Source: Sulfobacillus thermosulfidooxidans
GTDB lineage: Bacteria > Bacillota > Sulfobacillia > Sulfobacillales > Sulfobacillaceae
NCBI RefSeq assembly: GCF_001280565.1
Contig: NZ_LGRO01000001.1
Location: 3,100,001 to 3,164,000 of the forward strand
Length of the DNA stretch: 64,000 nucleotides
Direction of reading: 5' to 3'
Position 1 is the first letter of the stretch; each line of letters begins with the position of its first letter. A program made the translations under genes and the position numbers. The notes beneath the pieces are model-generated. The model worked only from the letters and a program-made list of their open reading frames with translations. It had not been told where the DNA came from and made no database searches. Below, piece by piece: positions 1-64,000 of this stretch.

Positions 1-1
1 A

Positions 2-886
2 AGCCGTTGGAATATCCCGGCGCTTCCCATTGAATGGCCAGGATTTGAGGATATTGATACGGCCCCGGTTCTGTCCGCACCGTTGATTGATGACATGCTC
101 AAGTGGGCTTCTCAACCAGGACCCTTATCATGGAATGTCATTAATCAAGGACAGCACATTCTTCGTAAGATGTGGGATGAACAGCTCGATGCTCACGGAT
201 CGGCCTTTGAATTAATTCCCGTTTATCAAGTAGGGACCCCGTTTTTAAGCTATTATGTCAATCTTGTTGGTTTGGTGATGCGTCTTGGATATCAATTAGC
301 TCCGGAATGGGCTGAGGCTTATGCGCTGGCGGCTTTGCTGATCGGATTTCATCATCAAGGATTGCAAGATGGCCATGTGAAAGAAGAAGATCCGTATCAT
401 ACGATGGCTCTGGTGAGTGAACTGCGACAATTTCAGGTGCCCTCACCCACGATTACGACGATTTTACAACACCATGCGCATTATGACGGCAGTGGTGTGC
501 CGAATCTCAAAGGCGAGGAGATTTATCGCGGTGCGATGATCTTGGGATTGGCTGAAACGTTTTTAACCTTGGTCTTTCAAACCCACGAGCCCGCATTGCC
601 CGCCCATGAGGCGCTGGAATGGGTTGTCGGGGGAGCGGGTATGGATTTTTCCTTGGAAACCGTGAAAAAACTGCAGCGTATCATAGCGCCATATGCCACC
701 GGACAAGTTGTGTCGTTGGGAAATCACGATGTCGCGGTGGTACGCCGTGTCCCTTCGGATTGGCCAAGTCGTCCGATTATTGGATTACTAAATGGTAAAG
801 ATGCCGGGCTGATTATCGATTTACGGGACCCCGATCAACAGACCCGAGTGATTACGGGAATTTATCCAGAACGGCTCTGGCCTTAA
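2..886 (+). CDS. HD-GYP-like protein with degenerate catalytic site, 5' end outside window
   Basis: The reading frame is open to the left edge of the window, so the true start lies upstream; a TTG at 83 is only an internal codon. The C-terminal half resembles HD-GYP cyclic-di-GMP phosphodiesterase output domains: an HHAHYDGSGVP stretch near 470-500 matches the family HHExxDGxGYP signature, followed by an I-x-R-G-A-M-I-L-G-L-A-E segment like the family RIxxVADxFD. The expected HD pair is replaced by FHHQG, GYP reads GVP, and the later Asp is Glu. It is therefore HD-GYP-derived but may be catalytically inactive, perhaps a sensor or scaffold. It lies 37 bp before cheC, on the same strand, so a signalling role with the chemotaxis genes is a reasonable inference. 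Confidence 0.6.
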   Translation, partial: SRWNIPALPIEWPGFEDIDTAPVLSAPLIDDMLKWASQPGPLSWNVINQGQHILRKMWDEQLDAHGSAFELIPVYQVGTPFLSYYVNLVGLVMRLGYQLAPEWAEAYALAALLIGFHHQGLQDGHVKEEDPYHTMALVSELRQFQVPSPTITTILQHHAHYDGSGVPNLKGEEIYRGAMILGLAETFLTLVFQTHEPALPAHEALEWVVGGAGMDFSLETVKKLQRIIAPYATGQVVSLGNHDVAVVRRVPSDWPSRPIIGLLNGKDAGLIIDLRDPDQQTRVITGIYPERLWP

Positions 887-923
887 TAAAGAGAACTCAT
901 GAAATGTGAGGTGGGAGGATCAT

Positions 924-1487
924 ATGGCGCACGTGGATGAAGTGCTAACAATTTGGGGTAAAATTTGTGGTCCGGGACTGGATGAAGCGGGACGTGCCTT
1001 GAGTCAAATGACCGGGCTGGATTTTACCATGGAAGATAAAGCGGTCAATGAAGTGGCGTGGGGAGAAGTGCTAAAGCGTTTTACCCAAAATGATCACACG
1101 GAATATTATGTGGTGCATTTAGGCGCGACAGGTTTGTTAACGGCCCGGATTATGTTGATCTTTTCGCCAGAAAACGGCCAGCGTCTGGTTTCCACAATGA
1201 TGGGGGAAGATACCGATTTGCCGCTTGATGAGGTTGGACTCTCAGCCTTGGCCGAAATTGGGAATGTGGTCGGTACTGCCTTTTTGAACGTGTTTGCCAA
1301 TATTTTTGGCACGGTGTTTGAGCCGACAGTTCCGGAAGTGAAACAGGGTTATGGAATAGATGTGTTCCCGCTTTTTTCTAACCACCAACGTGTACTTATT
1401 ACCGAAGCCATATTCCGGGTAACGGGCGAAACATTAACCGGAGAAATTTTGATTGTGCCCGAACGTTTACAGCAAGCTGGGAGGTAA
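924..1487 (+). CDS. cheC: CheC-family CheY-P phosphatase
   Basis: This is a CheC/CheX-type protein of about 187 residues. In this family the phosphatase site is a helix with S/D-x3-E-x2-N, which removes phosphate from CheY. One clear site is seen, S-A-L-A-E-I-G-N around 1242-1265. The corresponding N-terminal site (D-E-A-G-R-A-L-S) has lost both E and N, so it is probably a single-site enzyme. A GTG at 906 would give a slightly longer protein, but ATG 924 has GGGAGG seven bases upstream and is preferred. It ends five bases before cheY and is clearly cotranscribed with it. The family assignment is good; activity toward this particular CheY is inferred. Confidence 0.8.
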   Translation: MAHVDEVLTIWGKICGPGLDEAGRALSQMTGLDFTMEDKAVNEVAWGEVLKRFTQNDHTEYYVVHLGATGLLTARIMLIFSPENGQRLVSTMMGEDTDLPLDEVGLSALAEIGNVVGTAFLNVFANIFGTVFEPTVPEVKQGYGIDVFPLFSNHQRVLITEAIFRVTGETLTGEILIVPERLQQAGR

Positions 1488-1492
1488 TCAGG

Positions 1493-1846
1493 ATGACGGT
1501 ACTGATTGTAGATGATGCGGCATTTATGCGGCTTAGGTTAAAAAAATTATTAACCCAACAAGGTTATGACGTGGAAGAAGCTGCTAATGGCCAAGAAGCG
1601 GTGGAAAAATACCAGGCGATCCACCCGGATTGTGTGTTAATGGATATTACTATGCCTGAGATGAGTGGTCTTGATGCCTTGAAAGCTATCAAAGACATGG
1701 ACAGCACAGCCAAAGTTATCATGGTTTCAGCCTTGGGCCAACAAGCAATGGTCATTCAAGCTATTCAAAATGGTGCCAAGGATTTTATTGTCAAGCCCTA
1801 CGAGCCCGAACGCGTATTGGCTTCACTGAGCAAAGTCTTGTCCTAA
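1493..1846 (+). CDS. cheY: CheY-like single-domain response regulator
   Basis: A stand-alone receiver domain of 117 residues. The acidic pair is in LIVDDAAFMR, the phosphoacceptor Asp in VLMDITMP, the switch Ser in VMVSAL and the conserved Lys in FIVKPY. The F-M-R after the acidic pair is typical of chemotaxis CheY proteins, which bind the flagellar switch when phosphorylated by CheA. A good ribosome site (GGGAGG) overlaps the end of cheC. No CheA or CheW gene lies in the window, so the kinase is encoded elsewhere. Position between cheC and cheB strongly supports a chemotaxis role. Confidence 0.88.
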   Translation: MTVLIVDDAAFMRLRLKKLLTQQGYDVEEAANGQEAVEKYQAIHPDCVLMDITMPEMSGLDALKAIKDMDSTAKVIMVSALGQQAMVIQAIQNGAKDFIVKPYEPERVLASLSKVLS

Positions 1847-1897
1847 CAGGGATTTATTCATTTCTAACTGATTGATCAAAAAGGAGTATTGGACTTT

Positions 1898-2920
1898 ATG
1901 CCCGCTGTCATGATCGTGGACGATTCAGCCTATGCCCGGTTTGTATTAAAGGACCGATTTAAACATCGGGGATGGGATGTGCTGACCGTCGGGAGCGGGG
2001 AAGAAGCATTGACCCAGTTGTCCCATTTCGTCCCCGATCTTATTACGATGGATGTTCTTATGCCCCATATGAATGGCATTGAAACCGTTAAAGCCTTACG
2101 GACTAAATGGGATGGTCCCATTATTATGGTGTCCAGTCAAACTCAAGGAGGGGCCGATTTAACCTGGCAAGCTTTGGACGCCGGTGCCTCGGATTTTGTC
2201 GGCAAACCAGCTCCCGCTCAGCCACTCGATCAAATCATTGATCAAATCATCGCGAAATATGAGGCCTTAAAGACTCCTTATGCCAACCGCATGGTTAAAG
2301 TCGCGCATTCCTCTTTGCCGAAGCAGTCCTGGGTTCACGCCAGGCTCTTGATTATTGGGGCTTCGACGGGAGGACCTAAAGCTCTTGCCCGGGTTGTGAA
2401 GTATTTTCGTGCGCCATGGTCGATTCCCATTGTGATTGTTCAGCACATGCCCGCCAGTTTTACCACGTCCTTGGCCGCGCGGCTTGGTCAAATTATTGGG
2501 GTGCCAGTACGGGAATCGCCGTTGGCTCCTCAAAAAATGCTATGGGAGCCGGGCCAGATTATTTTGGCCCGGGGAGGATATCACCTGCGTTTGAATGAAC
2601 ACGCTTGTTGGAGTGAACCAGGACCCCGGTTACACGGAGTCATACCTGCCATCGATGTAACAGCCCTTGATGGCGTCAAAGCCTTTGGACAGGATTTGTG
2701 TTTCACTATTTTGACCGGGATGGGCGAAGATGGTGCGGAAGCGGCTTATCAATGTCATAAAGCGGGCGGAACGGTTATCGTTCAAGATCCAACAACGGCA
2801 GTCGTCTGGGGCATGCCTCAAGCCGCATTAAATAAAGGAGCGGGTGACATGGTTGGCACACTCGATGAGATAGGTAGCTGGCTAAATGAGGTGATTCATC
2901 CTGAGCTTGGAATTTCCTGA
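1898..2920 (+). CDS. cheB: CheB protein-glutamate methylesterase
   Basis: An N-terminal receiver domain (acidic pair in IVDDSAYAR, Asp in TMDVLMP, Lys in VGKPAP) is joined to a C-terminal CheB methylesterase domain of about 190 residues. The catalytic Ser lies in GASTGGPKA, the His in IVQHMPASF and the Asp in GMGEDGAE. The enzyme demethylates or deamidates chemoreceptors during adaptation. A TTG at 1889 lies only two bases from the AAGGAG at 1881-1886, so ATG 1898 is the better start. The gene overlaps cheR by 14 bp, implying coupled translation of the methylesterase and methyltransferase. Confidence 0.9.
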   Translation: MPAVMIVDDSAYARFVLKDRFKHRGWDVLTVGSGEEALTQLSHFVPDLITMDVLMPHMNGIETVKALRTKWDGPIIMVSSQTQGGADLTWQALDAGASDFVGKPAPAQPLDQIIDQIIAKYEALKTPYANRMVKVAHSSLPKQSWVHARLLIIGASTGGPKALARVVKYFRAPWSIPIVIVQHMPASFTTSLAARLGQIIGVPVRESPLAPQKMLWEPGQIILARGGYHLRLNEHACWSEPGPRLHGVIPAIDVTALDGVKAFGQDLCFTILTGMGEDGAEAAYQCHKAGGTVIVQDPTTAVVWGMPQAALNKGAGDMVGTLDEIGSWLNEVIHPELGIS

Positions 2921-3680
2921 TGCCCAGTGGCATGAATTTGTCCGATATGTGGATCACCAAAATTTGTTGGTCTTAGCGGACTATAAACGGGATCAAGTGG
3001 AACGGCGGCTTAAAGGCTTTCTTTTGCGTGAAGGCTATTCGGATTTATTAGCCCTCATCGAAGCTATGCGCCATCAGCCCGGCATGGCAGCCCGGTTAAA
3101 AAATTTCTTAACGGTTCACGTCAGTGAATTTTTTCGTGATCCGCCGTACTGGCAACGCTTAGCCACCGCACTTCATGACAGAGGTTTGACAGAGGGAAAG
3201 GCATGGTCCGCGGGATGTTCGTGGGGAGCAGAGCCAGCGTCATTTTGGTTGATGGAGCAAAGTCACGCTCACCACTGGGAGATTTGGGCGACGGATACCG
3301 ATGTCATGACTCTGGAGCAAGCGAAATTGTTACGATTTCCTAAAGAAAGCTTAACGCCTTTACTTGACCCTTACCGGGATTGGTGGCGACAAAACAGCGA
3401 TGATACTTTCTCCTTAGTTCAGCAGGCGCATCACGATATTCACTGGGCCCATCATGATTTGCTCACCGATAAAGGCTATCCACAAAGCTTCGAGCTTGTA
3501 ATGAGTCGCTACGTCATGATTTATTTTTCTCAACAGGCACGTCGCCGCGTATTAGAAAATTTGGTGAGTTCACTGAAAATTGGGGGCCTTCTCTTTATTG
3601 GAGCGACGGAAACACTTTTGGATGCCCAAGCATATGGCTTGGTCGCTATCGCCCCGGCTCTTTTTCAGCGTGTCGTGTAA
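2907..3680 (+). CDS. cheR: CheR chemoreceptor methyltransferase
   Basis: This is an S-adenosylmethionine-dependent methyltransferase of about 257 residues that methylates receptor glutamates, opposing CheB. The N-terminal helical CheR domain is followed by the FFRDPPYW segment and the SAM-binding loop GCSWGAEPAS, which corresponds to the family ACSTGEEPYS; the Tyr-to-Ala and Thr-to-Trp changes are mild. The D-L-V-M-S-R-Y-V-M-I-Y-F-like region matches the family DxIxCRNVxIYF with Ser in place of Cys. The start is TTG 2907, because an in-frame stop at 2892 leaves little choice. It closes the chemotaxis cassette. Confidence 0.85.
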   Translation: MEFPDAQWHEFVRYVDHQNLLVLADYKRDQVERRLKGFLLREGYSDLLALIEAMRHQPGMAARLKNFLTVHVSEFFRDPPYWQRLATALHDRGLTEGKAWSAGCSWGAEPASFWLMEQSHAHHWEIWATDTDVMTLEQAKLLRFPKESLTPLLDPYRDWWRQNSDDTFSLVQQAHHDIHWAHHDLLTDKGYPQSFELVMSRYVMIYFSQQARRRVLENLVSSLKIGGLLFIGATETLLDAQAYGLVAIAPALFQRVV

Positions 3681-3776
3681 ACATCTTGCCCAACATCTCA
3701 AACGGCTTTTTGCGGTTTGAAGAGGTAAAGGCTTACAATAAAGAAAAGAGGGGCGATTCGTAAAGAAGGTGTTTTC

Positions 3777-4280
3777 ATGGATCAAGAGCTTTGGAAAGGA
3801 CTAAGAGAAACATACCGTCCGCAACAAATCGAGACATTATTTGTTGCGGAATCCCCATCAACGGGTCAACGCTTTTTTTATTTGGGGAATTCGCAATTAT
3901 TTCGTTTTACCTACCAGGCATTTTTGCGCGTTTTTGACAAACAAATTGGTCAAACGCCCCAGGAATTCTTTTTATGGTTTCAACAGCATGGATTTTTTCT
4001 GGATAATTTGGCGTGTGAAAGCATTGGCTATTTGAAGGAATCGGATCGTCAACACGCGCGGATTCGCTGGATTCCCTCTCTCGCCGATCGCCTGGCTCAA
4101 TACCGTCCGCATTCGATTATTGTTGTCATGAAAAGTTTAGAACATGCCGTAACCCAGGCCATCCTCTATGCGGGCATCACGCCTCATGTTCTGGTCTTGC
4201 CATTTCCGACGCGAACTTATCACAATCAACAAGTGTATATGGAAGGGTTAAGTCAATTTCTCACGACACTCAAAGTGTAA
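3777..4280 (+). CDS. Uncharacterised protein with an ESP motif, possibly uracil-DNA-glycosylase-like
   Basis: A protein of 167 residues with a good AAAGAAGG ribosome site. The N-terminal third contains LFVAESPSTG followed by an aromatic-rich FFY segment. That pattern is seen in some uncharacterised members of the uracil-DNA glycosylase fold, where a similar strand carries the first active-site loop. A second strand near the C-terminus (SIIVVMKS) could be the second Rossmann-like strand. The match is weak and no catalytic His can be assigned with confidence. The gene stands alone between cheR and a membrane protein gene. The function should be treated as unknown. Confidence 0.5.
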   Translation: MDQELWKGLRETYRPQQIETLFVAESPSTGQRFFYLGNSQLFRFTYQAFLRVFDKQIGQTPQEFFLWFQQHGFFLDNLACESIGYLKESDRQHARIRWIPSLADRLAQYRPHSIIVVMKSLEHAVTQAILYAGITPHVLVLPFPTRTYHNQQVYMEGLSQFLTTLKV

Positions 4281-4392
4281 AATAATCTAGGCGAAATATG
4301 TCATGCCATAACACGAGTATTAGACATAATGCCCATCGATTTTTGAAATGCATGAAGATCAGAACCGAACAAACATTGGCAAGAAGGGCTAG

Positions 4393-4421
4393 TTGACAAG
4401 TGTAATCTGGCTGATCATGAT
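4393..4421 (+). promoter_or_regulatory. Candidate sigma-A promoter for the DUF420 gene
   Basis: TTGACA at 4393-4398 and CATGAT at 4416-4421 are separated by 17 bases. The -35 is a perfect match and the -10 matches four of six. It lies 40 bp upstream of the DUF420 gene and in the same orientation. Confidence 0.5.
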
Positions 4422-4460
4422 GAATGAGACAGGATGTAAAAGAAAGGCGGAGACGTACTG

Positions 4461-4928
4461 ATGGGTATTGCAGGATATTGGGGCCTTTTTAATGAATTAT
4501 TAATGATTACGAGTGCAGTCGTTGTCGCTTTTGGATGGTATTTTATTCGACACAAGCGCATCGATATACACCGCAAATTTATGTTAACTGGCGCGAGTTT
4601 GGGTGCCGCTTTCTTTGTGAGTTATGTCTTGAGCACTTTTACCATTGGTGATACATATTTTGGCGGGCCGAAAAAATATAATGCACCGTATCAAGTATTT
4701 TTGCAGTTTCATGTTATTTTGGCGACGGCTGCGGCAGTGATGGGCGTGATCACGTTGCGTTGGGCGTTAAGAGCCCGGTTTAATAAACACAAGAAAATTG
4801 CGCCCTGGACGGCAACATTTTGGTTTGTCTCGGCGCTGACCGGCCTTGCCGTGTTCTTGATGCTTTTTGTGATCTTTCCCCCGGGTCCCACGACCAAAAG
4901 TTTAGTGCAGATTCTTGTAGGACATTAA
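4461..4928 (+). CDS. DUF420 family membrane protein (CtaM/YozB-like)
   Basis: A 155-residue membrane protein with about four hydrophobic helices and conserved-looking histidines in HKRIDIHRK, FHVILA and HKKIAPW. This layout is typical of the DUF420 family, which includes YozB and the CtaM proteins needed for maturation of haem-copper oxidases in some Firmicutes. The His residues near the helix ends fit a haem- or copper-related role. A respiratory-assembly role is inferred from the family. It is followed closely by an esterase gene (GGGAG ribosome site) and may share its transcript. Confidence 0.75.
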   Translation: MGIAGYWGLFNELLMITSAVVVAFGWYFIRHKRIDIHRKFMLTGASLGAAFFVSYVLSTFTIGDTYFGGPKKYNAPYQVFLQFHVILATAAAVMGVITLRWALRARFNKHKKIAPWTATFWFVSALTGLAVFLMLFVIFPPGPTTKSLVQILVGH

Positions 4929-4940
4929 GGGAGTGACGTG

Positions 4941-5579
4941 ATGAATAGAGTCACCGATTTACATTTTTTGTCATCGCCTTCTGTTCTACAAGATGAAGAG
5001 CATCCCCTTTTAGTTTTATTGCATGGTTTTGGATCCGATGAAAGGGACTTAATGGCGATTAGACCCTATATTGATCCCAAATGGGCCGTGGTCACTATTC
5101 GGGCCCCGTTCCGCGAAGGTTCCGGATTTCGCTGGTATGCCTTAAAATCTTTGCAATCCCCAGATTTTGATGAAATGGCTCAAGCCCTAGCGCTGTTGAA
5201 AAAATGGTTTGGGGGCCTTGCACTTCGGTTTCCCCATGTTCCTCCCCACCAAGTGATCGTGGGCGGATTTAGTCAAGGGGCAGTGATGGCGCTTCATCTA
5301 GGTCTTTACGAACCATTGCGAGAAATTGGCGGCGTCAGCGTGTTGAGCGGATATTTACCTAATCCCCCTTCCCCCAACGCAGCTTGGCGCCGTCTTCCCA
5401 TCTTTTGGGGACATGGTCTTGATGATCAGATCTTGCCTTATGCCCTGGCACAAACAGCTCATGATATCTTAAGTCGTCATAATATTGCGATAACATTTCG
5501 TTCTTATACGATGGGACATGAGGTTATTGAAGAGGAATTGCATGATCTGATGGATTGGTTGGATGGTGTCGTCAAATAA
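4941..5579 (+). CDS. Alpha/beta hydrolase, phospholipase/carboxylesterase family
   Basis: About 212 residues with the alpha/beta-hydrolase signature of the small carboxylesterases (YpfH/EstB-like). The oxyanion-hole segment is LLHGFGSDERD, the nucleophile elbow is GGFSQGAVMA, the catalytic Asp is in HGLDDQILPY and the His in MGHEV. It would hydrolyse short acyl esters in the cytoplasm; no signal peptide is seen. GTG 4938 is in frame, but ATG 4941 is better placed relative to GGGAG at 4929-4933. It is likely cotranscribed with the DUF420 gene. The natural substrate cannot be read from the sequence. Confidence 0.82.
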   Translation: MNRVTDLHFLSSPSVLQDEEHPLLVLLHGFGSDERDLMAIRPYIDPKWAVVTIRAPFREGSGFRWYALKSLQSPDFDEMAQALALLKKWFGGLALRFPHVPPHQVIVGGFSQGAVMALHLGLYEPLREIGGVSVLSGYLPNPPSPNAAWRRLPIFWGHGLDDQILPYALAQTAHDILSRHNIAITFRSYTMGHEVIEEELHDLMDWLDGVVK

Positions 5580-5611
5580 GATGAGACGGGAGTGCAGGTG
5601 ATCAAGACGAC

Positions 5612-6838
5612 ATGCGATCCATGCAAAAACAACGCCGCTCGTACCTGAGATGGACTTTTACCCGCATGATGTGGGTCACGGTTTTGATAGCGGTGTTGAT
5701 GGGGGGAGGAATGATCGTTCTCGCTCCGCGGTTAGAACAGATCAAACAGATTACGCCAAGTCTTCAAGTTCCCAAAATATATCATCTTCCCGATGTGCCG
5801 AGTCCGTGGCATACGGTGGCAGGAAGTTGTGAAATTCAAGTCGCCGGGGGACCGGTTTTATTTGAAAAAAATGCCCAAGAAGAGCGTCCTATTGCGTCGA
5901 CCACCAAAATTATGACGGCTTATTTGACCCTAGAGAACAAGATGATGCCGTTAACCCGGAACATCACGATTACGGCGCAAGAAGTTCTCAATGACCGCCA
6001 AGGATTGTTAAAAGCGGATAGCGAAGTTCCCTTATCCCGTGGACAGATTGTGAGTGTTCAGGATTTGCTGTGGGCATTGATGCTCCCATCCGCAGATGAT
6101 GCGGCGTGGGTATTGGCCCGCGCAGCAACGGATAACCACCCTGAGCGCTTTATTGCTGCGATGAACGAACAAGCTCGCCGGTTTCATATGAATCACACCC
6201 ATTATGTGGATCCAGACGGGGTGAATCATGAGGGATATTCGACGGCGGCGGATTTGATGATTTTGACCCAGCATGTGATGAAAAACCCAGAGTTTCGCCG
6301 GCTGGTCCGAACGAAAACCCATAAAACCGCCTTTGGTGTGCTGACGAATCTGAACCAATTGCTATGGACCTATCCGGGAGCCATCGGGGTTAAGACAGGA
6401 TGGACACCTTGGGCAGGCAGTTGTCTCGTTTTTGGCGCGACCCGAAGAGAGCATGGCAGTCCATTAACTGTTTACGGCGTTGTTTTGGGAGAACCTGCAT
6501 TTAATCCGATGTTTCATGATACGGCGCAGTTACTGAACACAGCGTTTCATACCGCGTGGTCACCTTTAATTCACGCTGGGCAAACGGTTGTCGTCCTTAA
6601 TATTCACCGTATCTTGACGACAACGACGCTCGATTTATACACATCACAACCTTTGGGAGCATTTGATGTGGGAGAAGACGCCACACTCCAGTACCGCCTG
6701 AAGAAACTCGGATCTTCATGGCATGCAGGTCAGGTCTTAGGATATGTTCGCATTGAAGCCCAAAGATGGCCTAAGAGCTCGTGGGTGCCGCTCAAAGCTC
6801 GCTCCTCATATGTCATGCCGTGGTGGGCTCATTTGTAA
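5612..6838 (+). CDS. D-alanyl-D-alanine carboxypeptidase, S11 family (DacF-like), variant SxN motif
   Basis: A 408-residue protein with an N-terminal membrane helix or signal anchor (about residues 18-40), then an S11 penicillin-binding domain. The catalytic SxxK is STTK, and KTG is in GVKTGWT. The usual SxN motif (SGN/SAN) reads SAD here, an Asn-to-Asp change at a catalytic residue. A C-terminal beta-rich domain follows. It trims pentapeptides in peptidoglycan, and DacF-type enzymes act in vegetative growth and sporulation. An AGGTGATC match to the 16S tail lies eight bases before ATG 5612. Its 3' end overlaps the convergent, related gene by 33 bp, so the two are probable paralogues. Confidence 0.85.
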   Translation: MRSMQKQRRSYLRWTFTRMMWVTVLIAVLMGGGMIVLAPRLEQIKQITPSLQVPKIYHLPDVPSPWHTVAGSCEIQVAGGPVLFEKNAQEERPIASTTKIMTAYLTLENKMMPLTRNITITAQEVLNDRQGLLKADSEVPLSRGQIVSVQDLLWALMLPSADDAAWVLARAATDNHPERFIAAMNEQARRFHMNHTHYVDPDGVNHEGYSTAADLMILTQHVMKNPEFRRLVRTKTHKTAFGVLTNLNQLLWTYPGAIGVKTGWTPWAGSCLVFGATRREHGSPLTVYGVVLGEPAFNPMFHDTAQLLNTAFHTAWSPLIHAGQTVVVLNIHRILTTTTLDLYTSQPLGAFDVGEDATLQYRLKKLGSSWHAGQVLGYVRIEAQRWPKSSWVPLKARSSYVMPWWAHL

Positions 6839-7783
6839 CGCCACTTGCTGAAAACCCCAGTTGAGAATCTTTTCAGCATCTTGATATTCCGGCGGAAAGC
6901 CATATTGAGCGTGAAGAATCACTCCCAGCAAAGTCACTGAGTGCCCGTCGATTTTCCTAGTCGCCGCAAATACCAAGTTGAAGCCTGCTTGGGTTGTCCA
7001 CCCTGTCTTGATGCCAATGACCGACGGATCGATGAACAAGAGACCATTGAGGTTTCGAACCACAGGATTATGGGGTAATGCTGTGACCTTCGTATCCACA
7101 ATGCGTCGAAATAAGGGGTTACGTAAATCTTGTTCGGCAATGATCGACAAATCCCAGGCCGTGCCGACGGATTGGGGAGAGAGGCCGTCCGGATCAGCAT
7201 AATGTGTGCCTTTCATTCCCAGCGCCTTAGCTTCTTGATTCATTTCTTGAATAAAGGCCGCGCGAGAACCGGCCAGATTTTCGGCTAGGGCGACAGAGGC
7301 ATCATTGGCTGAAGCGAGCATTAAACCATAGAGAAGCTGTTTCACGGTAAAATGTTCTCCCGGTGCCATAAAAATGTCGGACCCGGTCGTGGCAGCAGCT
7401 TGGGGACTGATCGTAATGACCCGGTTAAGGGGAAGATGATGCAGCACCAAGTAAATGGTCATCAATTTGGTGGTGGAAGCCAAGGGGCCTGGAGTATGGG
7501 GATGAAGCTGCCATAATAATTGGTGGGTATTAAGATTCCAAAGAATTCCCGAGCTTTCTCCAATTTTAAAGGGTAAGGCTGGTGTCTCTTCAGGACCGGG
7601 TTCCACGGTGTATAAGGTTTTGATAGGAGTAATGCGTGTTGGGGAAGCGGAGAGGGCATGATGTGAGGGATGCGAAAAAAACTGTTGGTTAATCCATGCC
7701 GATACGATTAACAGGAAAGCTAAAATGACGGCCCCCCACGGTGTGGCGGGTGCTGGTTTACGCCGTTTTGACTGTGATATCAT
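6806..7783 (-). CDS. D-alanyl-D-alanine carboxypeptidase, S11 family (DacF-like)
   Basis: A 325-residue S11 peptidase with an N-terminal membrane segment (about residues 16-32). All three catalytic motifs are intact: STTK, SAND and KTG (GIKTGWTT). It lacks the C-terminal beta domain of its convergent neighbour. It should remove the terminal D-Ala from peptidoglycan stem peptides on the outer face of the membrane. GGGGGA lies upstream of ATG. The two genes share the order of motifs and many short segments (ASTTK, HYxDPDG, GxKTGWT), so they look like diverged duplicates facing each other. Confidence 0.88.
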   Translation of the reverse strand: MISQSKRRKPAPATPWGAVILAFLLIVSAWINQQFFSHPSHHALSASPTRITPIKTLYTVEPGPEETPALPFKIGESSGILWNLNTHQLLWQLHPHTPGPLASTTKLMTIYLVLHHLPLNRVITISPQAAATTGSDIFMAPGEHFTVKQLLYGLMLASANDASVALAENLAGSRAAFIQEMNQEAKALGMKGTHYADPDGLSPQSVGTAWDLSIIAEQDLRNPLFRRIVDTKVTALPHNPVVRNLNGLLFIDPSVIGIKTGWTTQAGFNLVFAATRKIDGHSVTLLGVILHAQYGFPPEYQDAEKILNWGFQQVALQMSPPRHDI

Positions 7784-7866
7784 TCCCCTAAATCCCCCTA
7801 CCGATCATTCATGAAGAAAGCTAGTCGTTTATGAATCAAGCTTTATCTTATCAAAGGACACAGGGG

Positions 7867-8292
7867 TTATGCTTTGGGTAAAGATGACAATTGCGCAAGA
7901 AATTTGTTCCACCATGTCGGATTTTGATCAATAAAGGACACAAGCGCAGAAAGTCTGTCCAAGGTTTCGGTACTAAAATGATGTTCGATGCCTTCGACAT
8001 CATGATAGACTGTTTTGGGGTCGGAAATAGCAAGATGGCGCAGGAAGCGTTCCAGAATTTGGTGTCTGGCTAATAATAGCCGCCCTTCCGCCATGCCTTT
8101 AGACGTTAACGAGAGGCCGCGGTACCGTTCGACTTCCAGCCACCCTTCTTCTTTCAATTTGCGAATCATTTTACTAACGGAAGCTTGGCTGATATGGAGG
8201 CATTCAGCAATGTCCGAAACGCGGGCGTAGCCTTTTTGCTCGGTCAATCGCCAAATCGCTTCCAGATAATCTTCTTGATTGGGTGTGGACAT
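7867..8292 (-). CDS. MntR/DtxR-family metal-dependent regulator
   Basis: A 141-residue regulator with an N-terminal winged helix (YLEAIWRLTEQKG, then a recognition helix in SQASVSKMIRKL) and a DtxR-type dimerisation and metal-binding region containing H-D-V-E-G-I-E-H-H, as in MntR. In this family Mn2+ or Fe2+ binding drives DNA binding and control of metal uptake or efflux. It lacks the C-terminal SH3-like domain, so it is of the short MntR type rather than DtxR/IdeR. It lies 58 bp downstream of a CDF exporter gene on the same strand, which suggests joint control of Mn or Fe efflux (inferred). Confidence 0.85.
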   Translation of the reverse strand: MSTPNQEDYLEAIWRLTEQKGYARVSDIAECLHISQASVSKMIRKLKEEGWLEVERYRGLSLTSKGMAEGRLLLARHQILERFLRHLAISDPKTVYHDVEGIEHHFSTETLDRLSALVSFIDQNPTWWNKFLAQLSSLPKA

Positions 8293-8350
8293 GCCCCCTT
8301 CACCCTTTCTCGCTTTTTATTGTAGACTATGCGAGTTATGACAATATGTG

Positions 8351-9271
8351 CTAGTCCTTTTCAGAATGAGGGGGCAAATGGGGGTGACAATCATCATCCA
8401 CATGATCATGTTGTTGGGTTTCTAACTGAATGGTGACGTGGTGGATAGGAAAATGATCTTGCAGATAGTGGGCAATGGCTGCAAGAATTTCTTGTCCTTC
8501 CTGGACGGAAACATTGTCTATGAGGATATGGGCGGATAATAAATTGTAGTCGGAGCGTAAAGCCCAAATGTGAAGGTGATGGACCTCGTGCACACGGGGA
8601 ATTGTCAAAAGCGCGTGCTCTATGTCTTGAGGTTTTACGCCAGGGGGGGTTCCTTCCATCAAGATGTTGACACTCTGACGACTGATGTTTAAGGCCGCTT
8701 TGAACAAGATGACGCCAATGAGCATACCAGCGAGAGGATCGAAGCCGTTAAAGTGGGTCCACAGAATCAAGAATCCGGAAACCATGACGCTTAATGATCC
8801 TGCTGCGTCACTGGCAGCGTGCCAGAACATGGCACGGAGATTCAAGTCATGGATATCGTTTGGCATAAGGAGTAATGTGACCAGAATATTAAAGAGGAAA
8901 GCAACCAATCCTAGCCAAATGATGGATTGGGCCATCACGGGTTCTGGACGAATTAACCGGTAAATGCCCGCAACAATGAGTCCGATGGCTAATATGACTA
9001 AAATTAAGCTGTTAATCAATGATGCCAAGATGCCACTGCGTGCATATCCGTAACTCAGTTGCTTGGTAGGGGGATTATTTTCAATGCGGGCCGCATAATA
9101 GGCAAGCGCCATGGCACCGACATCGCTTAAAAGATGCACGGCATTAGAAAGGACGGACAAACTGCGGCTGGATAAGGCTCCGAGAAATTCCACGATGAAC
9201 ACAATGATGGTGAGAATGAGTGCCCACTTTAGTCGGGATATGGTTACAGTATGATGTGAGTGCTCATGCAC
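8351..9271 (-). CDS. Cation diffusion facilitator (CDF) metal exporter
   Basis: A 306-residue CDF transporter with about six membrane helices. Helix II carries H-L-L-S-D-V-G and helix V carries H-A-A-S-D-A-A, matching the paired HxxxD metal sites of CzcD/ZitB-type proteins. A cytoplasmic C-terminal domain follows, and His-rich tails lie at both ends (HEHSHH and a His/Asp-rich end). It exports divalent metal in exchange for protons. The two-His site resembles the Zn type, but the neighbouring MntR-like gene favours Mn or Fe; specificity is unresolved. The start is GTG 9271 with GAGGG nine bases upstream. Confidence 0.87.
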   Translation of the reverse strand: MHEHSHHTVTISRLKWALILTIIVFIVEFLGALSSRSLSVLSNAVHLLSDVGAMALAYYAARIENNPPTKQLSYGYARSGILASLINSLILVILAIGLIVAGIYRLIRPEPVMAQSIIWLGLVAFLFNILVTLLLMPNDIHDLNLRAMFWHAASDAAGSLSVMVSGFLILWTHFNGFDPLAGMLIGVILFKAALNISRQSVNILMEGTPPGVKPQDIEHALLTIPRVHEVHHLHIWALRSDYNLLSAHILIDNVSVQEGQEILAAIAHYLQDHFPIHHVTIQLETQQHDHVDDDCHPHLPPHSEKD

Positions 9272-9350
9272 GGACTTGTACCCTCGTTGACAAAGTTTTT
9301 ATACCTCTGACACTATCACAAATTCTCTTGAACGGCCAAGGAGGCTTGAT

Positions 9351-10049
9351 GTGTTGGCAAAACCTTTAATCATTTTTGACTTGGACGGAACATTGTACCG
9401 GGGCGATGCGCCGTATTGGTATTATGCTGAGCAAGTCAGCCGGTTTTTACCCCCGGAGATAGGTCAAGCCTACTTACAGCGGGTAGAGAACCATCTGACA
9501 GGCCGTCAAACGGTGGAAGCTTCCGATAATTGGGAAGCGGTTGTGCGTCTCATGGAGCCCTTTGGCGAAAGTTTAACGCCAGAGCAGTGGCAGGAAGCCT
9601 TTATGGCGACCAGGCGGTATATGTTAAGCGGACAGTGCCCTCTGGAATTGCCTTGGGATCTTAAGCCATTTCTCTCTAATCTCAAAGGGCAGGTTATTTT
9701 GGCTGTTGCCAGTAATAGTCCTGATGAGGCGGCCAAGCCCTTATTGGAACAGCTCGGTCTAATCGGTCTTTTTGATGTCATCAAAACCGCAGCCCAAAAG
9801 CCTGAAGGACTCATCACATTGGTATCGGAAATTACGCATAATGATTATGCACCCGACCAGATTTTTAGCATTGGGGACCATTATAATAACGATATTGCGC
9901 CAGGAATTCAGCACGGATGGATTACGGGGCATATTAGTCCTCGCCGAATTTTTCCAGGACCTGCCACCTTTAAGGTGACGGCATTAGAAGAACTTTATCC
10001 CCATATTCGCACCTGGGTACAACGCATTAAGGAAGGGACTAACGGATAA
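9351..10049 (+). CDS. HAD-superfamily hydrolase
   Basis: A 232-residue haloacid dehalogenase-like hydrolase. Motif I is DLDGTLYRG, motif II is in AVASNSPDE, the motif III Lys is in AAQKPEG and motif IV is in SIGDHYNNDI. A helical cap lies between motifs I and II, so it is a subclass I enzyme, probably a phosphatase. The start is GTG 9351, six bases after AAGGAGG. A possible promoter TTGACA lies at 9287-9292. The next gene, a metallo-beta-lactamase fold hydrolase, starts one base after this stop, so the two are surely cotranscribed. The substrate is unknown. Confidence 0.8.
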   Translation: MLAKPLIIFDLDGTLYRGDAPYWYYAEQVSRFLPPEIGQAYLQRVENHLTGRQTVEASDNWEAVVRLMEPFGESLTPEQWQEAFMATRRYMLSGQCPLELPWDLKPFLSNLKGQVILAVASNSPDEAAKPLLEQLGLIGLFDVIKTAAQKPEGLITLVSEITHNDYAPDQIFSIGDHYNNDIAPGIQHGWITGHISPRRIFPGPATFKVTALEELYPHIRTWVQRIKEGTNG

Positions 10050-10050
10050 T

Positions 10051-11304
10051 ATGGCGACCATTCAATTTTTTGGCGGCGTCGGGGTCATTGGTTCGAGCAA
10101 AATTGTCATTGAGCAAGACGGATGGCGTGTACTGTTAGATTTTGGCTTGGAATTTAATCCCGGGGGAGGATTGTACCGGCAAGGTATTGTGCCACGCCCC
10201 GCACATGCGTTGTCTGATCGCCTGTTAACAGGTGACGCGCCCTGGATACCCCATATCTACGATCCGGATTTTTCCAAGGGAATAGATGGATTGGCAGTGG
10301 GGAATGATCACAAAACCGCCGTATTTATCACTCATGCGCACCTCGATCATATTGGCCTTACCGGTTATATCGATCCTCACATTCCCATTTGGGCATCTCC
10401 TGATACCATAGAGATTATGCGTGCAGCGCACGAAGCGGGGGAAGATTTGGAGGGACATTGGCCGAAGCTTCGCCCTTTAGAAGCAGAGCACACCCTGACC
10501 TTTGGACCCTTTACGGTGATGCGTTATGATGTGGACCACGATATCATTGGGGCTTCAGGATACAGTGTGGCCACAAACAGTGGGATAGTGGCTTTTACTG
10601 GGGACATTCGTTTACACGGCAGGCATCCCGAAAAAAGTTTGCACTTTGCGCACAAAGTCGAGGGCTGTAAGGCTCTCGTTATTGAAGGAACCACCCTGTC
10701 CTTTGGATTTAAAGACCCCGTTCGCACCGAACATGAGGTCGACGAGGACTTTGCTAAGATTTTGGAAAACACTCCCGGTCTTGTTCTGTTGACCATCTAT
10801 CCGCGCAATCTTGAACGCATCGAAGCTTTTATTAAGATTGTCCATGCACATCACCGCGAAATTTTATGGTCCAGGTCGACTGCAGCATTTCTTAAGGCGA
10901 TGGGACTCGATGTAGGAGCCATGAGCGAAGAGAGTCTGCCGGACATCAGGAAAAACTCCGCACATTATGTGTTGCAATTAAATCCATCTGATTGGCCCTT
11001 AATGCTCGATTTGCCGCTAGGTCCAAGGTCAGTCTTTGTGCATGCCAATGGTGCTCCATTGGGCACCTTTGATCCTTTATGGCCAGTATTGCAAGATTGG
11101 TTGCGGTATGTCCACACCCCTTTTTGGCCGATTGGGACGGGAGGGCATGCGAGCCCCGATGGTTTACGTGAGTTATTGGAGATCATTCATCCTGACATTG
11201 TGTTCCCTTTGCACTCGCAAGAACCGGACCGATTATGGCCTCCGCCTGGAACCAAACGCTGGCTGCCGGAACGAGGGCGTATCTATGATTTAGACAGCAA
11301 CTGA
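10051..11304 (+). CDS. Metallo-beta-lactamase fold hydrolase (RNase J-like)
   Basis: A 417-residue protein whose N-terminal metallo-beta-lactamase domain has the zinc-binding HAHLDH at about residues 95-100, a later D-V-D-H-D and the F-T-G-D-I-R-L-H-G segment. The layout resembles RNase J and related beta-CASP enzymes, and the C-terminal end has P-L-H-S-Q-E where RNase J has its last zinc His. Length is shorter than RNase J (about 555), and the C-terminal RNase J domain is missing. A nuclease role is possible but not shown; it could be another metal-dependent hydrolase. It follows the HAD gene with a one-base gap. Confidence 0.72.
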   Translation: MATIQFFGGVGVIGSSKIVIEQDGWRVLLDFGLEFNPGGGLYRQGIVPRPAHALSDRLLTGDAPWIPHIYDPDFSKGIDGLAVGNDHKTAVFITHAHLDHIGLTGYIDPHIPIWASPDTIEIMRAAHEAGEDLEGHWPKLRPLEAEHTLTFGPFTVMRYDVDHDIIGASGYSVATNSGIVAFTGDIRLHGRHPEKSLHFAHKVEGCKALVIEGTTLSFGFKDPVRTEHEVDEDFAKILENTPGLVLLTIYPRNLERIEAFIKIVHAHHREILWSRSTAAFLKAMGLDVGAMSEESLPDIRKNSAHYVLQLNPSDWPLMLDLPLGPRSVFVHANGAPLGTFDPLWPVLQDWLRYVHTPFWPIGTGGHASPDGLRELLEIIHPDIVFPLHSQEPDRLWPPPGTKRWLPERGRIYDLDSN

Positions 11305-11318
11305 GCTATATTCTTTAT

Positions 11319-11347
11319 TTGGCAGGAATCCAATGTCATATTATAAT
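11319..11347 (+). promoter_or_regulatory. Strong candidate sigma-A promoter for sqdB
   Basis: TTGGCA at 11319-11324 and TATAAT at 11342-11347 are separated by exactly 17 bases. Five of six -35 positions match and the -10 is perfect. It lies in the 91-bp gap upstream of the UDP-sulfoquinovose synthase gene. Confidence 0.7.
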
Positions 11348-11395
11348 GTTTTGAGCAGAATTTCGTAAATTGTTATTAACGTAGGAGGATATTGC

Positions 11396-12565
11396 GTGAG
11401 AATTTTGATTTTAGGGGGAGATGGATATTTAGGCTGGCCGACAGCTATCTATCTCTCACACCAAGGCCACGATATTGCAGTGGCAGATAATTTTGTCCGC
11501 CGCCAATATGACTACGAATTGGGCGCGGAAAGCCTTGTTCCCATTGCATCGCTCCAGCAACGGGTAAAAACCTGGAAAGACATAACCGGCCGCAAAATTA
11601 ACGTGTATGTAGGCGACATGACCGATGCCGGTTTTGTATATCGCATGATTGAAGAATTTAAGCCTGACACGATAGTGCATTATGCGGAACAACGTTCAGC
11701 GCCCTATTCCATGATTGACCGTGAACATGCCGTGTACACACAGGTTAATAATGTTGTCGGGACCCTCAACGTGATTTATGCGATTGCGGATTTAAATCCG
11801 GACATTCACTTGGTCAAGCTTGGCTCCATGGGTGAATATGGCACCCCAAATATTGATATTGAAGAAGGATTTTTAGAAGTCGAGCATAATGGGCGAAAAG
11901 ACATTTTGCCCTACCCTAAGCAGCCGGGTTCTTTCTATCACTTATCGAAAGTCCATGACAGTCATAACATCCTCTTTGCATGTAAAAACTTTGGTCTTCG
12001 CTCCACGGATTTGAACCAGGGGATTGTGTATGGGGTAGAAACCGAACAAACCGTCCTTCATCCCGATTTAGCCACCCGTCTAGATTACGATGGCGTCTTT
12101 GGGACAGTTCTTAACCGGTTTTGTATCGAAGCGGTTTTAGGACATCCCTTGACGGTTTATGGTGTAGGGGAACAAAAACGGGGATTATTAGACATTCGCG
12201 ACACCGTACGGTGCATTGAAATTGCTGCAGAAAATCCCCCGGAGCGTGGCGAATACCGGGTCTTTAATCAGTTTACGGAAGAATTTTCAATTAAAGAATT
12301 AGCGGAACTTGTGGCCAAAACCTATCCCGGAGAAGTTAAGGTCGAACTGGTGGAAGATCCCCGAACAGAAGCTTTAACCCATTATTTTAACGCGCGTCAT
12401 ACCAAATTAATTGATTTGGGCCTCGTTCCTCACTTACTTTCTGATACGTTGATTCAATCCTTATTTGGTGTGATTGAGAAATACAAGGACCGCGTCAATT
12501 GGGATGTCATCCGCACCTTCGTCAATTGGCGACGTACGCGCAATCCTTTATACAATAACGATTGA
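11396..12565 (+). CDS. sqdB: UDP-sulfoquinovose synthase
   Basis: A 389-residue extended short-chain dehydrogenase. The N-terminal Rossmann motif is GGDGYLGWPTA. The segment S-M-G-E-Y-G-T-P and the Y-x3-K pair in YPKQPGSFYHLSKVHDS are characteristic of SQD1/SqdB and archaeal Agl3, which make UDP-sulfoquinovose from UDP-glucose and sulfite using bound NAD. The product feeds sulfolipid (SQDG) or N-glycan synthesis. The start is GTG 11396 after TAGGAGG. No SqdX/SqdD glycosyltransferase lies beside it, so the acceptor is unknown. Its own promoter and a strong downstream hairpin mark it as a single-gene unit. Confidence 0.92.
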   Translation: MRILILGGDGYLGWPTAIYLSHQGHDIAVADNFVRRQYDYELGAESLVPIASLQQRVKTWKDITGRKINVYVGDMTDAGFVYRMIEEFKPDTIVHYAEQRSAPYSMIDREHAVYTQVNNVVGTLNVIYAIADLNPDIHLVKLGSMGEYGTPNIDIEEGFLEVEHNGRKDILPYPKQPGSFYHLSKVHDSHNILFACKNFGLRSTDLNQGIVYGVETEQTVLHPDLATRLDYDGVFGTVLNRFCIEAVLGHPLTVYGVGEQKRGLLDIRDTVRCIEIAAENPPERGEYRVFNQFTEEFSIKELAELVAKTYPGEVKVELVEDPRTEALTHYFNARHTKLIDLGLVPHLLSDTLIQSLFGVIEKYKDRVNWDVIRTFVNWRRTRNPLYNND

Positions 12566-12583
12566 GTCGATTACAGCTCTCTT

Positions 12584-12610
12584 AACAAGCCGGTATAATA
12601 CCGGCTTGTT
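12584..12610 (+). terminator. Terminator hairpin after sqdB
   Basis: A perfect 12-bp stem (AACAAGCCGGTA paired with TACCGGCTTGTT) with a three-base loop lies 19 bases after the sqdB stop. It is followed by a short T-rich stretch rather than a long T run. Confidence 0.72.
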
Positions 12611-12753
12611 GTGTTTAATAATGGATGGATTGAAAAAATTGCGCGAGCGGATGGCGATTATGACTTATCATGGTGGAAAGAAGAGATAATGGGAAGAGAG
12701 ATCGGGATGTGGCATATTGCTGCGCCCTGGTGGATGAAGAAGGAGCGGTGCGA

Positions 12754-13395
12754 ATGAAACGTCAATGGGGTCTTGGACTTTTAGGTGCGTTAGGATTAGG
12801 CTTTATTGCTGTGCGGGTGAATGGAAAATTGCGGCCCAAGCCGATGCCGGTGCAAATCGAACAGTTTTTCCTGACCAATCCTCTACGGGTTTCCTATTTC
12901 GGACCCCGCGATGCCTTGCGCTTGGCAGGGAATTTAGAAGGATTGCGTGTCTTGGAAATCGGTACAGGCGTTGGTGTCATTTTAGAAGAAATTGCAAAAC
13001 GGGTGGGAGAAGGCGGGCAGGCTTTCGGGGTTGATATTCAAAGTGATGCCATTGCTAAAACCGAACAGCGTCTCAGTCAACACGGGTTGATGTCACGAAC
13101 GGGACTGGCCACAGCGAATGCTTTAGAGATGCCGTGGACCGATGGCAGCATGGATAGAGTGATTATGGTGGCGATGTTAGGGGAGATTCCCTCGTCTCAC
13201 CGGGTAGAAGCGCTTAAAGAAGCGGGCCGGGTGTTAAATCGTGACGGCAAACTTGTTATTACTGAATTTTGGCCTGATCCGCATTTCATTCCTTTGCCCA
13301 AAATGGTCCGTCTCTTGAGGCAAGCCGGTTTCAATATTGTTGATGTCTATCAAAAACCTTTGTTGTATAGCATTTCTGCCAAAAAGGAGGTTTAA
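12754..13395 (+). CDS. Membrane-anchored SAM-dependent methyltransferase
   Basis: A class I methyltransferase of about 213 residues. The start is ATG 12754, preceded by AAGGAG, rather than the ATG at 12670. The first 24 residues form a basic end and a hydrophobic helix, suggesting membrane attachment. Motif I is LEIGTGVGVI, and an acidic residue follows in F-G-V-D-I-Q-S; a post-motif LNRDGKLVITEF follows the usual class I pattern. It resembles the UbiE/type 11 group, which methylate quinones or lipids, but the substrate cannot be assigned. Its last codons coincide with the proposed left end of the IS607-like element, so the C-terminus may have been altered by the insertion. Confidence 0.75.
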   Translation: MKRQWGLGLLGALGLGFIAVRVNGKLRPKPMPVQIEQFFLTNPLRVSYFGPRDALRLAGNLEGLRVLEIGTGVGVILEEIAKRVGEGGQAFGVDIQSDAIAKTEQRLSQHGLMSRTGLATANALEMPWTDGSMDRVIMVAMLGEIPSSHRVEALKEAGRVLNRDGKLVITEFWPDPHFIPLPKMVRLLRQAGFNIVDVYQKPLLYSISAKKEV

Positions 13396-13460
13396 GCTGC
13401 TTGCTGTCAATCTATGATGAGCTTTGATAGTATGTGATAATATAATTAAGTGATTGTATT

Positions 13461-15626
13461 ATGGACGAGCAGTTTGTCAGCATCGGCAAGGCGGCCAAGA
13501 TGCTCGGCATGAGCATCGACGGACTCCGGAAGTGGGAACGCGAAGGGCGCCTGATTCCGGTGCGTACCGTGACGAATCATCGGCGCTATCGGGTCGCGGA
13601 CTTACGCGCCCTGATGCACGAGGATGCTCCTGATGTTGCTAGGGATACTCGTTGTCTCCTCTATGCGCGAGTCTCGACCAAAAAACAACAAGATGCGGGG
13701 AACTTGGATCGTCAACTCGGGCGGTTAACCGCGTTCGCTGCGGAGCAGCGATGGACTGTGGTGGCTGCTCTTACCGATGTCGCGAGCGGCTTGAATGAAA
13801 AACGGCGGGGTCTCCATCGGTTGCTGGATCTTGCTCAGCAACACCAAGCGGGCATCGTGGCTGTGGAGTACAAGGATCGATTGGCGCGCTTCGGGTTTAC
13901 TTATCTGGAAAGTTACCTGCACGCCTTTGGCGTACGTGTTGTCGTCATAGAAAGTCCGGTGAAAGACGATCCCCAGGAACTCGTGGAGGACTTGATTGCC
14001 ATTACCACGTCCTTCTCGGCCCGCATTTATGGCAAGCGCAGGGACAAAGATGGGCTCGACCGTGCGTCAAGCGATGGCGACCTTAGCGCAGGAAGGAGTC
14101 CCCGGATGAAGACGACCATTTTTGGTGTCTTGCTCGAGGTCACGCCCGATCAGGACACGGTGTTACGCCGTTTGATGCGCAAATATGGGTTCATGCTACG
14201 ATTTGCCTTTCAACGATTGGTTGGCGGACTACAAAACATAGGTGGTTTGGAACGTCACTGTGCCAGTGAAACGGAGTTGCCGCTGCGTTACGCCAAAGAT
14301 GCGGTGCAAGAAGCGCAAGACCTCATTCGGGCCCGCCATCAAGCCATGAAAGACGGGGCGACTTTATGGACGCAACGCGTGAAAAAAACCCGAGAACGGT
14401 TGACCGCACTCCGGGCATCCCCGCATCCGAATGCCCGCCGCATTGCGGGACAAGAACGTAAACTCACGCATCAAGAAGCCCAGCAAGCGTTTTATCAACA
14501 GCATGTCGAGGCCGGCACCTTTCCTCCCGTGGTGTTTGGCACAAAAAAACGGTGGTGGGATCGGTTCAAGACTCTCGATGACCCCATCGCCGAACAGGCA
14601 CGCCAGCAGGCGTGGCGGGAAGAATGGGACGAGAGCCGGAATGGTCGGCTGTCAGCACGTGGGGATCGAACCAAAAGGGGCAATCCCCTCCTGCGCGTCT
14701 GCGCAGGGGCCGACCATTGGATCTTAGAAATCTCTCTCGATTGCCGCAAACCGGGCAAACCCGACGCCAAAGTTCCTCGGTATGAGAAACTGGCAATCCC
14801 TCTCTATATTGCGCGGAAGGTGTCCAAGAAAACCGGCCAAGTCAATGGCCGTGATTATGAGGGGCTTCTGCGTCGAGTGCTCGCCTCCGACGACCCCTAT
14901 CAAGTCGAAATTCTCCGACGTCAAGGACGGTATCAGGTGCGTATTACCGTCGAAGAAGTCCCCGCGCCTATCCAGACCGATCCGCGTCATGGCTGGGTGG
15001 GCGTGGATACCAATAGCACCTTTTTAGCTCTCTGTCACGTGTTGCCAAACGGCAATCCCCACGCCTTCGCAACGATCGGGGATCCCCGTCTCTTCGATGT
15101 CCGATCGACCCAACGCGACGCGTTGGTGGGAGGTCTCGCGGTCGAGACCGTTCAGTGGGCTCAGGCTCGTGGAGCGGGACTGGTCGTGGAAGACTTGCAA
15201 TTCATCCATGATCGGGATGTGAGCGCCAAGTTTAACCGCGTGACGCACCAGTTTAATTACCGGGCCTTGCTGATGGCGGTCGAACGACAGGCCGCGCGGG
15301 AAGGCGTCGGCTTGCGGAAAGTCACACCGGCTTATACCTCGATTATCGGGCGGTTCAAGTATCAGCCGCAATACGGGATTAGCGTGCATCACGCCGCGGC
15401 CCTCGTGATCGGGCGACGCGGCGGACTGAAAGTCCGCCGGGAAAACGTTCCGAAAGCCTTGCGGCTTTGGATGCAAGACCGCGATCAATGGAACGACCCC
15501 ACGTATCGGAAAAATGATTGGAGTGCATGGGCTCGGATTAAACGGATCATGACGAAGACGTTGGCATCGCACCATCAGTATTTGAGTGCCTGGTTAGGGT
15601 ATCGCAAGACATTATTCTCTAAATGA
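13461..15626 (+). CDS. Fused IS607 serine recombinase (TnpA) and TnpB-like protein
   Basis: One uninterrupted frame of 721 residues. Residues 1-55 form a MerR-like DNA-binding domain (GKAAKMLGMS, then a winged RRYR). Residues 66-195 form the serine recombinase domain with the nucleophile in LLYARVSTKKQ and the family ending SFSARIYGKR. From ATG 14106 (residue 216) onward the protein is a TnpB relative with RuvC-like pieces: GWVGVDTNSTF (first Asp) and GLVVEDLQF (Glu). The third acidic residue and the CxxC zinc finger of usual TnpB are not seen; that region reads YGISVHHAAALVIGRR. In other IS607 elements tnpA and tnpB are separate overlapping genes, so the fusion is unusual and looks like the result of a one-base loss near 14041. 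Confidence 0.85.
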   Translation: MDEQFVSIGKAAKMLGMSIDGLRKWEREGRLIPVRTVTNHRRYRVADLRALMHEDAPDVARDTRCLLYARVSTKKQQDAGNLDRQLGRLTAFAAEQRWTVVAALTDVASGLNEKRRGLHRLLDLAQQHQAGIVAVEYKDRLARFGFTYLESYLHAFGVRVVVIESPVKDDPQELVEDLIAITTSFSARIYGKRRDKDGLDRASSDGDLSAGRSPRMKTTIFGVLLEVTPDQDTVLRRLMRKYGFMLRFAFQRLVGGLQNIGGLERHCASETELPLRYAKDAVQEAQDLIRARHQAMKDGATLWTQRVKKTRERLTALRASPHPNARRIAGQERKLTHQEAQQAFYQQHVEAGTFPPVVFGTKKRWWDRFKTLDDPIAEQARQQAWREEWDESRNGRLSARGDRTKRGNPLLRVCAGADHWILEISLDCRKPGKPDAKVPRYEKLAIPLYIARKVSKKTGQVNGRDYEGLLRRVLASDDPYQVEILRRQGRYQVRITVEEVPAPIQTDPRHGWVGVDTNSTFLALCHVLPNGNPHAFATIGDPRLFDVRSTQRDALVGGLAVETVQWAQARGAGLVVEDLQFIHDRDVSAKFNRVTHQFNYRALLMAVERQAAREGVGLRKVTPAYTSIIGRFKYQPQYGISVHHAAALVIGRRGGLKVRRENVPKALRLWMQDRDQWNDPTYRKNDWSAWARIKRIMTKTLASHHQYLSAWLGYRKTLFSK
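14050..14109 (+). other. Ancestral tnpA C-terminus in the alternate frame, ending in ATGA overlap
   Basis: In the +1 frame this stretch reads M-G-S-T-V-R-Q-A-M-A-T-L-A-Q-E-G-V-P-G and then stops at TGA 14107-14109, which overlaps the TnpB ATG at 14106 as ATGA. This is what a normal IS607 tnpA end and tnpB start look like. Adding one G to the GGG at 14041-14043 joins the recombinase to this tail. Confidence 0.6.
14106..15626 (+). CDS. TnpB-like protein portion (RuvC-fold, zinc finger absent)
   Basis: This is the likely native tnpB gene, 506 residues, starting at ATG 14106 just after GGAAGGAG (14090-14097), so it may also be translated alone. TnpB proteins are RNA-guided nucleases encoded by IS200/IS605 and IS607 elements. 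The first RuvC Asp (GVDTNS) and the Glu (VVEDLQF) are present. In place of the zinc ribbon and the third Asp there is a segment with H-H-A-A-A-L-V-I-G-R-R-G, which occurs in the longer group of TnpB-related proteins. Nuclease activity is therefore uncertain. A structured non-coding region follows immediately. Confidence 0.7.
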   Translation: MKTTIFGVLLEVTPDQDTVLRRLMRKYGFMLRFAFQRLVGGLQNIGGLERHCASETELPLRYAKDAVQEAQDLIRARHQAMKDGATLWTQRVKKTRERLTALRASPHPNARRIAGQERKLTHQEAQQAFYQQHVEAGTFPPVVFGTKKRWWDRFKTLDDPIAEQARQQAWREEWDESRNGRLSARGDRTKRGNPLLRVCAGADHWILEISLDCRKPGKPDAKVPRYEKLAIPLYIARKVSKKTGQVNGRDYEGLLRRVLASDDPYQVEILRRQGRYQVRITVEEVPAPIQTDPRHGWVGVDTNSTFLALCHVLPNGNPHAFATIGDPRLFDVRSTQRDALVGGLAVETVQWAQARGAGLVVEDLQFIHDRDVSAKFNRVTHQFNYRALLMAVERQAAREGVGLRKVTPAYTSIIGRFKYQPQYGISVHHAAALVIGRRGGLKVRRENVPKALRLWMQDRDQWNDPTYRKNDWSAWARIKRIMTKTLASHHQYLSAWLGYRKTLFSK

Positions 15627-15894
15627 CCCACATCTCCTTCCCCCGTCGCCACCACGTGGCGAAAGGAGCGACGGGGCATCTTGATGAAGGCCCAGTAACG
15701 CTGGGGCTCAGGGCACCACCGACGGGACACCGATGGGAGTTTCCTGCCATCCTTCTCCTGCCGGGATCTTGAGCGGTGCGTGGGGGAAAAACATCCCCAC
15801 GCGATGGGGCGGAAGCCACCCCCGAGCAGACGAATCCTGTGAGGACTGCGGGCCCCATGAGGGGCCGAGAAAAGCCGAAAGAGATTATCGTAGG
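15627..15894 (+). ncRNA. Candidate omega-RNA / structured right end of the IS607 element
   Basis: There is no convincing gene here, yet the sequence is GC-rich and folds readily. A 9-bp stem pairs 15641-15649 with 15668-15676. An 8-bp stem pairs 15778-15785 with 15795-15802. A 6-bp stem pairs 15851-15856 with 15861-15866 around ATGA. TnpB guide RNAs (omega-RNA) are transcribed from just this position and end at the element boundary, with the guide taken from flanking DNA. The RNA itself is inferred, not shown. Confidence 0.5.
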
Positions 15895-15914
15895 TTTTTT
15901 TAACCAGGTTCCAA

Positions 15915-15923
15915 TGGTATAAT
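15915..15923 (+). promoter_or_regulatory. Extended -10 promoter for the cupin gene
   Basis: TGGTATAAT is an extended -10 (TG-N-TATAAT) 40 bp before the cupin start. The -35 position falls on a T run (15895-15900) at the proposed end of the IS element, so the insertion may have changed this promoter. Confidence 0.5.
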
Positions 15924-15962
15924 CGGCAAGGGCATTTGACGAAAATAATGAAGGTGGACATT

Positions 15963-16304
15963 ATGAAGCGGGTTGAAAAACCATGGGGTTACGAACTATG
16001 GTGGGCCATTACTGACCGCTATGTGGGTAAAGTGATTCATGTGAATCAAGGGCAGTCTTTAAGTTTGCAGTATCATCATGTGAAACATGAAAGTATGTAT
16101 GTGGTGGCAGGTCAGGCTGAGATTTTAATTAATGATGAGTTAAGGCGCATAGGCCCAGGTGAAGCGGTGGAAGTTCCTCCATTGACCAAGCATCGTCTCA
16201 CTGCGCTGACTGACCTCGAAGTGATGGAGGTGTCAACACCGGAACTCGATGATGTGGTGCGGTTAGAAGATAACTATGGGCGGGAAGGAACGTCAACACC
16301 CTAA
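15963..16304 (+). CDS. Cupin-fold mannose-6-phosphate isomerase-like protein
   Basis: A small single-domain cupin of 113 residues. It begins M-K-R-V-E-K-P-W-G-Y-E and carries the metal-binding pattern in L-Q-Y-H-H-V-K-H-E-S and a later H in PPLTKHRL. The same start and fold occur in the C-terminal domain of type II phosphomannose isomerases and in many stand-alone sugar-phosphate cupins. ATG 15963 is chosen for its AAGGTGG at 15951-15957. It may act on mannose phosphate, which would fit the phosphomannomutase and mannosyl genes elsewhere in the window, but this is inference. Confidence 0.78.
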   Translation: MKRVEKPWGYELWWAITDRYVGKVIHVNQGQSLSLQYHHVKHESMYVVAGQAEILINDELRRIGPGEAVEVPPLTKHRLTALTDLEVMEVSTPELDDVVRLEDNYGREGTSTP

Positions 16305-16348
16305 AGGCCTGATTCTCTCAATCAGAGTTAAACGACCCAGCGAGCAAG

Positions 16349-16370
16349 AGCCGCAGGTTACCCTGCGGCT
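16349..16370 (+). terminator. Terminator hairpin between cupin and mrp genes
   Basis: A 9-bp stem (AGCCGCAGG paired with CCTGCGGCT) has a four-base loop and is followed by TCTTCTTC. It lies between two convergent genes and overlaps the last codons of the Mrp gene. Confidence 0.6.
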
Positions 16371-17548
16371 TCTTCTTCGATCTGTTGTTTAATTCGGGTG
16401 GCAATATCCAAAAATACCTGACTGGAAAGCGATGCGGGGTCCGATACGACAACCGGCTCTCCTTCGTCTCCTCCTTCACGTACGGTAGATTCCAAAGGAA
16501 TTTGCCCGAGTAAGGGCACATGGAATAAATCCGCTAAGGCTTTGCCGCCTCCCGAACCGAAAATATTCATGCGTTCACCATGTGGGCACAGCACATAGGA
16601 CATGTTCTCAATCACGCCGATAATTTCTTGGTGGGCTCTTTTGGCCACATCTCCCGCGCGGTGGGCCACATAGGTGGCAACCTCTTGGGGCGTTGTGACT
16701 AAGACTAATTTGGCTTTGCGCACTTTTTGGGCAATATCTAAAGCAACATCCCCGGTGCCCGGAGGCAAGTCGATGAGCAGGTAATCGAGTTCAGGCCAAG
16801 CCACATCGGTGAAAAATTGTTGCATCATTTTTCCTAACATCGGTCCACGCCAGACGATAGCCTGTCCTTCTTCCACAAACATCCCCATGGAGACTAAATA
16901 GACACCATGCACTTGCCAAGGAATGATTTTTTCTTGCTCGTTGACACGGGCCTTGTCCTTAGCGCCAAACATTCGACCTTGACTAAAACCATAAATATCC
17001 ATATCGATAATCCCGACGCGAGCTCCGAGTTGACTGAGCGCCACGGCTAAGTTAGCCGTGATGGTGGATTTGCCCACACCACCTTTACCACTGGCAATGC
17101 CGATGACGACCGTCTTGTTCGCATCAGACATCATTCCCTCTGCAGGACCTTGTCCGGGTAAAGGACCAATGACTGGGGCTTGGCGGGTATTTGAGGAGGT
17201 ACTGGGCGGGGTCACATTGGGTTTGGCGGATGTAGCCCCTGGTGCGCGGTTTTGTTGTGCCGATTCGAATGCCTTTTGAAAGGCTTTTTTCCGTTCTTGT
17301 TCGTTCATGACACTTAAATTGACGGCGACATCGGTGACTTCGGGATCTTGACGTAAGACGTGATTGACATCATCGGTAATTTTTTGATGCAGTGGACAGC
17401 CTTCAACCGTGAGGGCAATATCAAGAGCCACACGACCGCTGGGTTCAATAGCGACATTGCGAACCATATTTAAGGCGACAATACTTTGATGTAACTCGGG
17501 ATCATAGACATTTTCTAAAGCGCGCATTACCCGGGCTTGATCTAACAT
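16358..17548 (-). CDS. mrp: Mrp/ApbC-type P-loop ATPase, Fe-S cluster carrier
   Basis: A 396-residue protein. Residues 1-85 form a MIP18/DUF59 domain with the conserved Cys in EGCPLH. A Ser/Pro/Gln-rich linker follows, then a deviant Walker A in IASGKGGVGKST and the D-M-D-I-Y-G segment typical of Mrp/NBP35. These proteins carry and deliver Fe-S clusters. The usual C-terminal CPxC cluster-binding pair is incomplete here: the sequence reads LCPHGER, with a single Cys, as in SalA-type Firmicute proteins. ATG 17548 follows a good GAGGTGA. It lies 20 bp after the SufT-like gene and the two form an operon. Confidence 0.9.
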   Translation of the reverse strand: MLDQARVMRALENVYDPELHQSIVALNMVRNVAIEPSGRVALDIALTVEGCPLHQKITDDVNHVLRQDPEVTDVAVNLSVMNEQERKKAFQKAFESAQQNRAPGATSAKPNVTPPSTSSNTRQAPVIGPLPGQGPAEGMMSDANKTVVIGIASGKGGVGKSTITANLAVALSQLGARVGIIDMDIYGFSQGRMFGAKDKARVNEQEKIIPWQVHGVYLVSMGMFVEEGQAIVWRGPMLGKMMQQFFTDVAWPELDYLLIDLPPGTGDVALDIAQKVRKAKLVLVTTPQEVATYVAHRAGDVAKRAHQEIIGVIENMSYVLCPHGERMNIFGSGGGKALADLFHVPLLGQIPLESTVREGGDEGEPVVVSDPASLSSQVFLDIATRIKQQIEEEAAG

Positions 17549-17568
17549 AAATTCACCTCACAAAAATT

Positions 17569-17877
17569 TTAGAAGCCAAGGAGACGACGGCCCTCATCGG
17601 TCAGCATATCAGGAGTCCACGGAGGATTCCAGACGATATCAACATGAGCTTCTTTAACCCCATCGATCGTTTCGATTGCCATTTCGGCCGTTCGCGTGAT
17701 GGTGTCATGCAGTGGACAGCCAGGCGCGGTTAATGTCATTTCCACTTGAACAACACCGTCATCGTGCACCTCGACATTATAGACCAAACCCAAATCCACT
17801 ACGTTCACGCCAATCTCGGGATCGGTCACCTCTTTGAGGACTTCTAAGACTTGGTCTTTGGTAACCGTTGTAGCCAT
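17569..17877 (-). CDS. MIP18/DUF59 family Fe-S assembly protein (SufT-like)
   Basis: A stand-alone MIP18/DUF59 domain of 102 residues, with the conserved DPEIGVNVVDLGLVY segment and the single Cys in TAPGCPLHD. Proteins of this family (SufT, PaaD-like) help mature Fe-S proteins. It is the first gene of a two-gene unit with mrp, whose N-terminus carries the same domain, so the pair probably cooperates in cluster transfer. ATG 17877 is preceded by AAGGAGGC. A perfect TATAAT (minus strand, 17972-17977) lies about 95 bp upstream, without a good -35. Confidence 0.87.
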   Translation of the reverse strand: MATTVTKDQVLEVLKEVTDPEIGVNVVDLGLVYNVEVHDDGVVQVEMTLTAPGCPLHDTITRTAEMAIETIDGVKEAHVDIVWNPPWTPDMLTDEGRRLLGF

Positions 17878-18202
17878 TCAAAAAGCCTCCTTCTGTTTCG
17901 GTCTTTCAATCTCCTGCATCCTGAACTGGCAGCAGGAATTTTGGGGGTTATTTCCGAGCATTTCACTAGGTATTATACCGCGTTTTCTTTTTTTTTGTGA
18001 ATCGAAACTCTGGGACGAAGGCGTCATATAGCAGTCAGATACATGGTAATGGCCCGCGGGGAAAAAATTTCTTGGACTGGATGCATACACCAGCATAATT
18101 TGGTCACACTACGAATAGTTATATTAGGTCTGGTTGAATGAATCCCTATCACGGTCTCATTATCTTTCATTCATGAGAGAACATTGATATGGGGGAGCAA
18201 CC
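17878..18202. other. Divergent intergenic region, 325 bp
   Basis: This separates the SufT-like gene (minus) from an unknown gene (plus). It holds the minus-strand TATAAT at 17972-17977 beside a long T/C run (17983-17996), and on the plus strand a weak TTGAAT with CATTAT 18 bases later. No gene or stable hairpin is evident. Confidence 0.4.
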
Positions 18203-18613
18203 ATGAGAACCATGAAAGGACTAAAATCGCATGCCAGTCTTTGGCGTTTAATGTGGTGGAGTTTGCGGCTGTCTTGGTCGAAAAACAAGGAGGGACGGCG
18301 CCGCGCACGAAAACATATTTGGGCTATGCTCGAAAATCGGTGGAGCAAGTTAGTGCCTGATGCTGTTCCGGGACAAGTCTCGGGCGTTACGCACGCGGTG
18401 TGGCTTGGAGCCGCTTTAGCGTCGCGCTCCCTGGTGCGCTATCCGCTATTGCCTAAACGGATAAAGACGCGGTTGATTTGGTTGTTTCGGTTGGTCGGGC
18501 GGACCAATGGGAAGGCATTGGTTACGGCCTATTTGGCATGGGTGTGGCTTACCGATGTCGCCGAGTCTCCCAGTCATTTGGTGCAGTCGCAAGTGACTCC
18601 CGATACGGTTTGA
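18203..18613 (+). CDS. Uncharacterised basic protein
   Basis: A 136-residue protein, rich in Arg, Lys and Trp, with a strong GGGGGAG ribosome site nine bases before ATG. It has a hydrophobic stretch near residues 108-118 (L-V-T-A-Y-L-A-W-V-W-L) and a moderately hydrophobic one near 65-80, so peripheral or loose membrane association is possible. No family is recognised. The neighbouring gene is convergent. Coding status rests on length, the ribosome site and codon usage similar to its neighbours. Confidence 0.55.
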   Translation: MRTMKGLKSHASLWRLMWWSLRLSWSKNKEGRRRARKHIWAMLENRWSKLVPDAVPGQVSGVTHAVWLGAALASRSLVRYPLLPKRIKTRLIWLFRLVGRTNGKALVTAYLAWVWLTDVAESPSHLVQSQVTPDTV

Positions 18614-18625
18614 CTCAATGGCCCG

Positions 18626-19081
18626 TTATTTGCGTTGACCACCAGTATAACGTTGAGCCCTCCGCCAATACCAGATGGAGATTCCGAAAAAAATCACCGC
18701 AATCACCACTTTGCTGAAAAAATGTGAAGGGGCTTTGGATACGATATAGCTTTGATTAAGTAAGGGGTGATGATGGCTATCCTCTACGGTGACTTGTAAA
18801 GGGCCAGGAGATCGAATGAGATAGGAGGCAGCATATTCATGTGTTGCCTCTTTTTTTAATGGCAGCACGGTATGGGTGTGATTATCAAATGCGAGTTCAA
18901 TTGTTGCGGGAATCACCTTCTCACTGACCACGATAAAGGTGGTCTCGCTCGGTGCCTGAAGAGGTTTGGGTGTCACGAGTAATCGGATGGGACTAGACGC
19001 CCAGATAGGACTATTAAAAACGCTGAAAATTGTCATCCCAGTGAGTAAAAAGATGATACCTTTTAATTTTAATTTGCGCAC
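18626..19081 (-). CDS. Uncharacterised exported membrane-anchored protein
   Basis: A 151-residue protein with a signal peptide (basic start, hydrophobic residues 7-25, then a likely cleavage around A-S-S), a beta-rich Ig-like middle part and a C-terminal membrane helix (about residues 124-140) followed by a basic tail. It would sit outside the membrane, anchored by its C-terminus. The start is GTG 19081 with GGAAGGA upstream. No family is recognised. It is divergent from the Tad locus and might take part in its surface structure, but nothing in the sequence proves it. Confidence 0.6.
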   Translation of the reverse strand: MRKLKLKGIIFLLTGMTIFSVFNSPIWASSPIRLLVTPKPLQAPSETTFIVVSEKVIPATIELAFDNHTHTVLPLKKEATHEYAASYLIRSPGPLQVTVEDSHHHPLLNQSYIVSKAPSHFFSKVVIAVIFFGISIWYWRRAQRYTGGQRK

Positions 19082-19246
19082 TGCCAGATGTCCTTCCGCC
19101 CAAGTTTCCTTATATTCTACAGGTTTCGAGGATAAAGCACAAAGTGAAAAAAGTTCGGAGAAAATGCAGGATTTAGCCTGTAAAAGATTTACAGGTGATG
19201 AATCATGTGCGTATATTCAAATAAAAGGGTTGGCGCGGGAGTAAAT

Positions 19247-20443
19247 ATGATGATTATGAATAAAAAGGATTTGCGGGATACAAAAGGCCAATCATTACCT
19301 ATCGTTATCCTTTTTATGGGATTAATTATTGGTGCAGCAGCCATAACGATCGATTATGGCAAAGTTTCTGCATTGCGTAATCAAGCACAATCGGCTTCCA
19401 GTGCGGCTGCATTAGCGGCTGCCCAAACGCTCGCGGCCGAAATAAATGGGGAAGTATCTTCATCAAACTCGAATACACAGGGATATGTTAATGTACCCTT
19501 AACGAATCCTACGACCGTAGCACAGAAAATATATCAAGAAAATATCAAAAGCGCGATTGCACACAGTAATTCCTTAAATACCTGTACCGTGACATATTAT
19601 ATTGGGTCTCTGAATCCTCAAGATAAAGTTAGTTCCAATCCTAGTAGTATCCAACTCGGTATTAACAGTCCTATTTATGTTCAAGTGACATCTTCGGGAA
19701 CCACAACGATGAACTTTGGAAGTGCTTTAGGCATTGGTAGTGCAAATATCACACCAAAAGCTACCGCCGCCGCGACCATTCAGTTTAAAATCTCAAATGG
19801 ATTAGTGCTACCATTACTGCTACCAGTTAGTAATCCTTTGTCCTCCACAGGAAATTGGCAGAACTATTGGAGAGATGGAGAAGTCTATGCGGCATATAGA
19901 GGAGACGGTTCAGGAAATGTGCCGTCGTGGACCACGGGAATTGCCTCAACTAATATCATTGCCTATCATAAATCGTGGAAGAGTTTAGGTGATGGATGCA
20001 GCAAGAGTGCAATTTTTGGTGATGGAGGATTTGGTTGGTACAATAATAACGAATACGCGTCACTGCAAGTCGGTGAAGTGATTAAGGGTAAAGCCGGGAG
20101 TAATGAATGGCAACATGCATTAGCTTCCATTAATCCTGGGCAAACGGTGGTTCTTCCAGTGGCATATCCCCATTCCTATGATCAAAATACCGAATCGGGT
20201 AATAAATGTCCCAATGATAGTGCAAAAACGGTAGAAATTTACGGATTTGTTACTGCAACAATTGATTCCGTTCATGATACGCATGATTCCGTGAATAACA
20301 TGAATAATACGAACGGAGAGCCGGATGTTGGATTTAGTTTTACTATCGATCATCGCTATGCCGTTAGCAGTACATTGTCATCAAATAATACAACCAACTT
20401 ATCTTTATCGTATACAGCATACTTGGTACCAAATAATGGATAA
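19247..20443 (+). CDS. TadG-like pilus-associated protein
   Basis: A 398-residue protein starting at ATG 19247 after GGGAG. An N-terminal D-T-K-G-Q-S-L-P-I-V-I-L-F-M-G-L-I helix and the following I-D-Y-G-K-V-S-A-L-R-N-Q-A-Q-S segment match the Tad-pilus TadG/RcpX family with its pilin-like N-terminus. The remainder is Ser/Thr/Asn-rich and probably extracellular. TadG-like proteins are minor pilins or anchor proteins of Flp pili. It is the first gene of the Tad locus but is separated from flp by 960 bp. Lower GC and Asn/Ser richness set it apart from neighbouring genes. Confidence 0.75.
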   Translation: MMIMNKKDLRDTKGQSLPIVILFMGLIIGAAAITIDYGKVSALRNQAQSASSAAALAAAQTLAAEINGEVSSSNSNTQGYVNVPLTNPTTVAQKIYQENIKSAIAHSNSLNTCTVTYYIGSLNPQDKVSSNPSSIQLGINSPIYVQVTSSGTTTMNFGSALGIGSANITPKATAAATIQFKISNGLVLPLLLPVSNPLSSTGNWQNYWRDGEVYAAYRGDGSGNVPSWTTGIASTNIIAYHKSWKSLGDGCSKSAIFGDGGFGWYNNNEYASLQVGEVIKGKAGSNEWQHALASINPGQTVVLPVAYPHSYDQNTESGNKCPNDSAKTVEIYGFVTATIDSVHDTHDSVNNMNNTNGEPDVGFSFTIDHRYAVSSTLSSNNTTNLSLSYTAYLVPNNG

Positions 20444-21403
20444 AAACCAATTTTATCATCACAGGCATTAATTCTTATAGATTCAATCATTGCCACCCCC
20501 ACTGGTGACTAAAAAGAATTGAGCCATAGATTGCGGCATCGGCAGTCCAAAGAACGATAATAGGTTGAACAAATCGATTCTGTATTTTAACCACTGTAAA
20601 TTGGAAAATCAACACCCATGAAACGCAATATGCTATGAAGGGGTTAGTCATTGGCATAAAAGCTTAGCGGAACTACAAGAATTATTGCGGAAATAGTATC
20701 AAGGGTAGTCTCATTCTAGATTCGGGGGATTGATGAAGGAGAAAGATTAGTCCTAATATAAATTGGGGTAGACAATAATATCCAGAATTCCATCGCAAGG
20801 ATCCGATGTTTGGAAATTAGGGTAAATTGTTTCCATGGCCAAATCGATTGATAGCGCTATTTTGTGAAATCCATGGTCTCCTTGGAGAAGGGGAAAACAC
20901 TAAAGCGTATAATTGCATGAACCAAAATTATCTCGCTACCCAACAAATTAAGTGTTTCGGGTGATTCACGCCGTTTCGTGAATAATGGCTTCGACTTATA
21001 ACAATTCGAAGTAGCATGAATCAAAGTCCGTTAGTAGATTGGCAGAATGCAAAGACCTAGACTTTAGTCGAACTACCATACGATGGTCCACATTAAAAAG
21101 GTGTGCTAAAAGCTAGGGTTGAGTTCCGTATACTGTAAGCGTTGCGAGGAATATTGGCTATATTAGCACCGTTCCGCGCTATTTCACAGAGTGAACGAGA
21201 ACAAATCCGACAACACTCTCTACGCCTGAACAGATTTGTCCAAAAAACTTTTTCAAGTGGGGAAAACGTTAAAAGTTGGGTTTGAAAAGAAGGAATTAGG
21301 AACTTCTCGTCGAATTTTGAAAAATAAGCAGGAAAATATTGTATCTTGCTGGCTGCCTCGAAATATCTTTACTCAAAAGTTTACATGAAATGGGAGGATT
21401 ATC
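20444..21403. other. Gene-free AT-rich region in the Tad locus
   Basis: No reading frame of note exists on either strand over about 960 bp, in a region otherwise tightly packed. Two neighbouring inverted repeats are seen: ATTCACG with CGTGAAT (20964-20983), and CTTCGA with TCGAAG (20989-21011). A TTGAAA at about 21317 may be the -35 of an flp promoter. The stretch could be a decayed gene, a long leader or an RNA gene; nothing further can be supported. Confidence 0.4.
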
Positions 21404-21595
21404 TTGGCGAAATTACAGGTGTTTTTGTTGGCATTATTTTCGCGAGTTAAGGAAAAAGACGGTCAGGCGTTGGTGGAATATGCTTTAATTTTGGCCCTCA
21501 TTGCTGTGGTCGTCATTGTAGCATTACATTTCTTAGGAAGTTCCGTTAAACATCAATTGAACAATATTGCTAACAACATTACGAATGCGTCCTAA
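21404..21595 (+). CDS. flp: Flp-type prepilin
   Basis: A 63-residue prepilin, the main subunit of Flp/Tad pili. The basic leader ends in K-D-G, and the class-typical G-Q-A-L-V-E-Y motif supports cleavage by a TadV/CpaA-type peptidase after the Gly. The long hydrophobic helix A-L-I-L-A-L-I-A-V-V-V-I follows. The Glu at position 5 of the mature protein is present and the Flp-type Tyr follows it. The start is TTG 21404, five bases after GGGAGGA. A 12-bp hairpin downstream separates it from cpaB and may allow pilin mRNA to exceed the rest of the operon. No prepilin peptidase gene is seen in the window. Confidence 0.92.
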   Translation: MAKLQVFLLALFSRVKEKDGQALVEYALILALIAVVVIVALHFLGSSVKHQLNNIANNITNAS

Positions 21596-21602
21596 TATTT
21601 TG

Positions 21603-21642
21603 AGGTGCGACTATTATGACTAACGTCTGGATAGTCGCACCT
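21603..21642 (+). promoter_or_regulatory. Stem-loop between flp and cpaB
   Basis: A perfect 12-bp stem (AGGTGCGACTAT paired with ATAGTCGCACCT) with a 16-base loop sits just after flp. It lacks a T run, so it is more likely an mRNA-stability or partial-termination element than a full terminator. Confidence 0.6.
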
Positions 21643-21673
21643 TGATCTCTGTGAAGGTGTAGGAGGATTCAAA

Positions 21674-22414
21674 ATGGCTATAGCAAAGCGGATGGGGACA
21701 TTTTTTCGGATAAATCGTTGGCTGTTGGCGGGCATCGTGGTGATTGGTGTAGCTGCTTATGTTTCGGCGCGTTATGTCCAAATCGCTATTCAACAGGCTA
21801 ATGCGAAAACCCATGTTCCTACCGTGCAAGTTCTTGTTGCCTCTCAACCTATTGCTGCTTATGAACCTATTACGTCCAGTATGGTTACGGTGAAAACCTA
21901 TCCAGTGTCTGCTGTACCTGCAGGATCCTATTCTTCTATTCAGCCTCTGAATGGAGCATGGACAACGGAAGCCATTTCGCCGGGTGTTCCTCTCGTGTCC
22001 AGCGAAGTATTTTTCCCTAAAACCGCCAATGTATTAGCAGCCCGTATTAACCCTCAAGACATGGCGGTCGATGTTCCATTGTCGTCAACTAATGCGGTCG
22101 ATGGTTTAATCATGCCGGGCGACAACATTGCCTTATTTATTACAATCACAGAGAAAAATGGGCAAAAAGTTATTGAAGATTTTATGAATCACGTCAAAGT
22201 GTTAGCGGTGAACGGTTCGATGACTCCACCATCTGCTCCTACGGTTGGACAAAGTCCCAATTTGATTGTCGCCATGACACCATCTCGTATTGAATCTCTC
22301 CTATTTGCTGAGCAAAACTCATCGGGCTTTACCGCAGCTCTTGAGTCTCCGCATACTAAGGCGCAACGCCCCACTCCTTATGGACTTAATAATCTTGATA
22401 CTCCGGTTCCTTAA
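21674..22414 (+). CDS. cpaB: CpaB/RcpC-family Flp pilus assembly protein
   Basis: A 246-residue protein with an N-terminal membrane helix (about residues 16-33) and an SAF-like domain starting at V-L-V-A-S-Q-P-I-A-A-Y-E-P-I, characteristic of CpaB/RcpC. In diderms this protein works with the secretin; here no secretin gene is seen, as expected for a monoderm. It probably sits at the outer face of the membrane and guides the pilus. AGGAGGA lies six bases before ATG. It begins the core tad operon cpaB-cpaE-cpaF-tadB-tadC. Confidence 0.85.
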   Translation: MAIAKRMGTFFRINRWLLAGIVVIGVAAYVSARYVQIAIQQANAKTHVPTVQVLVASQPIAAYEPITSSMVTVKTYPVSAVPAGSYSSIQPLNGAWTTEAISPGVPLVSSEVFFPKTANVLAARINPQDMAVDVPLSSTNAVDGLIMPGDNIALFITITEKNGQKVIEDFMNHVKVLAVNGSMTPPSAPTVGQSPNLIVAMTPSRIESLLFAEQNSSGFTAALESPHTKAQRPTPYGLNNLDTPVP

Positions 22415-22438
22415 TTTGTTAATTTGTTGTGAGGATGT

Positions 22439-23584
22439 GTGGTGATGGTAAGCGTACTCGTGGCAGCGATTTCTCCGGTTATGGAATCAATCGATTCCAT
22501 GTTGCGACAGTTGTCGTTCGTCAATATTGCGGGTTCTACGGAAAGTATACGGGAAGCTGTGGATATTGCGGCCGTTGAATCCTTGGATGCGATGATTATT
22601 GATGAAAGTCTCCTCAGTGACAGTTGGGGGCTTCAAGACCGCCTGGCACGTGAGCCATTTCCATTGATTTTAATCATTCATACGCCGAGCGCGGAGTCGA
22701 CTCGCCGCGCATTAGCTATTCATGCGGCTGACGTGATGACTCAGGACGCCATTTCTTCCCTATTACCACCATTATTGAAATCCTTGAATAAATCCGATGA
22801 ACCTGCTGCGGCTTTGCACCGAGTTATTGGGGTATATTCAGCTAAGGGGGGAGTTGGCAAGACAACCTTGGCGGTCAATTTGGCATGGAGCTTAGCCCGT
22901 TTATCTGAACGACCCACTGCGCTCGTCGACTTAGATTTGCAGTTTGGGGACATAGGTCCGATGGTTCACGATAGTCCTGATGTGACGATTCGTGAGCTTG
23001 TTGAAGGCTCACCTAAAGAGGTTGAGGAAGACAAGTTGTCGCGTTCACTCATAGCCGTCGACGGGTTACCGTTAAATCTACTATTGGCACCGTTGCATCC
23101 ACAGTATGCAGACTTGGTGGAATCTCATCACGTCAAAGATATCCTCCAAAAGCTGAAGGCAACACATTCCTTTACTGTGTGTGACTTGTCGGCAGCGTTG
23201 TCCGACCAAAATTTGTCGGCGATGGATCTTGTCGATGTCTTATTGATGGTAGCAACGCCAGAAATGATCACTTTGCGCAATGTCGCTCGATCATTGAAAG
23301 TACTTCAAACCTTATACCCCGAACCCGGTAGAATTCGCATGGTGATCAACCGTGCCGGTACGGGAATGACAACTGATCAAATCAGTCAGTTATTACCCAT
23401 TCCCGTATCGTATTGGATGCCTAGTGGTGGAGTCACACCTGTTCGGTCGGCTAACACGGGTAAACCGTTGGTGGTCGTTGATCCAGCTAATCCTCTGGCA
23501 ATATCCATTGAAAATATTGCCAAGACTTTATTAGAAGAATCTGAAGGGGCAAGCCGTCGGACGGTTCGAAAAGATGTACTGTGA
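22439..23584 (+). CDS. cpaE: CpaE/TadZ-like pilus localisation ATPase
   Basis: About 380 residues. Residues 1-115 form a receiver-like domain with an Asp in MIIDESLL but no full phosphorylation set. A MinD/ParA-type ATPase follows, with the deviant Walker A YSAKGGVGKTTLAV and the D-L-D-L-Q-F-G-D segment. CpaE/TadZ proteins place the Tad machine in the cell. GTG 22439, GTG 22442 and ATG 22445 are all in frame; ATG 22445 has the best distance from GAGGA. A second, similar gene lies at 27969, which is unusual for one Tad locus. Confidence 0.88.
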   Translation: MVMVSVLVAAISPVMESIDSMLRQLSFVNIAGSTESIREAVDIAAVESLDAMIIDESLLSDSWGLQDRLAREPFPLILIIHTPSAESTRRALAIHAADVMTQDAISSLLPPLLKSLNKSDEPAAALHRVIGVYSAKGGVGKTTLAVNLAWSLARLSERPTALVDLDLQFGDIGPMVHDSPDVTIRELVEGSPKEVEEDKLSRSLIAVDGLPLNLLLAPLHPQYADLVESHHVKDILQKLKATHSFTVCDLSAALSDQNLSAMDLVDVLLMVATPEMITLRNVARSLKVLQTLYPEPGRIRMVINRAGTGMTTDQISQLLPIPVSYWMPSGGVTPVRSANTGKPLVVVDPANPLAISIENIAKTLLEESEGASRRTVRKDVL

Positions 23585-23610
23585 GATGAGGCAAAAAGGA
23601 GTGAGAGAAC

Positions 23611-24960
23611 ATGTCACTACGCAACCGAATTAATGGAATGTCTTCAGGAGCGTCTCAAGCCTTTAAAGCCATAAAAACGACACAAAATAGTAAAGCGGGA
23701 GAATTTGATTATTTAGGCACAAATTTTCTTGCCCTTAAAAGCCGTGTGCAAGACGCGTTATTAACTCAAGTGATGGATCCCGAGAAATTATCGCGGGATG
23801 AACTACGAGGTATTATTTTAAATATCGTGGAAGCTGATAAGGAGATCTCTCCTTTAGAAAAAGATGCCTTGGTTAGAATTTTGGTTGATGAAATATTAGG
23901 ATATGGTCCCATACAAGCCCTATTAGACGATCCGGACATTTCCGAAATTATGATTAATGGGCCGTCGAGAGTCTATATTGAACGCCATGGATCATTGATT
24001 AAAACCGATGTAACCTTTCGCGACGAAGCCCACCTGCGTTCAGTATTAGAGAAAATGTTATCCTTTACCGGACGGCGCGTTGATGAGTCTAGTCCTATGG
24101 TGGATGCAAGGCTTCCAGACGGGTCCCGGCTCAATGCGATTTTGCGGCCTCTTGCCGTATCCGGCGATTCTATCACCATTAGAAAATTTTCTAAGGATCC
24201 GTTTGTTCTTTCTCAATTAGTACAGATGGGGACTTTGTCTAGTGAAATGGCCGAATTTATTCAAGCTGCCGTGCATGGCAAATTAAATATTGTGGTGTCT
24301 GGTGGAACTGGCTCTGGTAAAACAACGACATTGAATGCATTGTCGGCCTTCATTCCGGAATCTGAGCGGATAGTCACAATTGAAGATGCGGCAGAACTTC
24401 AACTGCAGCAGGACCATAAAGTGACACTGGAAGCTCGTCCAGCCAATATTGAGGGGCGCGGGGGAATTACGATTCGAGATCTCGTTCGAAATGCGTTGCG
24501 GATGCGTCCTGACCGCATTATTGTCGGTGAGGTTCGTGGTGGCGAGGCCTTAGACATGTTGCAAGCGATGAACACCGGTCATGAGGGAAGTTTGACAACG
24601 GTTCACGCTAATAGTCCACGGGATTGTCTTGCCCGTATCGAAACCATGGTTCTGATGGCAGGTGCGGATTTGCCCCTGACAGCTATTAGAACGCAGGTGG
24701 CCTCGGCAATTGATATTATTATTCAACAAGCACGACTTCTTGACGGCTCCCGCCGAATCATTCGGATCACCGAAGTGGTAGGCATGGAAAGTGGGATTAT
24801 CACCACTCAAGATCTTTTCCAATTCGATCAGACAGGTGTTGATGAAGACGGACGCGTGGTCGGAGTTTTTCGGGCCAATGGAATTCGACCGAAAAATTAT
24901 GATCGCATTCGTTCCCAAGGAGTCGATTTATCGCCCAGTATATTTGGCATGGGGGTCTAA
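23611..24960 (+). CDS. cpaF: CpaF/TadA pilus assembly ATPase
   Basis: A 449-residue secretion ATPase of the VirB11/TadA group that powers Flp pilus extension and retraction. An N-terminal helical domain precedes the ATPase. Walker A is SGGTGSGKTTTLN, the Asp box is R-I-V-T-I-E-D-A-A-E-L-Q-L, Walker B is in R-I-I-V-G-E-V-R-G-G-E-A, and the His box is T-G-H-E-G-S-L-T-T-V-H-A-N. An AAAAGGAG ribosome site precedes ATG 23611. It is followed by tadB after a gap of seven bases. Confidence 0.94.
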   Translation: MSLRNRINGMSSGASQAFKAIKTTQNSKAGEFDYLGTNFLALKSRVQDALLTQVMDPEKLSRDELRGIILNIVEADKEISPLEKDALVRILVDEILGYGPIQALLDDPDISEIMINGPSRVYIERHGSLIKTDVTFRDEAHLRSVLEKMLSFTGRRVDESSPMVDARLPDGSRLNAILRPLAVSGDSITIRKFSKDPFVLSQLVQMGTLSSEMAEFIQAAVHGKLNIVVSGGTGSGKTTTLNALSAFIPESERIVTIEDAAELQLQQDHKVTLEARPANIEGRGGITIRDLVRNALRMRPDRIIVGEVRGGEALDMLQAMNTGHEGSLTTVHANSPRDCLARIETMVLMAGADLPLTAIRTQVASAIDIIIQQARLLDGSRRIIRITEVVGMESGIITTQDLFQFDQTGVDEDGRVVGVFRANGIRPKNYDRIRSQGVDLSPSIFGMGV

Positions 24961-24967
24961 TAGACTC

Positions 24968-25885
24968 ATGAGAGACTTGGCGTTGTGGCTGGCTGTTACA
25001 TGGTCTTTAGCAGTTTTATTACTTGTCGTGGGATACCGTTCTACGCGGGCATATCACATTACGCAAAAGCGTCTTTATGCCATGGGCTCCATCGGCGTAT
25101 CGACGCCGGGTAAGCATATGCCTTTTGATTTGTTTTCGGCTATTCGTAATACTTGGAGTCAAGGACAAAATGCCGCCGCACTAAAATTAAGGATGAGCGA
25201 ATATGTTAGTTTTCTCGTGGGGGCTTTTGTCGTTCCTGCCGTGATTGGATTCGTTGTTCGAGGCCCAATTGGTGGGGCGATGTTAGGGATTATTGGTTTG
25301 GGCGGGATGCTTCTATATTTTCGTCTCATGAAGCAACGGTACTTGCGCCTCGCGGAACAAAGCTTACCCGATTTTCTTAGGGGAATATCAGGGGCTCTAC
25401 GCGCTGGTACTTCTTTAACTCAAGCCATGGCCCTAGTAGCGAAAGAAACGCCTGATCCGTTGGGTTCAGAAATTTCCCGAGTTCTTCGGCGAGAATCCTT
25501 TGGATTTAGCCTCGAGCAAACTTTGAATGAATTAACTACCCGCATTCCGTCCAAGGATTTGGCATTAGCGGTGATGGTAATCAATATCCAACGGGAAATT
25601 GGGGGTTCACTCGCTGACATTTTGGAAAATATCGTGCAAACAATTGTTGCCCGTCAGCGATTAGCTCAAGAAGTGCGGGCTTTGACTGCTCAAGGGCGGA
25701 TGAGTGGATGGGTCTTGACAGTCTTGCCGTTTATCTTAGGGATCGCCATTTGGTTTTTGGACCCGAATTATATGAATCCACTCTTTCATACTACCATGGG
25801 ACTGATTATGCTAGGTTCGGCCACAATATCGGTTGCGTTAGGCGGCTTTGTGATTAACCGCTTAGTTCGTTCACCAGAACTATAA
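24968..25885 (+). CDS. tadB: TadB-like inner platform protein
   Basis: A 305-residue membrane protein of the type II secretion F (T2SSF) family. Two hydrophobic helices sit near the N-terminal third, followed by the T2SSF segment (L-P-D-F-L-R-G-I-S-G-A-L-R-A-G-T-S-L) and two C-terminal helices. A longer in-frame stretch begins at 24791, but it would lie inside cpaF; ATG 24968, just after the cpaF stop, is the sensible start. TadB pairs with TadC to form the membrane platform for the CpaF motor. Confidence 0.88.
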   Translation: MRDLALWLAVTWSLAVLLLVVGYRSTRAYHITQKRLYAMGSIGVSTPGKHMPFDLFSAIRNTWSQGQNAAALKLRMSEYVSFLVGAFVVPAVIGFVVRGPIGGAMLGIIGLGGMLLYFRLMKQRYLRLAEQSLPDFLRGISGALRAGTSLTQAMALVAKETPDPLGSEISRVLRRESFGFSLEQTLNELTTRIPSKDLALAVMVINIQREIGGSLADILENIVQTIVARQRLAQEVRALTAQGRMSGWVLTVLPFILGIAIWFLDPNYMNPLFHTTMGLIMLGSATISVALGGFVINRLVRSPEL

Positions 25886-25904
25886 TGTATCATTCAGGAG
25901 TGAA

Positions 25905-26843
25905 ATGGCGATGTTATTTTGGTTAAACGTAACCATTGCTGCACTATTAGCGTTAGCTGTGGTTATGGTCGCTCTGTGGGTTCGAGATTTACGGGTTGCT
26001 AATCGTCAGAAAACACTTCATGAACGTTTGCAGTCTTATCAATTGGTGAGAAAACCACCGGCTGATGAACTCGAAATACCTTTTGTTCAACGGGTTATTG
26101 TGCCTGAAATGCGTAGGATATTAGCGGCTATATCTCGAACACTGACGCCGGCAAAAGTCCGAAATGAATTGGCAAGACGTCTTCGTCAGGCTGGGAGTAA
26201 GTTAAGTCCGGAAGTCTTTGCGTTGTACCGCTTAGCGATAGCGGGCTTATTGTTAGCGTTGGGTATCTTTTTGGTGAGAATAAATTCCACTGAGTCAGAG
26301 TGGCAGCAAATTTTGATTCCTTTAGGAATGGCGATGCTTGGCTATGTTTTCATGGGCGTCAGGGTTAATACCCAAGCGCAAAACCGTTTAAAGGCATTAG
26401 AACGTTCGTTACCTGAAGTGTTTGATTTATTGAGTGTGAGCGTTGAAGCGGGATTAGCATTTGATGCGGCCATGCGCAAATTGGTTACGAATATCGATGA
26501 CGGGCCTGCTAAAGAAGAATTTTCCCGCGTGATGTCAGACATTCAATTGGGAATGACTCGAGCAGAAGCATTGGCTGCTTTGGCGGAACGTACCAAATCC
26601 CGGGAATTAAAAAGATTTGCCGGTCTAGTTGCCCAATCTGATCGAACAGGAAGTGGAATAGCAGGCGCGTTACGTGTACAAGCGCGTGATATTAAAGAGG
26701 CAAGAGCGGCACAGGCCCGGGAAAAGGCCGCGTTAATTCCGGTGAAAATCATTTTTCCGATGGTATTCTTCATTTTTCCGGCAATATTTATTGTAATTTT
26801 AGGTCCAGCGATGCTGTCGATTGTACACCTATTTCATGGATAA
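25905..26843 (+). CDS. tadC: TadC-like inner platform protein
   Basis: A 312-residue T2SSF-family membrane protein. An N-terminal helix (about residues 5-25) is followed by two central helices and the T2SSF core, with S-L-P-E-V-F-D-L-L-S-V-S-V-E-A-G-L-A-F-D-A-A typical of TadC, and a C-terminal hydrophobic end. AGGAG lies seven bases upstream of ATG. It is placed directly after tadB, as in most Tad loci. The next gene overlaps its last eight bases, so the DUF192 gene is translationally coupled to it. Confidence 0.88.
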   Translation: MAMLFWLNVTIAALLALAVVMVALWVRDLRVANRQKTLHERLQSYQLVRKPPADELEIPFVQRVIVPEMRRILAAISRTLTPAKVRNELARRLRQAGSKLSPEVFALYRLAIAGLLLALGIFLVRINSTESEWQQILIPLGMAMLGYVFMGVRVNTQAQNRLKALERSLPEVFDLLSVSVEAGLAFDAAMRKLVTNIDDGPAKEEFSRVMSDIQLGMTRAEALAALAERTKSRELKRFAGLVAQSDRTGSGIAGALRVQARDIKEARAAQAREKAALIPVKIIFPMVFFIFPAIFIVILGPAMLSIVHLFHG

Positions 26844-27234
26844 GTTGGCGACAATGAACAGAAGGGATAAAGATATTTTTCATGCCGAGCTAGTATCGAT
26901 AAGTAATGCGCGGACTGGGGAAATTATCGGTTCGCGTGTGATTGTTGCCCGTTCATTTTGGCAAAGGTTCAAAGGCCTCATGGGTACAACATCATTGGAA
27001 ACGGGACATGGCATGTTATTTCCCCACACGAATTCGGTACATATGTTTTTCATGCGTTATCCATTGTGTGTGGTTTATTTAACCAAGGATTTTGTAGTAC
27101 AGCGTTGTGTTGTGCTTAAACCATGGACGTTGGGGCCTGTTGTCAAGAGAGCATATTGGGTATTAGAACTGCCAAAGGATGCGGTTAAAAAACTTTCGGT
27201 CCATGATTTGTTATATGTCACGAAGATATGCTAA
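26836..27234 (+). CDS. DUF192 family protein
   Basis: A 132-residue DUF192 protein, recognised by the S-F-W-Q-R-F-K-G-L-M-G segment, the G-M-L-F-P-H-T-N-S-V-H-M-F-F-M-R-Y-P core and the L-E-L-P-K-D-A end. The family is widespread in bacteria and archaea and its biochemical role is unknown; many members carry a signal peptide, but this one has none visible. ATG 26836 overlaps the tadC stop, and an alternative ATG is at 26854. DUF192 genes are often found with Tad loci, so a pilus-linked role is plausible. Confidence 0.78.
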   Translation: MDKLATMNRRDKDIFHAELVSISNARTGEIIGSRVIVARSFWQRFKGLMGTTSLETGHGMLFPHTNSVHMFFMRYPLCVVYLTKDFVVQRCVVLKPWTLGPVVKRAYWVLELPKDAVKKLSVHDLLYVTKIC

Positions 27235-27241
27235 TCAGATA

Positions 27242-27766
27242 TTACGGACATGACGAAGGCGGCGATGATTTAGAAAACGATCCCGTTTCTGTTCCTGTGG
27301 AATTTCCCCCTTCCTGAATCATTGTATAGTGCTGATTCATCGGCACCGATGTACCAAAACCAGGCAAGCTGACTAACAAGGGATAGGATGTTGATACGGT
27401 AACCCCAACAGCGGGCAAGGATGTGGAAGCAGACGGAGATGGTGATGGTGTCGTTGAGGAAGACGATGAATTGGGAGGATTGCCATTGGAAAACTTTGCA
27501 GTCCATGTTACGACGGTCGTGTTTGGAAACAAGCCTGTATTAATTTGGTTATAAATGGCACAGCCGATTTGTGTTGAATTCTCGCCTAGTGATGCTGCAC
27601 GTACCCCAGCACGCGCCCCTTGTTCAATGGAAATAAATCCACTAAAGATCAACCCCATTTGGATGATGGCAAAGAGAAACAGCAGTAAGAGAGGTACCAT
27701 TAGTGCAAATTCGACAAGAGCCTGACCTTGATGATCTTGGCAGATATGATTCCAAACTCTTTTCAT
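27242..27766 (-). CDS. TadE-like pseudopilin
   Basis: A 174-residue TadE-like protein. The N-terminal G-Q-A-L-V-E-F-A-L-M-V-P and long hydrophobic helix are diagnostic of TadE and TadF minor pseudopilins. After the helix comes Q-G-A-R-A-G-V-R-A-A. The C-terminal half holds a Ser/Thr/Pro-rich low-complexity stretch that probably forms an extended spacer, possibly glycosylated. It lies on the strand opposite the rest of the Tad locus and ends eight bases after the convergent DUF192 gene. Confidence 0.8.
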   Translation of the reverse strand: MKRVWNHICQDHQGQALVEFALMVPLLLLFLFAIIQMGLIFSGFISIEQGARAGVRAASLGENSTQIGCAIYNQINTGLFPNTTVVTWTAKFSNGNPPNSSSSSTTPSPSPSASTSLPAVGVTVSTSYPLLVSLPGFGTSVPMNQHYTMIQEGGNSTGTETGSFSKSSPPSSCP

Positions 27767-27968
27767 CCTGCTTATATTCTCCTATTCTTAGGAAACAGTG
27801 CTAGTGGAATAAGAATCAAAATACGTTAATATTTATGGAATTGATTATAGTGTACGAACGAATTGTGCTTGTGTAAATAATTTCCTTGGGATCAAAAGAA
27901 TTATCTCCCATAATTGTGTAGTATTCAGTAGAATAAACCAAGAGTTTGTTGTTGGGGAGGGACAAGTA

Positions 27969-29150
27969 TTGTTCACAGTGTATGTGGCAAGTCAGGAGGG
28001 ACTGCGTGCCAAATTAGTGGGAGCGGTGAAGAATATTCCCGGGGCAGTTCTCGATGGCAGTTCCACCGACTTGCGACAAGCACTGGATGAATGTGCTACA
28101 GAACATCCCGGTGTTCTCCTCATCGACGATGAATTGTTAGTTCAAAATATAGGGCTTTTCGAACAAATTGCAGCTCTTCCCTATCCGATTGTTGTATTGG
28201 CTTCTCCGACTGACGCGGGCGCGGCCAGACGAGCTTTGGCGGTTAAAGCCAAAGACTTTATCAGTCTCGAGAGTTGGCAGCAAGATTTAGCCGCCATTTT
28301 GTCCCGGGTGGCAACCCCCCTTGAAGGGGAAGTGCATCATGATGGGCGGGTTATTGTGGTGTTTTCTTCTAAAGGAGGTGTCGGCAAAACCACCCTCAGT
28401 GTGAATTTGGCCATTGCCCTGGCCAAAGCCAGTCGTCAACCTGTCGCACTCGTGGATTTGGACATTCAATTTGGCGATGTGGCGCCCATGGTAGGGGACG
28501 CTCCTTTAGTCACTCTGTATGATTTGGTCAAGGGAACGACACATATTGACGCAGATATGGTGAAAAGGGCCCTCAAACGCGTTGCTAATAATGTGTACAT
28601 TTTGGCGGCACCTAATAACCCGGAAGAAGCGGATGATATCCGCGCCGATCATATTGTGCAAGTCTTGCAATTGTTACGTGAGACTCACGCCTACGTCGTT
28701 GTTGACACGGCTCCTGGGTATACCGATATTAATGTTGCGGCTTTTGATTTTTCGGATACGATTTTAACGGTTTGTACTCCCGATGTGGTGACCTTGCGCA
28801 CGGTTGGACAAGCACTTCAAGTATTCTATGACGGATTTCATTATGCCAAAGATAAAGTACGGATTGTACTTAACCGTAGTGGCTCCAAGACAGGCGTTGA
28901 AACCACCGATATAGCCCAAGTGCTGCAAAGCCCTGTAAATTATCAGCTACCTAGCGATGGGGCTTATCCTGTGCGTGCAGCCAACGAAGGACAGCCCCTC
29001 ATGTTACAATTTCCGGAGTCGGCATTGGCCCGCGCCATTCAAAACATTGCCAATGAGCTGGTTCAAGAAACTGAAGGCCGTCAACGAACGGTAGCAAAAA
29101 AACCCGCTAAACTTCCCTTCTTCGCTCGCTTACTGCGAAAACCCGAATAA
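27969..29150 (+). CDS. Second CpaE/TadZ-like ATPase
   Basis: A 393-residue protein with the same layout as the CpaE at 22.4 kb: a receiver-like N-terminus (L-L-I-D-D-E-L-L) and a MinD/ParA-type ATPase with Walker A FSSKGGVGKTTLSV and V-D-L-D-I-Q-F-G-D. The two share many segments (P-V-A/T-A-L-V-D-L-D-x-Q-F-G-D and others), so they are paralogues. The start is TTG 27969 after GGGGAGGG. Having two CpaE proteins around one Tad locus is unusual; one may serve a second pilus or the neighbouring cytochrome genes. Spacing of about 200 bp from tadE suggests its own promoter. Confidence 0.82.
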   Translation: MFTVYVASQEGLRAKLVGAVKNIPGAVLDGSSTDLRQALDECATEHPGVLLIDDELLVQNIGLFEQIAALPYPIVVLASPTDAGAARRALAVKAKDFISLESWQQDLAAILSRVATPLEGEVHHDGRVIVVFSSKGGVGKTTLSVNLAIALAKASRQPVALVDLDIQFGDVAPMVGDAPLVTLYDLVKGTTHIDADMVKRALKRVANNVYILAAPNNPEEADDIRADHIVQVLQLLRETHAYVVVDTAPGYTDINVAAFDFSDTILTVCTPDVVTLRTVGQALQVFYDGFHYAKDKVRIVLNRSGSKTGVETTDIAQVLQSPVNYQLPSDGAYPVRAANEGQPLMLQFPESALARAIQNIANELVQETEGRQRTVAKKPAKLPFFARLLRKPE

Positions 29151-29308
29151 TCTCGCATCAAATCCCATCCTCCACACTTTCGATATCCCGTATTTTCTCA
29201 CGCCGTATTCTTCTGATGAAGAATGTCATGTTATGAAGAATTATGGTACAGTGCACAATATTGTGAGTATGTCCCAGATCACGACATCATGGAAGAGGAG
29301 CCAATGGA

Positions 29309-31030
29309 ATGATCCAAAAAGGACGCTGGGGAATAGGGATAATGGCCGTGATTATCGCTTCCGGAGTGGGCTATGCCATAGCTCAAGCCCAGAAAGCACC
29401 GCCAGTTCCGACCACTAATGTGGGACCTCAGTCATTTACAAAGTATGCCATGAATGCGAGCAATAATGCCGTATACGAAACAGCAACAGTAAAGAATTGG
29501 ACGGCAAACTGGACCTTTACGGCCAAAGAACCGTTGCAGCAAGCTTCTATCGCGAATGGTATTATCTATATTTCGGGGGACGGCGGCAATTTAGCTTATC
29601 GCCATAATGATTTAATTTATGCGGTCGATGCCCAAAATGGACAAAAATTGTGGGCGACTCATCTTAACAACATGTCGATGACCACACCCGTTGTGGCTCA
29701 GGGCATGGTGTTTGTGGGCAGTGGTACGCAAGGGTTCAATCCAAAGGAGCAGGCCCTCGTCAATCACTTGCATACCCGTCATATCATTCGCGGGACAGGG
29801 CCTAATGCCATTTATGCCTTAAACAGCCATACAGGCCAGGTAATCTGGAAATATAACACGCCGGGAGAAAATATGCCGACGTTTGTTTACCACCAAGGCA
29901 CGCTTTATGTCGCCAATGGAAATGGTAAGGTCTATGCCTTTAATGCCAAATCCGGCACCTTGTTATGGACAGTCAACATAGGATCATATGTTAGCATGTC
30001 TTCTCCAGTGCTAGACGGGGATTTGCTTTATATCTCTGGAGCCCATCCCTATGCCTTATATGCGGTGAATATTAAAACGCACCAGATTCAATGGAAAACG
30101 CCTGTGCCAGCTGTCTTCGCAGGATCGGATGACTGTTCCTTGGCGCTATGGCATCACCGGATTTTTTTAGAAGGCACGGCGGGCACGTGGCAGCATCCTC
30201 GCTCGGTATTCTTTGCTTTTGACAATCAAGATGGGCGCTTATTATGGAAAAGACGTTTAGGTGGGGGATTGTTGCCCACCAATATCGAGGTTTCGGCCCC
30301 GGTGGTGAATCAGGGCACGGTATTTATCGGATCGCCAATTACGCATAAAGAATATGCATTTAATGCCCGCACGGGTCATCTAGACTGGTCGTTTAAGGCC
30401 GCAGCACCCATTGCCGAATCGCCTGCAATCTTTGATCATCGCCTATTTGTCGGAGATACCATGGGAATGTTCTATGTTTTGAATAGCCATACGGGCCAGG
30501 AAATTGCCGCACGTTATCTAGCAGGAGCGTTTGCAGCCGATTATCCCTTAATCGTGGGAAAAACCCTGTATCAACCGAATCAAAATGGGCAAATGCTAGC
30601 GATCCCTATAAATACCTTGATGGATTCCAAGAAAAATGCTTTCGCGAGTTTACCTGTGCCCGCTGGTGTGATGGGAGCCGATATATTACAAGGAGAAAAA
30701 ATTTTTATGAGCCCCAGGTTGTCATCCCGGGGACTCACGTGCAACTCCTGCCACGTGGATCAAGGAACTACCACGACTTATATGAAGGGACATATTATTC
30801 CGACGCTCATTGGTGCCGTATCTGCTTTTCCTCTCGTAAGAAATGGTCACGTGAGGACGTTAGATGGACAAATTAATCACTGTATTACAGCTATGGGGGC
30901 AAAAAAATTATCCTCTTCAAGCCGCACCATCAAGTATTTAAATTTGTATTTGCATTGGTTATCGAGTGGTTTTTCCAACCGCCTTACTCCCCCTGCCGGA
31001 CACCAAACGATTACGGGAGGCTGCAATTAA
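29309..31030 (+). CDS. PQQ-type beta-propeller protein with a C-terminal haem-c site
   Basis: A 573-residue protein. An N-terminal hydrophobic segment (about residues 8-24) acts as export signal or anchor. Residues 60-430 hold six or more repeats of the BamB/PQQ-dehydrogenase type (for example A-V-D-A-Q-N-G-Q-K-L-W, A-L-N-S-H-T-G-Q-V-I-W, A-F-N-A-K-S-G-T-L-L-W). The end has one haem-binding C-N-S-C-H at about residue 480 and a lone Cys at the end. It would lie outside the membrane and move electrons; whether it binds PQQ or only has the fold cannot be told. GAGGAG precedes ATG 29309. The next gene, a small cytochrome, overlaps its stop. Confidence 0.8.
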   Translation: MIQKGRWGIGIMAVIIASGVGYAIAQAQKAPPVPTTNVGPQSFTKYAMNASNNAVYETATVKNWTANWTFTAKEPLQQASIANGIIYISGDGGNLAYRHNDLIYAVDAQNGQKLWATHLNNMSMTTPVVAQGMVFVGSGTQGFNPKEQALVNHLHTRHIIRGTGPNAIYALNSHTGQVIWKYNTPGENMPTFVYHQGTLYVANGNGKVYAFNAKSGTLLWTVNIGSYVSMSSPVLDGDLLYISGAHPYALYAVNIKTHQIQWKTPVPAVFAGSDDCSLALWHHRIFLEGTAGTWQHPRSVFFAFDNQDGRLLWKRRLGGGLLPTNIEVSAPVVNQGTVFIGSPITHKEYAFNARTGHLDWSFKAAAPIAESPAIFDHRLFVGDTMGMFYVLNSHTGQEIAARYLAGAFAADYPLIVGKTLYQPNQNGQMLAIPINTLMDSKKNAFASLPVPAGVMGADILQGEKIFMSPRLSSRGLTCNSCHVDQGTTTTYMKGHIIPTLIGAVSAFPLVRNGHVRTLDGQINHCITAMGAKKLSSSSRTIKYLNLYLHWLSSGFSNRLTPPAGHQTITGGCN

Positions 31031-31386
31031 TGCACATCACCAAAAAAATCACCACTCTGATATTTGCGTTGTTCACGGTGGGGATCGCGAGCTATATGCT
31101 CACCACACGCAATATGGCCATAAAAGCGCAGCACGTTAACGAGGAGCAGGCGGGAGGAGTGCTGTTTGCTAATTTATGCGCAACATGCCATGGTCCTGGT
31201 GGAGATGGATCAGGAGGCGCTCCGAATTTAAGCGACGGGCATGTGTTACAAAAATATCCGACATCACAAGCATTGAGCACGTTTATTCAACAGCGCATGC
31301 CTGCTACTGCCCCGGGAACTTTGAATCCTGACGAAACCCGCGATTTAGTATTATATATTCAAAGGTTAAACCGTGGCCCATCATAA
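31030..31386 (+). CDS. Small c-type cytochrome
   Basis: A 118-residue monohaem cytochrome c. The N-terminus has a signal anchor (about residues 7-24), followed by the haem-binding C-A-T-C-H at about residue 55 in G-x-V-L-F-A-N-L-C-A-T-C-H-G-P-G-G-D-G-S-G, and a probable axial Met in I-Q-Q-R-M-P-A. ATG 31030 overlaps the previous stop by one base, and GGGAGG lies nine bases upstream, so it is coupled to the beta-propeller gene. It probably acts as an extracytoplasmic electron carrier for that protein. Placement beside the pilus locus is notable. Confidence 0.88.
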   Translation: MHITKKITTLIFALFTVGIASYMLTTRNMAIKAQHVNEEQAGGVLFANLCATCHGPGGDGSGGAPNLSDGHVLQKYPTSQALSTFIQQRMPATAPGTLNPDETRDLVLYIQRLNRGPS

Positions 31387-31457
31387 AAGGCTTGCTAGTT
31401 GAACTCCATGCAGTGTAACGATACAATGGGGACATGGTGTGAAAGGGAGGGCCACGT

Positions 31458-32339
31458 TTGTTAAGGTATGTCCGTGCCTCATTAGAGGATCAGGCGAAGG
31501 TTGAAGAGTTTTTACGGAGTATTCAGGATGAGGGTTTACTGAAGCAAGTGAGTTCACTTCTCAGTCTCACGCAAGGTGGTTTGTATTTAGCAATTGATGA
31601 TCATGATGCAATTGTCGGGACAGCGGTCATTACGTTGCCGAAAAGGCACGAGGCATATCTTGGTCATGTCAGACTGGCATCCCCCAATCAAGATCGGGAG
31701 ACATTAAAAGACTTTGCATCCTTCCAACTCGAAGAAGCACGAAAATTGGGTGCTCATGTCATACGCGCTTTAGCCAGTGAAAAGGACCAATTGTGGGCTG
31801 CTGTTTTACAGGAAGAGTCTGAATTTAAACCAGTAGAAAAATGGGTCGTGGGAAGCTTTGAAGGATTTCAAGCTCCTGATGTTCCGCCCCTCGAAGCGGG
31901 GCCGGCCTGGGCGGTTGATAAAGAACGGATTCGAGAATTTATGGATCAAGTGACGAATCCTCTATGGGCCGAGAATGATCTACATATTCCGAGTTCCCTT
32001 GAACCGCAAGATTTAGAAAACCAATTTGAAGTGGGCGGCGTTGCGGTGGCCCCTCAAGATGGACGGCTGACCGTGGATTCTTTAGCCCTATACCGGGTGC
32101 GTAATACCGATGCCATCGATATTAAATATTTTCGGAGCCACGGCCATTATCTTCGTCAACTTCTTGATTATTTGTGGCTGGAAGCGCGTGCCTGGGGTGT
32201 GTCGAAAATGCGAGTTGGCTTGAATGAACAAACGGCATCCCAAATTGCTGATGCATTGCAAATTCCCATTCAGGTCGAATGGACAGGGAGTATTTTGGTC
32301 CATTACATTAATCATGGACTGCAAGCGGCATCTGTATGA
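31458..32339 (+). CDS. GNAT-like uncharacterised protein
   Basis: A 293-residue protein with the general shape of two tandem GNAT acetyltransferase domains. The N-terminal half has L-Y-L-A-I-D-D-H-D-A-I-V-G-T-A-V and H-V-R-L-A, and the C-terminal half has L-L-D-Y-L-W-L-E-A-R-A-W-G-V-S, like GNAT strands and helices. No clear R/Q-x-x-G-x-G/A acetyl-CoA loop is found in either half, so the activity is doubtful. The start is TTG 31458. Its last four bases overlap the next gene (ATGA), tying it to the mannosyltransferase cluster. Confidence 0.55.
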   Translation: MLRYVRASLEDQAKVEEFLRSIQDEGLLKQVSSLLSLTQGGLYLAIDDHDAIVGTAVITLPKRHEAYLGHVRLASPNQDRETLKDFASFQLEEARKLGAHVIRALASEKDQLWAAVLQEESEFKPVEKWVVGSFEGFQAPDVPPLEAGPAWAVDKERIREFMDQVTNPLWAENDLHIPSSLEPQDLENQFEVGGVAVAPQDGRLTVDSLALYRVRNTDAIDIKYFRSHGHYLRQLLDYLWLEARAWGVSKMRVGLNEQTASQIADALQIPIQVEWTGSILVHYINHGLQAASV

Positions 32340-33496
32340 TTCTTAATCGGTTTCAGGGATGGAAAGAGGCTTGGTGGCCTGACAAAGAGTCGGCTAAAGA
32401 GCTGTTTCAAATCTTAGTGTTTAGCCGTATTGCGTTAATCGTGGCGGGATGGATAGGACTGGCCCGGCTACCGTGGAAGTACTATTCTCCCACGTTTAAC
32501 GTGACGACCAATCCTATTCTGTTGATGTGGATTCGGTGGGATGGCTTGTGGTATACAGGTATTGCGATCCATGGCTACTGGTTTCAGGCTCTAGCCTTTT
32601 TCCCCCTCTATCCGCTTCTCACGGCGTTATTACACTGGATTACGTTTCTTCCGGTTTATGTTACCGCCTTGATCGTATCGAATTTGGGACTAATAGGTTT
32701 TACAATAAGCTTTTATGGATTGGTTCGCGATCTCTACGGTGATGATTTAGCGAAGCGCGCTGTGTGGATTGCCATTATGTTTCCCACTGCTTTTTTTATG
32801 TCGGCGGCCTATACCGAAGGCCTTTACATGTTTTTGAGCACGACCGTGTTTTGGTTGGCTTACCGAAAAAAATTTTGGGCGGCAGGAATTTTTGGGATGT
32901 TAGCAGCACTCACCCGCAATGAAGGCGCGTTTACGGTCATTCCAATTTTATGGTCCTATTATCAAAGTTATGGATGGACAATTAAAAAAGCCTTGTGGAG
33001 TGTACTCTTGGTTCCCGCAGGCATTGTGGCGTTCATGATCTACCAATGGCGGGATTTTGGCTCTCCTTTAGCATTTATCGCCGCTCAATCCTATTGGGGC
33101 CGTCAAATCACATGGCCATGGGTGGGAATATTTTTGGCAATAAAGACCATTTGGCACGGTAGTCCATTGCAGCCGAGCACAATTCTCAGTATGATAGATT
33201 TATGTGCCGCGCTTGTTTTTATGATCTTGTGGATTTTTGCGTGGCGGCGAAAGTTTCCTGTTGACTGGTTAGCATATTGGGGTATCCTGTTGCTGATTGA
33301 TATTTCAGCACCGGATATTCACGGGAGAAGTCCGTTATTATCGATGTCACGGCTTGTGCTGATATTGTTTCCCGGCTTTGTGATGCTGGGTATACTAGCA
33401 AAGCATGAGAGTTGGAATCGATTTTTTCATTGGCTTCTCCCCATGTTGCAGGTGACATTCTTTTTGATCTTTGCAACATGGCATTGGATTGCATAA
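32336..33496 (+). CDS. PIG-V-like mannosyltransferase
   Basis: A 386-residue membrane protein with about nine to ten helices that resembles the PIG-V/GPI mannosyltransferase 2 group of GT-C enzymes. The hallmarks are W-I-R-W-D-G-L-W-Y-T-G-I-A near residues 65-77, F-F-P-L-Y-P and the A-A-Y-T-E-G-L-Y-M-F segment, which match the family motifs. It would use a lipid-linked mannose donor on the outer membrane face. The next gene is a polyprenol-phosphate mannose synthase that could supply this donor, which strongly supports the assignment. Confidence 0.8.
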   Translation: MILNRFQGWKEAWWPDKESAKELFQILVFSRIALIVAGWIGLARLPWKYYSPTFNVTTNPILLMWIRWDGLWYTGIAIHGYWFQALAFFPLYPLLTALLHWITFLPVYVTALIVSNLGLIGFTISFYGLVRDLYGDDLAKRAVWIAIMFPTAFFMSAAYTEGLYMFLSTTVFWLAYRKKFWAAGIFGMLAALTRNEGAFTVIPILWSYYQSYGWTIKKALWSVLLVPAGIVAFMIYQWRDFGSPLAFIAAQSYWGRQITWPWVGIFLAIKTIWHGSPLQPSTILSMIDLCAALVFMILWIFAWRRKFPVDWLAYWGILLLIDISAPDIHGRSPLLSMSRLVLILFPGFVMLGILAKHESWNRFFHWLLPMLQVTFFLIFATWHWIA

Positions 33497-33515
33497 TACT
33501 CAAGGAGGCTAATGC

Positions 33516-34265
33516 ATGCGTGCCTTAGTGATTCTTCCCACCTACAATGAGTTGGGAAATCTCGGACCGTTGGTAGATTCGATTATCGAACAAGGTGAGA
33601 TGTTTGACGTCTTGATTATTGATGACGGGTCTCCTGATGGTACGGGATTATTAGCCGATCACTTAAAAACGGTTTATCCCAACCGTGTGGAAGTGATTCA
33701 CCGTCAAGGCAAGCTCGGGTTGGCGACGGCGTATCTAACGGGATTTCGATTTGGATTAAACAAGGGATATGACTATATGTTTGAAATGGACGCGGATTTT
33801 TCTCATAACCCGCGTTATCTACCCCAATTTATCGAGACCATGCTGCGTGAAAAAGCTGATGTGGTTTTAGGATCGCGTTATGTTCAAGGTGGAGGCGTAA
33901 CTCGCTGGCCGTGGTATCGCAAGGTGATTTCCCGCGGCGGATCACTCTATGCGGGACTCGTTTTAGGGGTCAACGTGAAGGATTTGACCGGAGGGTTTAA
34001 ATGCTTTAGCAGGCGCGTTCTCGAATCGATTAATCTTGAAACCATTGAATCCACAGGCTATGGATTTCAAATTGAAATGACCTACCGGGCGCTGAAAGCA
34101 GGATTCAAGGTGGTTGAGATGCCAATTATTTTTGAAGAACGTCGGGAAGGCAAGAGTAAGATGTCTCCCGGTATTTTTATGGAAGCGTTATGGATGGTGG
34201 GAAAACTTCGCATTCAAAGCGGTCTTGAAGGAGAGCATCATCCGGCCGGAGAACGGCTGCGTTAA
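33516..34265 (+). CDS. Polyprenol monophosphomannose synthase (GT2)
   Basis: A 249-residue family-2 glycosyltransferase of the DPM1 type: L-P-T-Y-N-E start, I-D-D-G-S-P-D-G-T, the catalytic E-M-D-A-D-F-S-H-N-P, G-S-R-Y-V and G-G-F-K-C-F. It makes polyprenyl-phosphate mannose from GDP-mannose on the inner membrane face. It lacks the C-terminal GtrA-type membrane domain of longer forms, but a separate GtrA protein follows five bases later. Start ATG 33516 follows AAGGAGG. With the PIG-V-like protein it forms a lipid-linked mannosyl-transfer set. Confidence 0.88.
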   Translation: MRALVILPTYNELGNLGPLVDSIIEQGEMFDVLIIDDGSPDGTGLLADHLKTVYPNRVEVIHRQGKLGLATAYLTGFRFGLNKGYDYMFEMDADFSHNPRYLPQFIETMLREKADVVLGSRYVQGGGVTRWPWYRKVISRGGSLYAGLVLGVNVKDLTGGFKCFSRRVLESINLETIESTGYGFQIEMTYRALKAGFKVVEMPIIFEERREGKSKMSPGIFMEALWMVGKLRIQSGLEGEHHPAGERLR

Positions 34266-34270
34266 ATTCT

Positions 34271-34744
34271 ATGATAATGAAATATCGGCAATTAATTGAC
34301 CGGATGCTTCGATATGGCATCATAGGAGTCAGTGGTGTTGGCGTCAATTTAGGTGTGTTGACGATTTTACACCACCTTTGGCCGTTGCAAGCAACTCTGA
34401 CTTATGTCATAGCCGTCGAAGCATCTATCATTAGCAATTATGTCTTAAATGCGTGGTTTACATTCAAAGCCCGGGTCCATTTTGCCGGTTTGATGCGATA
34501 TAATGTGGTTTCCGCCGGCGGATTAATTGTTCAGACAGCGATTTACAAGCTGTTACTCATGCAACACCTGAATTATATCGTGGCGGATCTCATTGCGATT
34601 CCTTTTGGTACAATCATTGGATTTATCTTGTCGAACGTTTGGGTTTTTCGGGGACGGGAGGGCTTATCCTCACATGACCAAGTCAACAACCCGGTTACCG
34701 GGGCCCCAGCCAGCCCCCCTGGACGCCCTGGAGGCCGTCGTTGA
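34271..34744 (+). CDS. GtrA-family membrane protein
   Basis: A 157-residue GtrA-like protein with four helices. Typical features are the L-x-R-Y-G-I-I-G-V-S-G-V-G-V-N-L start, S-N-Y-V-L-N-A-W-F-T-F and the S-N-V-W-V-F-R-G end. GtrA proteins are thought to help flip or present polyprenyl-phosphate sugars, which fits the upstream mannose synthase. The last 24 residues are a Pro/Gly/Arg-rich tail that lies in the 71-bp overlap with the next gene. That tail could be a by-product of the overlap. Confidence 0.84.
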   Translation: MIMKYRQLIDRMLRYGIIGVSGVGVNLGVLTILHHLWPLQATLTYVIAVEASIISNYVLNAWFTFKARVHFAGLMRYNVVSAGGLIVQTAIYKLLLMQHLNYIVADLIAIPFGTIIGFILSNVWVFRGREGLSSHDQVNNPVTGAPASPPGRPGGRR

Positions 34745-35465
34745 GGCAGGGCTGGCTATGCTGACTAGTGGCGCTGAAGTATCCCGTGTCGAAGACACGA
34801 TGGTGCGTCTCGCGCAGGCTTACCGAATTGAGCCGGTCGACGTTGTGGCAATGCCGACAGCGTTATTTGTCGCGGGACCCGATGGCCGCAGTTTGGTGAA
34901 ACGAGTGCGGCGACGTTCGGTCAATTTGGCTGTCGTCGCCGAAATCAACCAATTGTCACGAGATGTGGCAAAAAATCCGATTCCGCTTAGCGAATTTCGG
35001 GAACAACTAGAAAAAGCCAAGCAACGGGCGATCTATCCACCCTGGTCGAGTATTTTGTTTGCGGCCGGGGCAGCTGGTCTTATTAGCCAGTTAATGGGCG
35101 GTCACTTGATTGATGTGTTGCCGGCTGCTGTTAGTGGGGGATTGACCCAATTAACTCGGCGCACCTTATTTAAGACCCAAATTCCTGGCAGTCTTAGCGA
35201 TTTATTGTCCGCGGCCGTGGCGACACTTCCGGCCTTATTTCTGGCGCGGTTTCATTCCTTCCAACCGGGGGCCATTCTTGTTGGCGGCATTATGGTATTA
35301 ACACCGGGATTACTCTTTACCACGGCAGTGCGTGACGGGATCACAGGAGATTTAGTGTCGGCGGTTAGCCGCCTGCTTGAAGCCTTGCTCATTGGAGGAG
35401 CCGTGGCAGCAGGGGCGAGTTTGCCCTTGTATATTTATCTGCACCTAGGAGGGCGCTGGCCGTGA
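34674..35465 (+). CDS. Threonine/serine exporter, ThrE N-terminal part (DUF1212)
   Basis: A 263-residue protein of the ThrE/DUF1212 type. The soluble N-terminus (A-L-E-A-V-V-E-A-G-L-A-M-L-T-S-G-A-E-V-S-R-V-E-D-T) is followed by about five membrane helices. In many Firmicutes the exporter is split in two; the second half follows with a GTGA overlap. A longer in-frame reading from 34593 lies inside the GtrA gene and is not supported; ATG 34674 has GGGAGG upstream. It is predicted to export threonine and serine with the next protein. Confidence 0.85.
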   Translation: MTKSTTRLPGPQPAPLDALEAVVEAGLAMLTSGAEVSRVEDTMVRLAQAYRIEPVDVVAMPTALFVAGPDGRSLVKRVRRRSVNLAVVAEINQLSRDVAKNPIPLSEFREQLEKAKQRAIYPPWSSILFAAGAAGLISQLMGGHLIDVLPAAVSGGLTQLTRRTLFKTQIPGSLSDLLSAAVATLPALFLARFHSFQPGAILVGGIMVLTPGLLFTTAVRDGITGDLVSAVSRLLEALLIGGAVAAGASLPLYIYLHLGGRWP

Positions 35466-35902
35466 TTCAGCAAGCCCTATTTGCAGCGTTGACCACGATA
35501 GCTTTTGGCTTTTTATATCAGGTCCGAACGTCCTTGTTATGGATTGCGGGAGTGATTGGGGCCTTAGCGTGGATGGCTTCTCTTACGGTGAGTCTCATCC
35601 CGGGAGCAGGTCTTTTAGGAGACTTCGTCGGAGCTTTTGTAGTGGGCAGTTTGGCTGAAGTAGCAGCCCTGTGGAAAAAGCAGCCGGTAACCATTTTTGT
35701 GGTGCCTGCCATTATTTCCTTCGTGCCCGGATATATGGTCTATGAAAGTATGGTGGCATTTCTCAAAAATCATTTTAATCAAGGACTGCGCTTTAGTTTA
35801 ACCGCTATTTTTTCTGCGGCGGCGCTATCATTAGGCCTGGCCCTCGCAACCGCCCTTTTGCGCCCGTTACTGCGTCCCCACCATCCTTTTAGTTCTCATT
35901 AG
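35462..35902 (+). CDS. Threonine/serine exporter, second part (DUF3815)
   Basis: A 146-residue protein with four or five hydrophobic helices and the V-P-A-I-I-S-F-V-P-G-Y-M-V-Y-E-S segment typical of the ThrE C-terminal half. It starts at GTG 35462 inside the stop of the first half (GTGA), so the two are translated together and form one transporter. Its end overlaps the convergent Fur-family gene by 14 bp. Substrate specificity is known only by family. Confidence 0.85.
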   Translation: MIQQALFAALTTIAFGFLYQVRTSLLWIAGVIGALAWMASLTVSLIPGAGLLGDFVGAFVVGSLAEVAALWKKQPVTIFVVPAIISFVPGYMVYESMVAFLKNHFNQGLRFSLTAIFSAAALSLGLALATALLRPLLRPHHPFSSH

Positions 35903-36344
35903 AGGTATTATCCTTCTCTTTGGCTTGGCAGGCGGGGCATAAGCCATGAATCTCCAAATCATGGTAAAGAATCTTATAGCCATAAGGTTCCACAATTTCA
36001 TCCACACGCTGTTCGAGACGACAGTTATTGAGATCCACGACTTGATTACAACCTACGCAGACAAGATGGTGATGATGATGGCGGAACGGCGGAATCAATT
36101 CATAGCCGACAGAACCGTGGCCAATCAGCACAGGATGAACGATACCAATGGCGGTAAACAACTCAAGAATCCGGTAGACCGTGGTTTGGTTGATGCCAGT
36201 GGATTGGATTTCTTCAACAACCGTCGAAATGGGCAAAGGAAATGGACTGGATTCCAGTAACCGGTAGACATGTAAACGGTCCGGAGTTACCCGGAATCCC
36301 CGCTCCCGCAATGTTTCTTGGAATAATTCTTCGTGATTTGCCAT
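35889..36344 (-). CDS. Fur-family metalloregulator
   Basis: A 151-residue Fur-family repressor. It has a winged-helix N-terminus (R-G-F-R-V-T-P-D-R-L, then I-N-Q-T-T-V-Y-R-I-L-E-L) and a C-terminal metal-binding part with H-H-H-H-H-L-V-C-V-G-C and a closing C-P-A-C. Both CxxC pairs of the structural zinc site are present. It could be Fur, Zur or PerR; these features do not decide. ATG 36344 has GGAGG five bases upstream and is preferred over two in-frame ATGs further out. It is convergent to the amino-acid exporter. Confidence 0.87.
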   Translation of the reverse strand: MANHEELFQETLRERGFRVTPDRLHVYRLLESSPFPLPISTVVEEIQSTGINQTTVYRILELFTAIGIVHPVLIGHGSVGYELIPPFRHHHHHLVCVGCNQVVDLNNCRLEQRVDEIVEPYGYKILYHDLEIHGLCPACQAKEKDNTSNEN

Positions 36345-36406
36345 GCTGGCCTCCATATCGTTCAATATTATGTTCGCTTTTCACGTAAAAGGCAAGGAAG
36401 ATATGG

Positions 36407-36700
36407 CTATTCCTTCTTGGGGAGCAATCCTTGGTGTTGTAAGGCCTCCAACACTTGATCCGGTTGTTGGCTAATGACAAAAATCTCTTGTGCCGCGCCA
36501 CTGGAACGCCCGATTAATTTTAACCCACTTGGGGTAAAGTACTGGAATGACAACCCCATCTGACTGCCTGATTTGGGTTTAATGGTACCGGGAATGACAC
36601 CATCGACCGAGGGGAGGGACGACAAAAAGCGTAAGTGAGGCTCCAGCTCCCGAAGAACGTGGTGCTGTCGCTTCACTTTGGATTGTCGGTATTTAGCCAT
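36407..36700 (-). CDS. DUF2103-like small protein
   Basis: A 97-residue basic protein beginning M-A-K-Y-R-Q-S-K-V-K-R-Q-H-H. The basic N-terminus, the V-I-P-G-T-I-K segment and the G-L-S-F-Q-Y-F-T-P-S-G-L-K-L-I core resemble DUF2103, a family described as predicted metal-binding with no known function. ATG 36700, six bases after AAGGGCAGGA, is preferred to an earlier start. It lies in the same direction as the Fur-family gene, 62 bp upstream of its start, and could share a transcript. Confidence 0.6.
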   Translation of the reverse strand: MAKYRQSKVKRQHHVLRELEPHLRFLSSLPSVDGVIPGTIKPKSGSQMGLSFQYFTPSGLKLIGRSSGAAQEIFVISQQPDQVLEALQHQGLLPKKE

Positions 36701-36743
36701 ATGAAATCCTGCCCTTCTTAATACCCTCAATGGTATCAAATTC

Positions 36744-37337
36744 GTGCGGCGAATCCAAATCAGGAATCATATCCCCAATGCGGGGAATTGCAGGAAAACT
36801 CATGAAAAGGAGAGATGGATCATTCGTCCCCAATTTTGCAGTTACTGCCAGGGCGTCTTGCAATGGATGCGGCTCGATCAAAAACGGCGTTTAGTCTGTC
36901 AGCAATGTGGCCGCGTGCATTATCTTGACCCTCGATTAGCTGTTGCTATCTTGTTATATGGGCCCAAGCCTGTCATCTATTTAGCCAAACGCCTTGTTGA
37001 ACCGGGATGGGGACAATGGATCATGCCTGGAGGTTATGTGGAACCGGGAGAGGATTTAAGCCGTGCCTGTTCACGAGAACTGCAAGAAGAACTGCATCTG
37101 TCAGCCGGCCCTATGCGTTTGATCGGGATTTACTTAGATCATCCCAATACGTTTACGGCCGTTTTCAGTTCCCCCCTGATTCATGGTGCAGAATTTTTCG
37201 GAAGTGCTGAAATCTCGGCTTTACAGCCCTTTGCTTGGCCAGATATTCCATGGAGTCACCTCTACTTTACATCTACGCATCAAGCGATCCGGGACTTTGT
37301 GGCCGAATATTTATGGCAAGACGCACGTCACGAATAA
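36744..37337 (+). CDS. NUDIX hydrolase with zinc-ribbon N-terminus
   Basis: The body is a NUDIX protein. A zinc ribbon (C-S-Y-C and C-Q-Q-C) precedes the NUDIX box, G-G-Y-V-E-P-G-E-D-L-S-R-A-C-S-R-E-L-Q-E-E-L, which fits the G-x5-E-x7-R-E-U-x-E-E-x-G-U pattern closely but lacks the last Gly. Such proteins cleave nucleoside diphosphate derivatives, for example NADH pyrophosphatase-like enzymes. The start is uncertain: GTG 36744 lacks a ribosome site, while a strong AAAAGGAG at 36805-36812 precedes an out-of-frame ATG (36815) and in-frame ATC/ATT codons only. A non-standard start or a frameshift near the 5' end is possible. Confidence 0.75.
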   Translation: MRRIQIRNHIPNAGNCRKTHEKERWIIRPQFCSYCQGVLQWMRLDQKRRLVCQQCGRVHYLDPRLAVAILLYGPKPVIYLAKRLVEPGWGQWIMPGGYVEPGEDLSRACSRELQEELHLSAGPMRLIGIYLDHPNTFTAVFSSPLIHGAEFFGSAEISALQPFAWPDIPWSHLYFTSTHQAIRDFVAEYLWQDARHE

Positions 37338-37341
37338 AAAA

Positions 37342-37374
37342 CCCACCCCGCTTTACGGTTTGCTGCGGCGTGGG
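37342..37374 (-). terminator. Terminator for minC
   Basis: On the minus strand a 10-bp stem with one mismatch (CCCACGCCGC against GCGGGGTGGG) is followed directly by TTTTTT. It lies 18 bp after the minC stop. Confidence 0.65.
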
Positions 37375-37391
37375 CCATGGTTGTTTGGGTG

Positions 37392-38057
37392 TTAATGGGA
37401 CAAATGCGAAGCGCGGCGCTCCATCCGCCGGTTTTTGGATTCCAGGGTCACCACTTCGGGTAAACGGACATCATCCCAGCTTTGGACCACAACCGTACCC
37501 TCTTCAATATGGGCATATTCGGGTTTTTCGCCGTGCCCATCGCCTAGCGCCATCACATCGCCAATTTTAATTTGGGCGGGCTGCAAACGCAGCGCATAGA
37601 TATGGCGGGACCGGTCCTGGGGTTGGCCGGCGTATATGGTTCCCCGAAGCCAGCCAAACACCATGACGTCTCCGGAAGCGATAATGGTGGCACCCGGATT
37701 GACATCGCCAATCACGATGATATCGCCTTGATGCATAATTTGTTGCCCTGAACGAACCGTATGACGCACAATGAGTGGCGGCGACGCCGGCTTTTTTGCT
37801 TCCAGTGGAATCACGCTGGAGGGATCGGTTTGGATAATGCCTTTCAGTGTTAGATTGGGAAATGTTGAAAAAACTTCGGCGACACGCTGGAAGAGCGAAG
37901 GGGTCAGAGGTAAATTGACTTCGAGATAAATGGCCGCTGTGCCGAGAAAGTTATGACGCGCATTTAATGTTTTGACAAGATCATCCACCAGGCCGTCTTC
38001 ATTGCTTAAATCCGTGGCTAAAAGATGTAGCCCCCGGCGATCGCCCTTTAGTTCCAT
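37392..38057 (-). CDS. minC: Septum site-determining protein MinC
   Basis: A 221-residue MinC. The C-terminal half has the beta-helix of the family: V-R-S-G-Q-Q-I-M-H-Q-G-D-I-I-V-I-G-D-V-N-P-G-A and A-S-G-D-V-M-V-F-G-W-L-R-G-T-I-Y-A-G. The N-terminal domain starts M-E-L-K-G-D-R-R-G. ATG 38057, preceded by GGAGGG, is chosen over an upstream ATG that would add 45 unlike residues. MinC blocks FtsZ polymerisation away from mid-cell. MinD is not in the window, which is uncommon, as minC and minD are usually adjacent. Confidence 0.88.
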   Translation of the reverse strand: MELKGDRRGLHLLATDLSNEDGLVDDLVKTLNARHNFLGTAAIYLEVNLPLTPSLFQRVAEVFSTFPNLTLKGIIQTDPSSVIPLEAKKPASPPLIVRHTVRSGQQIMHQGDIIVIGDVNPGATIIASGDVMVFGWLRGTIYAGQPQDRSRHIYALRLQPAQIKIGDVMALGDGHGEKPEYAHIEEGTVVVQSWDDVRLPEVVTLESKNRRMERRASHLSH

Positions 38058-38350
38058 TCCTGTTCCCTCCATAAGAAAAATACCCTGCAATTTACCGTTT
38101 AAATGAAAAGGTGCCATTTCAGATTTAAGGAAAAGAGCTTGATATTTCCCGCTGTTGTCTACCGTTCTTACACGATTCGTCATGATGCACATTCTTGGAC
38201 AACACGTTCCGAGTCAGGGCGGGAGTCTTTGCCCGTTCACGATCAATTATCATCACATTCCACTTTGACTCGGCAAAATCCTGCCTCTTTATCCTATAAT
38301 TTTTCGACAGGCAGAACAATGTCAGCATAGGAGAATTTCTTGCAATGAGT
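38058..38350. other. Intergenic region upstream of minC, 293 bp
   Basis: No gene is evident. On the minus strand TTGTTC and TAGGAT, 17 bases apart (near 38288-38316), form a possible minC promoter. Confidence 0.35.
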
Positions 38351-39106
38351 TTAAAACCCTTTAGGGCCGGGAGAAAGATAAGAGATTACGCCATCAGTTG
38401 TAATTTCTTTAGCTCCAACAATCCATCCCTGCTTTAACTTGGCCTCCGCCTCCAATGAGCTGATCGGTTGACGATTCGACAAAAGATAATAATGATGTCT
38501 CATTGTCTTGGCTTGTTGATCGACTGCGGAGGCAGGAAGAGGAAGTGAGTGCCAGTGTGGTACATGACTTTGTACCTCGTCGAGATGACAGAGATGCCAT
38601 GAGCATGCAAGCTGGTATTGGCTGATCCATTCCTGCAGTCGTTTTAATCTCAGTGGGCCTCCCGTGGCGATAATCCAGAGCGCAAAATGGGGGTTCGTGA
38701 CGGCTTCCAAACGGTAGGCTGTTAATTTGCTTCGCCACTGTTTGGCGGTTTCTTTTCCAGTATCCATTTCAAGGAGAACCGGATAAGGATAGAGGGGGAG
38801 TTGAATCACGGCATCAGGACATAGGCGGTAATAGCTGCCGGCAAATTGCCATGACATAATCTTGGGATAGAGACGGATATAACTTTCACTCACTAAGTAC
38901 CTGTGGCGTTCATGTGCACCGCGGTGAAATTTGTCACGTTGCCACAGCGCGTTATGAAAGACAATGACGTCTTGAGGAGCTATGTCTTTGGTCACGACAA
39001 GTCCGAAATGACGTTTGGCCTGTTCGAACGATAAATAGCCAGTATTGTCAATCACCTGTTGCCAGGATAGGGGCTTTTGATCCGGTGTGATGGGCGGTGT
39101 TGTCAT
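38351..39106 (-). CDS. Replication-relaxation-like protein
   Basis: A 251-residue protein with a PD-(D/E)XK-like look. C-P-D-A-V-I-Q-L-P-L-Y-P-Y-P-V-L-L-E-M-D-T-G-K-E-T, followed by a K-x-x-x-Y pattern (K-L-T-A-Y), matches the replication-relaxation family found on plasmids and integrative elements. The N-terminal part could be a winged helix. It starts inside the stop of the VirD4-like gene (four-base overlap), so the two are expressed together. The biochemical role is unknown; nicking control of mobile DNA is a family-level guess. Confidence 0.6.
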   Translation of the reverse strand: MTTPPITPDQKPLSWQQVIDNTGYLSFEQAKRHFGLVVTKDIAPQDVIVFHNALWQRDKFHRGAHERHRYLVSESYIRLYPKIMSWQFAGSYYRLCPDAVIQLPLYPYPVLLEMDTGKETAKQWRSKLTAYRLEAVTNPHFALWIIATGGPLRLKRLQEWISQYQLACSWHLCHLDEVQSHVPHWHSLPLPASAVDQQAKTMRHHYYLLSNRQPISSLEAEAKLKQGWIVGAKEITTDGVISYLSPGPKGF

Positions 39107-40587
39107 GGATGCACGCTTTCTTCGGTTAGGGGCATATGAGATAGCTTCAGCCGTTTTGGTGACTGTAAGCGTCCATTTTGAGTCAGCTGGGCATAAGCTG
39201 TTCCCCTAGGCAGATAGCGTAAATCAGGAGGCAAGTCATAAGGTTGGGCCAGACGGGAAAATATGGCAGCATCGTCCGCGTGAATGCCGCCGAAAATAAT
39301 GCGTTGACGGGCATTAGCCAATAAAGCTTCTTTGAGGGGCACAGATAACTGCCCAAGATCTTGATGGGCCAAAACCATTCCAACGGAATAGCCACGAGCT
39401 AACGCTAAAAAATCTCCCAGATCAGGGGTGACATACTGGTGAAATTCATCGAGATATAGAAAATAAGGATGGACGGTGCTCGCTTTAAGGCGGCGATACG
39501 TGGCCATGGCTAATCCATGCCATAAAAGCGTGCCTAAGACTTTGGCAGATTCTCCTAAGCGAGCCAGGGATAAAGGACAAATGACACTAATGTCTTCTTT
39601 GAGCACATTATCCCAATCAAAATCCCCCGGCCCCGATAAAACCCGGCGGACATCGGGATTAACGAGAAGCAATTCCAAGCGGTTGAGTAATCCTTGACGC
39701 TGTTCTTGCGCACTGCGAGCGCCAATTTGTTTTAATTGTTCCCGAAAATAGGCCAGGATACGGAGATCTTCTGTTTGGGCAAGAACATCTTCGCGAAAAG
39801 ATTCGGCGCGAAGAAAATCTAAAACATGATAAAGACTAGCGGCGTCACCTAAGGCTTCTTTCACCGCCATCACGCTATACATCAATAAGACCCGGGAAGT
39901 AACGGCATAAAAGGGATGACCGGCTTCCGTAATTTGATTCAGGGCCCAGGACAATCCTTCGGCTGCAACATCTGCGGGTCCATTTAATGGATTATAATGG
40001 GCACAATTGGGTTTGTGCGGATCAAAATAAATCACCGTGGCATGAGAGGACAAAGCTGTTTGATAGGCGGTATAACTGAGATCTCCTTTCGGTTCAATCA
40101 ACGTAATGCCGCGTCCGGCCTCCAAATCTTGGCGAATTAAGGGCATTAAAATACTTGACGATTTGCCTGAACCCGTCGGTCCGATAATATGCATATGCAT
40201 AAACCGGTCCGTCGTATGGATTTGAATGGGCCAGTGCGTCAGCGGTCGGTAACCTACCGTGATAGCCTGTTTCGGCGGACTTTTAGCAGCGCTTTTTTTC
40301 CATAAGAAAAAACCGGTGGCTATAGCTAATAGTATTGCATTAGGGGTGATGTCCACGGTCCACCAGGTTATCAAAAAGGCCAAAGCGACGGCTTTTTGTG
40401 GCGATGCATTGACGGCAAAAAGTCCCACCGAAAGCGCTGCCATCATGAAAATATCCCAGGAATGGATAAAGCGAGCATATCCGAAGAGATGGGAAAGAAG
40501 CGTATCGAGGATGGCGATAACACTCCAAAAACTTATAACAATCCAATATATCATCGACAGTACGGATTTTAGTCGAAAATGCATCAT
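39103..40587 (-). CDS. VirD4/TraG-like DNA-transfer coupling ATPase
   Basis: About 494 residues. The N-terminus has three to four hydrophobic segments within the first 120 residues. The ATPase follows: Walker A in G-P-T-G-S-G-K-S-S, E-P-K-G-D-L-S, and Walker B with Y-L-D-E-F-H-Q-Y, which with L-A-H-Q-D-L-G-Q-L matches the TraM-recognition and T4SS coupling group. Such proteins bring relaxase-bound DNA to a secretion channel. No relaxase, integrase or other T4SS gene is nearby. AAGGAGG lies upstream of two adjacent ATG codons (40587 and 40584). Confidence 0.8.
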   Translation of the reverse strand: MMHFRLKSVLSMIYWIVISFWSVIAILDTLLSHLFGYARFIHSWDIFMMAALSVGLFAVNASPQKAVALAFLITWWTVDITPNAILLAIATGFFLWKKSAAKSPPKQAITVGYRPLTHWPIQIHTTDRFMHMHIIGPTGSGKSSSILMPLIRQDLEAGRGITLIEPKGDLSYTAYQTALSSHATVIYFDPHKPNCAHYNPLNGPADVAAEGLSWALNQITEAGHPFYAVTSRVLLMYSVMAVKEALGDAASLYHVLDFLRAESFREDVLAQTEDLRILAYFREQLKQIGARSAQEQRQGLLNRLELLLVNPDVRRVLSGPGDFDWDNVLKEDISVICPLSLARLGESAKVLGTLLWHGLAMATYRRLKASTVHPYFLYLDEFHQYVTPDLGDFLALARGYSVGMVLAHQDLGQLSVPLKEALLANARQRIIFGGIHADDAAIFSRLAQPYDLPPDLRYLPRGTAYAQLTQNGRLQSPKRLKLSHMPLTEESVHP

Positions 40588-40746
40588 ATGACCTCCTTGT
40601 GTCGACAAAATTCGACAATATAAGGAGAAATCCTCTTTTTAGGTATAGACTGTTTGGCCTCTACCGGCTTCGATTTTCTTCGGTTTAAACCTCTTCGGGA
40701 AACAGTGCGGAAGATGTTTCTCGGAATGATCTGGAAAAAGAAAAAA

Positions 40747-40768
40747 TCCCCCGGTTTGACACGGGGGA
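40747..40768 (-). terminator. Terminator for the phosphomannomutase gene
   Basis: On the minus strand a 7-bp stem (TCCCCCG with CGGGGGA) has an eight-base loop and is followed by TTTTTTCTTTTT. It lies just after the stop of the phosphohexomutase gene. Confidence 0.75.
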
Positions 40769-40801
40769 CAAGAAAAGAACTAGCAAGAAGCAAAGAAAAA
40801 G

Positions 40802-42199
40802 CTAGTTGCCTGACCAGTCAATGTGAGAGATATACGGGAATGATGTTAAGGCCTGTTCAAGATCTTGAATGATGGTTTGTAAATGTTCGGCGGTATCGGC
40901 TTCTGCCCGCGCGACTAAAGCGGGTTGGGTATTCGATGCTCGCACTAATCCCCATCCGTATGGGAAAACCACACGGACCCCGTCGACATCGATAACGGAT
41001 ACATCGCTTCGGGCCTGATAGGCATTACGTAAAGCGTTCACAACTTCGGTTTTTTTATCGTCGGGACAATCAATGCGCACTTCGGGAGTTGATGGCTTCA
41101 TGGGGACATCTTGGAGTAATTGGGATAGCGGACGATCGGAATGTGAGAGGATCCTTAAAAGACGTCCGGTAGCATAAAAAGCGTCATCAAACCCATAGTA
41201 CTCATCAGCGAAAAACATATGTCCGGACATTTCCCCGGTAAATACAGCGCCAATTTCTCGCATGCGCGCTTTAATCAGCGAATGTCCCGTTTTGAAGAAT
41301 TCCGGTTGGCCGCCTAGGCGCACGATTTCATCCACCAAGGTTTGTGAGCACTTCACCTCGACAATCGCTTTCGCCCGCGGGTGACGCGCCAGGATTTCTC
41401 GCCAATAGAGGACCATGAGACGGTCTCCCCAAATAATATCCCCTTGATCATCCACAACCCCGATGCGGTCCCCATCTCCATCAAAGGCAACACCTAAGTC
41501 CGCCCCGGTTTCTTTGACTCGCGTAATGAGATCTTGCAGGTTCTTTGCCACGACCGGATCGGGGTGATGGTTGGGGAATGTGGGATCGGGTTCGCAATAA
41601 AGGAATTCGGCATTGTTAACACCAAAGGCTTTCATGACATCGCGTGCAAAAAGACTCGGCGTCCCATTTCCGCAATCAACAATCACATGAAGGGGTTTGG
41701 GACCCAACTGAATTTTTTCATGGAGCATGGCAAGATAAGCGGGCACAGGATTCGCGGTCGTCCGTTTACCGGCGCCTTGGTGAAAGGAACCGCTTTCTAA
41801 GATGGCCCGAACTTTTTGAATTTCCTCCCCATAAATCGTGGCAGGACCTAACGCTAACTTAAAGCCATTATATTCGGCGGGATTATGCGAAGCGGTTATC
41901 ATGACGCCGCCATCGATATTGAAATGGATGCGAGCAAAATAAAAGATTGGGGTCGTTACCTGACCGATATCAATCACATCCACACCTGTCGATAACAATC
42001 CCTCAGTCATGGCATCACGAAATGCTGGCGAGGAACTGCGAGAATCCCAGCCTAGAAGTGCTTGAGACACATCATGGTCTAACAAATATGTTCCAAAAGC
42101 TTTGCCTAACTGGCTGACACCTTCCAAAGTAAAATCTTGGTCAACTAATCCGCGGATATCGTATTCGCGAAACACAGTGGGATTTATGCTGGATGACAT
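40802..42199 (-). CDS. Phosphomannomutase/phosphoglucomutase
   Basis: A 465-residue alpha-D-phosphohexomutase. The catalytic Ser is in T-A-S-H-N-P-A-E-Y-N-G-F, the metal-binding loop is D-G-D-G-D-R-I-G, and the sugar-binding loop is G-E-M-S-G-H. It interconverts mannose or glucose 6- and 1-phosphate, and could feed GDP-mannose for the mannose synthase at 33.5 kb. ATG 42199 is better spaced from AAAGGA than GTG 42205. The upstream sequence contains three TTTCTCG repeats read as CGAGAAA on the coding strand. Confidence 0.9.
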   Translation of the reverse strand: MSSSINPTVFREYDIRGLVDQDFTLEGVSQLGKAFGTYLLDHDVSQALLGWDSRSSSPAFRDAMTEGLLSTGVDVIDIGQVTTPIFYFARIHFNIDGGVMITASHNPAEYNGFKLALGPATIYGEEIQKVRAILESGSFHQGAGKRTTANPVPAYLAMLHEKIQLGPKPLHVIVDCGNGTPSLFARDVMKAFGVNNAEFLYCEPDPTFPNHHPDPVVAKNLQDLITRVKETGADLGVAFDGDGDRIGVVDDQGDIIWGDRLMVLYWREILARHPRAKAIVEVKCSQTLVDEIVRLGGQPEFFKTGHSLIKARMREIGAVFTGEMSGHMFFADEYYGFDDAFYATGRLLRILSHSDRPLSQLLQDVPMKPSTPEVRIDCPDDKKTEVVNALRNAYQARSDVSVIDVDGVRVVFPYGWGLVRASNTQPALVARAEADTAEHLQTIIQDLEQALTSFPYISHIDWSGN

Positions 42200-42215
42200 G
42201 CGCACGATCCTTTCT

Positions 42216-42236
42216 TTTCTCGTTTCTCGTTTCTCG
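42216..42236. repeat. Three exact copies of TTTCTCG
   Basis: A heptamer is repeated three times head to tail in the leader of the phosphomannomutase gene, followed by degenerate copies. It reads as a purine-rich tract in the mRNA. Confidence 0.75.
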
Positions 42237-42459
42237 TCTCTGGTTTCTTGTTTTTTATCTCGCCATTTTGCTCCGGTGGCCTATTCCTAACGCGATGACG
42301 TACGATTTTTATGAACTGATGAATTGTGCACGTCTTTCAAGATCATGTGCCTCATGGGCTTCATCATACCGCTTGTCTTTGCGGGCGTCTATGCCGGGGT
42401 AAGTTAAGAATTTTAACATAAAATGGCAGGATATTTTTTTGTGCTACTAACCAAATTTG

Positions 42460-42488
42460 TTGACGCGTTCCGAACATTTTTATAAAAT
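42460..42488 (+). promoter_or_regulatory. Sigma-A promoter of the NCS1 permease gene
   Basis: TTGACG at 42460-42465 and TAAAAT at 42483-42488 have a spacer of 17. Each differs from consensus at one base. It lies about 50 bp before the gene and includes a GTTCCGAAC palindrome in its spacer. Confidence 0.65.
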
Positions 42489-42541
42489 TTCTTCGGAATC
42501 GTTCGGATTATATTGTCCCACACTATGGGCGGAGGTGTATG

Positions 42542-43921
42542 ATGGCGGCAACCAAGAAAGCCAGCCAGTATGGTGATGAAGTGGCTCGCATTGAGCCCAT
42601 TGGGATTGAACACATTGAGGAAACAGAACGGCACGGGCATGTGTCCTCTGTTTTTACCTTGTGGTTTGGGGCTAACGTCGAACTGGCCACGTTAACCACG
42701 GGAACCGCGGCGGTCGCGCTCTTTGGGCTAAATTTTGAGCAAGCCGCATTGGGATTGATTTTGGGTAATATTTTAGGAGTGATTTTATTAGGCCTAGTGT
42801 CTACCTTTGGTCCCCGTTTGGGTGTGCCGCAAATGGTGCATTCGAGGGCACCCTTTGGGTTTTATGGGAACTTTCTTCCCGGAGCCCTCAACGCGATCGC
42901 AGGGGTCATGTGGTTTGCGGTGAATACGGTGTTGGGATCATTTGCATTTGAAGCATTGTTCCATACCAATTTCGTGGTGGCCCTTTTGGTGATGGCCCTG
43001 GTCCAGGTGATTGTGGCTGTCTATGGTTATAATATGATTCATGCTGTGGAACGGTTTATGGCCATTATTTTAACTTTAGTATTTATCGGCGTATCCATTT
43101 TTGCCTTTGCTCACGCCAATTACGCCTTGCCGTTTGATGCGAAATCCCCCTTGGGGCAATATACAGGAATTCGTGGGGGCATTATTGAAGCCGTGGGCTT
43201 GGCTCTATCCTACTTGTTAGGCTGGACCGTTTTTGGCTCGGATTATACCCGGTACTTACCGGCGGATACTAAGCCGTCAAAGGTATTTTTTAATGCCGCC
43301 TCGGCTAACTTCATTGCCGGGGTATGGTTGGAATTAGTGGGGGTGGCGCTCGCGACCATTTTCCCGCAAGCGGCTTCTAGCCCCAATCCGATTAGTTTAT
43401 TAACAGGCATTGAACCGCATTGGATGGTTCCGGTGGCTCTATTTGCGGTTATCATTGGCACGGTCACCGCAGATGTCTTAAATATTTATTCGGGTTCGTT
43501 GTCGGCCTTGGTCATTAATATTCCCGTTAAACGGTGGATGGCGGCAATTTTAGTCGGCATTATCGGCGCAATTTTAGCCTATGTTGCTAGAAAGTCTTAT
43601 TATCTGGATTTCGAAAACTTCTTGTTTTTGCTAGCCTATTGGTTAGCTCCATGGACAGCCGTGGTATTGGTGGATTTCTTTGTGATCCGCAAAGAACGTT
43701 ATCACACCGGTCTGTTTTACGATCCCAGGCGGTTTGTCCGTTCCGGACTTTGGGCGTGGATTATTGCGATTGTGGTCTCTATTCCCTTTTTCAACCAGGC
43801 CTTGTATGTCGGAAGCTTTGCTTATCATCATCCGCATATGGGCGATATATCCTATTACGTCAGTTTCATCGTGGCGGCTATTGTCTATTTCATCTTAGGA
43901 CAGCGTACGGCCAGGGATTAA
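42542..43921 (+). CDS. NCS1-family nucleobase/cytosine permease
   Basis: A 459-residue transporter with about 12 helices, of the NCS1 group (CodB-like). A hydrophilic N-terminus with I-E-P-I-G-I-E-H-I is followed by F-T-L-W-F-G-A-N, P-Q-M-V-H-S-R-A-P-F-G and later G-S-D-Y-T-R-Y-L-P, all family hallmarks. It imports purines, cytosine or related compounds with cations; the exact substrate is not known. Two ATG codons (42539 and 42542) are possible, and the second has the better spacing from GGAGG. A strong terminator hairpin follows. Confidence 0.88.
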   Translation: MAATKKASQYGDEVARIEPIGIEHIEETERHGHVSSVFTLWFGANVELATLTTGTAAVALFGLNFEQAALGLILGNILGVILLGLVSTFGPRLGVPQMVHSRAPFGFYGNFLPGALNAIAGVMWFAVNTVLGSFAFEALFHTNFVVALLVMALVQVIVAVYGYNMIHAVERFMAIILTLVFIGVSIFAFAHANYALPFDAKSPLGQYTGIRGGIIEAVGLALSYLLGWTVFGSDYTRYLPADTKPSKVFFNAASANFIAGVWLELVGVALATIFPQAASSPNPISLLTGIEPHWMVPVALFAVIIGTVTADVLNIYSGSLSALVINIPVKRWMAAILVGIIGAILAYVARKSYYLDFENFLFLLAYWLAPWTAVVLVDFFVIRKERYHTGLFYDPRRFVRSGLWAWIIAIVVSIPFFNQALYVGSFAYHHPHMGDISYYVSFIVAAIVYFILGQRTARD

Positions 43922-43935
43922 TCCCACAACTCAGT

Positions 43936-43972
43936 AAGAGCCGAACCTTCTTAAATATAAGGTTCGGCTCTT
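43936..43972. terminator. Terminator between convergent permease genes
   Basis: A perfect 14-bp stem (AAGAGCCGAACCTT with AAGGTTCGGCTCTT) has a nine-base loop and is followed on the plus strand by GTTTTAT. It serves both genes, but most clearly the NCS1 gene. Confidence 0.8.
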
Positions 43973-43985
43973 GTTTTATAGCGGG

Positions 43986-45401
43986 TTATTTTTCCGGCGA
44001 TTTGACTTCGATGAAGTCGGTGGGGTCAAATACATAAAACGCTTGCGCACCGCGGTGTGGCACGGCATAAAATGCGGCGAACAGGACAATGCCGCCGACG
44101 ATCCAGTCAATACTGGACCCCATGACCCCGGGGGCTAAAACGATAAAGAGGACTAAGAGCCCGAGCAAGAGACTAGAAGTCACATAGGAGAGAATGCGTA
44201 AGGGGAGGTGTTGGTGATCCCCGGCATGAGGCCATTGATGACGGTGGATGGTGGTCAGGAACCAGGAGGCGCTTAAGCTATCTAAAAAGAATTCTAACGT
44301 GAGGAAAAACCCCGCCGAGGATAAGACCACTTGAAATAAATGATCAAGGGAGGGGACCCATAATTCCAATGAGACGACAAAAAGAGCCAGCGCTAACGGC
44401 ACAATGATCGCGAATAAAGGAGATTTTCGGCGATTCATCTGGGTGAAATGCTGCGGGAGCAAGCGGTCGCGTCCCAATGCAAAGAGAACCCGGCTTAAAA
44501 TATAGGTTGTTAACCACAATGATCCCGCCGTGGAGGCCAAAATCGGGATCAAAATGATCCAATGGGCCGAGGGAAATACTCGAAATGCCCAAGCGCTCAG
44601 GGGATCGGGACTATTCGAGATCCCATGCCAGGGAGTTTCATGCAAAATCAGGGGGAATAAGACAGCATAGATTCCAAAAGCAAATAGCGCGCCCAAAATG
44701 CCCGATAAGCCGGGATCTTTGGTCGGGGCTTTGGCTTCTTCCGCTGCGTAACTATCAATTTCCCAGCCATCCATGATGGTAGACGCCACCACCGCGGCGA
44801 TAAATATCCCAGTCCAGGGAATATGGGGTTCAGGCAACACTTTGACGTGTAAGACCGGAAAGCGCCATAAAGCGGTCATCATTAAAATGATGAGGGATAG
44901 CACTTCAATGCCCAAAAACAGTTCGGTAAATCGGGCTGTGGGTTTTGATCCCATTAGCAGAGGAATCATCGCAAAGCCCACCCAAAAGGCACTGATCATG
45001 AACAGCGCCAAAACCGGGGCATTTTGACGAGGAAATAATAAGGCCCAGGTGTATTGTGCCGCGGGCATTATGATAGGCGGCAGGGAAGAAAAATAGGCGA
45101 CAATCACCACGATGGCTTGAAACCGGGCGTAACGGGCGCCCATCACTTGCCTTCCCCAGTGATAAGATGCTCCGGCATTGGGAAAATGCTGATTCAATAA
45201 CCGAAAGATAAACGCACTTGCGATCAAAGGGATGGCAATGATAAGAATCGCCCACATGACATCCGAGCCGGCTAAGCCAATCATGACGCCTCCCGCTGCT
45301 GCAATACTAAATAACGGGCCCACGCTGGATATCGAGAGAGAGGTTAAATCGGTTAAATGAAAGACTTGGCGAAACCTTGATGATGACAACTTGTTCAACA
45401 A
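43986..45401 (-). CDS. APC-family amino acid permease
   Basis: A 471-residue transporter with about 12 helices. Helix I shows S-I-S-S-V-G-P-L-F-S-I-A-A-A-G-G, and the F-P-N-A-G-A-S-Y-H-W-G-R segment is a characteristic APC feature; both belong to the APC superfamily of amino acid and polyamine transporters. A TTG start at 45401 follows GAGGTG. It is convergent to the NCS1 gene and shares its terminator. The substrate cannot be predicted. Confidence 0.84.
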   Translation of the reverse strand: MLNKLSSSRFRQVFHLTDLTSLSISSVGPLFSIAAAGGVMIGLAGSDVMWAILIIAIPLIASAFIFRLLNQHFPNAGASYHWGRQVMGARYARFQAIVVIVAYFSSLPPIIMPAAQYTWALLFPRQNAPVLALFMISAFWVGFAMIPLLMGSKPTARFTELFLGIEVLSLIILMMTALWRFPVLHVKVLPEPHIPWTGIFIAAVVASTIMDGWEIDSYAAEEAKAPTKDPGLSGILGALFAFGIYAVLFPLILHETPWHGISNSPDPLSAWAFRVFPSAHWIILIPILASTAGSLWLTTYILSRVLFALGRDRLLPQHFTQMNRRKSPLFAIIVPLALALFVVSLELWVPSLDHLFQVVLSSAGFFLTLEFFLDSLSASWFLTTIHRHQWPHAGDHQHLPLRILSYVTSSLLLGLLVLFIVLAPGVMGSSIDWIVGGIVLFAAFYAVPHRGAQAFYVFDPTDFIEVKSPEK

Positions 45402-45555
45402 CCGGCACCTCGATTCTGCAGTGAACAGACACTGTCATCATACATGACAAGGCGGTTCTCCCACTAGCCCATTTCGTGGGAAGCCAGCAGGATTTTATTG
45501 CCGAAAGACCGAAATGTTTCATAAAATGAAATCGAACCTGAAGAGAGGCGAAGGT

Positions 45556-46008
45556 ATGCAAATTCGACCATATCGTCCACAACAAGATTATCGTGACGTG
45601 CTGAATGCGCAATGTGACCTGTACAAAATAAATTTTCCGAAGTTTGTGTGTACGCCGGCATTTTTGGCTGACCAAGCTCAGCGCCTTAGGGCAGCGGCGC
45701 GAAGGCCTTTTGAAAACGGTATTTTTGTTTTAGAAGACGGCTTGGATTTTGCGGGATTTGTATGGGTGGCATTGCGGATGGATTTACAGGGGACTTACGG
45801 TTCGATTGATCAAGTCTATTTACGAGAACCTTATCGCCGGCGGGGGTTCGGCAAGTTGTTGATGCAAGCCGCCCATGATTTTATTCGCAAGCAAGGGATT
45901 ACGACGGCACGACTATATGTCACAGCAGACAATACGGATGCCGTACATCTGTATGAGCGGGAAGGCTATCATACCACACGACTAGAAATGGAACGGACGT
46001 TATCATAA
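45556..46008 (+). CDS. GNAT-family N-acetyltransferase
   Basis: A 150-residue GNAT protein starting at ATG 45556 with GAGGCGAAGG upstream. Typical elements are I-D-Q-V-Y-L-R-E-P-Y-R-R-R-G-F-G-K-L-L-M-Q-A-A, which contains the acetyl-CoA loop R-R-x-G-x-G, and N-T-D-A-V-H-L-Y-E-R-E-G-Y. It transfers acetyl groups to an unknown amine. It is separate from its neighbours and ends in a terminator. Confidence 0.85.
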   Translation: MQIRPYRPQQDYRDVLNAQCDLYKINFPKFVCTPAFLADQAQRLRAAARRPFENGIFVLEDGLDFAGFVWVALRMDLQGTYGSIDQVYLREPYRRRGFGKLLMQAAHDFIRKQGITTARLYVTADNTDAVHLYEREGYHTTRLEMERTLS

Positions 46009-46027
46009 TAACCTGGCATAAAAGGGG

Positions 46028-46056
46028 AACACCGCTGCCGTAAGGGCAGCGGTGTT
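46028..46056. terminator. Bidirectional terminator between GNAT and htrA genes
   Basis: A perfect 12-bp stem (AACACCGCTGCC with GGCAGCGGTGTT) and five-base loop sit between two convergent genes, followed by T-rich sequence on both strands. Confidence 0.8.
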
Positions 46057-46064
46057 AAATTATT

Positions 46065-47273
46065 TTAGAAGCTCGGAACAGTGGAAGGTTCGGTAATGGG
46101 ACCATTAGGTTCTTGGCCAATGGTGACATTTCTTGTCACAATTCGTCCCTGATCGTTCACTGTAATGGTAATATGTTGGCCGACGTGAGTTTTGTCGATA
46201 ATGCTCTTGAGCTGGCTTGCCGACGTGACGGATTGACCATTCACCGCCGTGATGACTTCCCCAGCATATAATCCAGCATTTTGTGCCGGGCTATTGGGCT
46301 CTACATAGGCAATGACGACGCCCGTGCTGGTGGGTAAGCCGTATTGTTGGGCCAAACTCTTGGAATCTGTGCCAATAAAGACTCCAAGCCAAGGACGAAT
46401 GACATGACCATATTTCATCAGTTGCGGCAAAATTTCTTCCACCGTGGATGTTGGGATGGCAAAGCCAATGCCTTGTCCTTGGGTTGAGACCGCGGTATTG
46501 ATGCCGACAACCTGTCCGGCCAAGTTGAGTAAAGGACCACCGCTGTTGCCCGGATTAATCGCGGCTGAGGTTTGAAGCAAATTGCGGTAATGGCGGTTGC
46601 CAATCGTCAAGGGACGTCCTTTAGCACTAATCACACCTACGGTCACTGTATGGCTGAGATCATAGGGATTGCCAATGGCAATCGCCCAGGCTCCCACTGG
46701 GGTCTGATTTGAATTGCCTAACACCAAATAGGGTAAGGGTTTAGGGGCAGAAATTTTCAAGACCGCCAGATCGGTGGCATAGTCTGTCCCGACACGTGTG
46801 GCGTTAAAGGGTTTGGAATAGCCTGGTACATAAACTTCAATTTTGGTTGCACCATGAATGACATGGTCATTGGTTAGTAGATAACCCCGGCTGTTGATAA
46901 AAAATCCCGATCCAATATCTGTTTGAATTTCCGTTTGCGGGGTCATGGGAAGGTTATTCCCAAAGATGGATCCAAAAAAAGGATTAAAGAAAGGTGATGA
47001 AGAAATCGATACAGACTGGGGCACCGTGGCCACAATTTTTACGACAGCTGGCCCGTCACGTTTGACCACATTGGAAATCGTATCGGGCCCTAAAGGTAAC
47101 GTGGGCGGTGTATAAGAGGCTACCGTGGCATAGGGTGTTTGTACTTTGGATTTAGAAATGATGGCGTTTGACGGATTCAGATGATCATAAGCAATGAGTC
47201 CGCCACTCACGGCCCCAGCACCAACAGCAAATCCAATCACGGCAGCGCTCAAGGTGCGTGCGATAGGGCGCAT
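46065..47273 (-). CDS. HtrA/DegP-type serine protease
   Basis: A 402-residue S1C protease. One N-terminal membrane helix anchors it outside. The catalytic triad is visible: His in T-N-D-H-V-I-H-G, Asp in T-D-L-A-V-L-K and Ser in N-P-G-N-S-G-G-P-L. A single PDZ domain occupies roughly residues 300-395. It degrades misfolded exported proteins. ATG 47273 is chosen because ATG 47279 is only one base from AAGGAGG. Two TTACAA repeats upstream, 11 bp apart, look like a binding site for an OmpR/PhoB-type regulator. Confidence 0.9.
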   Translation of the reverse strand: MRPIARTLSAAVIGFAVGAGAVSGGLIAYDHLNPSNAIISKSKVQTPYATVASYTPPTLPLGPDTISNVVKRDGPAVVKIVATVPQSVSISSSPFFNPFFGSIFGNNLPMTPQTEIQTDIGSGFFINSRGYLLTNDHVIHGATKIEVYVPGYSKPFNATRVGTDYATDLAVLKISAPKPLPYLVLGNSNQTPVGAWAIAIGNPYDLSHTVTVGVISAKGRPLTIGNRHYRNLLQTSAAINPGNSGGPLLNLAGQVVGINTAVSTQGQGIGFAIPTSTVEEILPQLMKYGHVIRPWLGVFIGTDSKSLAQQYGLPTSTGVVIAYVEPNSPAQNAGLYAGEVITAVNGQSVTSASQLKSIIDKTHVGQHITITVNDQGRIVTRNVTIGQEPNGPITEPSTVPSF

Positions 47274-47345
47274 GAACATTCCTCCTTCGATAGTCCGTAA
47301 AGATCACGAGTAATGTCTTTTCATGAGTAGTGTATCCAGCACTTG

Positions 47346-47362
47346 TTACAAAACCGTTACAA
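47346..47362. promoter_or_regulatory. Direct-repeat operator candidate upstream of htrA
   Basis: TTACAA at 47346-47351 is repeated at 47357-47362 with 11-bp phasing. That is the layout used by OmpR/PhoB-family regulators. It lies between htrA and the receiver gene, so it may act on either or both. Confidence 0.45.
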
Positions 47363-47450
47363 AATCTGGATTGGTTGGCGTTTTCGGCAGGAATTTCTGT
47401 ACTCAAAGACGAAGTCTTGAAATATTTCGATGGTGGTAGGTGAATGCTGG

Positions 47451-47804
47451 GTGAATATTTGGATCATTGACGACAATAAGGCTTTACTGGAATTGTTAAT
47501 GTCATCACTCGAAGACATGATGTGGCATCTCTATACATTTTCGTGTGGTCAGGAAGTTCTAACCTTTCCATATCAGCCGGTAAATGCGCCAGATGTGGTG
47601 ATTTTAGATTGGACATTACCAGATTTACCCGCATCGATTGTTCTCCAACACATCACGGCCCATTATCAGCACGTGCAACTTATCGTGATGTCCGGCAATT
47701 CGGATATTGAAGAACAATTGCCAACCTCGGCTCGCTGGTTAGGTAAACCTTTTCGTCTCGCGACATTTCGGCAAATGGTGGCAGACGTTGCGTCTTCAGT
47801 GTAA
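47451..47804 (+). CDS. Receiver-domain protein
   Basis: A 117-residue receiver domain (W-I-I-D-D-N-K-A, phosphoacceptor Asp in V-I-L-D-W-T-L-P, Lys in L-G-K-P-F-R) with no output domain. GTG 47451 fits the usual receiver start and follows AGGTG; an ATG at 47430 would add seven unlike residues. Its kinase is not evident nearby. It stands divergent from htrA. It could act by protein binding, like CheY or Spo0F. Confidence 0.7.
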   Translation: MNIWIIDDNKALLELLMSSLEDMMWHLYTFSCGQEVLTFPYQPVNAPDVVILDWTLPDLPASIVLQHITAHYQHVQLIVMSGNSDIEEQLPTSARWLGKPFRLATFRQMVADVASSV

Positions 47805-48094
47805 CCACAATAATCATGAAAAATTCATAATATTGTAAGCCAAACCTTGCCAATTGAGCAGGTTTTGTGGTAGGATACGACCGCATCCAAAAAAATTTTT
47901 GGTGGCTAATTTCTGAAATAGTGGTTACAATATTATCGATGACTTCAGGAATTCCTTTTCCGGAAGTTTGCACCCAAACTACCAATTTCCGGACCGCCAA
48001 ACATAAATCTAACTCTCTTCGCGAGATAAATACGTGATTCTTCGAATGTTCCCAATTGGTTTTCGTAGAAATCTATGGATAATGGAGGCATACA
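47805..48094. other. Intergenic region upstream of glpX, 290 bp
   Basis: AT-rich, no gene evident. It contains a CCAAAAAAATTTTTGG palindrome (47887-47902) and an AGTTTG/CAAACT hairpin near 47965. These may mark the end of the receiver gene transcript or an mRNA leader; their role is unknown. Confidence 0.3.
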
Positions 48095-49051
48095 ATGGAG
48101 CGCGAACTGGCGCTAGAATTTGTGCGAGTGACTGAAGCCGCAGCTCTTGCGTCCGGTCACTTAATCGGACGCGGGGATAAAAATGGAGCTGATCAATTAG
48201 CTGTCGATGCTATGCGTTCTGTCTTAGATACCGTTCACATTCGGGGAACGGTGGTCATTGGCGAAGGCGAAATGGACGAAGCGCCTATGTTATATATTGG
48301 AGAACAAGTAGGGGCCGGTGACGGTGAAGAGGTCGACATTGCGGTCGATCCCTTGGAAGGTACCAATCTTGTTGCCAAAGGTATTCCGGGAGCTATCGCT
48401 GTTATGGCGGTGGCGAAGAAAGGTCATCTGCTTCACGCCCCAGATATGTATATGGAAAAAATCGTGGCTGGACCTGATGGGGTTGGCGTTGTACACTTGG
48501 ATGCGCCGATTGAAGAAAATTTAAGGGAGCTCGCTAAAGCATCCGGTCGCGATGTGCGCGATTTGACCGTGGTTCTCTTGGACCGGGAACGTCACCAAGA
48601 AAAGATCCGCCGCATACGGGAAGCCGGCGCGCGGGTCAAATTAATTTCCGATGGGGATGTCTCTCCGGCCATAGCCGCCTGCCTTCCACATTCCGGTGTT
48701 GATATGCTTGTGGGCAGTGGAGGAGCACCCGAAGGCGTGATTGCCGCGGCGGCTGTGAAGTGTCTTGGAGGAACCATGCAAGGTCGATTAATCCCTGAAG
48801 ATGATGCTCAGCTTAAACGCTTGCACCAAATGGGTGTTACAGATGCCCAACATGTTTTAACCTTGGACGATCTTGTCCGAGGCGATGACGCTTTTTATGT
48901 AGCCACGGGAATAACTGATGGAGATTTATTAAAGGGCGTCCATTATGGAAAACGGTATGCGACGACCTATTCCGTCGTGATGCGTCTAAAGACAGGAACA
49001 GTGCGCTACATTACGACTCAACATCGAATGGACCGAATGGCTTCCAAATAA
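48095..49051 (+). CDS. glpX: Class II fructose-1,6-bisphosphatase
   Basis: A 318-residue GlpX-type enzyme. Key features are the G-E-G-E-M-D-E-A-P-M metal site and D-P-L-E-G-T-N, with G-S-G-G-A-P-E-G-V later. It hydrolyses fructose-1,6-bisphosphate in gluconeogenesis or carbon fixation (Calvin cycle). It is followed 35 bp later by rho, matching the order glpX-rho in Bacillus. GGAGG lies upstream of ATG 48095. Confidence 0.93.
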   Translation: MERELALEFVRVTEAAALASGHLIGRGDKNGADQLAVDAMRSVLDTVHIRGTVVIGEGEMDEAPMLYIGEQVGAGDGEEVDIAVDPLEGTNLVAKGIPGAIAVMAVAKKGHLLHAPDMYMEKIVAGPDGVGVVHLDAPIEENLRELAKASGRDVRDLTVVLLDRERHQEKIRRIREAGARVKLISDGDVSPAIAACLPHSGVDMLVGSGGAPEGVIAAAAVKCLGGTMQGRLIPEDDAQLKRLHQMGVTDAQHVLTLDDLVRGDDAFYVATGITDGDLLKGVHYGKRYATTYSVVMRLKTGTVRYITTQHRMDRMASK

Positions 49052-49086
49052 GCCATTCTTTAATAATGAGGAGGACAGACTGATTC

Positions 49087-51360
49087 ATGGTCGGTGAAGG
49101 AACTCAAGAAGGCATGGTCACAGAACAGAGCAAGCCCAAGCGGCGTAGTTCACGAACAAAGAAGGCCGCAGTGGCTCCAGAGAGCACAACGACAACGGCT
49201 TCATCCGAGACCCCGAGTGTTGTCGCGGAAGAGGCCCAAGAGATCACCACTGAAAAAGCAAAAGCACCCAAGAAATCGCGCAAGAAAAAGACGGAGGCGT
49301 CTAGTTCTGGACCAGAGCCTGAGTCTTCATCCGTGCCCATTTCGGCGGCTCAGACAGCAGAGTCTGCGACAAAGACTGAGGCAGAAGCAGAAAAGGGAAC
49401 GAAATCGCGTTCCAAACGCTCGACATCGAAGGCGAAAGCCGCCGAATCTGCCTCCGATCAGAATACCTCTGTTACGAGCCAGGAAGAAGAACCGGTAAAA
49501 CCCAAAAAGCGTACTCGTAAGAAAACAACCAAGAGTGGAGCCGAAACGGATTTGGTAGAAACCGCCACCGCCACAGAGACCAAGGCTGCTGAGCCTACCG
49601 TGGTTCCATCCCCTGAAATCCAGGAAACTCGTGATGGCAGCCAGCGTGAACCCGTCGTCGAAACAGTCCAAGGCGAACCACTCACGGAAAATACGCCAAA
49701 CGCAAGCACACTGGCACCTCATGAACCTATGGTGGAAAACGAGGCTCCTATCCCTGCACCGGCAGTGGCTAGCCCCTCTGAAAAGAGAGAAGAAGAGAAC
49801 AAAAAAGAAGTCGAGGCTCGTGAGGCTGAGAAACAGGACAGGGCAGAGGTATCTTTAGATCAAAGTTCTTCCAGTAATGTGCCCGCTGTGACGCCTCCCC
49901 CGGTTATTGTAAGTGAAAAACTCCCATTAGCTGAAGAAGCGACTAAGGCGCCAGAGACAGCACCACAACCCGCAACAGTAAATGGAGCAGCGGCCGCCAA
50001 TGGCAAAGCGGTTCAGACGTCCCGGGAAACACGATCCCGCAACGTCCCAAACGGACAACCATCGTCGCGTCGCGATTTGCCGCGCCCAACGAGGGAAAAT
50101 CAACTTTCTATGGCTCAACTTGATGCCATGACTTTATTAGATCTCTATAAGCTGGCCCGCTCTCTCAACGTTGAGAATTTCCGGTCTTATCGTAAGGGCG
50201 AACTGATTTGGGAAATTCTCCGAGCCAGAACCCACAAAGACGGCTTTATCTTTGCCGAAGGCTTGCTGGATATCGTGGGTGATTACGGCTTTTTGCGACC
50301 CACTGACTTTCAGCGCTCTCGCGAAGACGTGTATGTTTCTGCTTCTCAAATTCGCCGCTTTGATCTTCGTTCGGGAGATAAAGTTTCAGGCCAGGCTCGT
50401 CCGCCCAAAGATGGCGAGCGCTATTTTGCTCTTTTGCGCGTGGAAGCGGTTAATGGAATGTCTCCGGAAAAGGCTTCAGAACGACCAGATTTTGACGGGT
50501 TGACCCCGATTTTTCCACAGCCCCGTTTTCATTTGGAAACCCAGCGGGATGATTTAGCGTGTCGATTAGTGGATATTGTGGCGCCAATCGGTAAAGGACA
50601 ACGTGGTTTGATTGTGGCACCGCCTAAGGCTGGGAAAACGGTATTATTGAAAAAATTAGCCAATGCCATTGCCACCAACCACCCCGATACACATCTCATG
50701 GTGTTGTTGATTGATGAACGGCCGGAAGAAGTGACCGATATGCAGCGATCGGTAAAGGCCGAAGTCGCGAGCTCAACATTTGACGAACCGCCAGAAGATC
50801 ATATTCGGGTGGCAGAGATGGTATTGGAACGAGCGAAACGGTTAGTGGAAATGGGACAAGATGTCGTGATCTTTTTAGATTCCATTACCCGATTAGCCCG
50901 GGCATATAACCTCACCATTCCCGCTTCAGGCCGGACCTTGTCCGGAGGCATGGACCCTGCGGCGTTGCACAAGCCCAAACGGTTCTTTGGCGCGGCAAGA
51001 AAGGTCGAAGAAGGCGGTAGCTTGACGATCTTGGCTACGGCATTAGTCGATACCGGTTCCCGTATGGATGATGTCATTTACGAAGAATTTAAGGGAACAG
51101 GCAATATGGAATTGCATCTCGATCGCAAACTGGCTGAGCGACGCACGTTCCCCGCTGTTGACATCAAACGATCGGGAACTCGGCGCGAAGACTTGTTGTT
51201 AACCCCTGAAGAACTCGATGTGGTGTGGTTATTGCGCAAGGCGACGCATAATCTTAAGGATATTGAAGCGACTGAACTGTTATTGCAGAATTTGCGAAGA
51301 ACCAAATCGAATGCGGAGTTTTTCCGCATGTTTGCGGCCACTCAGGGAGGATCGAATTAA
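49087..51360 (+). CDS. rho: Transcription terminator Rho with a long disordered N-terminal extension
   Basis: 757 residues. The C-terminal 415 residues are a standard Rho: Rho_N helical domain (from about residue 342), cold-shock-like RNA-binding domain (about 385-450) and the hexameric ATPase with Walker A P-P-K-A-G-K-T near 513 and [10 protein letters not shown]. The first 340 residues are rich in Lys, Glu, Ser, Thr and Ala, low in complexity and probably disordered. Such extensions occur in some actinobacterial and clostridial Rho proteins and can add RNA binding. GGAGGA lies before ATG 49087; ATG 49114 is an alternative start. Confidence 0.92.
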
Positions 51361-52083
51361 GTGGACACGGGAGCCGAACACAAATCGGTCATTTTGCTGG
51401 TCGATGATGAGGATCATATTCGCGAGTTATGCCGCCTCTACCTTCAAAGTGCGGGATTTGAGGTAACAGAAGCTGCAGATGGATTGAGCGCTCTTCAAAA
51501 ACTAGAACAGCAAGACGTCGATTTAGTCGTTTTGGATATTATGCTACCGGGCATTGATGGATTTGAAGTATTAAAAACTATCCGCGCTCGGCAAGTTTGG
51601 CTTCCCGTGGTGATGTTGACTGCAGTTGGTGACGAAGAAGATCGCATTGCAGGACTGGAGCAAGGAGCCGATGATTATCTGATAAAGCCCTTTAGTCCTA
51701 AGGAATTGGTGGCCCGGGTTAAAGCTGTTTTGCGCCGGGCTCAAAGTCCCATAGCTCCTGAAGAGATGGATGTCATTCGTTTTCCGGGTCTTATGCTTGA
51801 TGCGTCTCAGCGTTTGGCGACAGCGGGAGGTGAAGAACTCACCTTGACCCCAAGAGAATTTGACTTATTGTGGTTTCTCGCGAGTCATCCCCAACAAGTT
51901 TTTAGCCGGGACCAATTACTCGATCGTGTCTGGGGATTTGATTTTGAGGGAGACGGCCGGACAGTGGATGTGCATATTACGCGCCTGCGGCAGAAATTGT
52001 TGAAAACCCCGTCTCCTTATCAATATGTGGAAACCGTCTGGGGTCAAGGATACCGGTTTAAACCCCAGCCCCGTGAACAATAG
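51361..52083 (+). CDS. OmpR/PhoB-family response regulator
   Basis: A 240-residue regulator. The receiver has acidic residues in L-V-D-D-E-D, the phosphoacceptor in L-V-V-L-D-I-M-L-P and Lys in L-I-K-P-F. The C-terminal winged helix ends with T-V-D-V-H-I-T-R-L-R-Q-K-L, typical of OmpR. It begins at GTG 51361 directly after the rho stop, so it shares the rho transcript or has a promoter inside rho. It is paired with the following kinase. It may act at sites such as the TTACAA repeat near htrA, but this is untested. Confidence 0.9.
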   Translation: MDTGAEHKSVILLVDDEDHIRELCRLYLQSAGFEVTEAADGLSALQKLEQQDVDLVVLDIMLPGIDGFEVLKTIRARQVWLPVVMLTAVGDEEDRIAGLEQGADDYLIKPFSPKELVARVKAVLRRAQSPIAPEEMDVIRFPGLMLDASQRLATAGGEELTLTPREFDLLWFLASHPQQVFSRDQLLDRVWGFDFEGDGRTVDVHITRLRQKLLKTPSPYQYVETVWGQGYRFKPQPREQ

Positions 52084-53534
52084 TGCTTAGACGACTGTGG
52101 TCCCGGACACAAAAGAGTTTATCATCCCGCCTTATCTTTAGTCATGTGGCGGTTACGATCATGGTCCTCGCTATTGCCTTGGGGATTTCCAATATTACCT
52201 TTCGTAATTATTTGGTGGGTGCTCAAATAAAGAGTCTGGCGCAGCAAGGGCAAACATTATCCCGCGTGATGCAAGGTTATTTTTCAGGCACATTATATGG
52301 ACCCGAAGCAGCTTATCTCATTCATGTGGTCCAAGGGACATTGAATGACAGGGTTTACGTGCTGGATAACACGGGTCAGATCCTGTTGGAAACGGGCAAT
52401 AATCAACTGCCTCAAGCTCCATGGTCTCAAAATGTTTTGGCTCATGTGCTGATTAATGGTCAGGAATTCCAAGGTATTTTAGAAGGTGGGGATCGCCGGC
52501 CAGAAGCCACGGCAGGCATCCCGGTGATTGTGCATGGACAAGTGGTGGGAGGCGTATTCCTTGAAGCGCCTCTCAGCAATTCCAATAAGACGGCGGCGTC
52601 TTTAACCGGGTTGCTGCTTGTGGGAGAACTCGCTTCGATTGTCATGGCTGGGATTTTAGCCTACGGTTTTTCGAAGCGGCTCACGAGTCCCTTAATTGCT
52701 CTACGGCAGACCGTATCACAAATGGGCCGGGGGAATGACCAAGAAGAGATGCATGCCAAGATTGAGGGTCCCCAGGAAGTGCGTGATCTCGCCCAAGAAT
52801 TCAACCGCATGAGCGACCGAATTCACCTGCAAATGATGCAACTGCGCAAAGAAGCTGAAGTGCGGGATACGCTTTTAGCGCATGTCGCCCATGATTTGCG
52901 GACGCCGTTGACGTCCATTCGCGGATTTCTCGAAGCGATTCGTGATCATATGGTGGAAGGACCGGGTCTCGACCGTGCCGTAGAAGTGGCATGGGAAGAA
53001 ACGCTTCGCTTAAAACGCCTTGTTGACCGGCTTTTAGCCACGACCCGAATCCAAAGTGGAATTGGCCATAAAAGTCCCGTGCACGTTTCTACCTGGATTG
53101 AAACAACCTTAGAGCGTGTAACCCCGCTGGCTCAAGAGACCCATCATCCCCTTATTTGGCGCCGGCGTGATGATGCCGTCATTTTGGCGGTCGAGGATTA
53201 TTTGGTAGAAGCGTTAATCAATGTCATTGATAATGCGGCGAAATGGGGACCCTCTGACACGCCGATTATTATCGACACGGTGCGAGACCAAGAGGAGCAG
53301 ACGATTCGTGTTTCGGTCAAAGATCAGGGCCCTGGCATTCCGGAAGAGATGTTAGACCATGTTTTCGAGCGTTTTGTTACGGGCGATAAGGCCCGGAGGG
53401 GATCCAGTGGCCTTGGCTTGTCTATCGTTTATGAAGTGATGCAACAACATGGAGGCCGTGTCCAAGCCCTGAACGATCCCGAGGGAGGAGCGGTCATTAT
53501 CATGACATTACCCGTTCTCTCTGATCCGGCATAA
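52083..53534 (+). CDS. Sensor histidine kinase
   Basis: A 483-residue membrane kinase. The first helix is about residues 20-40 and the second about 175-197, with an extracytoplasmic sensor of about 135 residues between them, followed by HAMP, HisKA with the phosphorylated His in H-V-A-H-D-L-R-T-P-L, and HATPase with N-V-I-D-N-A-A-K-W and D-Q-G-P-G-I-P-E. The start codon overlaps the regulator stop by one base. It should phosphorylate the adjacent OmpR-type regulator. The signal is unknown, though an envelope or sulfur signal would fit the neighbourhood. Confidence 0.9.
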   Translation: MLRRLWSRTQKSLSSRLIFSHVAVTIMVLAIALGISNITFRNYLVGAQIKSLAQQGQTLSRVMQGYFSGTLYGPEAAYLIHVVQGTLNDRVYVLDNTGQILLETGNNQLPQAPWSQNVLAHVLINGQEFQGILEGGDRRPEATAGIPVIVHGQVVGGVFLEAPLSNSNKTAASLTGLLLVGELASIVMAGILAYGFSKRLTSPLIALRQTVSQMGRGNDQEEMHAKIEGPQEVRDLAQEFNRMSDRIHLQMMQLRKEAEVRDTLLAHVAHDLRTPLTSIRGFLEAIRDHMVEGPGLDRAVEVAWEETLRLKRLVDRLLATTRIQSGIGHKSPVHVSTWIETTLERVTPLAQETHHPLIWRRRDDAVILAVEDYLVEALINVIDNAAKWGPSDTPIIIDTVRDQEEQTIRVSVKDQGPGIPEEMLDHVFERFVTGDKARRGSSGLGLSIVYEVMQQHGGRVQALNDPEGGAVIIMTLPVLSDPA

Positions 53535-53536
53535 AC

Positions 53537-53568
53537 GATAAAAGACCCTCGTACGAGGGTCTTTTATC
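53537..53568. terminator. Bidirectional terminator
   Basis: A 14-bp perfect stem (GATAAAAGACCCTC with GAGGGTCTTTTATC) encloses GTAC. It separates the kinase gene from the convergent sulfur operon and ends in T-rich sequence in both directions. Confidence 0.8.
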
Positions 53569-53584
53569 TGGGAAGTCACGGAAT

Positions 53585-54817
53585 TTAAGACGTGGTTGAT
53601 TCAAGAACAGTCGGCAGTCTACGGAGCAAACCAAAAAGCGTCTTCAAACTGACTTGAATCTCGGGTTCTTTGAGCATGCGTAACATGCTTCCCAGGGTGA
53701 CCTTGCGCGAGTCGGTTTGCGCCTCGGCAAAAGCATCGGTCAATTGCTCAAAAAGGTCGAGTCCCAGATCTAAAAGACCTGATGTTAAGGCTTGATTCAA
53801 CGCATTTCCGGCTTGTTGGGCAACGGTGGCAAGACGCTCAATCATCACCGGATTCAACGAATCCTTGATGGCCTTGGCCGTTGACGTTAGTTCGACCAAC
53901 GCGTTCCACGTGCCATTTTTCTGCCACACAATAAGCTGATCCATCATGGTTAATAATCCCTGTTGGTTATCTAAGAGATGGTCAATCGCATGAAGTGCGT
54001 CAGAGTCTGTGGCCTTAGTGGCTAATGTACCAAATTGGGACATTAACGTGCCTATGCGCTCGGCCATAGCCGGGGTGGCCGAATTTTTGACGGCGGTCAA
54101 GAGGGCGGTAAACTCCGTCAGCGCCTTCCACGTCCCGTCTTGATGCCATTGACCGAGTTGGGCCAACATATCGGTTAAGGCCGCGCTGTGGTCAAAGGTT
54201 TCGGTCACGAGTGCTTTAGCGTCGGGATCTGTCAACAAAGTGGCGAGATCGCCGGAATTGGCGAGCAAAGTACCGAGACGCTCGGCCATAGCCGGGGTGG
54301 CCGAATTTTTGACGGCGGTCAAGAGGGCGGTAAACTCCGTCAGCGCCTTCCACGTCCCGTCTTGATGCCATTGACCCAGTTGGGCCAACATATCGGTTAA
54401 GGCCGCACTGTGGTCAAAGGTTTCAGTCACGAGTGCTTTAGCGTCGGGATCTGTCAACAAAGTGGCGAGATCGCCGGAATTGGCGAGCAAAGTACCGAGA
54501 CGCTCGGCCATAGCCGGGGTGGCTGAATTTTTGACGGCAGTCAAGAGGGCGGTAAATTCGGTGAGTGCTTTCCACGTGCCATCGTGTTGCCACTGGGCTA
54601 GCTGGTCTAGTGACGTTTTGATGGTGTCGTGTCTTTCGATTACGGTATCCAACGCGTCCAGTGCCCCTGGCTCAGCTGCCCGTTGAGTTAACTGGCCTAA
54701 AGAGTTCAGCATATTGCCAATGCGCTCGGCCATGGCCGGCGTGGCACTGTCTCTTAAAGCCGTCAGTAAGGCTGTCCATTCTCCGAGCGTTTCATTTGAA
54801 ACCTGTATGGTTGCCAT
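53585..54817 (-). CDS. DUF1641-like repeat protein
   Basis: A 410-residue helical protein with about five repeats that begin with a W and run W-x-A-L-x-x-x-T-A-L-L-T-A-V-K-N-S-A-T-P. The middle repeats are almost identical, with a 74-residue (222-bp) period. The C-terminal end has a DUF1641-like segment with L-R-M-L-K-E-P-E-I-Q. DUF1641 proteins commonly follow SQR-type genes and may bind or stabilise the enzyme. It is last in the dsrE-tusA-SQR operon, 30 bp after the oxidoreductase. The repeat number could vary between strains. Confidence 0.75.
   Translation of the reverse strand: MATIQVSNETLGEWTALLTALRDSATPAMAERIGNMLNSLGQLTQRAAEPGALDALDTVIERHDTIKTSLDQLAQWQHDGTWKALTEFTALLTAVKNSATPAMAERLGTLLANSGDLATLLTDPDAKALVTETFDHSAALTDMLAQLGQWHQDGTWKALTEFTALLTAVKNSATPAMAERLGTLLANSGDLATLLTDPDAKALVTETFDHSAALTDMLAQLGQWHQDGTWKALTEFTALLTAVKNSATPAMAERIGTLMSQFGTLATKATDSDALHAIDHLLDNQQGLLTMMDQLIVWQKNGTWNALVELTSTAKAIKDSLNPVMIERLATVAQQAGNALNQALTSGLLDLGLDLFEQLTDAFAEAQTDSRKVTLGSMLRMLKEPEIQVSLKTLFGLLRRLPTVLESTTS
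54056..54545. repeat. Near-identical 222-bp tandem repeats in the DUF1641-like gene
   Basis: Two full units and part of a third lie head to tail. For example, the block CCGCGCTGTGGTCAAAGG at 54181 recurs as CCGCACTGTGGTCAAAGG at 54403, 222 bp later. Few differences are seen, suggesting recent duplication. Confidence 0.8.
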
Positions 54818-54847
54818 AGCTGGCCTCCTTATATTGCCACTGTGACG

Positions 54848-55987
54848 TTACAGCAGACCCGCGGGAGTTAACCAGTACATCCGGTTATAAGCGAGTTTGT
54901 ACATGTGGATCATTTCTGTAGGCTCCGGCGGGTTAGGTGGATTGTTGTAATCAAAGGTAATGTATGTGGCGGATTTTAGACCCGTTTCAATGAAGCAGAA
55001 GACCTTCCCGTCGTAACGGATCGATCCGAGACCCCCGCGAAGGAGATTGACTAAGTTGGCGGCAACAACGTCAGCTTCAAAATGCGCGGTCGATCCCGCT
55101 TTACTAATGGGAAGATTTGTCGCATCCCCTAAAACAAAGATGTCGTCAGCACCTTCCATGCGTAATGTGTGGCGATTGGTGGGGATCCACTTGCCGGCAT
55201 CACCAATTTCAGACCGTCCAATCACGTCTTGCCCGGTGTGGGGCGGAATAGCTACGAGGAGATCATAATCGAGAGTTTCACCTTCGATGCTCGTAATCGT
55301 TTTGTTTTTGGGATCGACTTTTTCCGGGTTAAAAAATACATGGGATTCAATATGCCGTTCTTCAAACACCGGGGCCGCCCATTTCGCTACCGGTTCTAAT
55401 GAGTGCAACCGGCCAATGGGGTAAGTATAAACCACTTCGGTTTTGTCGCCGATACCTTTAGCTTTGGCCCATTCTTGTACCATGAACGTGAACTCTAAAG
55501 GAGCCACGGGGCATTTGTGCGGGACGCCAACGGTGACAACAATACGACCACCGTTGAAGTCATGCAACGCTTGACGCAGTTTCAGTGCGCCTTCTTCTGT
55601 GTAAAAAATGTGTCCACCTTCGGGAAGCCCGTCAATAAGTTCAGGGGCTGGACGGCTTCCAGTGGCTATGACCAAATAGTCATAAGGGATTTTACTGCCA
55701 TCGGCCATAATGACGGCTTTAGCATCGCGATCAATACGATCGGCAGAGCCATGAACCAGTTTAACATGCCGGTCCAAAATCTCGCGTTCAGGTTTCTTGG
55801 CTTCTGAGGGAACAACTTGATCAAACGCCATATATAAAAACATGGGTTGATAGACGTGTTCTGCAGATTCGGAAATCACCGTAATTTCTACATCGCCGTG
55901 CTTCAATTCCGAACCCATTTGTCTGGCAACCTGGTTAGCTACGATTGTGCCACCAACGCCACCACCTAAGATAACAACTTTCTGCAT
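54848..55987 (-). CDS. Sulfide:quinone oxidoreductase-like flavoprotein
   Basis: A 379-residue FAD-dependent oxidoreductase of the SQR group. The N-terminal FAD motif is G-G-G-V-G-G-T-I-V-A-N and the second FAD segment is D-D-I-F-V-L-G-D-A-T. Two Cys suited for the redox disulfide are seen, in P-H-K-C-P-V-A and in K-V-F-C-F-I-E. A C-terminal amphipathic end may contact the membrane. It oxidises sulfide to sulfane sulfur and passes electrons to quinone. The subtype is not certain. It is third in the dsrE-tusA-SQR-DUF1641 operon. Confidence 0.85.
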   Translation of the reverse strand: MQKVVILGGGVGGTIVANQVARQMGSELKHGDVEITVISESAEHVYQPMFLYMAFDQVVPSEAKKPEREILDRHVKLVHGSADRIDRDAKAVIMADGSKIPYDYLVIATGSRPAPELIDGLPEGGHIFYTEEGALKLRQALHDFNGGRIVVTVGVPHKCPVAPLEFTFMVQEWAKAKGIGDKTEVVYTYPIGRLHSLEPVAKWAAPVFEERHIESHVFFNPEKVDPKNKTITSIEGETLDYDLLVAIPPHTGQDVIGRSEIGDAGKWIPTNRHTLRMEGADDIFVLGDATNLPISKAGSTAHFEADVVAANLVNLLRGGLGSIRYDGKVFCFIETGLKSATYITFDYNNPPNPPEPTEMIHMYKLAYNRMYWLTPAGLL

Positions 55988-56099
55988 TGTTTTCTCCCCT
56001 TATTCCGAAGATTTGTAATAATTCGCCCAAAAACGGTTTGCGGGACCAGTGAGGTCTCTCACTGTATTAAACTGGAACAATGCGTTGGATAATGGATAC

Positions 56100-56333
56100 T
56101 TAGCGCAGTTTCTTGACTTGCACTTTATAAATGCCGCCATCCTCAATATTTTTAACGACTTCATGTCCGGCGCGTCCGACCCAGTCGGGAATATCCTTAG
56201 CGGACCCGGCATCTGATGACCACACTTCAAATATTGTTCCGACCGGTTCTTGGCGAATTCCCTTAATCAGTTCCATCAAGGGACCCGGACAGAAAGAGCC
56301 GCGGGCATCAACAATTTTTACTTCATCAGCCAT
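56100..56333 (-). CDS. tusA: TusA-family sulfur carrier
   Basis: A 77-residue TusA/SirA-like protein with the signature Cys in F-C-P-G-P-L-M. It takes up sulfane sulfur as a persulfide and passes it to partners. In acidophilic sulfur oxidisers TusA works with DsrE proteins and the Hdr-like complex. Here it lies between dsrE and SQR, which fits a route from sulfide to protein-bound sulfane sulfur. The ribosome site is GGTGGGAG upstream of ATG. Confidence 0.92.
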   Translation of the reverse strand: MADEVKIVDARGSFCPGPLMELIKGIRQEPVGTIFEVWSSDAGSAKDIPDWVGRAGHEVVKNIEDGGIYKVQVKKLR

Positions 56334-56371
56334 TATGTGCTCCCACCTTTTTTGTGCTGTGTTGAGAATGT

Positions 56372-56770
56372 CTAAAAGGTATAAGTCGCTTCGCCTTCGA
56401 CCTTGGCAAGAAATCCGGCGACACCAAGGGTTTCATCGAAAATATCGACGAGGTCGTCCAATTTCCAGTGATAGACATCCATGACGAGACCGCAGGCATA
56501 AAGAATGACTTCGCCGAAATCTTTAGCTTGGCGAAAAAGGTCGATGAAAGAATCTCCGCCGGTCTCAATAATCGTGCGAGCCACTGGGCCCTTGGTAATT
56601 TGAGAAGCAATGGCAGGATCCTTATGAAAAGCGGGAAGTGCTTCCATGCTCACGAAAATTTTTACGGGTTTGCCATAGCTAGCGGCAACAGCCGTTAACA
56701 TTGCGGCCGCCTGCAATTTGGCATAATCGCCAGAAAGCAACATGATATTCACGGCTTGCGGATCAGCCAT
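56372..56770 (-). CDS. DsrE-family sulfur-transfer protein
   Basis: A 132-residue DsrE/DsrF-like protein. It begins with N-I-M-L-L-S-G-D-Y-A-K-L and has a Cys in I-L-Y-A-C-G-L-V-M-D-V that could carry persulfide sulfur, as the matching Cys does in related proteins. It is the first gene of the sulfur operon, with AGGAGG before ATG. An inverted repeat (CCTGTA/TACAGG) lies about 15-40 bp upstream. It probably exchanges sulfur with TusA. Confidence 0.84.
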   Translation of the reverse strand: MADPQAVNIMLLSGDYAKLQAAAMLTAVAASYGKPVKIFVSMEALPAFHKDPAIASQITKGPVARTIIETGGDSFIDLFRQAKDFGEVILYACGLVMDVYHWKLDDLVDIFDETLGVAGFLAKVEGEATYTF

Positions 56771-57388
56771 GTTTAATTCCTCCTTCCTGTATAGTCAATT
56801 CCTACAGGTTATATTGTATCATGCCAACTCCTCTAATTTAAACGATGAATATCGCGATTTTACCGGTTAATAATAACTTTGTTTAAATTTATTTTGCATG
56901 AACGATAACTTTACATGAATAGTCAAGTATTATTTAACGATCATATAGCGATTCGTGATAACTGACGAAATTGGGTAAAACTGTGCACAAGATGTATGAA
57001 TTAGAAGAAAAAATCATTCTCTAGAAGGATGTGTATTTCAAAGATTATGGCCGCGTTCCATTAATCAATGATTCAAGATAACTATGAATAGATACGAATC
57101 AGATTTTCTATTCATTAAACCGCCGAATTCCGTTCCTGTCGATTTCTCATGGGCCTGGGTTTCATATCATCATGAGCATGGAAGTATGTCTCAGCTAAAT
57201 AGAATGAGTGAGTATTATTCTTGTTGTGAGTATTTAAAAACAGAAGACTTTATTCAGGTACCGATTACCAACGATGGCGAGGAGCATAATAACCGGCGTA
57301 ATGTGCCGGTTTCGAATAATGCCCCTTTGCCATCATGTGACACGCAAGATGGGAAAACGTTTTCCGGTTTCTTGTTGACGTGGGTTAT
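56771..57388. other. AT-rich region between dsrE and the PG-binding gene
   Basis: 618 bp. The minus-strand promoter area of the sulfur operon lies at its left end, with TACAAT near 56815 and the CCTGTA/TACAGG repeat. A 102-residue reading frame at 57084-57392 (plus) lacks a ribosome site and overlaps a GCCGGTT hairpin (57291-57311); it is probably not a gene. Nothing else is supported. Confidence 0.4.
56786..56808. promoter_or_regulatory. Inverted repeat in the sulfur-operon leader
   Basis: CCTGTA at 56786-56791 is matched by TACAGG at 56803-56808, with an 11-base spacer. It lies directly before the dsrE ribosome site and could be an operator or an mRNA hairpin. Confidence 0.45.
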
Positions 57389-59182
57389 TTAACGCGTTAG
57401 AACGTTGACCGTATTGGTATTATCGTTGGTGAAATAAACGAGCAGTTCGCCGTTATCGTCTAAGGCTACATATACACCAAAGAGCGCGGAACCTGCTCCG
57501 GTGACAGGATTCACAGGTGTTTTATCCAATAGGCGTGCCGAGACGAGTTGTCCCGTACGCGGATTGATCTCAATTGCCCGGTTATCACCTTGATTCACGG
57601 CGATTAGGTTCCCATTTTCGGGATTGAACCCGAGTCCTGCCGGCTTGTTTAATGGAGGCCCTTGATAAATTTTCAGTCCTGAACCCAAATCCCTATGGGT
57701 TGTGCTGACGGGAGCCAAAACAGAAATGCTGTTGTCAGCACCGTCAGCAATATAAAGCGCATCGCCCATGGGAAGCCAAATCATGCCTTGAGGGCCAAAC
57801 ACGGTATTGATATTGGTCCCGACATGGGCAAAACCTGATCCAATTTGCAGGGTGACGGAATCTGCGTTAAAGTCGGGCGGGTGGAACTCGGTGAATCGGT
57901 CGATAGTACCAGAAAGGACGTTGGTGGAAAAGAACGCAACCGGCAGTCCATAAAATTCGCCGAAGTTAAATTGCATACCCCACGGACCATCAAAAAGATC
58001 ACGATGAATATCGCCGCCGGAAAATAGGGTCCCATCGGGAGAAATGACTTGCACCACACCTTGGCTGCCATCGGGTGCAAAGCCATAGTCCGCAATCCAT
58101 GTCGCGCCGAGATTGGAGGTCGAGATAGCAATGGGCGCCATCGCGCCGGCAAAAAAACGCTCAGAACGGCCATTAACAATACGCTCCAACGTGCTCCCAA
58201 GACCCATAACGCCATTGGCATTGTTGATATTGGACACCAAGAGGTCGCCGTGTTTCAGTATAGTGTTGGCATCATCAAAGGTATTGGGAGCCAATAACAC
58301 GCCATAAGGATTTTGATCGCCATTGACCGGATCAATCGTTGATGAAATGACCTGAATGTGGGAGAGGCTTTCAATGCGTCCTTTGGGAAAGGCGTCAGCA
58401 GAATACCAAAATACGGGGTTAGAACGCCCTAGTGCGTAAAAGGTTTGAGGACCGCATATGCCATCCGCGGTAATGCCAAATGCTTCTTGAAAGTGTTTGA
58501 CAGCATGGCGGGTGAGTGAGCCAAAATAGCCATCGATGCGCCCGGGATAAAATCCCAGATTTTGTAGAATGACTTGCAATCCTACCGTGTCAAAACCATT
58601 GACACCCTCGTGTAAAGTTCTTCCTCCGGTGATGGCAGTAATCCATAAAATATCAAAAGTGTCTGGTCCTACGTTTCCGTCAAAAGCGATATCCCAGTGC
58701 CGATAGACAATGTTGTCTCCTTGAAACGCTAGCACCGCTTGCGAGGTCGGCGTATCAAAATCGCCTGTCGCAGCTTGGTTAAGGGTAACGGCATAGCGAA
58801 GACAATTGAGGCGATTTTGAAGAACGATGACGTCGCCTCCTGTGATTCCGGCTGTGAGATGACGCGAGCCAAAGGCAGGGCCGCCATACGCATGATTGTC
58901 TTGACCCATGACCCGATAAGTTTGGGGTCCCACGATGCCGTCCACACAAATTCCAAAATAACTTTGTATATTCGCTGCAGCCTTTTGACTTTCGCGGTCA
59001 AAAACCCCCGTAATAGGAATTCGGGAACCCATTGGCCCATTTGGCGGGTTCATGAGCTCTAACAACGTATTATAAAGGCGTTGAAACACTTTGACATCAG
59101 TACCGGTCAAGAGGGGTCTTTTTAGCCGCAGTACGCGAGAACCAAAAGGTACACGCGGCAATTGGCCCGCAAAATTTCCCAT
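57389..59182 (-). CDS. Protein with three peptidoglycan-binding-like domains and a beta-propeller
   Basis: 597 residues. The first 260 hold three peptidoglycan-binding-like units with D-G-I-V-G-P-Q-T-Y, D-G-N-V-G-P-D-T-F and D-G-I-C-G-P-Q-T-F signatures. Residues about 265-597 form a propeller-like region with repeated D-G/N-G-N-L or D-G-A-D-N-S-I-S-V type blades, similar to NHL repeats. No signal peptide is seen, so it may be made in the mother cell for spore layers or exported another way. It is on the strand opposite rpmE. AAGGAGGA precedes ATG. No functional match is recognised. Confidence 0.68.
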   Translation of the reverse strand: MGNFAGQLPRVPFGSRVLRLKRPLLTGTDVKVFQRLYNTLLELMNPPNGPMGSRIPITGVFDRESQKAAANIQSYFGICVDGIVGPQTYRVMGQDNHAYGGPAFGSRHLTAGITGGDVIVLQNRLNCLRYAVTLNQAATGDFDTPTSQAVLAFQGDNIVYRHWDIAFDGNVGPDTFDILWITAITGGRTLHEGVNGFDTVGLQVILQNLGFYPGRIDGYFGSLTRHAVKHFQEAFGITADGICGPQTFYALGRSNPVFWYSADAFPKGRIESLSHIQVISSTIDPVNGDQNPYGVLLAPNTFDDANTILKHGDLLVSNINNANGVMGLGSTLERIVNGRSERFFAGAMAPIAISTSNLGATWIADYGFAPDGSQGVVQVISPDGTLFSGGDIHRDLFDGPWGMQFNFGEFYGLPVAFFSTNVLSGTIDRFTEFHPPDFNADSVTLQIGSGFAHVGTNINTVFGPQGMIWLPMGDALYIADGADNSISVLAPVSTTHRDLGSGLKIYQGPPLNKPAGLGFNPENGNLIAVNQGDNRAIEINPRTGQLVSARLLDKTPVNPVTGAGSALFGVYVALDDNGELLVYFTNDNTNTVNVLTR

Positions 59183-59300
59183 AAATTATTCCTCCTTCGG
59201 CTTTTTCTAGCCTCCTATGGAATAATATGGAGGATGAGGCAAAATGTGATAAAATCATTCAGAAATTATGAACGAGTAGGGAGCTCTAGGATTTGTCATC

Positions 59301-59329
59301 TTGTCTTTATTCACGAATTTTGTTAGAAT
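59301..59329 (+). promoter_or_regulatory. Candidate promoter for rpmE
   Basis: TTGTCT at 59301-59306 and TAGAAT at 59324-59329 are separated by 17 bases. They match four and five of six consensus positions. It lies about 40 bp before the L31 gene. Confidence 0.55.
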
Positions 59330-59369
59330 ATCCCGTGCATTTGGAGTGGTCCGGGAAGAAGGTGAGAGC

Positions 59370-59570
59370 ATGAAGGATGGAATTCACCCGGCGTATCAAC
59401 GAACCACAGTGACTTGTGCTTGTGGGGCCGTTTATCATGTCGGATCAACGAAAACGAACTTGCGTATTGAAATTTGTGGACAGTGCCACCCTCTATATAC
59501 CGGGAAGCAGCGAATTGTCGACACCGGCGGACGTGTCGAGCGCTTCAAGAAGCGTTATGGTATGAAATAA
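59370..59570 (+). CDS. rpmE: 50S ribosomal protein L31, zinc form
   Basis: A 66-residue L31 starting at ATG 59370 after AAGAAGGTGAG. It contains the zinc-binding C-A-C and C-G-Q-C pairs and the C-x-x-C-H-P-x-Y-T-G end typical of L31. It binds the large subunit and stores zinc. An upstream in-frame reading from 59301 would add unlike residues. A strong terminator follows. Placement before prfA follows Bacillus order, but rho is 8 kb away. Confidence 0.95.
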
Positions 59571-59577
59571 TCCCCGA

Positions 59578-59602
59578 ACAGAGCCGGTGGCTCTGTTTTT
59601 TT
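59578..59602 (+). terminator. Intrinsic terminator after rpmE
   Basis: An 8-bp perfect stem (ACAGAGCC with GGCTCTGT) and three-base loop are followed by a run of seven T. It lies seven bases after the L31 stop. Confidence 0.9.
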
Positions 59603-59658
59603 GTGCGTGACAGGCAACAAGCGACATTTTAGAAAGATCTTCAAAGAAAGAAGGTGGA

Positions 59659-60735
59659 ATGATGGATGATACGACGCGGGCGCGATTAGAGGCAGCCAAG
59701 GCGCATTATCACGAGGTCCAGGAAGTCTTGTCAGATCCTCAAGTTGCGTCGAATCCTGAGCTGTTACGGAAGTATGCTCAGGAATTAGCCCAATGGGAGG
59801 ACGTCGTCAATCATTATGCGTCCTATTTATCGCTAAGTGAGGAGTTAGAAACTCTTAAAGAAATGGCGCGTGAAGACACCGATGAACGGGGTTGGTTGGA
59901 ACAGGAAATGGATAAGACCCGCCAACAATTAGATCGCGTCGAACAAGAGATTCAGCGCCTCTTAACGCCTTCTGATCCCAACGATTCCAAAAATGTCATT
60001 ATGGAAATCCGCGCGGGCGCCGGGGGCGAAGAAGCGGCATTATTCGCCGCTGATTTGTTTCGTCTTTATGTTCGGTATGCTGAGCGTCATGGATGGAAAA
60101 CCGAGTTATTATCGGTAAATGAGACGGATATCGGTGGATATAAAGAAATTATCTTTATGATTGAAGGGGCTGGAGCATTTAGCCATCTTAAATTTGAACG
60201 GGGTGTGCACCGTGTTCAGCGCGTTCCGGTCACTGAGGCTGGTGGACGCATCCATACATCAACTGTGACGGTCGCTGTTTTGCCAGAGGTCGAAGAAGTC
60301 GAAGTAAACATTGATCCCGATGATTTGCGTATTGATACGATGCGTTCAAGTGGAGCAGGTGGGCAGCATGTTAACAAGACCGAGTCAGCGGTCCGGATTA
60401 CTCATATCCCGACCGGCATTGTTGTTTCGTGTCAAGACGAAAAATCCCAATTAAAAAATCGGGATAAGGCGATGAAGGTTTTGCGGGCCCGTCTTAAGAA
60501 CCTCTATGATTCGACACAAGCTAAAGAAATCGCCGATGAGAGACGTCAGCAGGTAGGAACTGGCGATCGCTCTGAACGCATTCGCACCTATAATTTTCCT
60601 CAAGGTCGGGTAACTGATCACCGTGTCGGCATTACCTTACACCAGCTTGAAGAAGTCTTAGATGGGGATATCGAAGAAATTATTGCGGCATTACAAGCTC
60701 AAGAACAAGAAGAACGGTTACACCAAGAATCATGA
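59659..60735 (+). CDS. prfA: Peptide chain release factor 1
   Basis: A 358-residue RF1 with an N-terminal coiled helical domain, the P-V-T stop-codon recognition tripeptide ([12 protein letters not shown]) and the catalytic G-G-Q in [11 protein letters not shown]. It ends translation at UAA and UAG. AAGGTGG precedes two adjacent ATG codons (59659 and 59662). It overlaps prmC by four bases (ATGA), and PrmC methylates its GGQ Gln. Confidence 0.95.
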
Positions 60736-61604
60736 AAGACGATTGGAAAGTACTAGTAAGAGAAGCCGCTCGTCAACTGCAAAAGGCAGGAATTGATGAG
60801 CCTTATGCGGAAGCTGAGCAGCTGTGGTGCGCGATATCGGGGACGACTGTGACCGACTGGTTATTAGACCGGGGAAAAATGAGTCAAGGTCTTCTGCAAA
60901 AATATCAGGCGGCCATTAGTCAGCGATCTAAGCGTGTTCCCTTTCATTATATTACGGGAACACGAGAATTTATGGGCTTAACGTTTCATGTCGATCCCCG
61001 GGTTCTTATACCTCGACCGGAAACCGAACATCTTGTTGAACGGGTTTTGCGAGATGCCTCTCATGAATCGCTAACGATTGTTGATGTCGGTACCGGAAGT
61101 GGGGCGATTGCGGTGAGCTTAGCCCATTTTGGATCTCCGTTATGGCAGATTATTGCCACGGATGTGAGTGAAGAGGCTTTGCATGTGGCCAAAGATAACG
61201 CCAAGAAAATCCTCTCCCGGGGCGAGATTCGTTTTGTCCGCAGTGATTTATTGTCGGCGTTAAAGGGGCCTATCGATATTGTGGTGGCAAATTTGCCTTA
61301 CGTGGCAGACGCAGATAATCAGGGTCAAAACCTTATGCCGGAATTATCTTATGAGCCGCCATTAGCTCTTTTTGCCAGCGATCAGGGCCTTGGCGTCATT
61401 CGCCGTCTTATCGAACAATTGCCCGCAAAACTGGCGTCTGCAGGATGTGTATACTTAGAAATAGGTCAGGGACAGGCTGATGCTGTGGAAAGGCTGTTTC
61501 AAGCGCAAGGACTTCAGGTTTTGCAAAGAACCAAGGATTTAGCGGGGATTGACCGGGTTGTTGCAGCGAAGAAACGGGACCCGCTTTGGGGTCAAGAGCC
61601 CTGA
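60732..61604 (+). CDS. prmC: Release factor glutamine methyltransferase PrmC
   Basis: A 290-residue HemK-type methyltransferase that modifies the GGQ Gln of release factors. The N-terminal helical domain is followed by L-I-P-R-P-E-T-E and the SAM loop [11 protein letters not shown]. The catalytic motif, usually N-P-P-Y, reads N-L-P-Y here. This form is known in related methyltransferases and appears in some PrmC homologues as I recall, so the enzyme is likely active. It is translationally coupled to prfA. Confidence 0.9.
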
Positions 61605-61662
61605 CATCGAGTGACTACCGGTAACACAATAGACAACAAAAAGATAAACAAGGAGGGTATCC

Positions 61663-61989
61663 ATGGCCGAAGAAATCACAGCGGAAGAATTGGCGCATCG
61701 CCTAAGGCATGTTGACCCCGATCATCCCATAATTGTTATTGATGTTCGTTTAGGGCAAATTGGCGCCATTCCCGGTGCTAAGCATGTTCCGGTTACGGAT
61801 TTAGAAGATCAACCATGGAACTGGGATCCCGACGCCGAACTGGTGGTGTATTGCCAGTTGGGCAAAGGGGGCAGCGAATATGCTGCCGAAGTGCTTGAGG
61901 AACAAGGGTATCGTAAAGTTTATAAATTGGTCGGCGGCATGGAAGCCTGGGAGACGTATTTAAAGGAGCATCCGCAAGAATCTTTCTAA
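61663..61989 (+). CDS. Rhodanese-like sulfurtransferase
   Basis: A 108-residue single-domain rhodanese. It begins with a helical segment, then I-V-I-D-V-R-L-G-Q-I, and has the active-site Cys in V-V-Y-C-Q-L-G-K-G-G and a closing G-G-M-E-A-W. It can move sulfane sulfur between donors and acceptors. It lies between prmC and a transporter gene, with AAGGAGGG before ATG. A link with the TusA-DsrE system is plausible, but it is 5 kb away. Confidence 0.85.
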   Translation: MAEEITAEELAHRLRHVDPDHPIIVIDVRLGQIGAIPGAKHVPVTDLEDQPWNWDPDAELVVYCQLGKGGSEYAAEVLEEQGYRKVYKLVGGMEAWETYLKEHPQESF

Positions 61990-62038
61990 CGATGAAGAGC
62001 GCTCCCAGAATCCGCCCGGGGAAAAGGGGGCTGAAATT

Positions 62039-63289
62039 ATGACGGAAGCGCAAATTTCTCTGGGGGCTCTCGCGCTATTATATGTTTTCTTAATTGGCGA
62101 TTGGTTTCACCGGGCTTGGGCGGCATTGGGCGTTGCGGCTCTTTTAGTCTTGTTGCATGTCATTACCCTTCGAGAAGCTTTGTCTTCTATAGATATCAAT
62201 ACGATTAGTTTGCTTCTGGGCATGATGGTCTTGGTCGGTCTTTTAGGACAGGCCGGATTATTTTTTCGCTTTGGGTTAAAGGCGCGCCAGATTGCCCGGG
62301 GTGAACCGTGGCGGCTTTTATGGGTCTTTTTTATTCTCACTGCGGTGATTTCAGCATTTTTGGATAACGTGACGACCATTCTATTATTGTCTCCGGCTTT
62401 GTTTCGCGCGGCAGAAGGGATGGATTTAGATCCTGTACCTTTTTTGATGGCCATGGTGGCTGCTTCTAATTTGGGCGGACTCTCGACCCTCATTGGGGAC
62501 CCACCAAATATTCTTATTGGTACCGCAGCCAATTTATCCTTTAATGCCTTTATTGCCATGTTGGGTCTACCGGCTATGATTTTACTCGTCGGAGTCGCTC
62601 TGACTTTGCCTTGGCGGTTAAAATGGGAAAAAAACCCGCAAGCCATCGTGGTTGACCCTTACCAAGTACCGGGCGAATTTCCCTTAGCCAATCGGTTAAT
62701 TCCCTTGTTGGGGGTTTTAGCCTTAGTCCTTATGGCTTTTGTTCTTCAACGCGTGATCCATATGAGCTCAGGCGAAATTGCCATCGGTGGCGCGGTGCTA
62801 GGTCTTATCGTGGCGGGACCAAGGGTCGGACGATTTTGGACAATGGTAGACTGGGGAACCCTGGGCTTTTTTGTGGGCATTTTTGTCTTGGTGGGGGCTT
62901 TAGAACATGGCGGAGTCATTAGTCATATTGCCCGGTTTTTAGCAAATCAGCAATTAGGCAATGGGCTTGCCCTTATTATTTTATTGGGGAGTGCCATATT
63001 ATCAGCCCTTGTGGATAACGTGCCATTGGTTGCGGCCATGATTCCTTTAATTCGAAATTTGTTGCATCTCCATCCTGGCTACGGAATGGAATTATGGGTC
63101 GCTTTAGCCATGGGAGCAGCGATTGGCGGCAATGCTACGATTATTGGTGCATCAGCTAATGTTGTGGCGCAAGGTCTGGCACAGGAACGGGGCTACTCGT
63201 TAAATTTTCGGCGGTATTTGCCTTTTGGATTACAGGTCTTTGCGGTGACCTTAATTTTGGGAACGCTTTATATTGCTCTGTTAGGGTAG
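62039..63289 (+). CDS. ArsB/NhaD-like transporter
   Basis: A 416-residue membrane protein of about 11 helices belonging to the ion transporter (ArsB/NhaD/CitMHS) superfamily. The diagnostic segments are A-S-N-L-G-G-L-S-T-L-I-G-D-P-P-N and, later, the related G-A-A-I-G-G-N-A-T-I-I-G-A-S-A-N. Paired D-N-V-T-T and D-N-V-P-L sites sit in both halves. It may export arsenite or exchange Na+/H+ or an organic acid; the substrate is not clear from sequence alone. Acidic, metal-rich habitats make arsenite export attractive. Confidence 0.75.
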   Translation: MTEAQISLGALALLYVFLIGDWFHRAWAALGVAALLVLLHVITLREALSSIDINTISLLLGMMVLVGLLGQAGLFFRFGLKARQIARGEPWRLLWVFFILTAVISAFLDNVTTILLLSPALFRAAEGMDLDPVPFLMAMVAASNLGGLSTLIGDPPNILIGTAANLSFNAFIAMLGLPAMILLVGVALTLPWRLKWEKNPQAIVVDPYQVPGEFPLANRLIPLLGVLALVLMAFVLQRVIHMSSGEIAIGGAVLGLIVAGPRVGRFWTMVDWGTLGFFVGIFVLVGALEHGGVISHIARFLANQQLGNGLALIILLGSAILSALVDNVPLVAAMIPLIRNLLHLHPGYGMELWVALAMGAAIGGNATIIGASANVVAQGLAQERGYSLNFRRYLPFGLQVFAVTLILGTLYIALLG

Positions 63290-63338
63290 GCCACAATAGG
63301 GACTCGAGGGTATTGAGTTGGCAAGGAAGGGGCAGATT

Positions 63339-64000
63339 ATGCAGACCATCATGTTAACGGCAGACCAACTGGATAAAGCGATTGAGGCCTTAAAGCAGGG
63401 AGAGGTGGTGGCCTTTCCCACTGAGACCGTTTATGGTCTTGGGGCCGATGCGACCAATGAACAAGCCTGCCAAAAAATATTTCAAGCGAAAGGGCGTCCG
63501 GCTGATAATCCGCTTATCGTGCATGTTTTAGACCAAGAGGGTTTAGAAGCCATCACGCAAGATACCGTGCCGCCGACGGCCCGTATTCTCATCGAAAAGT
63601 TTTGGCCAGGGCCTTTAACCGTTGTCGTTGCGGCTAATGATGCGATTCCGGTCTCGGTGCGAGGGGGAATGCCAACGGTCGCTGTGAGGTCCCCGAGCCA
63701 TCTTATTGCCCGGAAATTGATTAAAGGTCTAGGGCGTCCCATTGCGGCGCCGAGTGCGAACCGCTCGGGACGTCCCAGTCCGACTCGCGCCGTAGATGTT
63801 TTTCACGATTTGCAGGGACGAGTTCCTTTTATTATCGATGGGGGAGACAGTTTTGTTGGCTTGGAATCGACGATTGTAGACTGTTCGTTACCTGAACCTG
63901 TCTTATTGCGTCCGGGGTTTATCGGCTTAGAGACATTAGAATCGGTATTAGGGCAAAGAGTATTATTGCCCGGTGCGCATACACCGCATAAGGCTCCGGG
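63339..64000 (+). CDS. L-threonylcarbamoyladenylate synthase (TsaC/Sua5), 3' end outside window
   Basis: The gene starts at ATG 63339 after AAGGAAGGGG and runs past the right edge, giving 220 visible residues. It has V-V-A-F-P-T-E-T-V-Y-G-L-G-A-D, K-G-R-P-A-D-N-P-L and later S-A-N-R-S-G-R-P-S-P-T, all hallmarks of the family. The enzyme makes the threonylcarbamoyl-AMP used for the t6A tRNA modification. It is the ywlC position of the Bacillus-like rpmE-prfA-prmC cluster. The Sua5-type C-terminal domain, if any, lies outside. Confidence 0.93.
   Translation, partial: MQTIMLTADQLDKAIEALKQGEVVAFPTETVYGLGADATNEQACQKIFQAKGRPADNPLIVHVLDQEGLEAITQDTVPPTARILIEKFWPGPLTVVVAANDAIPVSVRGGMPTVAVRSPSHLIARKLIKGLGRPIAAPSANRSGRPSPTRAVDVFHDLQGRVPFIIDGGDSFVGLESTIVDCSLPEPVLLRPGFIGLETLESVLGQRVLLPGAHTPHKAP

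Follow-up and report, generated by a model that had tools for sequence, protein, structure and literature searches.

Does a haem-bearing propeller protein encoded beside a Tad pilus locus in Sulfobacillus thermosulfidooxidans carry electrons to surface pili, or does it serve another chemistry? The question is raised by a window of 64,000 nucleotides (the whole stretch of DNA analysed, positions 3,100,001 to 3,164,000 of contig NZ_LGRO01000001.1 in a genome of 3.83 Mb), in which a first-pass annotation had pointed to a CpaE-like ATPase, a propeller protein bearing CNSCH and a small CATCH cytochrome. All three genes lie where it had placed them, on the plus strand. The features of the locus are as follows:

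19205-29150, strand not single: Tad pilus block of ~10 kb, outside the system
27969-29150, plus strand: CpaE-like ATPase, with which the Tad block ends; a neighbour only, outside the system
29309-31030, plus strand: TTH::TsdA/SoxA fusion gene encoding 573 residues, with an N-terminal export helix (residues 4-27), propeller, haem-c domain and flexible tail
29531-30622, plus strand: propeller of tetrathionate hydrolase (TTH) type, residues about 75-438, by phmmer and Foldseek to 6l8a
30131-30133, plus strand: codon of D275, aligned by MAFFT with Asp325, the general acid on which A. ferrooxidans TTH depends
30653-30970, plus strand: TsdA/SoxA-type haem-c domain, residues 449-554, by PF21342, TIGR04484, a TsdA profile and the fold of 4wq8
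30740-30754, plus strand: haem attachment motif CNSCH (C478, C481, H482), its Cys, Cys and His invariant
30881-30883, plus strand: codon of C525, aligned with Cys96 of TsdA, a catalytic residue that ligates haem 1 axially
30971-31027, plus strand: flexible tail ending GGC(N), a variable linker followed by invariant G571-C572
31030-31386, plus strand: partner class I cytochrome c with one haem, 118 residues from its ATG, by PF13442/PF00034
31177-31191, plus strand: haem motif CATCH inside the partner cytochrome

The stop codon of the propeller gene and the ATG of the cytochrome gene overlap (TAATG, 31028-31032), so that the two genes are coupled, as had been claimed at the outset. Both CNSCH and CATCH fall within recognised c-type cytochrome domains and are therefore not chance motifs. 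Upstream, a gap of 158 nt separates the propeller gene from the CpaE-like gene. The Tad locus comprises a Tad/TadG-like gene at 19205, RcpC/CpaB at 21674, CpaE-like ATPases at 22439 and 27969, and TadE at 27242 on the minus strand.

The fusion is present in 16 of the 42 genomes of the order. In one of the 16, S. thermotolerans Kr1, a frameshift near residue 389 breaks it in two, and the alignment of fusions consists of the 15 intact sequences. Two peptide patterns scanned against 84,980 species returned 13 relatives, all from the Sulfobacillus group, and a single weak SoxA-like match in Yoonia. Among the relatives, those with names are Sulfobacillus thermotolerans, S. harzensis and S. benefaciens AMDSBA4; the others are Bacillota MAGs. 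None was found outside the order among 398 genomes drawn from the phylum, a search that more divergent fusions may escape. In the genomes searched, the fusion is thus found only in Sulfobacillus and its order-level relatives.

The Tad locus adjoins the fusion in four of the 16 genomes, all of one genus (G000, G001, G003, G004). In 11 fusion genomes of other genera, the fusion directly touches the genes that lie at 15.9-19.1 kb in the window, so the Tad block (19205-29150) intervenes only in the window's genus; insertion of Tad in that genus is the simplest reading. On the other side, the genes at 31458-35902 mostly keep the same order after the fusion across the family. That these electron-transfer proteins cooperate with Tad surface pili is suggested by their adjacency here and in three further genomes of the genus, but the proposal is barely tenable given that the remaining 12 fusion genomes have no Tad genes beside the fusion and yet retain the cytochrome pairing, and that the domains are sulfur-specific. 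Of the neighbourhood whose conservation the first-pass annotation had put up for checking, the cytochrome is conserved and the pilus locus is not. Its suggested electron transfer at a surface or mineral gives way to thiosulfate and tetrathionate chemistry, which is what the domains indicate. The preferred answer, with a probability of about 0.5, is a putative exported enzyme of sulfur oxidation with two activities and an electron acceptor of its own, as suggested by sequence, structural models and analogy.

The pairing of fusion and cytochrome, whose conservation had likewise been put up for checking, holds throughout: in each of the 16 fusion genomes, the next gene downstream encodes a one-haem class I cytochrome c. 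The pair is kept even in G041, a genome of another family with wholly different flanking genes. The cytochrome has an N-terminal export or anchor helix and a conserved MPA with a likely Met ligand. Electrons would probably leave the fusion through this partner. Its derivation from a split-off haem-2 domain of TsdA was considered and rejected, since with a profile of the 16 partners three other class I cytochromes encoded in this genome reach 67-80 bits, against 40-47 bits for TsdA haem 2. That the partner is not closest to the TsdA haem-2 domain counts against the main reading.

The best solved relative of the propeller is A. ferrooxidans TTH (6l8a; phmmer E 1e-40). In the AlphaFold2 model of the fusion (mean pLDDT 79), the propeller matches the same structure with a Foldseek E of 8.8e-37 and an rmsd of 2.2 Å, the next family being BamB at 1e-23. 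Sequence, model and fold match point alike to an eight-bladed propeller, which on these grounds is of the TTH type. D275 aligns with Asp325 (7cqy is the D325N mutant), a residue essential in the A. ferrooxidans enzyme (PMC10859504), and is invariant in 15 of 15 intact fusions. Tetrathionate hydrolysis is the predicted activity of this domain. According to PMC10859504, one loop of TTH and the propeller together form a cavity, which counts against the main reading.

The name "PQQ-type" given to the protein in the first-pass annotation fits as a generic repeat name, and generic PQQ repeat families do match; the specific relative is a tetrathionate hydrolase. Such a hydrolase needs no PQQ. A propeller followed by a cytochrome c is also the order of type II alcohol dehydrogenases, and the protein could on that basis be a PQQ-dependent quinohaemoprotein dehydrogenase with a C-terminal cytochrome c. 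The chance of this is negligible, as the PQQ dehydrogenase model scores 58 bits against a cut-off of 480 and TTH is far closer by fold. The identity was ruled out by the family cut-off, by the fold ranking and by the lack of any adjacent Cys pair (the PQQ-site disulfide) anywhere in the protein.

In a propeller tree with Af-Tth, the A. ferrooxidans enzyme, as sole characterised TTH reference, the fusions form their own clade (95/98) inside a wider Asp-bearing group. Af-Tth groups with L010 and L045 and not with the fusions, which lie outside the clade of characterised TTHs. L010, the Af-Tth orthologue of the same genome, is a separate gene and one of ten other propeller matches. Three unfused propellers that have lost haem domain and tail are nested within the fusion clade; the fusion has a single origin, with one gain and one loss of the haem domain. 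The propeller can therefore be kept alone, and retention of these three without haem domain and tail counts against the main reading.

The haem domain matches Pfam SoxA-TsdA_cyt-c (PF21342) at 27.7 bits, with a cut-off of 27, and NCBIfam SoxA TIGR04484 with an E of 1e-12 and 47.8 bits, under the curated cut-off of 110 bits. A profile of 14 haem-domain homologues finds TsdA of Allochromatium vinosum (4wq7) at 4e-12 and SoxA at 4e-8, and the first 13 fold matches of the domain's own model are TsdA, TsdBA and SoxAX, with 4wq8 at 1.7e-5. Along the 4wq7 chain, the profile alignment pairs H482 of CNSCH with His53 and C525 with Cys96; C525 is invariant in the 15 aligned fusions. The haem-1 domain of TsdA is thus present in the fusion, with His/Cys ligation as judged by alignment. 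The homologue of Cys96 in C. jejuni TsdA, Cys138, is a ligand of haem 1 and is required for activity (PMC5146829). From profiles and model, the domain is the active-site half of the TsdA/SoxA type, and its predicted activity is thiosulfate oxidation. TsdA chains usually carry a second haem. The fusion chain has a single CxxCH and no second TsdA haem domain, an absence that counts against the main reading; true two-haem TsdA proteins occur in the relatives (L106, L107).

The C-terminal tail sets the fusion apart from its unfused relatives. Exactly four cysteines are invariant in the 15-fusion alignment, namely C478 and C481 (haem), C525 (ligand) and C572, and the window's protein has cysteines only at 276, 478, 481, 525 and 572. 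Every fusion has C572 in last or penultimate position. The ending is GGC in 14 of the 15 sequences aligned and in the frameshifted sixteenth, and AGC in one (L058, from G041). Column identity in the linker falls to 0.37, against 0.66 in the haem domain and 0.70 in the propeller, while its length stays within 16-20 residues and G571-C572 never varies; the tail is unstructured in the AlphaFold2 model (pLDDT 24-27). The GGC end is absent from 26 unfused propellers whose ends could be read, three of which lost the fusion secondarily, from nine stand-alone haem-domain proteins, which end ...RHLSRFHER, and from two genuine two-haem TsdA of the same order. SoxY carries sulfur on the Cys of a C-terminal GGCGG, and in the LbpA proteins of sulfur oxidation a Cys close to the C-terminus likewise has Gly beside it (PMC6067878). 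As far as sequence can tell, the likeness of the tail to SoxY is one of motif only, with no SoxY fold. By this analogy, C572 probably carries a sulfur intermediate. An ending in GGC rather than GGCGG, and the one AGC, count against a carrier.

In the main reading, C525 would leave the haem iron and take the sulfane sulfur of thiosulfate as Cys-S-S-SO3; TsdA forms a comparable Cys-S-thiosulfonate (PMC5146829). Two electrons would go to the enzyme's own haem and from there to the separate cytochrome, with its one haem, that the neighbouring gene encodes. The bound sulfur unit could then be joined to a second thiosulfate, yielding tetrathionate, or, as is judged likelier, to C572 of the GGC tail, much as SoxAX loads SoxY. 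With D275 as general acid, the propeller would hydrolyse the terminal S-SO3 to sulfate while the sulfane sulfur stays behind. If the steps are coupled in this way, the net reaction would be thiosulfate + H2O → sulfate + zero-valent sulfur (S0) + 2e−, without SoxY or canonical SoxB. In its fullest form, still tentative and somewhat short of even odds, the proposal is a complete SoxAX-SoxY-SoxB-like cycle on one polypeptide and independent of Sox: the haem thiolate loads C572, and the tail swings to the propeller to give sulfate and a persulfide. The template is the chemistry of SoxAX and SoxB, in which SoxB hydrolyses SoxY-S-S-SO3 (PMC5336275).

Were the tail no carrier, the fusion would still amount to an S4-intermediate pathway in one chain. 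The haem domain would make free tetrathionate, as TsdA does, and the propeller would hydrolyse it, as TTH does, with C572 serving as an inter-subunit disulfide, an attachment or something else. TsdA and TTH are indeed the best matches of the two domains, TTH is a homodimer (PMC10859504), and the TsdA reaction proceeds without a carrier protein. This version is nonetheless rather unlikely, as it leaves unexplained why Gly-Gly-Cys ends a linker of near-fixed length and free sequence in the fused form only. An order beginning with tetrathionate is less probable again: the propeller would release sulfate and disulfane monosulfonate, the proposed first product of TTH (PMC10859504), and the haem thiolate, with or without C572, would capture and oxidise the latter before elemental sulfur forms. 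The same residues would be used, but the haem domain is nearest to a thiosulfate enzyme. To our knowledge, no relative of SoxA or TsdA has been shown to oxidise disulfane monosulfonate.

The direction of electron flow could also be reversed, with the haem domain reducing polythionates with cytochrome electrons in the manner of C. jejuni TsdA; TsdA enzymes are reversible and some act as reductases (PMC5146829). This would be surprising for a protein whose fused hydrolase consumes the same substrate and whose carriers are acidophilic sulfur and iron oxidisers. In Sulfobacillus, moreover, tetrathionate reduction had not been observed (PMC4378227).

Several known systems share parts of the proposed oxidising enzyme. 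Af-Tth (6l8a/7cqy; PMC10859504) has in common with it the propeller fold, the catalytic Asp, export and an acidophilic host, but lacks the haem domain, the cysteine tail and a cytochrome partner. TsdA (A. vinosum 4wq7; TsdBA 5lo9) shares the haem-1 domain, CxxCH and the catalytic axial Cys; the fusion differs in replacing an in-chain second haem with a separate one-haem cytochrome and in adding the propeller and GGC tail. In Erythrobacter flavus, TsdA and SoxB are proposed to convert thiosulfate to sulfate and zero-valent sulfur (PMC7608252), the same net chemistry, by means of two separate proteins with a different hydrolase and no cysteine tail. The domains are known and the combination is new, and the tail may add a new mechanism. 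In keeping with the initial impression of an undescribed system, no description of a TTH-haem, TsdA or SoxA fusion was found in the full-text literature, which here comprises open-licence papers, so that an earlier mention is possible.

Genome papers on Sulfobacillus report homologues of TTH, a part of them from families that are uncharacterised (PMC4378227), and attribute the oxidation of thiosulfate to the quinone-linked DoxDA. For Sulfobacillus and other Gram-positive leaching bacteria, models of thiosulfate and tetrathionate oxidation build on TTH and quinone-linked oxidation of thiosulfate (PMC4378227, PMC4062416, PMC5114278). In addition to these, a haem-linked route would connect sulfur compounds directly with cytochrome c, and the genes of the fusion and its cytochrome would together mark sulfur oxidation in communities used for bioleaching.

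A further parallel is the Sox pathway (SoxAX/SoxYZ/SoxB), to which the fusion may be likened in its SoxA-type haem thiolate, its Gly-flanked C-terminal Cys and its sulfonate-removing hydrolase. It differs in having no SoxY fold or SoxYZ, an unrelated Asp propeller as hydrolase and a single polypeptide, and its arm has glycines before the Cys and none after. If the tail carries sulfur, this would be an independent, self-contained solution within one protein to the problem that SoxYZ solves, and the loading, carrying and hydrolysis steps would be separable. This would bear on the Sox reactions as proposed, none of which has been directly demonstrated (PMC5336275). The SoxY domain has no Pfam match in the fusion protein, and no SoxY (PF13501) was found in 61 relatives by a search that, as a positive control, finds three in Yoonia. 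A SoxB-like protein, scoring below the curated cut-off, occurs in four of nine fusion genomes tested and is therefore not an obligate partner of the fusion.

Within the single clade that the fusions of a tetrathionate hydrolase (TTH)-like propeller with a TsdA/SoxA haem-c domain form in the propeller tree, three unfused propellers of genus g11 (L062-L064) are nested. These have lost the haem domain and the tail and retain the catalytic Asp, and two of the three genomes carrying them (G017 and G026) also encode a full fusion. In S. thermotolerans Kr1, the fusion gene (L061, 9209-10896) is split by a frameshift near residue 389, in the propeller, while the one-haem partner cytochrome is intact. 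The frameshift may reflect real decay or else a sequencing error.

One-haem TsdA/SoxA-like proteins also occur as stand-alone open frames of ~140-220 aa (L097-L105), each with a single haem-thiolate domain, no obvious partner and a shared conserved C-terminal end, RHLS(R/H)FHER. They are spread over several genomes of the order, some of which lack the fusion.

Genome G000 carries two further genes on contig 1, separated by ~9 kb:

1159900-1161219, SoxB-like metallophosphoesterase
1150465-1151526, another TTH-like propeller

The former scores 280 bits, under the SoxB cut-off of 550, and SoxY is absent from this genome. On the same contig (2266610-2269192), a tandem pair of TTH-like propellers occupies a single 1044-aa open frame; one of the pair (L014) has no catalytic Asp at the aligned position.

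Downstream of the cytochrome (window 31458-33496) lie two genes, neither with any Pfam match, whose order behind it is mostly conserved across the family.
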